A DNA stretch of 40,065 bases from contig CANRGO010000012.1 of the NCBI GenBank assembly GCA_947630125.1, positions 1 through 40,065 on the forward strand, in the 5' to 3' direction. Below, one piece after another: positions 1 through 40,065 of the stretch; positions within the stretch are counted from its first letter, which is position 1; the number at the start of each line of letters is the position of its first letter. The notes under the pieces are model-generated. The model was not told where the DNA came from and made no database searches. It was given only the letters and a program-made list of their open reading frames with translations. A program made the position numbers and the translations under genes. This DNA is from an uncultured Lachnospiraceae bacterium. GTDB lineage: Bacteria; Bacillota; Clostridia; Lachnospirales; Lachnospiraceae.

Positions 1-315
1 CTATTATCTGGCCAACATTATGAAAAGGCTGGAAGTTATAGGGATACCAATGGAGAAGATGGAATGGAATCTATGGCTGCCCTTTTTAAACGAATGGAAC
101 AGGTGGTTATGGATTATAAAACAGAGGAACCTATAATATTTGTGTCTCATGGTGCTTCGATTAATGCAGCCTTGGGTGTTTTCTCAAAAGGTGTATTAGG
201 GCCTGGAAAGACATGGCTTAAGAATGCGTGCATATCCGCCATTGATTTTATGGAATCAGAAACTAAGGTTAGCTTCCATAATTTATCACCAGATGAATTC
301 TTGCAGCATAAATAA
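1..315 (+). CDS. Histidine phosphatase (phosphoglycerate mutase-like), C-terminal part
   Basis: The reading frame is open from the first base of the window to a TAA at 315, so only the last 104 residues are present and the true start lies upstream. The motif SHGASINAAL (His codon at 148-150) is the second catalytic histidine region of the histidine phosphatase superfamily. The N-terminal RHG phospho-accepting motif lies outside the window. Family members dephosphorylate small phosphometabolites in the cytoplasm, and the substrate cannot be told from this fragment. The next gene starts 26 bases later on the same strand, so the two may be co-transcribed. An internal ATG at 64 is in frame but is not needed as a start. 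Confidence 0.8.
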   Translation, partial: LLSGQHYEKAGSYRDTNGEDGMESMAALFKRMEQVVMDYKTEEPIIFVSHGASINAALGVFSKGVLGPGKTWLKNACISAIDFMESETKVSFHNLSPDEFLQHK

Positions 316-341
316 AGGTAGTATAGAAAGGTGGGGTAGGG

Positions 342-1621
342 ATGGAAAAAAAACTCCATGGAAGTTTAAGAGCTACAATGCTTAGAATGACACTTTTTCC
401 TTTGTTGATTTTGGGAATGGTGATTACTATTTTTAGTGCACAGTCTTTTTGGAAGGGATGCAGGGTGAAGTTAAAAGTGGGCTTAAGAATTTGGCTCTGT
501 CCGTAAAATATGCCTATGATATCGCTTACCCTGGAGATTATGTACTGGTTGGAACAGAGGAATTATATTTAAAAAAAGGTGATGCCATAATTAGTGGAGA
601 TTATCAGATTGTGGATAAAATAAAGGAAGAAACTGGCGTCGAAGTGACTTTGTTTTATTATGATGCCAGAATCGTAACCACATTGATGGATGAACAGGGA
701 GAAAGACAAATCGGATCAGGCGCCCATGCTTTAATTATAAAGAATGTCCTGGAGGCAGAATCGGAACATTTTTTTAGTAGCGTTATGATTCAGGGAGTAG
801 AATATTTTGCCTATTATACACCCCTCTTTAATAGTGATGGTTCCATTGTTGGTATGATTGGGGTGGCAAAAACAGTGGAAAATGTTGAAAAGGTGGTATA
901 TAAAGCAATCCTTCCGATTCTTATTTTTGCAGCAATATCTATGATATTAACAGCCTTTATCAGCATTCGATTTACGGACCGACTTGTGAAAATCATAAAG
1001 AAGATCAAAGAATTTTTAGGTCAGATAGCAGTCGGCAATCTAAATGGTCAATTAAACGAAAAAGTACTAGATCGTCAAGACGAATTAGGTGAGATGGGGC
1101 GATTTACCATACATTTACAAAAGTCATTAAGAGAATTAATAGAGTATGATGCACTGACTGGGATTTTTAACCGCAGAAGTGGAGAAATGAAATTAAAACT
1201 GTTAATGGAGAAAGCAGAAAAAAATGCAGATACCTTTTGTGTAGTGCTTGGAGACATTGATTTCTTTAAGAAATTTAATGATGTTTATGGGCATGAGTTC
1301 GGAGACGAAGTACTTAGGCAGGTATCGCAGCTGCTTAAGAAAACCATAGGGAAAAAAGGCTTTGTTGCTAGATGGGGTGGAGAGGAATTTTTGATTGTTA
1401 TGGACAGGATTCAGCTCATAACCTGCGAACAGGAAATATGGGAACTTTTGGAGAGAATTCGAGAATTAGAAGTTTCTTATGGTGGAGAATCCATGCATGT
1501 AACCATGACCTTTGGTATTCACGAAGGCAATGGTTCTCAGTCAGTACATGAAGTATTAAAAGCAGCAGATGAAAAGTTATATGAAGGAAAATTAAACGGA
1601 AGAAACCGTGTAGAGAGGTAA
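342..1621 (+). CDS. Cache-HAMP-GGDEF diguanylate cyclase, 5' end frameshifted
   Basis: An ATG at 342 follows a good ribosome site (AGGTGGGG). It encodes a basic N-terminus and a first membrane helix (PLLILGMVITIF), but this frame stops near 511. The remainder reads in another frame from a TTG at 449, giving 390 residues. Adding one T to the five-T run at 446-450 joins the frames smoothly as AQSFLEGMQGEV. The body has a Cache-like extracellular domain, a second membrane helix (about residues 153-175 of the 449 frame), a HAMP region and a GGDEF domain with GGEEF at 310-314, which should make cyclic di-GMP from GTP. The RxxD inhibitory site is absent, because Gly occupies both key positions. The frameshift could be a real mutation, a homopolymer error, or slippage during translation. 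The downstream small gene follows after 6 bases. Confidence 0.8.
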
Positions 1622-1627
1622 GAAAAG

Positions 1628-1819
1628 ATGACATTTAAAGAATTATATTTGGCAGGAAGTATTGAATTTGAAGAAATTGATGAATATTGTTTTGCGTGGG
1701 GAGATACGGAGGATGCCAGAACTCTGAGAGAATATCTGGGGCTTAGTGTGGAAGAAGAAGATGTGTGGATCAGCGAATCGGAAGATGCTCTTCGTGATAT
1801 GTTGGACCGTCAAAAGTAG
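1628..1819 (+). CDS. Small acidic protein of unknown function
   Basis: This 63-residue protein starts at an ATG with an AGAGG ribosome site, 6 bases after the diguanylate cyclase, and ends 21 bases before the MATE gene. It is strongly acidic (many Glu and Asp) with no membrane segment or signal peptide. The ending EEEDVWISESEDALRDMLD looks like a compact helical cytoplasmic protein. Similar short acidic proteins seem familiar from Lachnospiraceae, but I know no function for them. The tight spacing on both sides supports it as a real co-transcribed gene. Confidence 0.6.
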   Translation: MTFKELYLAGSIEFEEIDEYCFAWGDTEDARTLREYLGLSVEEEDVWISESEDALRDMLDRQK

Positions 1820-1840
1820 AAGTATTGGGGATTAAAAGAA

Positions 1841-3232
1841 ATGAAAACAAATACAGCCATAGTCAATGATTTAACAGTTGGACATCCGTTGACTAAGATT
1901 TTAGGCTTCGCGATTCCTATTTTTATAGGGAATATATTTCAACAATTGTATAATGTTGTAGATATGGTAGTGGTTGGACATATTCTGGGAGAGGAGGCAC
2001 TTGCTTCCTTAGGTGCAACAACGGCTATTTACGGGTTGGTGTTGGGACTGGCAAATGGTATGACCAACGGCTTTTCCATTATCATTGCCAGATATTTTGG
2101 TGCTAAGAAATATGATACTTTAAAACAGACCGTTGCTACTACAATGGTCTTGACTTTTCTGATTTCACTTATGTTAACCATTGTGAGTCTGTTATTTCTA
2201 AAACCATTGTTAGTGACCTTAAGAACACCAATGGAAGTAATGGATAATGCGATAGCTTATATTTCTATTATTTTGGCTACCATTCTGGTAACGATGAGTT
2301 ATAACATGTTTGCAGGAATACTCCGTGCTATTGGTAATAGCCGTATGCCCCTTTATTTTTTGATGATTGCGACAACTGTTAATATAGTATTGGATATTCT
2401 GTTTATTCAAGTGTTTGGGATGGGTATCCGTGGTGCTGCACTGGCTACCGTTTTTGCTCAGTTATTAGCAGTTATTTTATGTGTACTGTATATAATACGA
2501 AAATGTCCCATTATAAAAGTATCCAAGAGAGATTTCAAATATGAGAAAAAGATTGTATCGGATCTTTTGACCATGGGTTCCTCAATGGCGATGATGTTCT
2601 CCATTGTTTCCATTGGAACAGTCGCACTCCAAAGTGGTGTGAATAGTTTTGGGACCTATACTGTGACTGCCCATACGGCAGCCAGAAAATTAAGTGAGAT
2701 TTTTATGCTTCCCTTAAGCACCTTAAGTGTATCGGCTTCCACTTTTGCAAGTCAGAACTTCGGAGCAAGAAAATGGGATCGAATCGTTCAGGGGATTAAA
2801 AGTGCAGGGCTTTTAGCTGTGATATGGTGTATTTTTGCAAATTTAAGTGTTTTGTTTTTTGCCAAAGAAATAATTACACTCATGACAGGTTCTCATATAG
2901 AAACAGTCATTCATACCGCTGAGCAATATCTTCGCTTTAATCTTCCGTTCTATTTTGTGTTATGTATTTTACTGATACTACGATCTACATTGCAGGGAAT
3001 TGGGAGAAAAATGGTTCCACTGATTGCAAGCACCGTAGAATTATTAGCAAAGTTTTTTGTGACAGCAGTCCTGGTTCCAAGTATGGGATATTTTGGTATT
3101 ATCCTCTCGGAACCTGCCATTTGGACAATTTGTGCAGTTTTGGTATTATTTGATTTTATCGTTACCATAAAAAGATTTACACATTTTGATCGTGATTTAG
3201 GAGAAGTAAATGAAACGTTATCGGAAAATTAA
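1841..3232 (+). CDS. MATE-family multidrug/sodium antiporter
   Basis: The 463-residue protein is very hydrophobic, with about twelve membrane helices in two similar halves, and has the usual MATE length. Its N-terminus (PLTKILGFAIPIFIGNIFQQ) and the segment YNVVDMVVVGH are typical of the DinF/NorM-like MATE group. Members export cationic drugs or metabolites from the cytoplasm using a sodium or proton gradient. The substrate is not deducible. The 3' end overlaps the Nudix gene by 23 bases, which suggests translational coupling in one operon. Confidence 0.92.
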   Translation: MKTNTAIVNDLTVGHPLTKILGFAIPIFIGNIFQQLYNVVDMVVVGHILGEEALASLGATTAIYGLVLGLANGMTNGFSIIIARYFGAKKYDTLKQTVATTMVLTFLISLMLTIVSLLFLKPLLVTLRTPMEVMDNAIAYISIILATILVTMSYNMFAGILRAIGNSRMPLYFLMIATTVNIVLDILFIQVFGMGIRGAALATVFAQLLAVILCVLYIIRKCPIIKVSKRDFKYEKKIVSDLLTMGSSMAMMFSIVSIGTVALQSGVNSFGTYTVTAHTAARKLSEIFMLPLSTLSVSASTFASQNFGARKWDRIVQGIKSAGLLAVIWCIFANLSVLFFAKEIITLMTGSHIETVIHTAEQYLRFNLPFYFVLCILLILRSTLQGIGRKMVPLIASTVELLAKFFVTAVLVPSMGYFGIILSEPAIWTICAVLVLFDFIVTIKRFTHFDRDLGEVNETLSEN

Positions 3233-3830
3233 TCAGTTAACTTGGAATTCTTTTTTAAATCTATATGAGATGGAGGCCTTTGCCACATCGGGAAAAGAGT
3301 TTCGATATTATTTTGTGAGCCGTAGAAAAAATGAAGAATTGAAAGTATATACGAAATCAGTAGAACCCGAAGGTGTTGTGATTTATCCTGTTTTAAAGGA
3401 TGATCCAGAGAAACTGGTGCTGATTAGACAATATCGTTATCCAATTGATGAATATATTTATGAACTACCCGCAGGTATGATAGAGGCAGGAGAGACACCA
3501 GCCCAGGCCGCGGTACGAGAAATGAAGGAAGAAACAGGCTTTGATTTTGAACCATATGAGGGTGGTGAAGCGGCCTTTCGCAAGCCTTTGTTTATGGGAG
3601 TGGGATTCACAGATGAAACCAGCTGTACTGTGTTTGGCTATGTTACTGGAACAATGACACACCTTTTGCAAGAAGATACCGAATCCATACAAGTGGTTAT
3701 TGTGGATAAAAAGGAAGCTCTTCGTATCCTTCGGGAAGAGAGAATCTCCATACGTCTTGCTTTTCAGCTCCAAAGTTTTTTGCAGGCAAACCCAGAGGAA
3801 CCATTTCAATTTCTGACCATAGAAAAATAA
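3210..3830 (+). CDS. Nudix hydrolase, ADP-ribose pyrophosphatase-like
   Basis: The 206-residue protein has a full Nudix box, with glycine, the REMKEETGF core (RExxEExG) and the correct spacing from GMIEAGE. The preceding ELPAG motif and the N-terminal layout match the ADP-ribose pyrophosphatase subgroup, which hydrolyses ADP-ribose to AMP and ribose-5-phosphate in the cytoplasm. The start at 3210 has an AGGAGA site five bases upstream and lies inside the end of the MATE gene. A strong terminator follows 27 bases after the stop, so this is the last gene of its operon. The exact substrate is inferred only from the subgroup. Confidence 0.88.
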   Translation: MKRYRKINQLTWNSFLNLYEMEAFATSGKEFRYYFVSRRKNEELKVYTKSVEPEGVVIYPVLKDDPEKLVLIRQYRYPIDEYIYELPAGMIEAGETPAQAAVREMKEETGFDFEPYEGGEAAFRKPLFMGVGFTDETSCTVFGYVTGTMTHLLQEDTESIQVVIVDKKEALRILREERISIRLAFQLQSFLQANPEEPFQFLTIEK

Positions 3831-3857
3831 TAATGCACACGGTATGCACACTTTTAT

Positions 3858-3902
3858 GCATCTAAGGCTTTACATTTTGTGAAAGTTTTAGATGCGTTTT
3901 TT
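3858..3902 (+). terminator. Rho-independent terminator after the Nudix gene
   Basis: GCATCTAA at 3858-3865 pairs with TTAGATGC at 3888-3895. Inner pairing between CTTTACA and TGTGAAAG lengthens the stem, and a six-T run follows at 3897-3902. It separates the first operon from the mannan operon. It also shows that the long upstream extension of the following LacI frame, which begins inside this hairpin, is not coding. Confidence 0.85.
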
Positions 3903-3940
3903 GTTGAAAAAAAGATGCGTGATGTTTACAATGAGTCTAG

Positions 3941-3969
3941 TTGGATTTGAAAATGGTGCTCTTTATAGG
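3941..3969 (+). promoter_or_regulatory. Candidate promoter of the mannan catabolic operon
   Basis: TTGGAT (3941-3946) and TATAGG (3964-3969) are separated by 17 bases, matching sigma-A spacing with imperfect boxes. Transcription would begin near 3976, leaving a short leader with a GAGG ribosome site before the ATG at 3994. No other candidate of similar quality lies between the terminator and the gene. The match is modest. Confidence 0.4.
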
Positions 3970-3993
3970 TCGGGAGTCGGAATTGAGGATTGT

Positions 3994-5016
3994 ATGAAAA
4001 AAGTGACAATATTGGAAATTGCAAAAGAAATGAGTTTATCCAGAAATACAATAGCGAAAGCCCTAAACGGTGGAGATGTTTCTTTGGAAACGAAAATTGC
4101 AGTAGCAAAAAAGGCAAGAAATATGGGCTATATGAAAATGAGACCAGAACTTCTGAAGGAAGTGGAAAACATTACCTCTTGCTTTCGTGGTGGGACAATT
4201 TTGGTTTTGTTTAATCGTGCAGATCGAACAGATTCTATCTTTTGGAATAAAATTCTGATAGGGATTAGTGATGAATGTAATCAAAATGGCTTCCGTATGC
4301 AACTTCATATTGTGGATGAACGGGACCTGAAGGGTGTTGAAACAAGAAAATTAATTGCTGAGGATGTGTGTGGAATAATTTGTCTTTGTGTTTTCCCTTT
4401 GGATTTTGTGAAAGAAATCAGTCGTTCTAAAATCCCTCTTATTTTTTTAGATGCGCCTTATAATGCAGTAGATTTTATGTCATATGGAGATGTAGTGATG
4501 ATTGAAAGCTGGTACAGCGTATACGAAATGGTCCAGCATGTAATTAAAAAGGGAAAAACAAAATTTTCTTTTATTGGTTATGAAAATGGGACCAGAACGG
4601 TACATGATCGTTATGGCGGATTTATCAGTGCTCTGCAGATGAATGGGATTCCAATTGATAAAAGATTGTTATTTACCGATAAGGTTGAGGATGACTATTA
4701 TAATTATCAGGTTATTGAACAGTTGATAGAGAAACTTCCTGTTTTGCCAGAGGTATTTGTGTGTAGCAATGATGATATTGCCCGTTATGTTGCTACTGCA
4801 CTTCGTAAAATTGATGAAAAACTGGCAAGTGAGGCAACTTTAATTGGCTTTGATGATACCATAGAAGATAATTTTTTTAAAAAGGGTATCATAACAGCGG
4901 ATATCAATAAAGAGGGAATTGGTAAAAGACTGGTTCGTGCTTTGATGTCAAGATTACAGTATCCTGAAGCGGATTATGAAATGATAGCGGTTGCAACGCA
5001 TCCAATGTACAAGTAA
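3994..5016 (+). CDS. LacI-family transcriptional regulator of the mannan operon
   Basis: I start this gene at the ATG at 3994, which follows a GAGG ribosome site. The longer open frame from 3892 begins inside a terminator. The 340-residue protein opens with the LacI helix-turn-helix (VTILEIAKEMSLSRNTIAKA) and continues as a periplasmic-binding-protein-like sugar sensor fold, including CSNDD and LIGFDD motifs. It should bind an operator as a dimer and release or bind it when a sugar such as a mannan breakdown product is present; the ligand is inference. It is the first gene of the operon that continues with the GH2 gene 29 bases later, so autoregulation is likely. Confidence 0.9.
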   Translation: MKKVTILEIAKEMSLSRNTIAKALNGGDVSLETKIAVAKKARNMGYMKMRPELLKEVENITSCFRGGTILVLFNRADRTDSIFWNKILIGISDECNQNGFRMQLHIVDERDLKGVETRKLIAEDVCGIICLCVFPLDFVKEISRSKIPLIFLDAPYNAVDFMSYGDVVMIESWYSVYEMVQHVIKKGKTKFSFIGYENGTRTVHDRYGGFISALQMNGIPIDKRLLFTDKVEDDYYNYQVIEQLIEKLPVLPEVFVCSNDDIARYVATALRKIDEKLASEATLIGFDDTIEDNFFKKGIITADINKEGIGKRLVRALMSRLQYPEADYEMIAVATHPMYK

Positions 5017-5045
5017 GAACGAAGCAAGAAAGGTAAAATATAGGA

Positions 5046-7547
5046 ATGATAAAGCGAATGAAATTAAATGGAACTTGGAGTTTTTCGGAAGAAGGAAGTA
5101 ATACCCTCTATCCAGTAGAAATTCCGGGATCAATCATATCTGGATTATTGGAAAACCAAGTAATTGAAGATCCCTATTATCGGGAAAATGAAAAGCATCA
5201 GTTAGAACTATCAAAAAAAGACTACCGCTTCTGCAGAACATTTAATATAGAAGAAACACAATTTGAACAAGAGGTTATAGAATTGGTTTGTGAATCCCTG
5301 GATACTTTATGTGAAATATTTTTAAATGGGGTACAAATTGCAGAAACCAATAATATGCATCGTTGCTATCGCTTTTCGGTAAAAGAATTTTTGAGTTTAG
5401 GTGAAAACCGCCTAGAAATACTGGTAAAAAGTCCCATGGAATATATTAACAATGTGAAGCCGGATGAAGGAAACGAAATCACCTTTACACCCTGTGAAGG
5501 AGTGTATGGAAATCAGTATTTAAGGAAAGCGCATTCCATGTTTGGCTGGGACTGGGGTATTTTTCTGCCAGATGGCGGGATTGTTCGTGATATATATCTG
5601 GAGGCATATTCTGTTGCCAGAATTTCCGAAGTTCTTTTTTCTCAGGAGCATCTTATAAATAATAAAGGGCAGGCTGAACAAGTAATTCTCAATGTGACGC
5701 CCCAATTAACAGATGTTAAAAACAAGGTGAATCAGGAGGAATTCTTAGTTGAAGTTTCTGTTTCATTGAATCAGATAGAAGTTGCAAAAGGCATTTGTAT
5801 AGGAAGTAATACCTTGGAACTTGTGATTGCACAGCCCGAACTATGGTGGCCAAATGGGTATGGAGAGCAGCCGCTATATGATGTGCACTGTGTTTTAAAG
5901 CAGAAGGCTGTAATTTTAGATGAAAAAAAATATACCATAGGTCTTCGTACCTTAACGATTTCAACTAAAAAGGATCAATGGGGAAGTGAGTTTGCATTTG
6001 TAATCAATGGAATTAAGATTTTTACAAAAGGTGCAAATTATATTCCGGAGGATGCTATTTATTCCAGGATAACTTCTGAGCGGATGGAGTATTTAATCGA
6101 CGCCAGTCTTCGGGCTCATTATAACTGCCTGCGTATTTGGGGCGGTGGATATTATCCCAGTGATGAATTTTATAACCTTTGTGACCGGGCTGGTTTGATC
6201 GTGTGGCAGGATTTTATGTATGCCTGTAACATTTATGATTTGACCAAAGAATTTGAAGAAACCATTATTTGGGAAACCAGAGATAATATTCAAAGGCTTC
6301 GTCATCATGCCTGTCTTGGTATCTGGTGTGGAAACAATGAAATGGAAAGTGCCTGGGATCATTGGGGTGGCTTTAAAGATCATAGCCGAAAACTGAAAGC
6401 GGATTATATTAAGATGTTTGAATACATTATTCCAAAAATAAAAGAAGAAGAGGATAAAGAAACCTTTTACTGGCCATCATCTCCTTCTTCTGGAGGAAGT
6501 TTTCACATTCCAGATAGTCCGGATCACGGCGATACACACTATTGGGACGTATGGCATGGGCAAAAACCTTTTACGGATTACCTGAATCATTATTTCCGCT
6601 TTTGCTCAGAGTTTGGATTTCAAAGCTTTCCTTCTATAAAAACAATAGAATCCTTTACAGAAGCAGAAGACCGTAATATTTTTTCCAAAGTAATGGAACG
6701 CCATCAAAAGAATAATTCAGCCAATGGCAAAATACTTTACTACATTTCGGAGAATTTTAAATATCCAAAAGACTTTGAAAGTCTGTTATATGTTTCTCAG
6801 GTTTTGCAAGGACTTGCCATAAAAACAGGGGTTGAACATTTTAGAAGACATAGAGGTCGTTGTATGGGTAGCCTTTATTGGCAGTTGAATGATAATTGGC
6901 CAGTAGCTTCATGGTCCAGTGTGGATTATTTTGGACGCTACAAAGCACTTCATTATATGGCTATGACCTTCTATAACCATGTGGCAGGAAGCTCTGTTTT
7001 AAATAAAACCGTGGTAGAAGCTCATGTTCAGAATGAGACACGTTTTGATGTATCTTGCCAGGTTGCTATGAAACTTAAAACCTTTGATTTTCAAATTCTA
7101 TGGGAAAAAGAAAAAAAGGTTATGATTCCGGCTCTCTCCCCAGCTTTGGTCATGGAAAAAGAGTTTCAGGAATTAATCCTTGGAAAAGAAGATCAGGTGT
7201 TTGTAGAGATTACATTTATTCATGAAGATGGCCGTAAGCAAATAGAAACACAACAGTTTGTTCCTTACAAGTATTTACAGTTACCAAAGGCAACGGTTAT
7301 GGCAGCGATATCAGAGACAGACACAACGTACGAGATTCTCTTAACCTCAGACTATTTTGCACCTTTTACAGCAGTAGATCTAAAGCATGCGGATGGAATT
7401 TTTAGTGATAATTTTATAGCGCTTACATCAAGTGAGGGGACTTTACTTACCTTAAACAAGAAAGACATTACCAGGGGTCAGGTATCTGGAATTGAAGAAC
7501 TATATCAGAACTTAGTAATTACAACTTTGACAGACAGCTTTATATAG
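5046..7547 (+). CDS. GH2 beta-mannosidase
   Basis: The 833-residue protein has the beta-mannosidase layout of family GH2: an N-terminal sugar-binding domain (LNGTWSF start), an immunoglobulin-like domain, a TIM barrel from about residue 315, and C-terminal beta domains. The acid/base is predicted as Glu432 in GNNEMES, and the nucleophile as Glu522 in CSEFGFQSFPS. The segment LRIWGGGYYPSDEFY is characteristic of beta-mannosidases rather than beta-galactosidases. No signal peptide is present, so it acts in the cytoplasm, removing terminal beta-1,4-mannose from imported oligosaccharides. It sits between the LacI gene and the GH36 gene in one operon. A second ATG at 5058 is a possible start. Confidence 0.93.
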   Translation: MIKRMKLNGTWSFSEEGSNTLYPVEIPGSIISGLLENQVIEDPYYRENEKHQLELSKKDYRFCRTFNIEETQFEQEVIELVCESLDTLCEIFLNGVQIAETNNMHRCYRFSVKEFLSLGENRLEILVKSPMEYINNVKPDEGNEITFTPCEGVYGNQYLRKAHSMFGWDWGIFLPDGGIVRDIYLEAYSVARISEVLFSQEHLINNKGQAEQVILNVTPQLTDVKNKVNQEEFLVEVSVSLNQIEVAKGICIGSNTLELVIAQPELWWPNGYGEQPLYDVHCVLKQKAVILDEKKYTIGLRTLTISTKKDQWGSEFAFVINGIKIFTKGANYIPEDAIYSRITSERMEYLIDASLRAHYNCLRIWGGGYYPSDEFYNLCDRAGLIVWQDFMYACNIYDLTKEFEETIIWETRDNIQRLRHHACLGIWCGNNEMESAWDHWGGFKDHSRKLKADYIKMFEYIIPKIKEEEDKETFYWPSSPSSGGSFHIPDSPDHGDTHYWDVWHGQKPFTDYLNHYFRFCSEFGFQSFPSIKTIESFTEAEDRNIFSKVMERHQKNNSANGKILYYISENFKYPKDFESLLYVSQVLQGLAIKTGVEHFRRHRGRCMGSLYWQLNDNWPVASWSSVDYFGRYKALHYMAMTFYNHVAGSSVLNKTVVEAHVQNETRFDVSCQVAMKLKTFDFQILWEKEKKVMIPALSPALVMEKEFQELILGKEDQVFVEITFIHEDGRKQIETQQFVPYKYLQLPKATVMAAISETDTTYEILLTSDYFAPFTAVDLKHADGIFSDNFIALTSSEGTLLTLNKKDITRGQVSGIEELYQNLVITTLTDSFI

Positions 7548-7566
7548 ACAAAAGGAGAAAACAACA

Positions 7567-9759
7567 ATGAATATTCAGTATCATGAAGAACTTAAAATTT
7601 TTAAACTGGACACAAAAAATACCAGCTATGTGATTGGTGTGGTTGATGAAGAGGAATTTGTTGGACACATTTATTATGGAAAAAAACTGGATGAATTCCA
7701 GGTGGGGTATCTGATGCGTACAGAGGAAGCACCCTTTGTTCCTTCCAAAAATAACCGAGACCGTACATCGTTTTATGATTGTTTTCCTGTGGAGTATACA
7801 GGCCATGGAGTAGGGGACTTTCGTGATAGTTCCATTTCTGTAAAAACCAAAGCGGGACACTCGGCAGTTTGTTTAACCTTAAAAAGTTACGAAATCTATG
7901 CTGGAAAAAAGAAGCTTCAGGGCCTGCCAGCGACTTTTGGAGAAGAGGCGGATTGCTCCACCTTGGAACTTACTCTTTGGGATAAGGTTTTAAATCTTGA
8001 GGTGATGCTATCCTATACTGCTTATCGGGAACTTGATGCAATAATAAGAAGCGTAAAGGTAAAAAACTGTGGGCAGGAATCCCTTGTCTTAACAAAGATT
8101 ATGAGTATGTGTCTGGATATGGATCAGGATGGGTACGATATGATTACTATGCATGGATCCTGGGCCAGAGAAAGACATGTACAGAGAAAAGCAGTGGGTC
8201 TTGGAAAGCAAAGTGTAGGAAGCGTACGTGGAGAATCCAGTCATCAGGAACATCCATTTCTTGCCTTGCTTGATGATAAGGCGACTCAGGAAAGTGGAAA
8301 TGTGTATGGATTTCATTTTGTATATTCTGGAAACTTTCTGGCGCAGGTTGAGGTTTCACAATTTGACTCTCTGCGTATGATGATGGGGATTCATCCCACA
8401 GACTTTGCATGGAACTTACAGGCAGGAAGCGAATTTCAGGCACCTGAGGTTGTGATGGTTTATTCTTCAGAAGGAATTGGACAAATGAGTCGTACCTATC
8501 ACGATTTATATCGAAATCATTTGATTCGCGGAAGTTACAAAGATAAAAAGCGACCTATCTTGATTAACAACTGGGAAGCAACCTATTTTGAATTTGATAC
8601 AGATAAGTTATTAAATATTGCAAGAGAAGCCTCTGGTCTTGGGATAGAGATGCTGGTTATGGATGATGGCTGGTTTGGGAATCGGTTTGATGATAACAGA
8701 GCCCTGGGTGATTGGTTTGTAAATGAGGAAAAACTAAAAGGCGGTTTAAAATATCTGGTAGATGAGGTGAATAAATTAGGTATGAAATTTGGTATCTGGT
8801 TTGAACCCGAAATGATATCTCCAGATTCTGAATTATATCGAGCTCATCCTGACTGGGCAATTGCTATCGACGGAAGAACTCCATCCTTATGCAGAGGTCA
8901 GTATGTACTTGATTTAACCAGAAAAGAAGTGGTTGATTATACATTTGAAAGTTTAAGAAAGATTCTAACAAGTGCCAATATTGAATATGTGAAATGGGAT
9001 ATGAATCGACAACTCACTGATATCGGGGGTGCCTTTACAAATGCAGATTCTGTAGGAGAATTTTACCATCGCTATATGCTGGGGGTATATGAACTGCAAG
9101 AAAGATTAATCACAGAATTTCCGAACCTTTTATTAGAAAACTGCTCAGGTGGTGGGGCAAGATTTGATCCTGGAATGTTATATTACAGTCCTCAAATTTG
9201 GTGTTCCGATGATACGGACGCAATTGAGAGATTGGCAATTCAGGAAGGAACGGCTATGATCTATCCTCTGTCTACCATGGGAGCTCATGTTAGCGACTGT
9301 CCAAATCATACGGTGGGTAGAAATACGCCTTTTGAAACCAGGGGACATGTAGCGCTGGCTGGAACCTTTGGCTATGAGCTTGATGTAACAAAAATTCCAG
9401 AAGAAGACAGAACGATGATTCCAGAGCAGGTGTCGATGTATCATAAGTATAATGATTTGGTTCGAACCGGGGATTATTATCGAATTGCTTCCTATCATGA
9501 AAATCATTTCTATGATTGTTATCAGGTGGTGTCAAAAGATAAAACAGAATGTTTGATTACCTTTGTGCAGGTATTAAACAGACCAAATTATAAAAACAGA
9601 AGAATCCTGATCAAGGGCTTAAATCCAGAATTTCGTTACCAACTGGAAGGAAGTGAACTTGTGTTAAAAGGCTCCACACTCATGCATGCGGGAATTATGG
9701 TTGAAAAGTTGTGGGGAGATTTTAGAAGTAAGTTGTTGTATTTAAAGGTTGTTCAGTAA
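7567..9759 (+). CDS. GH36 alpha-galactosidase
   Basis: The 730-residue length and domain order (N-terminal beta-supersandwich, TIM barrel, C-terminal beta domain) match bacterial GH36 alpha-galactosidases. The nucleophile is Asp478 in KWDMNR and the acid/base is Asp548 in CSDDTDA, the same numbers I recall for the Geobacillus stearothermophilus enzyme. MDDGWFG and ENCSGGGARFD are family signatures. There is no signal peptide, so it should strip alpha-1,6-galactose from imported galactomannan fragments in the cytoplasm. Raffinose-type sugars are also possible substrates. An AAAGGAG site precedes the ATG, and the epimerase gene starts 18 bases after the stop. Confidence 0.95.
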   Translation: MNIQYHEELKIFKLDTKNTSYVIGVVDEEEFVGHIYYGKKLDEFQVGYLMRTEEAPFVPSKNNRDRTSFYDCFPVEYTGHGVGDFRDSSISVKTKAGHSAVCLTLKSYEIYAGKKKLQGLPATFGEEADCSTLELTLWDKVLNLEVMLSYTAYRELDAIIRSVKVKNCGQESLVLTKIMSMCLDMDQDGYDMITMHGSWARERHVQRKAVGLGKQSVGSVRGESSHQEHPFLALLDDKATQESGNVYGFHFVYSGNFLAQVEVSQFDSLRMMMGIHPTDFAWNLQAGSEFQAPEVVMVYSSEGIGQMSRTYHDLYRNHLIRGSYKDKKRPILINNWEATYFEFDTDKLLNIAREASGLGIEMLVMDDGWFGNRFDDNRALGDWFVNEEKLKGGLKYLVDEVNKLGMKFGIWFEPEMISPDSELYRAHPDWAIAIDGRTPSLCRGQYVLDLTRKEVVDYTFESLRKILTSANIEYVKWDMNRQLTDIGGAFTNADSVGEFYHRYMLGVYELQERLITEFPNLLLENCSGGGARFDPGMLYYSPQIWCSDDTDAIERLAIQEGTAMIYPLSTMGAHVSDCPNHTVGRNTPFETRGHVALAGTFGYELDVTKIPEEDRTMIPEQVSMYHKYNDLVRTGDYYRIASYHENHFYDCYQVVSKDKTECLITFVQVLNRPNYKNRRILIKGLNPEFRYQLEGSELVLKGSTLMHAGIMVEKLWGDFRSKLLYLKVVQ

Positions 9760-9777
9760 TGAGGAGGATTTGAAAAA

Positions 9778-10968
9778 ATGATGGTTGATGAAATGAAGCA
9801 ACACCTGAAGGAAGTAATTATTCCTTTTTGGAAAAGTTTGAAGGATGAAGAATGTGGCGGTTTTTATGGGTACTTGGATTATGATTTGAACTTGGATAAG
9901 AAGGCGGTAAAAGGCTGTATCTTAAACAGTAGAATTACCTGGTTTTTCTCCCAGGCATATCTGGTTTTAAAAGACATTGGAGAACTAGATGAAAGTTTGC
10001 TTGCAATGGCAAATCATGGTTTCTCATTTATGGAACAATACTGTATGGATCAGGAGTTTGGTGGCATTTACTGGTCTATGAATTTTGATGGGAGTCCAAA
10101 TGAAACGATAAAACATACCTATAACCAGGCCTTCTCAATTTATGCCTTATCTGCCTTTTATGAAGCTACCGGAAACCAAAAAGCGCTAAAGATGGCAATG
10201 GAGTTGTTCGAAATAATTGAAACCAAGTGTCGTGATGAAGAAGGATATTTAGAGTCTTTTAATCGAGAGTTTGAATTGACAGATAATGAAAAACTTTCAG
10301 AAAATGGAGTAATTGCATATCGTACCATGAATACCTTGCTTCATGTGTTTGAGGCTTATACAGAATTATATAAAGTAACCCAGGAAGAAAAAGTAAAAGA
10401 GAAACTGCTTTGGATGATGGATATATTTGCGGATAAAATGTATAATCCAATACTTCGCCGACAAGAAGTGTTCTTCGATAAGGACTATAACAGTTTGATT
10501 GATTTACATTCTTATGGACATGATATTGAAACAGCCTGGTTAATTGACCGAGGGGTAGAAGTGGTAGGTAGAAAAGATTATGAAAGTAAGATAACTCCAA
10601 TTACAGCAGCATTGACGAAAGAAATTTTTGAAGTGGCTTTTAATGGAGACTCTCTTCATAATGAATGTGAAAATGGTCATGTAAATACCTCCAGAATCTG
10701 GTGGGTTCAGGCGGAAAGTGTGGTAGGATTTTTAAATGGATATCAAAAAGATCCAGATCGTGTAGAATACATGGCAGCAGCAAAGAAACAATGGAATTAT
10801 ATAAAAGAATTTATGATTGATACTAGAAAAGGCAGTGAATGGTACTGGGAAGTGGATATGAATGGTCAACCAACCAGTAAAAAACCAATTGTTGAACCAT
10901 GGAAATGTCCATATCATAATGGACGTATGTGTTTGGAAGTTATTAGGAGGGCTAAATATGTTAAATAA
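9778..10968 (+). CDS. Cellobiose/mannobiose 2-epimerase (AGE superfamily)
   Basis: The 396-residue protein is an all-alpha barrel of the N-acylglucosamine 2-epimerase superfamily, of cellobiose 2-epimerase length. Three histidines fit the catalytic set of that enzyme: His189 in LLHVFEAY, His248 in HSYGHDIE and His380 in [15 protein letters not shown] is also typical. In mannan pathways it epimerises the reducing sugar of beta-1,4-mannobiose to give mannosyl-glucose, the substrate of the GH130 enzyme encoded next. A GAGGAGG site precedes the start, and ATG at 9778 or 9781 could be used. The gene overlaps the GH130 gene by 11 bases, which fits tight coupling of the two steps. Confidence 0.93.
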
Positions 10969-12133
10969 AATGTATGCAGAGTTATTAGAGAAATATGAAG
11001 AAGTGGTAACGAAAAAAAATGAAAAATCAGATTTTTATAATGGAATCTATGATCGTTATAAAAATCCAGTATTAACCAGAGAACACATCCCACTTCATTG
11101 GAAATTTGATTTAAATCCGGAGACCAATCCTTTCTTTATGGAGCGCCTGGGTGTAAATGCGGTTATGAACTCTGGTGCAATTGAGTTAAATGGGAAATAT
11201 TATCTAGTTGTAAGAATTGAAGGAAATGATCGAAAATCCTTCTTTGGTGTAGCAGAAAGTGATAATGGGATTGATGGATTCCGTTTCTGGGATTATCCAA
11301 TTCTGTTGCCAGATACTTGCAAAGAAGAAACCAATGTATATGATATGAGATTAACCAAACATGAAGATGGCTTTATTTATGGAGTGTTTTGCTCCGAAAG
11401 TAAGGACACCTCATCAAATGATCTCTCGGCAGCAGTTGCAGCAGCAGGCATCGTAAGAACGAAGGATTTGATTACCTGGGAGAGGTTGGAGAATTTAAAA
11501 ACATTGCGTTCTCCACAGCAGCGAAACGTAGTGTTGCATCCTGAGTTTGTCAATGGAAAATATGCTTTCTATACCAGACCTATGGATGATTTTATCAACA
11601 CGGGCAGTGGCGGTGGTATCGGTTTTGGCTTATGCGATAACATTGAAAAGGCAGTAATCGATGAAGAGATTTTAACCAGTCAGAGAAAGTACCATACCAT
11701 TACAGAGGCAAAAAATGGAGCAGGAGCGGTACCAATCAAAACCAAAAGAGGTTGGATTCATATTGCTCATGGCGTACGAAATACTGCGGCAGGTCTTCGC
11801 TATGTAATTTATGCATTTGCTACAGATTTAGCAGAACCTACCAAAGTGATTGCAGAACCAAGCGGTCTGTTAATTGGTCCTATGGGTGGAGAAAGAGTTG
11901 GAGATGTTTCAAATGTTGTATTTACCAATGGGGCGATTGCCAAGGATAATGGTGAGGTTTTCATCTATTATGCATCAAGCGATACAAGAATGCATGTTGC
12001 AACGACTACCATTGATAAACTGATAGATTATGTTTTTGAAACACCTTCAGATCCACTTCGCAGTGTGGAATGCGTAGCACAAAGATGCTCACTGATTGAA
12101 AAAAATCTGGAATATCTTAAAAAACAGTCATAA
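10958..12133 (+). CDS. GH130 4-O-beta-D-mannosyl-D-glucose phosphorylase
   Basis: I start at the ATG at 10958, which has a perfect AGGAGG at 10945-10950; the open frame reaches back further but runs over the epimerase gene. The 391-residue protein is a five-bladed propeller of the GH130_1 type, with the predicted catalytic Asp129 in VYDMRL and the phosphate-pocket region [12 protein letters not shown]. It should split mannosyl-glucose with phosphate into mannose-1-phosphate and glucose in the cytoplasm. It is directly coupled to the epimerase gene, which makes its substrate. It is the last gene of the operon and is followed by a structured 350-base gap. Confidence 0.94.
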
Positions 12134-12163
12134 TTAAGTAAATACATATATTTTAACCTATAA

Positions 12164-12228
12164 AAAAGAAGTTATTTTTTTCAAAGAAACTTTTAAAAAA
12201 GTTTTTGGAGAGAAAGGTAACTTCTTTT
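12164..12228 (+). terminator. Nested hairpin, probable terminator of the catabolic operon
   Basis: AAAAGAAGTTA at 12164-12174 pairs exactly with TAACTTCTTTT at 12218-12228. Inside it, AAACTTTT (12187-12194) pairs with AAAAGTTT (12197-12204). The 3' arm ends in T-rich sequence but not in a clean T tract. It lies 30 bases after the GH130 stop. It may be a terminator, an RNA-stabilising structure, or both. Confidence 0.55.
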
Positions 12229-12295
12229 ATTTACCTTTGTTAAGTAAAATCAGGTTACGTAACTTTATAGCATGTAAAAAAAATAGGTTAAAATT

Positions 12296-12310
12296 TGTGA
12301 ATATTTCACA
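12296..12310. promoter_or_regulatory. Palindromic operator-like site TGTGAA-TAT-TTCACA
   Basis: The arms TGTGAA and TTCACA are perfect inverted repeats around a 3-base centre, and partial symmetry continues into flanking AAATTT and AAATTT. The site lies 26 bases upstream of the -35 box at 12337, which fits activator binding or looping repression. The form resembles CRP/FNR-type sites, but the cognate protein is unknown. A second perfect palindrome, GTTACGTAAC, lies at 12254-12263. Confidence 0.45.
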
Positions 12311-12336
12311 GAAATTTTATATTTACATAGAACATC

Positions 12337-12365
12337 TTGATAAATTTGCTTTGTCGTAGTATTCT
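12337..12365 (+). promoter_or_regulatory. Sigma-A promoter of the mannanase/transport operon
   Basis: TTGATA (12337-12342) and TATTCT (12360-12365) are separated by exactly 17 bases. Transcription would start near 12372, giving a leader of about 115 bases before the GH26 start at 12486. The leader carries two TTAAGTAAA copies and an AAGGGGAAAG ribosome site. Confidence 0.6.
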
Positions 12366-12485
12366 AAACTCATAAATAGAGTAAATTTAAGTTGATATTT
12401 AAGTAAATGAAATCCCTATTTAAGTTAATTAAAGTTAATTGTTAAGTAAAAAGTAAAATAAATTAAGGGGAAAGAACTTAAAAAC

Positions 12486-13994
12486 ATGAAAAATAAGGTT
12501 ATTTATTTATTGTTAGGTACTTTATTCCTAGTAATTCTTACAGGTTGTGGCTCCAGTAATAAAAATGATGAACATGACACGACACAGGAAGAAATCGTGG
12601 TGATAGAACCACCGGTTATTTATGAAGCAGAACAGGCGGATTTATCAGGAGGGGTTATGATTGATACAAAGAAAGAGTCCTATAGTGGAACTGGTTATGT
12701 GAATGGTTTTTCTGTAGATGAAGATGGCTGTCATTTTCAAGTTACCATAAAGGAAGCTGGTTTTTATGATTTTAATTTTATAAGTGCAAGTGAAGGCGGA
12801 TACAAAGAAAATATTGTTATGCTGGATCAGGAGAAAATGGGAACTGTTTCTATAGAGAGCACAGATTTTTCCGATTCTGTTTTAAACAGAATTTATCTGA
12901 CAGAGGGAGAACATGTTGTTTCCTATGTGAAGTATTGGGGCTACGTTAGATTAGATCGACTGGAGATTTCAAAGTCTCCTGCTTTAGCAGAAGATGTCTA
13001 TGAGGTAAGTGCGAAACTGGTGAATGAGAATGCTGGGGATGAAGCAAAACGTCTGATGAGTTATCTGACAGATATCTATGGAGAATACTTTTTAAGTGGG
13101 CAATATAGCGATGGAATGTATTCGAAGGATATGGCCTGTATCTGGAAAGAGAATGGGAACCAATATCCAGCTGTTCTAGGACTTGATCTAATCGAATATA
13201 CACCTTCAAGAGTTTCCCATGGAAGTACATCGAAAGCAGTTGAACATGCCATAGAATTTTGGGAAAAAGGTGGAATTGTTACTTTCTGCTGGCACTGGAA
13301 TGCACCAGAAAAATATTTAAAAGACCCATGGTATAGTGGCTTTTACACAGAATACACAGATATTGATTTAGAGAAAATAATGAATGGGGAAGACCAGGAA
13401 GAGTATGACCTGTTAATGCAAGACATTGATGCCATTGCAAAGCAATTGCTGATCCTACAGGATGCAGGCGTTCCGGTACTTTGGAGACCTCTTCATGAAG
13501 CCAGCGGAGGCTGGTTTTGGTGGGGAGCTAAGGGAGCAGAGCCATATTTAAAATTATATAAACTATTATATGAACGCTTAACCAATGAATATCAACTAAA
13601 CAATTTGATTTGGATTTGGAATGGTCAGGACAAAGACTGGTATCCAGGAGATGAATATGTGGATGTGATCGGGGAAGATATTTATCCTGGGGAACAGGTA
13701 TATAGCTCTCAAATGCCAAAATATTTAGAAGCACTGGAGTATACGGATGCAAATAAAATGATTGTGCTTTCAGAGAATGGTTGTTTGTTCGATCCGGATT
13801 TGGCAATTAGAGATGGAGCTATGTGGGGATTTTTTGCAACCTGGAGCGGAGAGTTTGTAAGTAAAGCAGGTGGACTTAATATTTATTCTGAACAATACAC
13901 AGACAAAGAGATGTTGAAAAAAGTGTATGCTCATGAAAAGGTCCTTACCTTGGATGAATTACCAGACTTAAAAACCTATGAAATAAAGGAATAA
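12486..13994 (+). CDS. GH26 endo-beta-1,4-mannanase lipoprotein with CBM35-like domain
   Basis: The 502-residue protein begins with a lipoprotein signal ending in the lipobox LTGC, so the mature enzyme is anchored to the outer face of the membrane. Residues about 45-165 form a CBM35/CBM6-like beta-sandwich (YEAEQADLSGG start, IYLTEGEH near the end). Residues about 180-490 are a GH26 barrel with acid/base Glu338 in RPLHEASGGWFWWG and nucleophile Glu430 in VLSENG. It should cut mannan backbones into oligosaccharides at the cell surface. It is the first gene after the promoter at 12337, ahead of the transport genes. The ribosome site is about 15 bases upstream, which is longer than usual. Confidence 0.94.
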   Translation: MKNKVIYLLLGTLFLVILTGCGSSNKNDEHDTTQEEIVVIEPPVIYEAEQADLSGGVMIDTKKESYSGTGYVNGFSVDEDGCHFQVTIKEAGFYDFNFISASEGGYKENIVMLDQEKMGTVSIESTDFSDSVLNRIYLTEGEHVVSYVKYWGYVRLDRLEISKSPALAEDVYEVSAKLVNENAGDEAKRLMSYLTDIYGEYFLSGQYSDGMYSKDMACIWKENGNQYPAVLGLDLIEYTPSRVSHGSTSKAVEHAIEFWEKGGIVTFCWHWNAPEKYLKDPWYSGFYTEYTDIDLEKIMNGEDQEEYDLLMQDIDAIAKQLLILQDAGVPVLWRPLHEASGGWFWWGAKGAEPYLKLYKLLYERLTNEYQLNNLIWIWNGQDKDWYPGDEYVDVIGEDIYPGEQVYSSQMPKYLEALEYTDANKMIVLSENGCLFDPDLAIRDGAMWGFFATWSGEFVSKAGGLNIYSEQYTDKEMLKKVYAHEKVLTLDELPDLKTYEIKE

Positions 13995-14012
13995 AACAGA
14001 GGATGTGAAGTG

Positions 14013-14654
14013 ATGAAACAATTATTTCGTTTGGATGGCGCTTTGTTGCAATGGATGACTACGCTGGGGCATATGATTCTGGTGAGTATTTTCTGGATCA
14101 TAGGTTGTCTGCCTATCATAACCATTGGTACTTCTACAACAGCTCTTTATTATGCAACTGTCAAATCCATTAAAAAAGGAAGAAGTTATGTATGGACGGA
14201 ATTTTGGCAGGCCTATAAAAGAAATTTTGTAAAGGGAAGCGTGATTACAAGTATCGTTGTTCTGATTGGGTCATTGTTTTATATTAATCGAAATATTTTT
14301 CTGGAAACAAGGGATCCTGGACAGGGAAGAATGCTGCTTCTCTTTGGTGTGTGTTTAGTCTTGCTTGCTGCAGTGTTAGTGTACCTTTTTCCCGTGATGT
14401 CCAGATTCCAGATGAAACTTTCCGCCATGCTTGGCTTGAGTTTTGTAATGTCTTTAAAATATTTACCGTTTACTGTATTGCTCCTTATGTCAACGTTGCT
14501 TGTGGCGTGGGCGCAGATAATGGTATTACCCTGGCCATTGATTTTTGTGGTGCCAGCTGGTCTTTGTTATGTGAATTCTTATTTGATTGAAAAGGTGTTA
14601 AAGGCTTATACGCCAAAACCGGCAGACTCAGAAGATGCCTGGTATTACGAATAA
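14013..14654 (+). CDS. YesL/DUF624-family membrane protein, copy 1
   Basis: The 213-residue protein has about five hydrophobic segments and the DUF624 (YesL) signature around CLPIITIGTSTTALYYA, plus the conserved ending DAWYYE. I prefer the ATG at 14013; a GTG at 14010 directly before it has slightly better spacing to the AGAGG site. YesL proteins are repeatedly encoded beside carbohydrate ABC importers in Firmicutes, but their function is unknown. Here it lies between the mannanase gene and the CBM-solute-binding fusion. A paralogue of nearly the same length lies at 29687-30331. Confidence 0.88.
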   Translation: MKQLFRLDGALLQWMTTLGHMILVSIFWIIGCLPIITIGTSTTALYYATVKSIKKGRSYVWTEFWQAYKRNFVKGSVITSIVVLIGSLFYINRNIFLETRDPGQGRMLLLFGVCLVLLAAVLVYLFPVMSRFQMKLSAMLGLSFVMSLKYLPFTVLLLMSTLLVAWAQIMVLPWPLIFVVPAGLCYVNSYLIEKVLKAYTPKPADSEDAWYYE

Positions 14655-14671
14655 AGCACGGGGGTAAGGAA

Positions 14672-17600
14672 ATGGCTTACGTTAGGTTAGCAGAAAAATT
14701 TGCAAAAGCAGTTGTTCTAAGTTCGTTTTTGGGAGTGTTTTTATGTGCACATGTGGATGTGGAAGCAAAGACAACGTTTTCTCAACAGGAGTATCAATAT
14801 CGAATTGGAACCTATTCCATAGATGATTCTATTTTACACTATCAGGATTATCAGGCACAATTTGAATCGTCATTTCCGGACGGAGAATATGAAATGAAGG
14901 GGTCTTCCTTTGTTCGTTATGAAGAGGATGGGGTAAGTTTAGAGCCTGAAATTCTTTCCAACTACATGGATATACCTGGTGGTGGGGATGCTGTGGTAAC
15001 CAAAGAAAACAGTCTGATTGAATATGAGGTTCAAATAGAAGAAGAAGGATTTTATAATCTTTCCTTATTATATTATCCAATTGCCGGAAATAGTGCACAG
15101 ATTCAACGTTCCATATTTATAGACGGGGTTCTGCCTTATGATCAGCTGGCGTTGGTAGAGTTTGCAAGAATTTGGACCAATGAAATAGTGGAATCTTATG
15201 AAAATGAAGATGGCATAATGGTTAAAAAATGGAACGTGGATAATCAGGGAAATGATTTGAAACCTTCTTCCATAGAAGCCCCTGAGTGGGTGGAAACCAA
15301 TATGTATGATGCAGAAGGTTATATTACAACACCCCTATCCATTTATCTAACCAAAGGAAGCCATACGATTACATTTGTCTCTCAGAGAGAACCCATGGTA
15401 ATTGGTGCGTTGAAACTGAATAATTTAAAACCACTAAAAACGTACGACGAAACGAAAGCAGAACTGGATGCTAGTGGAGTTACTGACAGTCATGGGCAGC
15501 TAATCAGAATTGAAGCTGAAAATGTGAACAAAACTTCATCTCAGATGCTATATCCGCAGCAAGATCAAGGTTCTCCTGCTATATATCCTTCCAGTGCCAA
15601 GGCATTAAAAAATAATTCCATTGGAGGAAATTCCTGGAGACTCATAGGGCAGTGGTTGGAATATGAATTTGAGGTACAGGAAGAAGGATATTATCATATC
15701 GCTCTTTATGCAAAGCAGAATTTTTCCAGAGGAACTTATGTTTCCAGAAAAATATATCTTGATGGTCAGGTTCCTTTTCAGGAACTCAATAACTATGGCT
15801 TCTCCTATGAACAAAACTGGAGAGAGGATGTGTTATCAGATAAAGAGGGAGAACCTTATAAAATTTATCTGACAAAGGGAACCCATACTCTTCGTATGGA
15901 AGCTGTTTTGGGAGATTTTTCCCAAGTAATTAGTGAAGTTCAAGAATCCGTGACAGCGCTAAATTCCATTTATCGAAAAGTAATCCGCATTACAGGGGTT
16001 GCTCCTGATGTTTATCGAGATTATCAAATAGAGACTTCCTTACCCGAATTAGAACAGGAACTAATAGCGGTTCGTGATAAATTAAGTAATGCCATAACGA
16101 ATCTTCGAGAGTTTGCAGGAAAAGGCAGCGATAAGGAAAGTGTTCTTCGTACCATGAGAGATCAGCTCAATGAGTTGATTGAAGATCAAGAACGTTTTGT
16201 GGAGGTCATTGCTTCCTATAAAGTAAATATGAGGGCAACAGGAAACTGGATTACCTCTGCGATTCAACAACCTCTTCAGTTAGACAGAATCTATATCTAT
16301 TCGCCAGATGAAACAACGGATATTTCGAATACAGGTTTTTTTGCAAAAGTATTTTATGAAGTAAAACGACTTTTTTATTCCTTTATCATTGACTATAACC
16401 AGATTGGAAATGTAGCAAAAGAAAGTGAAGCAAAAGAAGCTGACACCATAACACTCTGGATTGGTTCGGGAAGAGATCAGGCCAATGTAATCAAATCCTT
16501 AATTGATGAAACCTTTACCAATCAGACAGGCATCAATGTAAATGTACAGTTGGTGGATATGAGTACTCTGCTTCGGGCAACTCTGGTTGGAGAAGGACCC
16601 GATGTTGCGATTCAGGTGGCAAATACCACGGGTATTGCAGGAGCGGTACTGAATACTGGAAATGATACACCGGTTAATTATGGACTTCGAAATGCAGTCT
16701 TAGATTTAACCATGTTTGAAGATTTAGAAGAAGTAAAACAAAGATTTCCGGAAAGTGCAATGGTAGCGTTTGAGTTTGACTCGGCAACCTATGGCTTACC
16801 AGAGACTATAACCTTCCCCATGATGTTTTATCGAAAAGATATTTTGTCGGAACTTGGAATGGAAGTACCTACTACCTGGGATGAAGTAAAGGTGGCGATG
16901 ACGATTCTGGCAAAAAATCAAATGGAATTTGCTATGTTGCCTAATGAACAGACCTTTGCTATGTTACTTTTCCAAAACGGTGGAAGATATTATCGAGATG
17001 CTGTAATCGATGGCATATTATATGAAGGAATTACATCGGATCTGGATTCAGATATTGCTGTAAACACCTTTAAACAATATTGTGAATTCTATACCGATTA
17101 CAAATTAGATAAGGAAACCAGTGTGGAAGAACGTTTTCGTACCGGGGAATCGCCAATAATGATTGCAGATTATACAACCTATAATAATTTGATTATATCA
17201 GCTCCAGATTTAAAAGGTTTATGGGATTTTGCACCAGTTCCTGGAGTTGTTTACACCGATGAAAATGGTCAGGAACAGGTCAATCATGCAACAGGTTGTA
17301 CAGGTCTTGCCAGTATCATTATGGCAGATACCGAATACCCAGATGCTTGTTGGGAATTTTTAAAATGGTGGACATCAGCAGAAACGCAGGTGGTATATGG
17401 CAGAGAAATGGAAAGTCTCATGGGAGCATCAGCCAGAGTACCAACCGCTAATTTAGAAGCCTTTGCAAGTCTTCCATGGCCTTTAGAGGATAAAAAAGCA
17501 CTATTGGAACAGCTAGAAGCTGTACAGGGAATCCCACAGGTTCCTGGGGGCTACTACTCTTGGAGAAATGTTAACAATGCCTTCTATAGTGTAACCGTTT

Positions 17601-17728
17601 CAACCAACATTGATACTGCTTCAACTAGAGAAGAGTTAATGGATAAAATAATATTTGTAAACAAAGAAATCGACTTTAAACGGAAAGAATTCAAGCTTCC
17701 GTTAGCAGAAGAAATTGAAACCAAGTAG
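14672..17728 (+). CDS. Exported fusion of two CBM-like domains, a helical stalk and an ABC solute-binding domain
   Basis: The 1018-residue protein has an N-terminal signal peptide, with a likely signal peptidase I site after VEA (residue 32-33); the FLC in it is a poor lipobox. Residues about 35-260 and 276-425 are two beta-sandwich domains of CBM6/35 type, each with an IYLTKGSHT or IYLTKGTHT motif. A charged, mainly helical stretch follows to about 585. From residue 590 to the end it is a family 1 extracellular solute-binding domain (ITLWIGSGRDQANV, TTWDEVK, WEFLKWW). It should deliver sugars to the permeases encoded next. The size is more than twice that of a usual binding protein, and with no lipid or membrane anchor visible its attachment is unclear. 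Confidence 0.88.
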   Translation: MAYVRLAEKFAKAVVLSSFLGVFLCAHVDVEAKTTFSQQEYQYRIGTYSIDDSILHYQDYQAQFESSFPDGEYEMKGSSFVRYEEDGVSLEPEILSNYMDIPGGGDAVVTKENSLIEYEVQIEEEGFYNLSLLYYPIAGNSAQIQRSIFIDGVLPYDQLALVEFARIWTNEIVESYENEDGIMVKKWNVDNQGNDLKPSSIEAPEWVETNMYDAEGYITTPLSIYLTKGSHTITFVSQREPMVIGALKLNNLKPLKTYDETKAELDASGVTDSHGQLIRIEAENVNKTSSQMLYPQQDQGSPAIYPSSAKALKNNSIGGNSWRLIGQWLEYEFEVQEEGYYHIALYAKQNFSRGTYVSRKIYLDGQVPFQELNNYGFSYEQNWREDVLSDKEGEPYKIYLTKGTHTLRMEAVLGDFSQVISEVQESVTALNSIYRKVIRITGVAPDVYRDYQIETSLPELEQELIAVRDKLSNAITNLREFAGKGSDKESVLRTMRDQLNELIEDQERFVEVIASYKVNMRATGNWITSAIQQPLQLDRIYIYSPDETTDISNTGFFAKVFYEVKRLFYSFIIDYNQIGNVAKESEAKEADTITLWIGSGRDQANVIKSLIDETFTNQTGINVNVQLVDMSTLLRATLVGEGPDVAIQVANTTGIAGAVLNTGNDTPVNYGLRNAVLDLTMFEDLEEVKQRFPESAMVAFEFDSATYGLPETITFPMMFYRKDILSELGMEVPTTWDEVKVAMTILAKNQMEFAMLPNEQTFAMLLFQNGGRYYRDAVIDGILYEGITSDLDSDIAVNTFKQYCEFYTDYKLDKETSVEERFRTGESPIMIADYTTYNNLIISAPDLKGLWDFAPVPGVVYTDENGQEQVNHATGCTGLASIIMADTEYPDACWEFLKWWTSAETQVVYGREMESLMGASARVPTANLEAFASLPWPLEDKKALLEQLEAVQGIPQVPGGYYSWRNVNNAFYSVTVSTNIDTASTREELMDKIIFVNKEIDFKRKEFKLPLAEEIETK

Positions 17729-17739
17729 GGGGAAAAAGT

Positions 17740-18669
17740 ATGGCAACAAAAGAAGCGTTAGAACTTGCGAGAAAACAAAAAACGCTGGGATACCGATTAA
17801 AACAAAATAGAGCCTCCTATGTCATGATGGCACCATATTTTATTCTGTTTTTCTTTTTTACCGTTGCACCAGTTGTAATTTCCATCGGATTAAGTTTTAC
17901 CTATTTTAATATGTTAGAAGCTCCAACGTTTGTGGGTTGGGAAAATTATGTTCGTTTGATTTTAGAAGATGACATTTTTATGGTGGCACTGAAAAACACC
18001 ATGTTATTTGCAGTAATCACTGGACCGATTAGTTATTTTCTGTGTCTTCTGTTTGCGTGGATTATCAATGAATTTAATGGAAAACTAAGAGCATTTTTAA
18101 CCTTGATTTTTTATGCACCTTCTATCGTTGGTAATGCATACCTGGTTTGGAATATTATTTTAACCGGAGATCGTTATGGACTTTTGAATGGACTTTTATT
18201 AAGACTTGATATTATCAATGAAGCTAAGGTTTGGATGAAGACCGAGGAGTATATTCTTCCAATTCTGATTGTTGTGCAGTTGTGGTTATCCCTTGGAACC
18301 GGTTTTCTTGCTTTTATAGCTGGTTTGCAAACGGTAGACAGGTCTCTTTATGAGGCGGCAGCGATTGATGGGGTAAAAAATCGTTGGCAGGAGTTGTATT
18401 ATGTTACGCTTCCAGCCATGAAGCCACAGTTGATGTTTGGTGCGGTTATGCAGATAACACAATCCTTTGCAATCGCTGATATTTCCATTAATCTGGCAGG
18501 AAATCCATCCGTGAATTATGCAGGAGCGACAGTGGTAACCCATCTTTTAGATTATGGCTCAACCAAATTTGAAATGGGTTATGCCTCTGCGATTGCAACG
18601 GTGCTATTCCTATTGATGGTTGGAACCAATAAATTTGTACAGAAAATACTGAGAAGGGTGGGAGAATAG
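17740..18669 (+). CDS. Carbohydrate ABC importer permease (MalF-like), pair 1
   Basis: The 309-residue protein has six predicted membrane helices and the cytoplasmic EAA loop (EAAAIDGVKNRWQELYY), through which a permease contacts the ATPase. This marks it as the first membrane subunit of a CUT1-type sugar importer. It follows the CBM-solute-binding fusion by 11 bases, so that protein is its likely donor. The stop codon overlaps the start of the partner permease. No ATPase is encoded nearby, so a shared MsmK/UgpC-like ATPase is presumed (inference from the usual Firmicute arrangement). Confidence 0.93.
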   Translation: MATKEALELARKQKTLGYRLKQNRASYVMMAPYFILFFFFTVAPVVISIGLSFTYFNMLEAPTFVGWENYVRLILEDDIFMVALKNTMLFAVITGPISYFLCLLFAWIINEFNGKLRAFLTLIFYAPSIVGNAYLVWNIILTGDRYGLLNGLLLRLDIINEAKVWMKTEEYILPILIVVQLWLSLGTGFLAFIAGLQTVDRSLYEAAAIDGVKNRWQELYYVTLPAMKPQLMFGAVMQITQSFAIADISINLAGNPSVNYAGATVVTHLLDYGSTKFEMGYASAIATVLFLLMVGTNKFVQKILRRVGE

Positions 18670-19556
18670 TGGCTGAAGCGAACTTACAAAAACGAAAATT
18701 TTTCAAACTGAAGCCAACGAAACTTAACCGCTCAAGAGCAGGAAATGGTCTGCTGTTTGGCTTGATGATTATCTGTGGATTATTTATGGTATTACCCCTG
18801 GTTATGATCGTAAATAATGCATTGAAACCTTTGGATGAATTATTTCAATTTCCACCAAAGATTTTTGTTCGAAATCCAACCTTAGAAAGCTTTTCGGATT
18901 TATTTGTACTTATGAATGATACCTGGGTACCTTTTTCCAGATATATTTTAAATACGTTGATAATAACCATAGGAGGAACTGTGGGCCATGTACTGGTTGC
19001 ATCCCTTGCAGCCTACCCTTTAGCAAAACATGATTTTCCAGGGAAAAAGACACTCTTTCGTATGGTAGTTTTATCCATGATGTTTTCCTGGACAGTAACA
19101 CAGATTCCTAATTATATGATTATTTCCTGGCTTCATATCAACAACACTTATGCAGCCTTGATTTTACCAGCCTGGCAGTTTGGTATGGGTCTTTACCTGA
19201 TGAAACAGTTTATGGAACAACTTCCAGACTCACTTATGGAGTCTGCCAGACTGGATGGTGCCAGTGAGTATTCCATATTCTTTAAAATAGTCATGCCAAA
19301 TGTTAAGCCGGCTTGGCTTACACTAGCAATTTTTCAGTTCCAGCAGATGTGGGGAAATACAGGAGGAATGTTCTTACGTAATGAAGAATTAAAGCCTTTG
19401 CAGTATGCATTGCAGCAAATCACCGCTGGAGGTGCAGCAAGAGCTGGAGCGTCAGCAGCAGTTACTTTTATTATTGCAGCCATTCCAATCACGTTTTTCC
19501 TTGTATGCCAGAGCAACATATTAGAAACCATGACAACGTCAGGTATGAAGGAATAG
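18669..19556 (+). CDS. Carbohydrate ABC importer permease (MalG-like), pair 1
   Basis: The gene uses a GTG start whose first base is the last base of the previous stop codon, with a GGGTGGGAG ribosome site, so the two permeases are translationally coupled. The 295-residue protein has six membrane helices and an EAA loop (ESARLDGASEYSIFFK). It is the second half of the CUT1 importer channel. The NHL-repeat gene begins 12 bases after its stop, so the unusual accessory genes are in the same transcript. Confidence 0.93.
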   Translation: MAEANLQKRKFFKLKPTKLNRSRAGNGLLFGLMIICGLFMVLPLVMIVNNALKPLDELFQFPPKIFVRNPTLESFSDLFVLMNDTWVPFSRYILNTLIITIGGTVGHVLVASLAAYPLAKHDFPGKKTLFRMVVLSMMFSWTVTQIPNYMIISWLHINNTYAALILPAWQFGMGLYLMKQFMEQLPDSLMESARLDGASEYSIFFKIVMPNVKPAWLTLAIFQFQQMWGNTGGMFLRNEELKPLQYALQQITAGGAARAGASAAVTFIIAAIPITFFLVCQSNILETMTTSGMKE

Positions 19557-19568
19557 GAGGGTGAAGGG

Positions 19569-21092
19569 ATGAGAATAAATAGAACAAAAAGCAAACATCT
19601 TTTTGCCTTACTGATCACCATTGCTATGATGGGTAGTCTGTCTCTGGAAGCGAAAGCATACACACTTCCTTATGACACCTATAATTATGATTATCGTAAT
19701 GATATTGTTTTTACACCGGCAGCCTATATTCCAGAGAAAAGTATTACGGCAACGGGACTTAACACCAGTGGACTTGTAGATGAAAATGGAGAAGAAATAC
19801 AACTAAATGCTTTTTCTAATCCACAGGATTTATGTGTGGCACCAGATGGAAGTGTTTATGTTGCAGATACTGGAAATAACCGGATCGTGGTTTTGGATCA
19901 TACATTAAAGAAGTGTCTTAATATTATTACTAGTTTTGATCATGAAGGAACAGTAGATACGTTTAATGCTCCCAATGGAGTTTGTGTTTCTGAAAATAAT
20001 CAGCTCTACATAGCAGATACCATGAACAAGCGTGTTGTAGTGCTTGAACTGACTGGAGACCTTATAAAAATAGTTGAGAATCCTCAGTCGGAAATTTTGG
20101 AAGATAATTTTTCATTTGCACCATTAAAAGTAACAGTGGATTATGCAGATCGTATTTATTGCATTGCACAAAATGTATTTGAAGGATTGATGGTATTTGA
20201 AAATACTGGTGAATTTACTGGATATTTTGGAACAATCAAAGTAGATATCAGCTTGTTTGAAAAATTTTGGAGAAAGATTTCTACCAAGGAACAGCGCTCC
20301 AGACAAGCACTTTTTATCCCTACGACTTTTACAGGAATTGACGTAGATAGTGACGGTTTTATCTATGCTTCCAATCTGGACTCCTTAAATGGGGTACAGG
20401 CAGTTCGCAGACTAAACCCAAAGGGTGAGGATGTAATTAAGAAGGGCATCAAGAAAAATGTAGGTGGTGATCTTTGGATCATAGGAAACAGTAAATATAG
20501 TGGACCATCTGAAATGACGGATGTGGTTTATCGTGACAAGGGTATGTACTCCCTGCTTGATCGTAAGCGTGGCAGAGTTTTCACCTATGATCATGAAGGA
20601 AATCTGCTTTATATTTTTGGTGGATTAGGAACCCAGGCAGGAACTTTTAAAGCGCCGGTAGCCATTGAAATATTAGAAGACAAAATTATCGTGTTAGATT
20701 CACTTCGAGCTGAAATTTTAACCTTTAGCCCAACGGAATATGGCAATTTAATAAATGATGCAGTGGCGTTGCGCTTTGACGGAGATGAAACTCTGGCAGA
20801 AGAAAAATGGCTACGAGTTTTAGAACTGGATGAAAACAACGAACTTGCAAACAGTGGTATTGGGAAAGCTCTTTTAACCAAAGGTGATTATAAAAATGCC
20901 ATGAAATACTTAAAACTTGGAATGAACAGAGAGTATTATTCCATTGCCTTTAAAAGATATCGAAATGAAATGCTGGAAGGAAATATGAATTTAATTCTTT
21001 CTGTTTTACTAGTACTGATTGTTGTTTATGCAGTTGTAAAACGTAGACGAGATAAAAAACGTGGAAAAGTAAAAGAAGGAGGGTTATTGTAA
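19569..21092 (+). CDS. Membrane-anchored NHL beta-propeller protein with TPR-like segment
   Basis: The 507-residue protein has a signal peptide (cleavage near EAKA-Y), then an NHL-repeat propeller from about residue 75 to 400. Classic blade motifs are VAPDGSVYVADTGNNRIVVLD and, in the next blade, LYIADTMNKRVVVLE. Residues about 400-465 look like TPR helices (AEEKWLRVLELDENNELA). A single membrane helix at about 473-492 is followed by a Lys/Arg-rich tail, giving an outside propeller and an inside tail. No catalytic function is evident; NHL propellers often bind proteins or glycans. It overlaps the YIP1 gene by one base, so the two products are probably made together and may form a complex (inference). 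Confidence 0.88.
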   Translation: MRINRTKSKHLFALLITIAMMGSLSLEAKAYTLPYDTYNYDYRNDIVFTPAAYIPEKSITATGLNTSGLVDENGEEIQLNAFSNPQDLCVAPDGSVYVADTGNNRIVVLDHTLKKCLNIITSFDHEGTVDTFNAPNGVCVSENNQLYIADTMNKRVVVLELTGDLIKIVENPQSEILEDNFSFAPLKVTVDYADRIYCIAQNVFEGLMVFENTGEFTGYFGTIKVDISLFEKFWRKISTKEQRSRQALFIPTTFTGIDVDSDGFIYASNLDSLNGVQAVRRLNPKGEDVIKKGIKKNVGGDLWIIGNSKYSGPSEMTDVVYRDKGMYSLLDRKRGRVFTYDHEGNLLYIFGGLGTQAGTFKAPVAIEILEDKIIVLDSLRAEILTFSPTEYGNLINDAVALRFDGDETLAEEKWLRVLELDENNELANSGIGKALLTKGDYKNAMKYLKLGMNREYYSIAFKRYRNEMLEGNMNLILSVLLVLIVVYAVVKRRRDKKRGKVKEGGLL

Positions 21093-21724
21093 TGGGAAAC
21101 TTTTTTTCAAAAGACAAGTGGAAATATGCATTCTATACAGTAAGTCATCCTGTTGATGCATATTATGAAATACGTCATCGTAACAGAGGAAGTGTTCCTA
21201 TTGCAGTATTTCTTGTTATGCTATTTTCGTTTTGCTTTTCCATGAATCGTATGATGGCAAGTTTTGTAGTGAATGATATCGACCCTAGAAGCGTAGATTC
21301 TTTTACAGAACTCGGGGGAGTTTTACTCTTATATTTTTTATTTTGTGTTGGAAACTGGTCCATTACCTGTCTGATGGGTGGAGAAGGAAGGCTTAAGGAC
21401 ATTGCTATAGCAATTGGTTATGCAGCAATACCCCTTATCTTATCGTTTGTACCGGCAACCTTGATTAGTCAGGTGATAGCAGCGGATGAAGAAACTTTTT
21501 ATGGACTTATCTTATTCATTGGAATTACCTGGGCGGTTATTATGGCCTTAATTGGAATTATGCAGGTACATAATTATACCCTTGGAAAAACGTTATTGAC
21601 TTTAGTTCTGACTTTTGTAGCCGTTTTGATTATTATTTTCATCGGTCTGCTGATTGCAGATTTGATTAACCAGGTGTATGGATTCTTTTATAGTATCTAT
21701 ACAGAACTGATTTTTAGGACTTAG
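21092..21724 (+). CDS. YIP1-family multi-pass membrane protein
   Basis: The 210-residue protein has about five membrane helices after a short cytoplasmic N-terminus containing SHPVDAYYEIRHRNRGS, the usual entry of bacterial YIP1-domain proteins. The central GNWSITCLMGGEGRLKDI segment and the later helices fit the Yip1 fold. Its function in bacteria is unknown. The start codon overlaps the NHL gene stop (TAATG), and a GGAGG site lies in the NHL 3' end. It is flanked by two extracellular-facing proteins and two permease pairs, which suggests a structural or assembly role in the transport complex (inference). Confidence 0.85.
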   Translation: MGNFFSKDKWKYAFYTVSHPVDAYYEIRHRNRGSVPIAVFLVMLFSFCFSMNRMMASFVVNDIDPRSVDSFTELGGVLLLYFLFCVGNWSITCLMGGEGRLKDIAIAIGYAAIPLILSFVPATLISQVIAADEETFYGLILFIGITWAVIMALIGIMQVHNYTLGKTLLTLVLTFVAVLIIIFIGLLIADLINQVYGFFYSIYTELIFRT

Positions 21725-21737
21725 GGGGATGGGACAG

Positions 21738-24317
21738 ATGAAATTAAGAAAAAAAATAATGTGGACTGTCATTGCCCTGGTATTAGCCTTGGTGGTGGGA
21801 TGGGTGCTATATTATCTGTTTCATTTTTATCTTTACAATGAATATCAAACCTATGTAACTTCTTATGAAACAGAGCAGGGAAGCGAGTTTCAACCACTTA
21901 AGGAAAGTTCACCATCAGTGGAGGGCATGGTACTAGTAGCAGAAAATGATAATTTTAAGTTGTATACAAATGATAAAACCGCTGAAATTGCAGTTTTTAA
22001 TAAAGCAGATCAAACCATTACTTATTCAAATCCTCCCATGGCTGAAGAAGATAGCATTGCTTCTAACACCAATAAGAATTATTTGAAATCTCAAATTATT
22101 CTGGATTATTTTAATTCGAAACAGGCAGCTGGTACCTATGACAGTTTTAGTATGTCTGTAGAAAAAGAGCAGTTTACCTTAGAAAATCTTGAGGATGGAA
22201 TACGCTACACGTATGAATTTGGGGATAAAACCAGCGTTACAGGTATCGTACCCATTTATATCTCCAAAGAGAAACTGGAAGAAGTACTTTCCCTTATGTC
22301 AGAAGAAGGCGCTAAATACGTAAAAAGCAGATATCGTGAAAGTGAAACCTTAGGCGAAGGATATTTGGAATTAAATGAATCAGCAGCGGCAGGGCGAAGT
22401 ACCTTGCGTAAATTAAATAAGTATTATGAGGAAGCGGGTTTCACAGAAGCGGATTTTGTTACAGAAATGGAAAACTCAGGAGTGGAGGGAGCAATTCCTC
22501 AGACGTTTGTTGTAGCAGTAGAATATCGTTTGACCAAAGAGGGCTTGGAAGTTTCTGTACCTATGAATTTGGTCGAAGAACAGGGTGGAGGAAAAATCTA
22601 TCGCATCCAGCTATTAAACTTCTTAGGAGCAGCATCCATGGAAGAAGAAGGTTATCTTGTGGTTCCAAACGGATCGGGTTCTCTGATTTATTTTAATAAT
22701 AAAAAGACCAATGCAGATGAGTATTCTCAATATATTTACGGTATTGATCCGCTCATGGCTGATTACACCGTTATGGAAAATATGGAAAAAGCAAGACTTC
22801 CATTATTTGGAATTTGTAGAGAAAACTCCAGTATTTTAACAACCATTGAAGATGGTCAGTCTCTTGCTTATATTACCGCAGGAATCGCAGGAAAAATCAA
22901 CTCCTATAACTATGCATATCCTACCTTTGTTTTACGTGGAAATGAAAAGCTTTCCATGGGTGGAGGATTAGGAGATGAAGTTACCTTTACCGTTGTGGAG
23001 AAAGAAATTTATGATGTGAATTTAAAGGTTTTGTATACCTTTTTAACGAAAGAACAAAAAGGGTATTCAGGAATTGCAAATACTTACAGACAGCGTTTGT
23101 TAGATCTGGGAGTTTTAAAAGTACAGGAAGATACAGATACCATTCCGTTTTATTATGATGTGATTGGTGGAGTTAAGCAAACTGGATTTTTCTTAGGTAC
23201 CCAATACTTAAAAGTATTTCCTATGACTACCTTTGAAGAGGCAGGAGAAATATATGAGGATTTAAAACTTGAAGGAATTAGCAAGCAGGTAATGAATTAT
23301 CAGGGCTGGTTTAATGGCGGCTATTATCATGATGTTCCAGATAAAATAAAAGTAATTCAGAAACTTGGTGGAAAAAAAGGGTTAGAAGCGTTAAGTCAGC
23401 AAATGTCAGAAGATGGTAACCGTTTTTATGGCGATGTTGTATTTCAACCGGTAACGTTTATATCCAAACGCTTTCAATATAATATGGAATCCTCTCGTTA
23501 CTATGGGGCAGGTTATGTAGCTCATTTTGGACAGGTGAATCCGGCGAATCTAAGACAGACAGCGCCTCTAAATTATATGGAAACTATGTATGATCTTTTG
23601 TCACCCAAATTTTTGCCTCGTTATGTGGAAAAATTTTCGGACCGGGTTGAAAACATAGAAATGCAGGGAATTTCTCTTCGAGATTTGGGAGACTTTTTAT
23701 ATTCCGATAAAAAAAGGACCCATGTAATCGATCGTGAAGAGGCTTTGGATGTGGTAATTGGGCAGTTTGAGCGTTTACTTGAAACGGAAAAAAATCTTAT
23801 GGTAAATGGAGGAAATGATTATACGTTTTCCTTTATAACGGATATATTAAATGCACCTATTTCTCATAATGATTATTTTATTGTAGATGAAGAAATACCC
23901 CTATATGAAATGATTGTTCAGGGATGTCTGGATTACAGTTCAGATCTGATTAATCTGACGGATTCCTTTGATGAAAAAACCGTGGTTTTAAATTTGATAG
24001 AAACGGGAGCATCTCCACACTTTGTATTTACTTATGAAGATTCAACCAACATGAAGTATACCGGACTTAATCGTTATTATGCAACAACCTATAGCACCTG
24101 GAAAGAACTGGCTGTGTCCGTTTATACACAGGTCAATGAAGCATTAAAGTATGTGAATGGTGCGATGATCATAGAGCATGAGATTTTGGATGAAGGCGTG
24201 AAAAAAGTAAGTTATAGCAATGGTGTTACCATTTATGTGAATGAAAGTAATCAAGAAGTACAGGTGGGTACCATTCTTTTAGAGCCACTAAGTTATGAAC
24301 TGGAGGGAGTAAATTAA
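21738..24317 (+). CDS. DUF5696-type membrane-anchored protein with glycosidase-like features
   Basis: I start at the ATG at 21738, nine bases after AGGGGG; an ATG at 21729 is too close to that site. The 859-residue protein has an N-terminal signal anchor (residues about 7-32), leaving the rest outside the cell. The N-terminal half is beta-rich. Residues about 460-760 alternate strands and helices like a TIM barrel, with YQGWFNGGYYHDVP, an Asp566 strand end in YGDVVFQ, and Asp649/Asp652 in RDLGD. The C-terminus is beta-rich. I assign DUF5696 from memory of family context. Enzyme activity is speculative; a binding or scaffold role is equally possible. The permease gene begins 2 bases after its stop. 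Confidence 0.75.
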   Translation: MKLRKKIMWTVIALVLALVVGWVLYYLFHFYLYNEYQTYVTSYETEQGSEFQPLKESSPSVEGMVLVAENDNFKLYTNDKTAEIAVFNKADQTITYSNPPMAEEDSIASNTNKNYLKSQIILDYFNSKQAAGTYDSFSMSVEKEQFTLENLEDGIRYTYEFGDKTSVTGIVPIYISKEKLEEVLSLMSEEGAKYVKSRYRESETLGEGYLELNESAAAGRSTLRKLNKYYEEAGFTEADFVTEMENSGVEGAIPQTFVVAVEYRLTKEGLEVSVPMNLVEEQGGGKIYRIQLLNFLGAASMEEEGYLVVPNGSGSLIYFNNKKTNADEYSQYIYGIDPLMADYTVMENMEKARLPLFGICRENSSILTTIEDGQSLAYITAGIAGKINSYNYAYPTFVLRGNEKLSMGGGLGDEVTFTVVEKEIYDVNLKVLYTFLTKEQKGYSGIANTYRQRLLDLGVLKVQEDTDTIPFYYDVIGGVKQTGFFLGTQYLKVFPMTTFEEAGEIYEDLKLEGISKQVMNYQGWFNGGYYHDVPDKIKVIQKLGGKKGLEALSQQMSEDGNRFYGDVVFQPVTFISKRFQYNMESSRYYGAGYVAHFGQVNPANLRQTAPLNYMETMYDLLSPKFLPRYVEKFSDRVENIEMQGISLRDLGDFLYSDKKRTHVIDREEALDVVIGQFERLLETEKNLMVNGGNDYTFSFITDILNAPISHNDYFIVDEEIPLYEMIVQGCLDYSSDLINLTDSFDEKTVVLNLIETGASPHFVFTYEDSTNMKYTGLNRYYATTYSTWKELAVSVYTQVNEALKYVNGAMIIEHEILDEGVKKVSYSNGVTIYVNESNQEVQVGTILLEPLSYELEGVN

Positions 24318-24319
24318 GT

Positions 24320-25252
24320 ATGCAAAAAACAGAAAAGAAAAGCATAAAAAAGCATAAAATGACTCTCTCTAAAAAAAGAAGCATTACAGGGTATTTGTTT
24401 ATTATGCCCTGGTTGCTTGGGTTCCTGCTGTTTTATGTGCGATCTCTTTATATGACGATGGAATTTTCCATGTCAGAATTAATTGTTCCACCTGGTGGAG
24501 GTTACTCCTTAAGCTTTGTTGGGTTTACAAACTATATTTATGCATTCTTTGCCCATGGAAGTTTTGTACAGGTGCTTGCAACCTCCGTCTTGAATATGAT
24601 GATTGATGTTCCACTTATTATCTTTTTTAGTTTGTTTATGGCTCTTTTACTAAATAAGAAATTTACTGGAAGAACCCTGGTTCGTGCGATTTTCTTCCTT
24701 CCCGTTATTTTAAATTCAGGAGCCATCGTAGATGCAATGGAAATGAGCAGAGCCATGATGGCAGGAGGACTTTCCACTGTAAGTGCAGAGCTTACCACGT
24801 CCAGCAGCAGTGTGAATGTAGGGTATTATATTGAATTATTTAAAAATCTTGCCATGCCTGATATTTTACTTGATTATATTGTGGCTGCGGTTTCCAGAAT
24901 TAGTGAAATCATTACAGCCAGTGGGGTACAGATTATTATCTTTATTGCTGCACTACAATCCATACCAGGTTCCATGTACGAAGTTGCACAGATTGAAGGC
25001 GCTACGGGTTACGAAACATTTTGGAAGGTTACATTTCCCATGGTAATGCCACATATTATTACGAATGTGGTTTACACCGTGGTAGATAATTTCATCGACA
25101 GTGAAGTGGTAGATTTGGCTTTTGAAACAGCATTTACCAACTATCAATATGGATTAAGCTCTGCAATGAGTCTTGTAAGTACGGTGATCACCTGTTTGAT
25201 TCTGTTTATTGTTGTTTGGTTTATACAGAAGAAGACATTTTACTATAATTAG
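24320..25252 (+). CDS. Carbohydrate ABC importer permease (MalF-like), pair 2
   Basis: The 310-residue protein has a charged N-terminus, six membrane helices and an EAA loop (YEVAQIEGATGYETFWK), which place it in the CUT1 permease family. It differs clearly from the permease at 17740, so this is not a recent duplication. It contains a Ser/Thr-rich extracellular loop (ELTTSSSSVN) between helices. Spacing of 2 bases from the DUF5696 gene and 14 bases to its partner supports one operon. Confidence 0.92.
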   Translation: MQKTEKKSIKKHKMTLSKKRSITGYLFIMPWLLGFLLFYVRSLYMTMEFSMSELIVPPGGGYSLSFVGFTNYIYAFFAHGSFVQVLATSVLNMMIDVPLIIFFSLFMALLLNKKFTGRTLVRAIFFLPVILNSGAIVDAMEMSRAMMAGGLSTVSAELTTSSSSVNVGYYIELFKNLAMPDILLDYIVAAVSRISEIITASGVQIIIFIAALQSIPGSMYEVAQIEGATGYETFWKVTFPMVMPHIITNVVYTVVDNFIDSEVVDLAFETAFTNYQYGLSSAMSLVSTVITCLILFIVVWFIQKKTFYYN

Positions 25253-25266
25253 AAAGGGGAAATGGA

Positions 25267-26259
25267 ATGAAGATAATACATACAGCAAAAGATAAAATGG
25301 ATCATCTAAAACTAGATACACAGTTTGCCAATGATCGAAAAAAAGCCATTGTTATGCTGAAACATTTCCTCTTTGGTTTATTTCGTGCAGTGGTTTTGAT
25401 TGGAATTTCTTATGTTATTTTAAGTCCGGTTTTTGGAATTATTGCCAGTTCATTTTTTTCCGATGCTGATAATTATAATCCTATGGTTTTCCTGATTCCT
25501 CAGGAGCCTACCTTAGAACGTTATCAGATTGCTATGGAGAATATGAAGTATAGTTCTACCGTTCTCGTATCTCTGCTCTATTCCTTAACGCTGATGATCA
25601 TACAGGTGATTGTCTGCTCCATGGTAGGGTATGGTTTTGCAAGATTTCAGTTTCCATTTAAGAATTTATTGTTTTTCTGTGTTGTAGTAATGATTATTAT
25701 TCCAACCAATACAATTATGTTACCGGTTTATATGACCTTCCGGGACTTTAACTTTTTTGGACTGTTTTCTTTATTTGGCAAGAGTGGGGTGAATTTACTT
25801 AGTACCCCATGGCCTATGTACATTATGACTGCCTTTGGCTGTGGTCTTAGGTCGGGCTTGTATATCTACATTTTCAATCAGTTTTTCAGGGGTCTCCCAA
25901 AGGAAATTGAAGAAGCGGCATTTGTAGATGGAGCAGGAACCTGGTATACCTATTTTCGCATTATGCTTGTGAATGCCATTCCATCGGTAATCACAGTAGC
26001 AATTTTTGCTATGGTTTGGCAGTATAATGATACGTTTTATGCGAAGTTGTTTCTGATTAGCCCAGACGTGGTAATCGGTAAAAAAATAAGTACTTTACAG
26101 GCCAATATTGCAAATATTTATCAAATCCAGGACAGCAATATTACCCAACTTTATCTGGATGCCGGAATTGTACTTGTTATGTTACCTGTGATTATTATCT
26201 ATGTGCTATTACAGAAATACTTTATAGAAGGTGTTGAACGAAGTGGTATTGTGGGATAA
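25267..26259 (+). CDS. Carbohydrate ABC importer permease (MalG-like), pair 2
   Basis: The 330-residue protein carries an N-terminal cytoplasmic tail of about 35 residues, six membrane helices and the EAA loop (EEAAFVDGAGTWYTYFR). It completes the second CUT1 channel with the permease at 24320. The start follows an AAAGGGG ribosome site. No ATPase gene follows; the next genes are two lipoproteins, the second being the probable binding protein for this pair. Confidence 0.92.
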   Translation: MKIIHTAKDKMDHLKLDTQFANDRKKAIVMLKHFLFGLFRAVVLIGISYVILSPVFGIIASSFFSDADNYNPMVFLIPQEPTLERYQIAMENMKYSSTVLVSLLYSLTLMIIQVIVCSMVGYGFARFQFPFKNLLFFCVVVMIIIPTNTIMLPVYMTFRDFNFFGLFSLFGKSGVNLLSTPWPMYIMTAFGCGLRSGLYIYIFNQFFRGLPKEIEEAAFVDGAGTWYTYFRIMLVNAIPSVITVAIFAMVWQYNDTFYAKLFLISPDVVIGKKISTLQANIANIYQIQDSNITQLYLDAGIVLVMLPVIIIYVLLQKYFIEGVERSGIVG

Positions 26260-26307
26260 GACGTTCAAACCAAAAAACAAACAACGAAACAAGGAGGAAT
26301 GGGAAAG

Positions 26308-28095
26308 TTGAAAGCAAAAAAAATCATGGTATTACTTCTTTCAGCAGTAATGATCTTGTCGTTAGCAGGATGCGGTAAAGAAGTACAAGAAGCAACAGAA
26401 ACAGAAGTAACAGAAACAACGGAAACACCAGAAGTAACGGAAACAGAAGAAGTTGCAGCAAGTATTGATTTTGAAGACGGATTATTTGGTTTTATGGGGG
26501 TTGACACGACAAAAGGAAATGCAGATGAATCTGTTTTATCAGTGGAGGATTTTGCAGGTTCTAAAGCTTTAAAAGTAACGGTTTCTGGTAAGGTACCTTA
26601 CATCGTCCTGGATGTAGAAGGATTACTTGGAGACAAAATATCAACAGTTAGAACCATTGAAATGGATATGGGTCTGGAAAATCCAGATGGAACATTTGAA
26701 GCATGTTCAGGAAATATTTATGTGTATAGTGGAGCAGAAAATGTAGAAACGTATTCAGGATGGTCCGTTTATTTAGATACAAAGAATCCAAATAAGATTT
26801 CTGCAGTTCTTGATACAGAAGCAAAATATATGGCAGCAGGTTTAGGAAATAAAGTTATTATTACAAAAGAAGTTGATAATGGAGCAACCCTTTCAAATCT
26901 TTACATTGATAACATTCGTTTCTTAGACGAAGCAGGGGCAGTAATCGAAGCCAATTCTTCAGCAGTGTATGTAGCACCTGTTGCGGCAGAAGCGGATATG
27001 AGCAACCTGAAATATCTGAAAAATGTAGTGGAATTCCCTGGATTTGCAACTGGAGCAGATGCATGGGCACAAGCTGGATTTGATATGCCACAGGAAGTAA
27101 TTGATGCCTTAGTGCCTGGATCTATCATTCAGATTGAATATATGAGTGAAACAGGAGATATGTGGCTTGTAGTGCCTGGAGCAGCAGCAGGTTGGATGAG
27201 AGTATCTCAGCAAACAGCAACAAAGAATAATTCTAAAAATATTGCACAGATTTCTTTTGAAGAAATTGCAGCATTATGTGGTGATGATGTAAGCCAGTGG
27301 GGCACCATGTTACAAGGTGAATCAGATGGTAAGTGGGAAATTTATAAAGTATCTGTTGGACAGGATTCAGGGATTGTAACTCTTGGAAGTACAGTAGAAT
27401 TTCCAGACTTTGCAACAGGAGCAGATGCTTGGGCTCAGGCAGGCTTTGATATGCCAGAAGAATTCATAGCAGCTTTAGTTCCAGGATCAGTGATTGAAAT
27501 TGAGTACAGCAGTGAAATGAACAATATGTGGCTGGTATTCCCTGGCGCAGCAGCAGGCTGGATGAGAGTACAACAACAGACAGCAGCAGCAACCAACAGC
27601 ATTTGTCAGGTTACATTTGAACAAATTGCAGAAGTTTGCGGCGATGATGTTAGTCAGTGGGGAACCATGTTACAGTGTGAATCCGAAGGCAAATGGGAAG
27701 TATTTGCTGTTCGTGTAGGCCAGCCTTCTAAAATACAGGCTCTTAGCAATAAAGTTGAATTTACAGGCTTTGCAGTTGCAGCAGATGCATGGGCACAGGG
27801 TGGCTTTGATATGCCACAGGAAATTATTGATGCACTTGTTCCAGGATCTGTAGTAGAATTAAATTATACCAGTGATACAGGATTTTTATGGCTTGTAATG
27901 CCAGATGCAGCAGCAGGCTGGATGAGAGTAGAACAGCAGACAGCAGAATGCAATGGTTCGGTTTGTCAGATTACCTATGAACAAATTGCAGCAGTATGCG
28001 GGGATGACAAAACCACCTGGGGAGCGAGAATGCAGGCAGAATCAGATGGTGCATGGGAAGTATATAGTGTGTTTGTAGGAACACCTGCAGAATAA
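26308..28095 (+). CDS. Surface lipoprotein with three tandem 120-residue repeats, putative glycan binder
   Basis: The AAGGAGG site at 26291-26297 is one base from the ATG at 26299 but ten bases from the TTG at 26308, so I choose the TTG. The signal peptide ends in the lipobox LAGC. A Thr/Glu-rich linker follows, then a beta-rich domain (about residues 50-215, IDFEDGLFGF start). Three tandem repeats of 122, 120 and 113 residues fill the rest. Each contains DAWAQxGFDMP, MWLV or LWLV, AAAGWMRVxQQTA, CGDD and a Trp-Gly motif. Conserved Trp residues on a short beta module suggest carbohydrate-binding modules, but I recognise no named family. Its position between permease pair 2 and the binding protein supports a mannan-capture role (inference). 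Confidence 0.82.
   Translation: MKAKKIMVLLLSAVMILSLAGCGKEVQEATETEVTETTETPEVTETEEVAASIDFEDGLFGFMGVDTTKGNADESVLSVEDFAGSKALKVTVSGKVPYIVLDVEGLLGDKISTVRTIEMDMGLENPDGTFEACSGNIYVYSGAENVETYSGWSVYLDTKNPNKISAVLDTEAKYMAAGLGNKVIITKEVDNGATLSNLYIDNIRFLDEAGAVIEANSSAVYVAPVAAEADMSNLKYLKNVVEFPGFATGADAWAQAGFDMPQEVIDALVPGSIIQIEYMSETGDMWLVVPGAAAGWMRVSQQTATKNNSKNIAQISFEEIAALCGDDVSQWGTMLQGESDGKWEIYKVSVGQDSGIVTLGSTVEFPDFATGADAWAQAGFDMPEEFIAALVPGSVIEIEYSSEMNNMWLVFPGAAAGWMRVQQQTAAATNSICQVTFEQIAEVCGDDVSQWGTMLQCESEGKWEVFAVRVGQPSKIQALSNKVEFTGFAVAADAWAQGGFDMPQEIIDALVPGSVVELNYTSDTGFLWLVMPDAAAGWMRVEQQTAECNGSVCQITYEQIAAVCGDDKTTWGARMQAESDGAWEVYSVFVGTPAE
27028..28092 (+). repeat. Three tandem coding repeats of 113-122 codons
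   Basis: Units span 27028-27393, 27394-27753 and 27754-28092 and stay in frame. Units 1 and 2 share CGDDVSQWGTMLQ, while unit 3 has CGDDKTTWGARMQ. DNA similarity is visible over the most conserved stretches, which suggests duplication within the gene followed by divergence. Confidence 0.9.
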
Positions 28096-28158
28096 GTAGG
28101 CAATGAAACCAGAGTTAAACTTATCAACCGATACGAAAAATAGGAGGATTACAAGAAC

Positions 28159-29550
28159 ATGAAATTTTGGAAAAAATTCGTTTCTCTAGGACTGATCATG
28201 TCTATGAGCATTAGTTTAATGGCTTGTGGTGGAGCAGAAACCACAGAAACCACAGAAACTGCAGAAACCACAGAAACTGCAGAAACAGTAAAACCAAGTG
28301 GTGAAAAAAGAGTGATTACAATTGGTACCTGGTATGATCATTTTTATGATAGCACCAATACCGATATCTATGAAAATCCTTATGTAACAGACGAGGAACA
28401 AGCTGAAATGCAGCTTGCAAATGTACGTGCTATCGAAGAAAAATACAATGTTGAGATTAAGTTTGTAAATCTTACATATCAAGGTGTACAGGATTCTATT
28501 AATACTTCAATTCTGGCAGGAGCACCTGACTGTGATATTTATGAAGTGGATTTACAGTTTGGTATTCCGGCTGCATTAAATGGATACGCAACAGATTTAT
28601 CTACCGTTTTACCTGAAGACAGTGATATTTTTGCTGATCAGAATGTTATGAAGTATATTCAGATCGGTGAAAGTGAAGAAGCTTATTTAATGAAAGCTGT
28701 AGCTGCAGAAACAACGATTGAAGCAACTTATCCACTTGCATTTAACAAACAAATGCTAGACGATGCAGGCTTGGAAGATCCTCGTGATTTATATGCACGT
28801 GGTGAATGGACATGGGATAGATTCCGTGAGTATATGTTAACACTTACCAAAGACAGTGATGGAGATGGGGTTGTTGATGTGTATGGATTTGGTAGTGATT
28901 ACCAGAATTTATTCGGTGGATTATTAATGAGTAATGGTGCAACTGTTGCATCTGGAACAACTCAGACAGTAACCAATCCTGAGGTTGGTGAAGTGTTAGA
29001 GTATATGTACAATATGTACAATGTTGATAAATCTGCTTATCCTTGGTATGCTGATGACTTCGATACCAATCGTCTTTGGTATAAAGATGGTCTTGTTGGA
29101 TTCTGGGTAACCGCTGCATGGATTATGGATTCTAACAAAGATGCAGACTTAGAATTTGACGTTTGCATGGTTCCATGGCCAGTTGGACCAAGTGGTAATC
29201 AGGAAACAAACAAAATGAAAAACGTTACAAGTGGTAATGCATGGATGATTCCAAGTGGTGTCGAGGATCCTGAATTTGTTTACAATGTATTTTATGATTG
29301 GACAAACTGGTACAACTTCGATACAGAATACCGTGATAGCAACTTAAGCTGGTGGGAAGATGCTGTTATAACAGAAGAAAACTTTGCTGTTATGGAAGAA
29401 CTTGGCGCAAGAGAAAACTTTGATTTATGGAATAACCTTGGTGTTGCTTATGATTTAGAAGGTCTGATTACTGGTGTTATCACACCATCTCAGTTCCAGG
29501 AAACATATAAACAACTTTACCAGGATGCATTAGACGCTTTCTTTAAATAA
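28159..29550 (+). CDS. Sugar-binding lipoprotein of the ABC importer
   Basis: The 463-residue protein has a lipoprotein signal with lipobox LMAC, then a short Thr/Glu/Ala repeat linker, then a family 1 solute-binding fold beginning RVITIGTWYDH. Many aromatic residues (WTWDRF, YPWYAD, WTNWYNF, LSWWED) fit a groove for oligosaccharides. It should bind mannan-derived oligosaccharides outside the membrane and pass them to a permease pair, most likely the pair at 24320-26259. An AGGAGG site precedes the start by 11 bases. A hairpin follows the gene, as often seen after highly expressed binding-protein genes. Confidence 0.92.
   Translation: MKFWKKFVSLGLIMSMSISLMACGGAETTETTETAETTETAETVKPSGEKRVITIGTWYDHFYDSTNTDIYENPYVTDEEQAEMQLANVRAIEEKYNVEIKFVNLTYQGVQDSINTSILAGAPDCDIYEVDLQFGIPAALNGYATDLSTVLPEDSDIFADQNVMKYIQIGESEEAYLMKAVAAETTIEATYPLAFNKQMLDDAGLEDPRDLYARGEWTWDRFREYMLTLTKDSDGDGVVDVYGFGSDYQNLFGGLLMSNGATVASGTTQTVTNPEVGEVLEYMYNMYNVDKSAYPWYADDFDTNRLWYKDGLVGFWVTAAWIMDSNKDADLEFDVCMVPWPVGPSGNQETNKMKNVTSGNAWMIPSGVEDPEFVYNVFYDWTNWYNFDTEYRDSNLSWWEDAVITEENFAVMEELGARENFDLWNNLGVAYDLEGLITGVITPSQFQETYKQLYQDALDAFFK
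28234..28287 (+). repeat. Six 9-base units encoding a Thr/Glu/Ala linker
   Basis: Units of the form [A/G]CAGAAAC[C/T/A] follow one another six times directly after the lipobox cysteine codons. They encode alternating TET and AET triplets. Such a run can expand or shrink by slippage in whole codon triplets, changing the tether length between the lipid anchor and the binding domain. Confidence 0.85.
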
Positions 29551-29584
29551 TGAAAGTGATAGAGTAAATTAAGAATTAGGGATA

Positions 29585-29613
29585 CCAGGTTCGGGACCCT
29601 TGCCTGAACCTGG
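29585..29613 (+). other. Stable hairpin after the solute-binding protein gene
   Basis: CCAGGTTCGGG pairs with CCTGAACCTGG (11 pairs including one G-T) around the 7-base loop ACCCTTG, 34 bases after the stop codon. No T run follows, so it is not a normal terminator. It may protect the 3' end of the binding-protein mRNA from exonucleases or cause partial termination, giving more binding protein than downstream products. Confidence 0.65.
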
Positions 29614-29643
29614 AAAACCTTATAAAGTCTGGTTTTGAAACAA

Positions 29644-29672
29644 TTGACAGGATTTTTTGTGGGGATTATAGT
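29644..29672 (+). promoter_or_regulatory. Near-consensus promoter inside the operon
   Basis: TTGACA (29644-29649) and TATAGT (29667-29672) are separated by 17 bases, the best sigma-A match in the window. Transcription would start near 29679, inside or just after the AAAAGGA ribosome site of the next gene (GTG at 29687). The transcript would then have a leader of only about 8 bases. AAAACC and GGTTTT (29614-29636) form an inverted repeat just upstream that could be an operator. Confidence 0.6.
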
Positions 29673-29686
29673 TAAAAGGATGTGTT

Positions 29687-30331
29687 GTGTTGGAAGATTT
29701 CTTTAAATGGGATGGCTTGCTTTTCAGAATAACGAACTTCATATGGGATGTCTTATTCATTGGGATTCTCTGGCTACTTTTTTCCCTGCCAATTATTACC
29801 ATTGGTGCTTCAACAACTGCAGCCTACTATGCAACCATGAAAACAGCACGCAAAAGATATGGATATGCTGGAAAAGAGTTTGTTGCTTCCTTTCGAAAAA
29901 ATCTGAAGCCAGGTATTTTACTGGGTGTATTTTTTTATGGAGTAACTGGAGCTTTCGCTTATCTTTTTCTAAATGGATTTCCAACAGACAAGTCAGCAAA
30001 TCAGCTGTACTCTACGCTCCTTGGCTGTGGAATTCTTTTTCTTACAGGGTTTGGCGTATATTTGTTCCCAAATCTTTCAAGGTTTCAGATGAATATAGCA
30101 ACACTTATAAAGTTATCGATTTTTATGGAATTTCGATATTTAATTAGAACAATCCTTTCCATTTTTTTGTGGATGTTGTTTGTAGTTATGATAATGTATA
30201 TGCCCTGGATGATTTTTCTTTCGGGTTTTGTGTTTTATGTATTAAGCTACCTGATTGAGCCGGCGATTAAAAACAGTATGCCGAAACCAGAAGAAGGTAG
30301 TAAAGAAGCAGATATTTGGTATTATAAATAA
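29687..30331 (+). CDS. YesL/DUF624-family membrane protein, copy 2
   Basis: The 214-residue protein starts at a GTG (a TTG follows at once) six bases after AAAAGGA. It shares with copy 1 the SLPIITIGASTTAAYYAT motif, the later YLFPNLSRFQM motif and the ending DIWYYK. About five membrane helices are predicted. The function of the family is unknown, but its members accompany sugar importers and glycan genes. It follows the binding-protein gene, so the transport block is bracketed by two YesL genes. The LacI gene starts 20 bases after its stop. Confidence 0.87.
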   Translation: MLEDFFKWDGLLFRITNFIWDVLFIGILWLLFSLPIITIGASTTAAYYATMKTARKRYGYAGKEFVASFRKNLKPGILLGVFFYGVTGAFAYLFLNGFPTDKSANQLYSTLLGCGILFLTGFGVYLFPNLSRFQMNIATLIKLSIFMEFRYLIRTILSIFLWMLFVVMIMYMPWMIFLSGFVFYVLSYLIEPAIKNSMPKPEEGSKEADIWYYK

Positions 30332-30351
30332 ATTTGTTCGAGGTGATTCCC

Positions 30352-31371
30352 ATGTTAAAAACGGTGACAATGAAAGATATAGCAATGAAACTTGGAGTAA
30401 GTACAGTAACGGTATCCAAGGCTCTGACTGATAAAGAAGGCGTTGGCGATGAACTGAGAGCAACTATCAAAGAAATGGCAAAGCAGATGGGATATCGTTA
30501 TACCATCGGTGCAAAAGCCCAAAAAACAGGGAAAAGTTATAATATAGGGATTATTTTGGAGTCTCATTATGTGGATTTCCAAAATGATGCTTTCTATATG
30601 AAAATGTATCAAAATATTATTAAGATTCTGGCTAAAAGTAATTATTCCGGGATTATGGAATTAATCACACAGGAAATGATGAAAGAAGCGATTATGCCAA
30701 ATATCTTAGTAGAAAATAAGGTAGATGGAATCATCGTTTTAGGCCAAATTAAAAGTGAATATCTAAAAATGGTAAGAGATAGTGAAATTCCCATCGTTTA
30801 TCTGGATTTCTATGATCGACAGATGGAAGTAGATTCCATTATAACGGACAGTGTATATGGAACCTATATGTTAACCAATTATATTGTTTCCAATGGTCAT
30901 TCCAAAATTGCATTTGTTGGAAGCATTCATGCAACAGCCAGTATTTTAGATCGATTTTTAGGATATTACCGTTCTCTTCTTGTGAACAACATTCCTTTTC
31001 GTGAGGATTATGTGATTTCAGACCGAGGGGATGATGGATTGTTTATTGAACTAGATTTACCAGAGGATATGCCTACCGCATTTGTTTGCAATTGTGATGA
31101 ACTGGCATATATTCTTATGGAAAAACTAAAAGCAAAGGGGTATCGTATCCCTGAAGATATTTCGGTAGTTGGATTTGATAATTATACCTTTGCCGGGTAT
31201 TCCAGTCCAAGGCTGACAACAGTTGAAGTTAATGTGGAAGCTATGGCACAGACCGCGGTGGAAACTTTAATAAAAAGAATTCTGGGTGAAAAATATATCC
31301 AGGGTAGAAGAGTCATTAGTGGAAATCTGATCATTCGTGATTCGGTGGCAGATATTTCCAAACATCAATAA
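30352..31371 (+). CDS. LacI-family transcriptional regulator, second copy
   Basis: The ATG at 30352 follows a strong GAGGTGA site, and an upstream TTG at 30334 is not needed. The 339-residue protein opens with TVTMKDIAMKLGVSTVTVSKAL, a textbook LacI helix-turn-helix, followed by a sugar-sensing domain with VVGFDNY and the C-terminal LIKRILGE region. It is distinct from the regulator at 3994, whose recognition helix reads SRNTIAKA. It probably controls the promoter at 29644 and perhaps that at 12337; targets and ligand are inference. The GH130 gene follows 39 bases later. Confidence 0.92.
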   Translation: MLKTVTMKDIAMKLGVSTVTVSKALTDKEGVGDELRATIKEMAKQMGYRYTIGAKAQKTGKSYNIGIILESHYVDFQNDAFYMKMYQNIIKILAKSNYSGIMELITQEMMKEAIMPNILVENKVDGIIVLGQIKSEYLKMVRDSEIPIVYLDFYDRQMEVDSIITDSVYGTYMLTNYIVSNGHSKIAFVGSIHATASILDRFLGYYRSLLVNNIPFREDYVISDRGDDGLFIELDLPEDMPTAFVCNCDELAYILMEKLKAKGYRIPEDISVVGFDNYTFAGYSSPRLTTVEVNVEAMAQTAVETLIKRILGEKYIQGRRVISGNLIIRDSVADISKHQ

Positions 31372-31410
31372 ACTTCTGAATGATAGTTTGTATAGGAAAA
31401 GGAGATTGTA

Positions 31411-32433
31411 ATGAGCGAAATTAAAATGATTGCTCCTGCTGTAAAAAATGTACCATGGCAGGAAAAACCTGAAGGAATAAAGGGAGCTCCAATTTGGAGA
31501 TATTCTGAAAACCCTATTATTGGAAGAAATCCAATTGAAGGAGTTGCTAGAATTTTTAACAGTGCTGTTATGCCTTATGGAGATGAATTTATTGGAGTTT
31601 TCCGTGGAGAACAAACCAATGGTGTTCCTTATATTTATATGGGAAGAAGTAAAGATGCCATTCATTGGGACTTTGATAAAGAAAAAATCCCTTTTGTAGA
31701 CGAAAATGGAAATTCTTTTATGCCAGTTTATGCATATGACCCAAGACTTGTGAAAGTTGAAGATGTTTACTATATTATCTGGTGTCAGGATTTTTATGGT
31801 GCTGCTATTGGTATGGCAAAAACAACCGATTTTAAAACCTTTACAAGAATTGAAAATCCATTTTTACCTTATAACAGAAACGCAGTGCTTTTCCCAAGAA
31901 AAGTAAATGGTAATTTCTTGTTATTATCCCGTCCTTCCGATAGTGGACATACACCTTTTGGAGACATTTTTGTAAGTGAGAGTCCTGACCTTGTATATTG
32001 GGGAAAACACAGACATGTTATGGGACGTGGTAGCGCTTGGTGGGAATCCGTTAAAATCGGAGGTGGTGCAGCTCCAATTGAAACAAGTGAAGGATGGTTG
32101 TTGTTTTATCATGGGGTAAGTGGAACTTGTAATGGTATCGTATATTCAATCGGTGGAGCAATTCTTGATTTGGAAAATCCTTCTATTGTGAAGTATCGTT
32201 GCGAAACTTTCCTGCTTACACCAGAAGAGTGGTATGAAGAACGTGGATTTGTTCCAAATGTGTGCTTCCCATGTGCAACAATCCATGATCCTGAAAGTGG
32301 AAAAATTGCAGTTTACTATGGAGCGGCAGATAGCTATGTCGGACTTGCCTTTACAAAGTTTGATGAGATTGTTCAATATATCAAAGATCATAGCGTTGTT
32401 AATTCCAATGATACAGAGCTTGGTATAAGATAA
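31411..32433 (+). CDS. GH130 beta-1,4-mannooligosaccharide phosphorylase
   Basis: The 340-residue propeller protein resembles the GH130_2 group (such as Ruminococcus albus RaMP2). It has RIFNSAVMPYGDEFIGVFRGE near the start, the predicted catalytic Asp110 in AYDPRLV, and the phosphate-site stretch NRNAVLFPRKVNG. It should remove mannose from the non-reducing end of mannooligosaccharides as mannose-1-phosphate in the cytoplasm. It complements the mannosylglucose-specific enzyme at 10958. An AAAAGGAG site precedes the ATG. A strong terminator follows the stop by about 18 bases, so this ends the transcript begun upstream. Confidence 0.93.
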   Translation: MSEIKMIAPAVKNVPWQEKPEGIKGAPIWRYSENPIIGRNPIEGVARIFNSAVMPYGDEFIGVFRGEQTNGVPYIYMGRSKDAIHWDFDKEKIPFVDENGNSFMPVYAYDPRLVKVEDVYYIIWCQDFYGAAIGMAKTTDFKTFTRIENPFLPYNRNAVLFPRKVNGNFLLLSRPSDSGHTPFGDIFVSESPDLVYWGKHRHVMGRGSAWWESVKIGGGAAPIETSEGWLLFYHGVSGTCNGIVYSIGGAILDLENPSIVKYRCETFLLTPEEWYEERGFVPNVCFPCATIHDPESGKIAVYYGAADSYVGLAFTKFDEIVQYIKDHSVVNSNDTELGIR

Positions 32434-32450
32434 AAAACAGGTTAGGAGGG

Positions 32451-32520
32451 AAAGGTATCTGCCAAATATCTATTTTGACAAACAAAATGTCAGAAAAGAT
32501 TGATGTGATACCTTTTTTTT
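32451..32520 (+). terminator. Rho-independent terminator after the second GH130 gene
   Basis: AAAGGTATC (32451-32459) pairs with GATACCTTT (32507-32515), with an inner TGACA/TGTCA helix (32476-32492), and the 3' arm runs into eight T bases (32513-32520). The large loop makes it a long two-level structure. Confidence 0.8.
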
Positions 32521-32528
32521 CATATAAA
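32500..32528 (+). promoter_or_regulatory. Promoter overlapping the terminator, for the esterase gene
   Basis: TTGATG (32500-32505) and TATAAA (32523-32528) are 17 bases apart. The spacer contains the 3' arm and T run of the terminator. Transcription would start near 32535, giving a 20-base leader with GAGGG ahead of the TTG start at 32555. Confidence 0.5.
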
Positions 32529-32554
32529 AATAGTAAAATTATGAGGGTTGACAC

Positions 32555-33679
32555 TTGAAAGTTGTAATAAATGCTCAAAATGGAATTGTAAATAATGGAA
32601 ATTCGTGTAAAATAGTATATATAATGAGAAAAGCCGTACAGGGTGAAAAAATAACTCTGGGATTTATTGGCGGATCCATTACACAAGGATGTTCATCCTC
32701 ACTCCCTACCACCTGTTATGCATATCTTGTATATCAGTGGTGGATAAAAACCTTTCCCAAAGCAGAATTTGAATATGTAAATGCTGGAATCGGTGGAACC
32801 ACATCTGAGTTTGCTTCGGCAAGAGTGGAAGCAGATTTGCTGTCTAAAAACCCTGACTTTGTTATGGTTGAATTTAGTGTCAACGATGAGAATACTGCAC
32901 ATTTTATGGAAACGTATGAAGGATTGATTCGACGTATCATAAAAGCAGATTCATCACCTGCCTCGATGATTCTCCACAACATCATGTATGATTCAGGGAA
33001 GAATGCGCAAGAAGCTCATATGGAAATCGGGAAACACTATCAGATTCCCTGTGTCAGTATTCGGGAAGCAGTTTATCCAGAAATTTTGAAAGAAAAGCTA
33101 AAGGCGGCTGATATTGCACCAGATAATCTACACCCAAATGATTTGGGGCATGAGATACTGGCTCAGGTTGTTTGTGCTTATTTGGAAAAATGTTATCAGG
33201 AGTTAGAGTCTGAAGTAATGTGTGTTGATAAGTTATCCCAAGTTTTGGCAGAACCTATTACGAAAAATAGATATGAAAGTTCTTTTCGTTATCAGAATGG
33301 AAATTGTAACCCAGTTCTTAATGGATTTGTTCCAGATCTGACCAAACAAACTGATATTAGGGAAATTTTTAAAAATGGCTGGTATGGGGAAGCGAGGGGA
33401 GCTTCCGTACAGTTTGAGACAGAAGCCAGATGCATTGCCTTGCAATATCGAAAAACAATACAAAAGCCTGCACCAATCGCTTTGGCTATTCTTGATTATG
33501 ATGAAGAACATGCGATTTTATTAGATGCTAATTTTGAAGAAGACTGGGGCGACAGTCTTGCGCTTGTAACAATCTATGAAAGTGAAAGAAAAGATGCACA
33601 TCATCTGGAGATTCGCATTATCGAAGATCATCCTGAGGATCAACTACCTTTTTATTTAACTTCTGTAATTTGTTCATAA
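32555..33679 (+). CDS. SGNH-fold carbohydrate acetylesterase with C-terminal beta domain
   Basis: The 374-residue protein begins at a TTG seven bases after GAGGG. The SGNH hydrolase core has the nucleophile Ser41 in GFIGGSITQG, block III as FSVND, and the Asp190/His193 pair in DNLHPND. The C-terminal part, from about residue 245, is a beta-rich domain. This arrangement resembles the two-domain mannan acetylesterases of family CE17 known from Roseburia, though I cannot confirm the family. There is no signal peptide, so it should remove acetyl groups from imported mannooligosaccharides in the cytoplasm, clearing the way for the GH130 and GH2 enzymes. It follows the terminator and has its own promoter. 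Confidence 0.87.
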   Translation: MKVVINAQNGIVNNGNSCKIVYIMRKAVQGEKITLGFIGGSITQGCSSSLPTTCYAYLVYQWWIKTFPKAEFEYVNAGIGGTTSEFASARVEADLLSKNPDFVMVEFSVNDENTAHFMETYEGLIRRIIKADSSPASMILHNIMYDSGKNAQEAHMEIGKHYQIPCVSIREAVYPEILKEKLKAADIAPDNLHPNDLGHEILAQVVCAYLEKCYQELESEVMCVDKLSQVLAEPITKNRYESSFRYQNGNCNPVLNGFVPDLTKQTDIREIFKNGWYGEARGASVQFETEARCIALQYRKTIQKPAPIALAILDYDEEHAILLDANFEEDWGDSLALVTIYESERKDAHHLEIRIIEDHPEDQLPFYLTSVICS

Positions 33680-33770
33680 GTAATTGTTTTTGGATTTCTG
33701 TTCAACAAGATATCAGCAGCAAAATTTTTTTTGAAGCAGCAAGTTGTTAATGTCTGCAGAGGAGGACGAT

Positions 33771-36203
33771 ATGGGTAAAGAGACAGTAGAAAAGGATTAC
33801 GAGCAAGAAGTGGAGCAACAAGCTCATAGAATCGAAGGCTCTGAAAACGAAGAACAGGAAGTATCAATGGTGACTGAACAAACAGAAGAAGTTGTAAAAA
33901 AAGAAAAAAAATTGAAAAAAGAAAAACAAAGCAAAAAGTCTGAAAAAGTAAAAAAAGAGAAAACCAAAATCAATAAGGCTGAGCTGACTCAAAAAATCAA
34001 AGAAAATGGAGCAGTAAAAGTGTCGGCGAAGGTTGCTTCAAAGCTAAAGCATAAAACCAAGCAATTCTTAGAGGAAAATCTTGGAGATGCAGTGGAGACA
34101 GAGGACGCAACAGAGAACAAGAAAAAAGGATTTTCTATTTTTAGAATCCTAAGAATGGGTAAATTACAACGTACATTGACGGGTGCCTTTCTTTTGTTGG
34201 TTTTTTTGATTATGTTCCTGGGTATTTTTAGTTATCAGCAAGCATCCAAAGCTATTATGAAGAAGTATGAAAGTTCTGCGCAGAGTACCGTAGAAGCTAT
34301 GTCACTTTATACCTTATCGGTTTGTAATGGTATTGCCTCAAAAACTTTAGAAATCGCAAATAACGATAATATGAAACTGTATTATGGTACCTATTGGAAA
34401 GAATCAGCATCTACTTCCTTCCAATACTATGATGCTTTTAAAACAGCATTGTCAACCATGAAAACTACAGTATCCTATGTATATAATTATTATGTAATTG
34501 CAGAAAATGGAAATATGCCAACCTCTCACTCTACTGCAATTCCAGAAGATATCTACGAAAAATTTATTACAGAAGGTTCCGGAGTAGAATTTGCAGCAGA
34601 CAAAACCTTGCGTGGAAAATGGGTAGGACTTCACCCTGTATTAGATTCAGAAATTGGTATACGTAGCACAATGTATGGTATTTCTTATATCAAAACCTTT
34701 GTTCAGGGTAAAGGGTTTATTGTAGTAGACGTAAACTACGCAAGTGTGGATCAGATTTTAGAACAGCTTGCATGGGGAGAAGGCAGTGTTTCAGCGATTG
34801 TTACTTCAGATGGAAGATCTTCTACACCTTCAAAATATGAAAGTACATTTAAGGAAGACCCTTTCCAAAGTCAGGAAATTGTACAGCAATATTTTGCAGG
34901 AGAACTTGTGCTAGAAGAAGGCCAGGAAACACATAAATATGTTGATGTTGAAGGAGAAACCTATCTTTTAGTCTATAGCCCTGTTGGTGAGACTGGGATG
35001 TTACTTTGCAGTTTGATTCCAAAATCTCTAATATTAGCAGAGATGGCAAGCATCCGTAATATCACAATTATTATTGTTTTATTTTCAGCGATTATTGCCA
35101 TGGTTATTGGAACAATTTTAGCAACTGGTATTTGCCGAGAAGTAATTCATATTTCATCTTCTTTGGAAAAAGTATCAGCGGGTAATTTTACAGTGAATTT
35201 TAAAACAAAAAGAAAAGATGAATTTAAAGATTTGAATAATTCTTTAAACTTTATGCTTTCCAGTGTACGTGATTTGATTGGAAATTTACAGGGCTTCGGT
35301 GATAATGTAATTGAAGCATCCCGTAATGTGTCAGAAGGAACGGATCATATTTTGGTATCTACCAAAGATATTAATCACGCCATTGAAGAAGTTGCACGTG
35401 GTGTTGTGAGTCAGGCTCAGGATACAGAAACAAGTCTTGATAAAATGCAGGTTCTTTCAGACCGTATTAGTCAGGTTCAGGATAATACAAATCAGATGAA
35501 TCTGGTAGTAAATGGAGCTATCACCGCGGTAAATCAAGGTGAGGAAATGGTTTCTGAATTAAATGAACAATCAGAAGCTACCAGTGAAATTACAAAAGTT
35601 CTGGTTTATAATATTGCAGAAGTACAGGATCAGTCTAATAGCATTGGAAGTATTATTGAAACCATCAATAGCATTGCACAGCAGACCAACTTACTATCTT
35701 TAAATGCATCCATTGAAGCAGCCAGAGCAGGGGAACATGGAAGAGGATTCTCTGTGGTTGCACAGGAAATTCGTAAATTAGCAGACCAGTCTATGGAAAG
35801 CGGAAAACAGATAAAAACAATTGTGGAAGCAATTCAAAAGACGGCACAGAATACAACAAAATCAGCAAAAGAAACTGAGCAGAACATGGTTTCTCAAGCA
35901 GATGTATTAAAGAAAACAACAGAAGTCTTCAAAAATATCAATGAATCCGTTTTACAACTCGTAGAAGGATTTAAAGAAATTGAATCTGATTTAAGATTAA
36001 GTAGTGAACAGAAGGATCAGGTTATGGATTCCGTTCGAAATATCGCCAGTGTTTCAGAAGAAACAGCTGCATCTGCAGAAGAAGTAACTGCAACGACTAA
36101 TCAGCAGATGGAATCCATTGCTGTATTAACAGAAGAAGCAGAAAAACTTTTAAGAGAAGCAGAAAACCTGGAAGAATCCATGAAACGATTCATTATCAAG
36201 TAA
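33771..36203 (+). CDS. Methyl-accepting chemotaxis receptor with Cache domain and Lys-rich N-terminus
   Basis: I start at the ATG at 33771, five bases after AGAGGAGG; an upstream TTG at 33744 lies before that site. The 810-residue protein has an unusual cytoplasmic N-terminus of about 125 residues rich in Lys and Glu ([20 protein letters not shown]). A membrane helix (about 130-156), a Cache-type extracellular sensor, a second helix (about 430-455), HAMP and the coiled-coil signalling domain follow. The tip motif [20 protein letters not shown] is the kinase-control hairpin. It should control CheA and direct swimming. Its place between mannan genes suggests sensing of mannan sugars, directly or through a binding protein (inference). 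Confidence 0.92.
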
Positions 36204-36224
36204 ATAAAAAAATAATGAAGGAAT

Positions 36225-36256
36225 TTCAGGCACTTTTCTTTCGAAAAGTGCCTGAA
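36225..36256 (+). other. Strong hairpin in the gap before the GH1-isomerase gene
   Basis: TTCAGGCACTTTT (36225-36237) pairs perfectly with AAAAGTGCCTGAA (36244-36256), and a closing C-G pair leaves a four-base loop. Only a weak TTGGTTT follows, so termination on the plus strand may be partial. On the other strand it is followed by a T-rich stretch. It ends 12 bases before the next start codon, where no ribosome site is visible. Confidence 0.75.
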
Positions 36257-36268
36257 TTGGTTTGAACT

Positions 36269-38572
36269 ATGTTTCGTAAAGATTTTGTATGGGGTGTTGC
36301 CAGTAGTGCATACCAAATAGAAGGAAGAGATCCTGAGGATGGCTGTGGAGCCTCCGTTTGGGATACATTTGCAAAAGAAGGAAGAATAAGTGATGGCTAT
36401 GATGCCAGTGTAAGTTGTGATCATATGCATCGATATAAAGAAGATTTTGCTCTTATGAGATTACTAGGTGTCAAAGCCTATCGATTTTCCCTAAACTGGT
36501 CTAGAATACTTCCAGAAGGTACTGGGAAAGTGAATGAAAAGGCGATACAACTATATCGAGATATGATTTTAGAAATGAAAAAGAATGATATTGTGCCTTA
36601 TATCACCATGTATCATTGGGATCTACCCCAAAAATTACAGGATATTGGTGGATGGCTGAATGAAAAAACCATCGATAGCTTTGCAGAGTATGCAGAAGTC
36701 GTTGCAAGAAATTTTTCGGATTTATGTGAGTTTTTTATCACCTTAAATGAACCGCAGTGTTTTGTTGGCTTGGGTTATTTGAGCGGTGTGCATGCACCAG
36801 GTTTAAAACTTCCCCTGAAAGATACCTTTCAGGTTGCTCATAATGCCTTAAAAGCCCATGGAAAAGCGGTATTGGCGCTACGTAAATATGCGCTTAGACC
36901 TATTCAAATAGGTTATGCACCAACCTGTGGTATGGCTTATCCAGAGACCCATAAACCTGAGGATGTAGAAGCAGCCAGAAAAGTACTGTTTTCCTTTTCA
37001 AATCCTATGGAGAACTGGACATGGAATGTTGCCTGGTTTTCGGATCCAGTATTTTTGGGAACATATCCCAAAGAAGGCTTGGAAAAATTTGCTGACTATT
37101 TACCAGAAATCACAGAGGAAGATATGAAATTGATATCACAGCCTTTGGATTTTATGGGTCAGAATATCTATAACGGATATATGATTCGAGCGAATGAACA
37201 GGGCGAACCTGAATTTGTGAAGCGAAAGATGGGGCATACAAAAACAGCTGCCAATTGGCCTGTTACACCAGATTGCTTCTATTGGGGAGTTCGCTTTTTA
37301 TATGAACGTTATCATCATCCAATCTATATTACTGAGAATGGCATGAGTTGTCATGATGCAGTTTCTGCGGATGGAAAAGTCCACGATAGTAACCGCATAG
37401 ACTTTTTAGATGCTTACCTATCAGCACTACAAAAAGCCAGTGAAGATGGAGCAGATGTGAGGGGGTATTTTCTGTGGACCTTCCTCGACAATTTTGAGTG
37501 GGATAAGGGATATCAGGAACGTTTTGGCCTTGTTTATGTTGACTTTACTACCCAGAAAAGAATTGCAAAAGATTCAGCATTCTGGTATCAGAACGTGATG
37601 GAAACCAATGGGTCTTCCCTGTCAGTGAATCAGACTGCAAAAGAAATTCTATTTTTAAAACCAGTATTTAAACAAATGGTTTGGGGAGGGAATCAACTGA
37701 AAACACAATTTCAGTATGAGATTCCTGCAGACAATACCGGTGAATGTTGGGCAGTTAGTGCTCATAAAAATGGAGATTGTGAAATTGCAGAAGGAATTTT
37801 TCAAGGAAAAAGTCTTTCATGGCTATTCAAACATCAACCTGCATTATTTGGTAATGTTGACTTAGAGCAGTTTCCACTTTTAGTTAAAATTATTGACGCG
37901 AAGGATGATTTAAGTATCCAGGTTCATCCAGACGATACCTATGCAAAGGAGTTTGAACAAGGATCACTTGGAAAAACGGAATGCTGGTATATCTTGGACT
38001 GCCCGGATGATGCCACTTTGGTAATGGGACATCATGCAAAAAACAAGGAAGAACTAAAGAAAATGATTGAAGATGGAAGCTGGACTGACTTGATTCAGGA
38101 AGTCGCTGTGAAAAAAGGTGACTTTTTGCAAATCAATCCAGGTACTGTCCATGCAATCAAAGGGGGATCTTTGATCTTAGAAACCCAACAAAGTAGCGAT
38201 GTAACCTATCGTGTATATGATTATAATCGTCTCAGCGATGGGAAATTACGAGAACTTCATATTGAGAAAAGCCTGGATGTGATTGAAGTTCCAGCAAAGA
38301 AACCAGAAGAGTTTATTCAAAATGCATCTGTTACAAAACCAAACACCTGGCAATCGTTGATTTCCTGTGATTATTATAAGGTTTGGAAACTGCAATTAGA
38401 TGGAACCATGGAATTTAGCCAAGAGGAACCATTTTTCATTTGCAGCGTTATAGAGGGTGATGGGCTTATAAACGGAAGGTATATCAAAAAAGGAGATCAT
38501 TTTATTTTGCCTCATAACTTTGGCAAGGTTAGCTTGCAAGGGAAGATGGAACTGATTGGCTCCAGTATATAA
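36269..38572 (+). CDS. Fusion of GH1 beta-glycosidase and class I mannose-6-phosphate isomerase
   Basis: One open frame of 767 residues encodes two enzymes. Residues 1 to about 445 are a GH1 barrel with acid/base Glu161 in TLNEPQ and nucleophile Glu356 in ITENGMS. Residues about 455-767 are a class I mannose-6-phosphate isomerase with zinc ligands Gln551 and His553 in QVHPDD, Glu571 in GKTECWY and His628 in GTVHAIKGG. The GH1 part probably removes beta-linked glucose or mannose from oligosaccharides, and the isomerase converts mannose-6-phosphate to fructose-6-phosphate. Both act in the cytoplasm, since no signal peptide is present. The start matches the GH1 family but lacks a Shine-Dalgarno site and follows a hairpin. 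Such a fusion is unusual to my knowledge. Confidence 0.93.
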   Translation: MFRKDFVWGVASSAYQIEGRDPEDGCGASVWDTFAKEGRISDGYDASVSCDHMHRYKEDFALMRLLGVKAYRFSLNWSRILPEGTGKVNEKAIQLYRDMILEMKKNDIVPYITMYHWDLPQKLQDIGGWLNEKTIDSFAEYAEVVARNFSDLCEFFITLNEPQCFVGLGYLSGVHAPGLKLPLKDTFQVAHNALKAHGKAVLALRKYALRPIQIGYAPTCGMAYPETHKPEDVEAARKVLFSFSNPMENWTWNVAWFSDPVFLGTYPKEGLEKFADYLPEITEEDMKLISQPLDFMGQNIYNGYMIRANEQGEPEFVKRKMGHTKTAANWPVTPDCFYWGVRFLYERYHHPIYITENGMSCHDAVSADGKVHDSNRIDFLDAYLSALQKASEDGADVRGYFLWTFLDNFEWDKGYQERFGLVYVDFTTQKRIAKDSAFWYQNVMETNGSSLSVNQTAKEILFLKPVFKQMVWGGNQLKTQFQYEIPADNTGECWAVSAHKNGDCEIAEGIFQGKSLSWLFKHQPALFGNVDLEQFPLLVKIIDAKDDLSIQVHPDDTYAKEFEQGSLGKTECWYILDCPDDATLVMGHHAKNKEELKKMIEDGSWTDLIQEVAVKKGDFLQINPGTVHAIKGGSLILETQQSSDVTYRVYDYNRLSDGKLRELHIEKSLDVIEVPAKKPEEFIQNASVTKPNTWQSLISCDYYKVWKLQLDGTMEFSQEEPFFICSVIEGDGLINGRYIKKGDHFILPHNFGKVSLQGKMELIGSSI

Positions 38573-38575
38573 AGT

Positions 38576-38758
38576 CTAAGCCAGTTGTTTTTTGAAAATC
38601 CCACGAAAGATGGTACGAACCAATGGTCCAGCAACTACAATTTGAAAGAAAAGAGCCATGGGAAAATTAAGAACAGTGGTTTCCAGCCATAAAGCTACCA
38701 GCTCACTGCCTGGATTTTTAAATAGTAGGGTTGCAATCATGCTCATCAAAGGACACAT
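38576..38758 (-). pseudogene. DUF2798-like fragment, probably truncated or frameshifted
   Basis: Sixty residues (starting MCPLMSMIATLLF, with NFPMALFFQIVVAGPLVR later) match the second repeat of DUF2798 membrane proteins as I remember them, with two helices. Similar full-length proteins have an additional N-terminal repeat, which is missing. The chosen ATG has no ribosome site nearby; an AAAGGAG lies too far upstream. An earlier ATG near 38797 appears to be out of frame by one base across a short homopolymer run. It ends 3 bases from the stop of the convergent GH1-isomerase gene. It could also be a small intact gene with an unusual start. Confidence 0.5.
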
Positions 38759-38817
38759 CAGAATAACAGTTATGGTTGATATTCTCCTTTTTCTTCATAC
38801 AAGTGTTGTTCGTTTGT

Positions 38818-38837
38818 CACTTTATTAAAGTAAAGTG
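38818..38837. repeat. Inverted repeat CACTTTA-N6-TAAAGTG
   Basis: Seven-base perfect arms surround TTAAAG. On the minus strand it lies upstream of the DUF2798 fragment, next to a possible TTGGAA / TAATAA promoter pair with 16-base spacing. It may be an operator for that gene. Confidence 0.45.
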
Positions 38838-38877
38838 TATCGTTTCCAATTAAGACCTTTGTATTTTCTATAAAATT

Positions 38878-38928
38878 ATAACTTACACAGTCTATCATAA
38901 GATAAAGGATTGTGTAAGTTATTTTTTT
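38878..38928 (+). terminator. Terminator hairpin between convergent genes
   Basis: ATAACTTACACA (38878-38889) pairs perfectly with TGTGTAAGTTAT (38911-38922), and seven T bases follow on the plus strand (38922-38928). It would stop read-through from the GH1-isomerase gene. It also lies just after the YitT stop on the minus strand, where the following T-richness is weaker, so it may work in both directions. Confidence 0.75.
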
Positions 38929-38945
38929 AAAAATTATATGGAAGT

Positions 38946-39809
38946 TTACTCGCGAAAACCTCGACCTACGATTTCACTTGTGTTGGTTATTAAAACAAAT
39001 GCATTGGGTTCTTTTGTTTTTACAAATTTTTTAAGATAGACAGCCTGATGGCGATTCATAACGGTGAAGATAATTTTTCGATCTGATTCTGTGAAAGCAC
39101 CGGTAGCATCCGCTATGGTAGCACTTCGATGCATTTCATGTATGATGAAGTCGCAGATTGGTTTTGGATTTTCACAGATGATGGTAAAGTATTTATTCAG
39201 ATTTAGATTTTCTATTACGGTATCCACAAGGGTGGACTTCATAAAAAGACCTAAAATAGAAAACAAACCAGTTTCAATTCCAAAGACAGGAAAGGTTAGT
39301 AAAGTAAGAGCCAGGTCGGTAACCAAAAGAGAATTTCCGATATTAAGACTGGTATATTTACGTAGCAACATGGCAATTACGTCCGTACCCCCTGTGGAAC
39401 CTCCGATATTAAACAAAATAGCAGCACCAACAGCTGGAAGTAAAACAGCAAAGGCTAATTCCAAAAAAGGCTGGTTGGTCAGGGGTTGTTTCATTGGAAC
39501 GAGAACTTCTAAAATCTGTAGGGAAAAAGAAAGTAACAGACTTCCATAAACCGTTTTGTTTCCAAATTTTCTGCCTAAAAAAAGATAACCAATGATGAGT
39601 AAAATGGTATTTACAATCAAAACCAAGGTTCCTGAGGAGATCGAACCTCCTGACAGACGACTTAATATAATGGCAAGACCTGTGACTCCACCAATTGAAA
39701 AATGGTTGGGGAACTTGAAAAAATAGACTCCAATTACAACCAGCATAATTCCGAAGGTAATCAGAGAATACTCTTTTAATAAAGTAATGATTTTATTTTT
39801 CTTATTCAA
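38946..39809 (-). CDS. YitT-family membrane protein with DUF2179 domain
   Basis: The 287-residue protein has five to six membrane helices in its first 200 residues, with the family motifs FSIGGVTGLAIIL and GGSTGGTDVIAMLLRKY. A soluble C-terminal DUF2179 domain ends in the NAFVLITNTSEIVGRGF motif. The start is a TTG at 39809, eight bases after GGGAGG. YitT proteins are widespread in Firmicutes, and their transport role is unproven. It follows the uppP gene by 15 bases on the minus strand, so the two likely share a transcript. It appears unrelated to the mannan genes. Confidence 0.92.
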   Translation of the reverse strand: MNKKNKIITLLKEYSLITFGIMLVVIGVYFFKFPNHFSIGGVTGLAIILSRLSGGSISSGTLVLIVNTILLIIGYLFLGRKFGNKTVYGSLLLSFSLQILEVLVPMKQPLTNQPFLELAFAVLLPAVGAAILFNIGGSTGGTDVIAMLLRKYTSLNIGNSLLVTDLALTLLTFPVFGIETGLFSILGLFMKSTLVDTVIENLNLNKYFTIICENPKPICDFIIHEMHRSATIADATGAFTESDRKIIFTVMNRHQAVYLKKFVKTKEPNAFVLITNTSEIVGRGFRE

Positions 39810-39824
39810 CGAAAGTGCCTCCCA

Positions 39825-40065
39825 TTAATTAAAAAAGGTAAAGTATGTTAGAACACAAATACCCAAAGCAATGCGATACCAGCCAAAAATTTTAAAATCA
39901 TGTTTTCTGATATAGCCCATTAAAAAACGGATAACTAAGATGGACACTCCAAAGGCTACAATACAACCAACCAATAAAATTGCAGCTTCCGTGGAAGTAA
40001 AGTGAAAACCAAACTTTAAAAGCTTTAAAAGACTTGCCCCAAACATAACAGGAATGGCAAGTATA
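39825..40065 (-). CDS. uppP: Undecaprenyl-diphosphatase, C-terminal part
   Basis: The minus-strand frame is open to the window edge and reads [15 protein letters not shown] at the edge, a hallmark of the BacA/UppP family; the catalytic N-terminal regions lie outside the window. About 79 residues are present, with two to three membrane helices and the ending [19 protein letters not shown]. The enzyme dephosphorylates undecaprenyl diphosphate to recycle the lipid carrier for cell-wall synthesis and contributes to bacitracin resistance. An internal ATG at 40046 is not the start, since the upstream residues are family-conserved. Confidence 0.88.

Follow-up and report, generated by a model that had tools for sequence, protein, structure and literature searches.

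Two permease pairs of the ABC type enclose three membrane proteins in a galactomannan locus of an uncultured Lachnospiraceae bacterium, which raises the question of whether these genes encode a single glycan uptake system, and if so, what the three middle proteins contribute to it. We analysed the whole 40,065-nucleotide stretch of DNA carrying this locus (the window), and compared the transport cassette with related loci from Clostridia and Paenibacillaceae.

Composition of the cassette

The cassette genes are all encoded on the plus strand, in the order YesL, SBP fusion, permease pair 1, NHL-TPR protein, YIP1-family protein, DUF5696 protein, permease pair 2, triple-CBM65 lipoprotein and solute-binding lipoprotein (SBP2). 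Profile matches and coordinates located every gene, which bears out the order given by the initial annotation. Core intergenic distances are −1 to 17 bases, with 39 and then 63 bases ahead of the final two genes. Practically all of the related loci examined show the same order, far above chance, and chance clustering was therefore ruled out. Upstream lie galactomannan catabolic genes (3892–13994, plus strand) for a LacI-type binding domain, a GH2 mannosidase, GH36, an epimerase, GH130 and a GH26-CBM35 lipoprotein; downstream genes of the same locus (30334–38572, plus strand) encode a LacI regulator, GH130, a GDSL esterase, an MCP and a GH1-phosphomannose isomerase fusion. A second DUF624/YesL gene (29687–30331, plus strand; DUF624 E 1.9e-11) follows the cassette and probably has its own promoter, with TTGACA-17-TATAGT at 29644–29672 ahead of it. 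An Rfam scan of the window at gathering thresholds found no RNA element.

The permeases (BPD_transp_1) have EAA loops in all four subunits: EAAAIDG in pair 1 subunit A (17740–18669), a loop found in 71/73 members in subunit B (18669–19556), the EAA-like EVAQIEGA in pair 2 subunit A (24320–25252), and EAAFVDGAG in pair 2 subunit B (25267–26259). Subunit A of pair 1 has a median identity of 61% across 86 loci. The two pairs are only 22–26% identical to each other, which rules out a recent duplication. The SBP fusion (14672–17728) comprises an N-terminal signal/anchor helix, two predicted beta-sandwiches (70–250 and 275–412), a helical bundle and a CUT1-type solute-binding domain (SBP_bac_1 E 3.9e-19). 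Its model (pLDDT 88.1) matches oligosaccharide-binding SBPs with Z 34 in the SBP part. The protein had been described as a fusion of a CBM and a binding protein; the binding protein stands, but the proposed CBM comes down to the two beta-sandwiches, with weak Pfam matches only (GH115_C, Golvesin_C, CBM35). No ATPase gene is present in the cassette. One UgpC-type ATPase is encoded elsewhere in the genome (G000:C8:14067-15170; 498 bits, cut-off 432). The CUT1 hallmarks present are an SBP_bac_1-type protein, two EAA-loop TMD subunits in both pairs, and this shared genomic ATPase as candidate partner.

The NHL beta-propeller and TPR protein (19569–21092; NHL E 2e-16) has an N-terminal signal, a C-terminal TM segment (472–490) and a basic tail, and the TPR is clear in 18 of 28 relatives. 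It is followed by the YIP1-family protein with five TM segments (21092–21724; Yip1 E 2.2e-14), whose profile matched nothing in the PDB sequence set, and by the DUF5696 protein (21729–24317; E 7.5e-190), with an N-terminal TM anchor. Predicted topology and models support the large ectodomains expected of two of the middle proteins. The lipoprotein at 26299–28095 (lipobox LAGC), an accessory glycan-binding protein of the window's clade, had been noted as a repeat lipoprotein; the lipoprotein assignment holds, and the repeats are three CBM65_1 modules (E 6.4e-72, three stretches). SBP2 (28159–29550; SBP_bac_1 E 3.2e-14; lipobox-like LMAC in P0006) is the variable solute-binding lipoprotein, with a median identity of 25% across loci.

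Conservation, copy expansion and glycan range

We counted the genes in 88 loci of Clostridia and Paenibacillaceae whose flanks are complete. All 88 have YIP1 after a six-frame check, and at least 86 have NHL; the SBP fusion and both genes of pair 2 were each found in 87, and both genes of pair 1 in 83 (five gaps as first counted). Seven loci at first seemed to lack YIP1, but the six-frame check traced this to ORF-calling artefacts or NHL-YIP1 fusions; it also placed NHL inside a fused ORF in loci L108 and L125. NHL and YIP1 are fused into one polypeptide in many loci, including L122 and expanded copies, and these fusions count towards the reading as one system. The exact seven-gene string occurs in 60 of 80 named loci; the remainder are cut contigs, ORF-caller misses or fusions. 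Of 291 genomes sampled from the window's class, 62 (about one in five) carry the cassette, as do many Paenibacillaceae. In these 291 genomes, DUF5696 is no more than 5 kb away from 79/81 NHL and 82/84 genes of the YIP1 family. Together with the permease pairs flanking DUF5696 in 83–87 of the 88 loci, this supports the initial proposal of one system; the three genes are clearly not found mostly apart from permeases, the distribution that had been named as speaking against it.

The distance matrices of eight cassette genes correlate at 0.87–0.97, values that reflect physical linkage in part. The flanking LacI and GH26 genes reach 0.75–0.82, compared with 0.95–0.98 for core pairs in the same loci. 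The cassette genes are one inherited unit with a common function, although gene order says nothing of physical assembly.

Some genomes of 2–3 Mb contain 8–17 cassette copies. Pair 1 is missing, with the core retained, in 12 of 19 expanded-genome copies, and many expanded copies lack both pair 1 and the SBP fusion. Because of these losses, the indivisible core is NHL-YIP1-DUF5696-pair 2-SBP2, and pair 1 and the sandwich-SBP fusion form a second module that is conserved yet can be detached. The arrangement of twin permease pairs around a three-protein core was thus recovered, but not as an indivisible twin. The enzymes flanking the cassette include GH10, GH43, GH113, GH26, GH51, GH28, GH106 and sulfatases, and target mannan, xylan, arabinan-type, pectin or sulfated glycans depending on the locus. 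These varied neighbours rule out specificity for mannan, the substrate of the growth test initially suggested.

The DUF5696 ectodomain and the proposed mechanism

The DUF5696 ectodomain is predicted to have a GH129 fold. Profile homology to GH129 (E 1.3e-11) is accompanied by whole-ectodomain matches of the predicted model to GH129-like DagB (PDB 5opq; Z 30.7, rmsd 4.2 over 585) and GH129 NagBb (PDB 5wzn; Z 29.9). DUF5696 differs from both in its membrane anchor, an insertion at about 167–256, the unconserved acid/base position and its setting in an importer cassette. Residue D435 of NagBb belongs to the GH129 catalytic pair (PMC5698469).

A glycosidase that is active, anchored in the membrane and placed at the mouth of the channel, where it trims side chains before import, perhaps with an altered catalytic pair, would fit the GH129 fold, the nucleophile Asp retained in 93 of 133 cassette DUF5696 proteins (D652 in the window), and the nearly invariant D720 and E758. 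The acid/base residue, which we take to be E478 in NagBb, is N693 in the window protein, which has the fold of GH129 without its D435/E478 pair, and it is likewise replaced by Asn, Ser, Asp, Thr, Tyr or another residue in 118/133 members; Glu occurs in only 15. Both catalytic residues are lost in 36/133, whereas standalone relatives keep both in 8/8. We consider an active glycosidase unlikely as a general explanation, and the loss of the acid/base residue rejects the window protein as an ordinary GH129 enzyme, so that the earlier suggestion that the complex perhaps trims polysaccharide is not supported here. Some DUF5696 proteins may nevertheless hydrolyse, because eleven of the 133, nine of them in the L090–L111 group, keep both NagBb-type residues.

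Slightly less probable still are two ordinary, independent CUT1 importers for oligosaccharides of different sizes, with the middle three genes accessory to one or neither. The divergence of the pairs, the frequent loss of pair 1 in expanded copies and a plausible own SBP for each pair are compatible with such importers, but the middle genes practically never occur without permeases, lie between the two pairs and vary together with each of them. Ectodomains of the pseudo-enzyme and propeller kinds are able to act as receptors, and LacI regulators and an MCP are encoded in the locus; the three middle proteins might accordingly form a sensor that detects glycan or a busy transporter and signals via YIP1 to transcription or chemotaxis. 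Domain scans found no signalling domain in the NHL, YIP1 or DUF5696 proteins, and regulators differ among loci while the core does not, which makes a sensor very improbable.

The explanation we favour, and hold to be rather probable, is an ABC glycan importer of the CUT1 type, equipped with its own extracytoplasmic scaffold for holding glycan; its assembly and transport activity are inferred. Galactomannan would be cut by surface enzymes, in this locus the GH26-CBM35 lipoprotein. Long fragments would be retained near the membrane by the CBM65 lipoprotein together with DUF5696, whose ectodomain would act as a pseudo-glycosidase. By analogy, the NHL propeller-TPR protein, tied to the membrane via YIP1, may organise the complex on pair 2. 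SBP2, which evolves fast, would confer specificity and load pair 2, and the SBP fusion would load pair 1, with a shared UgpC/MsmX-type ATPase powering both. Oligosaccharides would be finished inside the cell by GH130, GH36, GH2 and the epimerase. SBP2 distances correlate at 0.93–0.94 with pair 2 and DUF5696 and at 0.85 with pair 1 subunit A, but SBP2 could serve either pair. More tentatively, with somewhat less than even confidence, we propose that NHL, YIP1 and the pseudo-glycosidase derived from GH129 are subunits that a so far undescribed class of ABC glycan importers cannot do without. Such importers would hold polymer fragments at the Gram-positive membrane; pair 2 and SBP2 would form their variable core module, the second permease module would be shareable, and the system would have been duplicated and re-specialised like SusCD.

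Significance and comparison with known systems

Within the open-access PMC literature, we found no paper naming the DUF5696 family or the cassette, nor one joining YIP1, NHL repeat, ABC transporter and polysaccharide utilization. NHL and Yip1 are not mentioned in the main text of the JDR-2 transcriptome paper, and the transporter passages of the Paenibacillus sp. LS1 paper cover only XynEFG. The cassette recurs beside enzymes for major plant fibres, with up to 17 copies per genome in some relatives. If it encodes one machine, it would go some way to explaining how large or branched pieces of glycan are held and taken up by Gram-positive bacteria of the gut and soil. Functions would follow for NHL-TPR, bacterial YIP1 and DUF5696, three families that so far lack one, and glycan-uptake loci would gain a sequence marker on a par with susCD. 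The proposal is testable in cultured species of Paenibacillus that carry the cassette.

Like the MusI/YesL (DUF624) accessory proteins, the first YesL of the window (14010–14654; DUF624 E 2.2e-19; four predicted TM segments) is a small membrane protein whose gene adjoins those of a CUT1 importer, but here it is only a clade-level accessory and scores 79.3 bits, under the curated MusI_fam cut-off of 160. ManHIJ of Bacillus sp. N16-5 is a CUT1 importer with one SBP and one permease pair (PMC4792470). It shares with the cassette an SBP, two EAA-type permeases, the mannan context and a locus without an ATPase gene, but its published 12-gene list contains no NHL, YIP1 or DUF5696 (PMC4792470). Gram-positive polysaccharide utilization loci (gpPULs) are defined by a co-located regulator, polysaccharide-degrading enzyme and transporter (PMC10318527), represented in the window by LacI, GH26-CBM35 and the ABC transporter cassette. 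Beyond this definition, the loci described here have an eight-gene cassette dedicated to transport, which includes core accessory proteins and is multiplied in some genomes. The suggested counterpart to the Bacteroidetes SusCD system finds support as an ecological analogy, since both link import to surface proteins with a putative role in holding glycan and occur in many copies beside varied CAZymes, but not as homology: the 28 window proteins scanned gave no Pfam match to a TonB-dependent SusC porin or to SusD, and the cassette encodes an ABC importer of the Gram-positive cytoplasmic membrane. It is best read as SusCD-like in role, not in descent.

Conservation and modules of the cassette

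Every gene listed in the initial annotation was found on the plus strand in the order given; neighbours in the core are spaced by -1 to 17 bases. The genome to which the window belongs comprises 2.64 Mb in 170 contigs, the window being one of them, and contains a second complete cassette (L122; contig C27, approximately 5078-17800), in which the NHL-TPR membrane protein (NHL) and the 5-TM protein YIP1 form a single 689-residue protein. GH51-type and GH43 genes adjoin the second cassette and a GH31 gene lies nearby. The NHL-YIP1 topology fits such a fusion, with NHL outside, one membrane segment, a basic cytoplasmic tail and YIP1 next.

A DUF5696 profile search yielded 80 named loci, in Lachnospiraceae, Oscillospiraceae, Paenibacillus, Cohnella, Gracilibacillus, Thermobacillus and others. 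The exact string perm1A-perm1B (pair 1), NHL, YIP1, DUF5696, perm2A-perm2B (pair 2) occurred in 60, the other 20 being cut contigs, ORF-caller misses or fusions. After 60 further loci from genomes of the window's class were added, cassette DUF5696 genes totalled 133, and 88 of these loci had sufficient flank. The fusion of two beta-sandwiches with a solute-binding domain (SBP fusion) and both pair 2 genes were each present in 87 of the 88, NHL in 86, and YIP1 in all after a six-frame look at seven apparent absences, two of which were NHL-YIP1 fusions that also account for the missing NHL. Both pair 1 genes were present in 83 at first count, the six-frame check covering YIP1 absences only. Conversely, in a set of 291 genomes, DUF5696 lay within 5 kb of 79 of the 81 NHL-family genes and of 82 of the 84 YIP1-family genes, the remainder being contig-end cases and one weak hit. 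The three genes are thus not found apart from permeases, the opposite of what the initial annotation set as its refuting condition and in agreement with the earlier proposal of one polysaccharide uptake system.

Distance matrices of eight cassette genes correlated at 0.87-0.97; for the same loci, core pairs reached 0.95-0.98, whereas neighbouring LacI or GH26 genes reached only 0.75-0.82. Pair 1 is the most conserved part (identity 61% and 56%) and SBP2, the 3' solute-binding lipoprotein, the most variable (median identity 25%), its matrix correlating at 0.93-0.94 with pair 2 and DUF5696 versus 0.85 with perm1A.

Within the same phylum, certain genomes of 2-3 Mb carry 8 to 17 NHL genes and similar numbers of DUF5696 genes, many of these cassette copies being without pair 1 (G329, G351, G370, G423 and G452). 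Twenty such loci were read: seven were complete, 12 lacked pair 1 (one with the fusion SBP still nearby and a contig end close) and one was truncated, while NHL-YIP1, DUF5696 and pair 2 were retained in 19/19 untruncated loci. Fusion SBPs numbered approximately 4 to 11 per genome in five expanded genomes, fragments counted. From the locus counts, we conclude that NHL-YIP1-DUF5696-pair 2-SBP2 is the indivisible core, and pair 1 with its SBP a detachable module, which, as a guess, might serve other copies in trans.

Fold and catalytic residues of DUF5696

The predicted DUF5696 structure was confident (pLDDT 90.9, pTM 0.88) and matched 5opq over the entire ectodomain (Z 30.7, rmsd 4.2 over 585 residues) and 5wzn (Z 29.9), indicating a GH129-type fold, with which sequence profiles concur (DagB, E 1.3e-11). 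A standalone branch of approximately 570 residues, also DUF5696 by Pfam (L142, L143, L144, L145, L146, L148, L153 and L179), links the cassette proteins to NagBb (hhalign E 6.1e-37 and 1.6e-32, the latter for the branch profile against NagBb). Its members apparently lack a signal peptide and, judged from sequence, are probably unrecognised GH129-like enzymes; both catalytic residues, including E478 of NagBb, which we take to be the acid/base, are kept in 8/8. Mapping through this branch places E478 at N693 and the catalytic D435 (PMC5698469) at D652 of the window protein. Among the 133 cassette proteins, the Asp occurs in 93, the Glu in 15 and both in 11. The window DUF5696, with D652 but N693 at the acid/base position, is thus most likely a pseudo-glycosidase; in a small number of clades, activity may persist.

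Glycan context

The genes on either side of the cassette in the window make up a galactomannan locus and encode GH2 mannosidase, GH36, epimerase, two GH130, GH26-CBM35 lipoprotein, LacI, GDSL esterase and a 767-residue fusion of a GH1 glycosidase with a type I phosphomannose isomerase (36269-38572). A methyl-accepting chemotaxis protein within it (33744-36203) is possibly a glycan sensor. For the protein with a LacI-type ligand-binding domain (3892-5016), Pfam gave no LacI helix-turn-helix match. A promoter-like TTGACA-17-TATAGT (29644-29672; 11/12 consensus) directly before the second gene for YesL, a DUF624-type small membrane protein, suggests a separate transcript. The previously noted repeat lipoprotein exists and carries three CBM65_1 modules. 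The SBP assignment of the fusion also stood, its C-terminal part being an oligosaccharide-type SBP (structure comparison Z 34); the part labelled CBM comprises two predicted beta-sandwiches with only weak Pfam matches.

Neighbouring enzymes vary, so the cassette is not mannan-specific: GH10, GH43, GH26, GH113 and GH2 in Paenibacillaceae; GH43, GH10, GH3, GH5 and sulfatases with radical-SAM/SPASM proteins in Clostridia; and GH28, pectate-lyase-like, GH106, apiosidase-like, melibiase, pectin, rhamnosidase and GFO/IDH/MocA genes in expanded genomes. A radical SAM/SPASM/SEC-C protein adjoins the cassette at L129 (4818-6071) and other loci of the class, and sulfatases are among cassette neighbours; together these suggest use on sulfated glycans.

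Import mechanism and known systems

All four permeases have EAA loops, and a single UgpC/MsmX-class ATPase above its cut-off is encoded elsewhere in the window's genome, which makes ordinary ABC import plausible. From the obligate linkage, fusion, topology and fold, we infer a scaffold that would sit on pair 2, hold the glycan and aid loading, and that would consist of the NHL propeller, YIP1 and the pseudo-GH129 ectodomain.

In the open-access literature, we found no paper naming DUF5696 and none tying NHL and YIP1 to glycan import. Gram-positive polysaccharide utilization loci (gpPULs) are described as an enzyme, a regulator and an ABC transporter (PMC10318527). In ManHIJ, a mannan importer already characterised (PMC4792470), there is a single SBP and a single permease pair, whereas the window cassette has two of each, and there is a fair chance that it merits the status of a distinct class.
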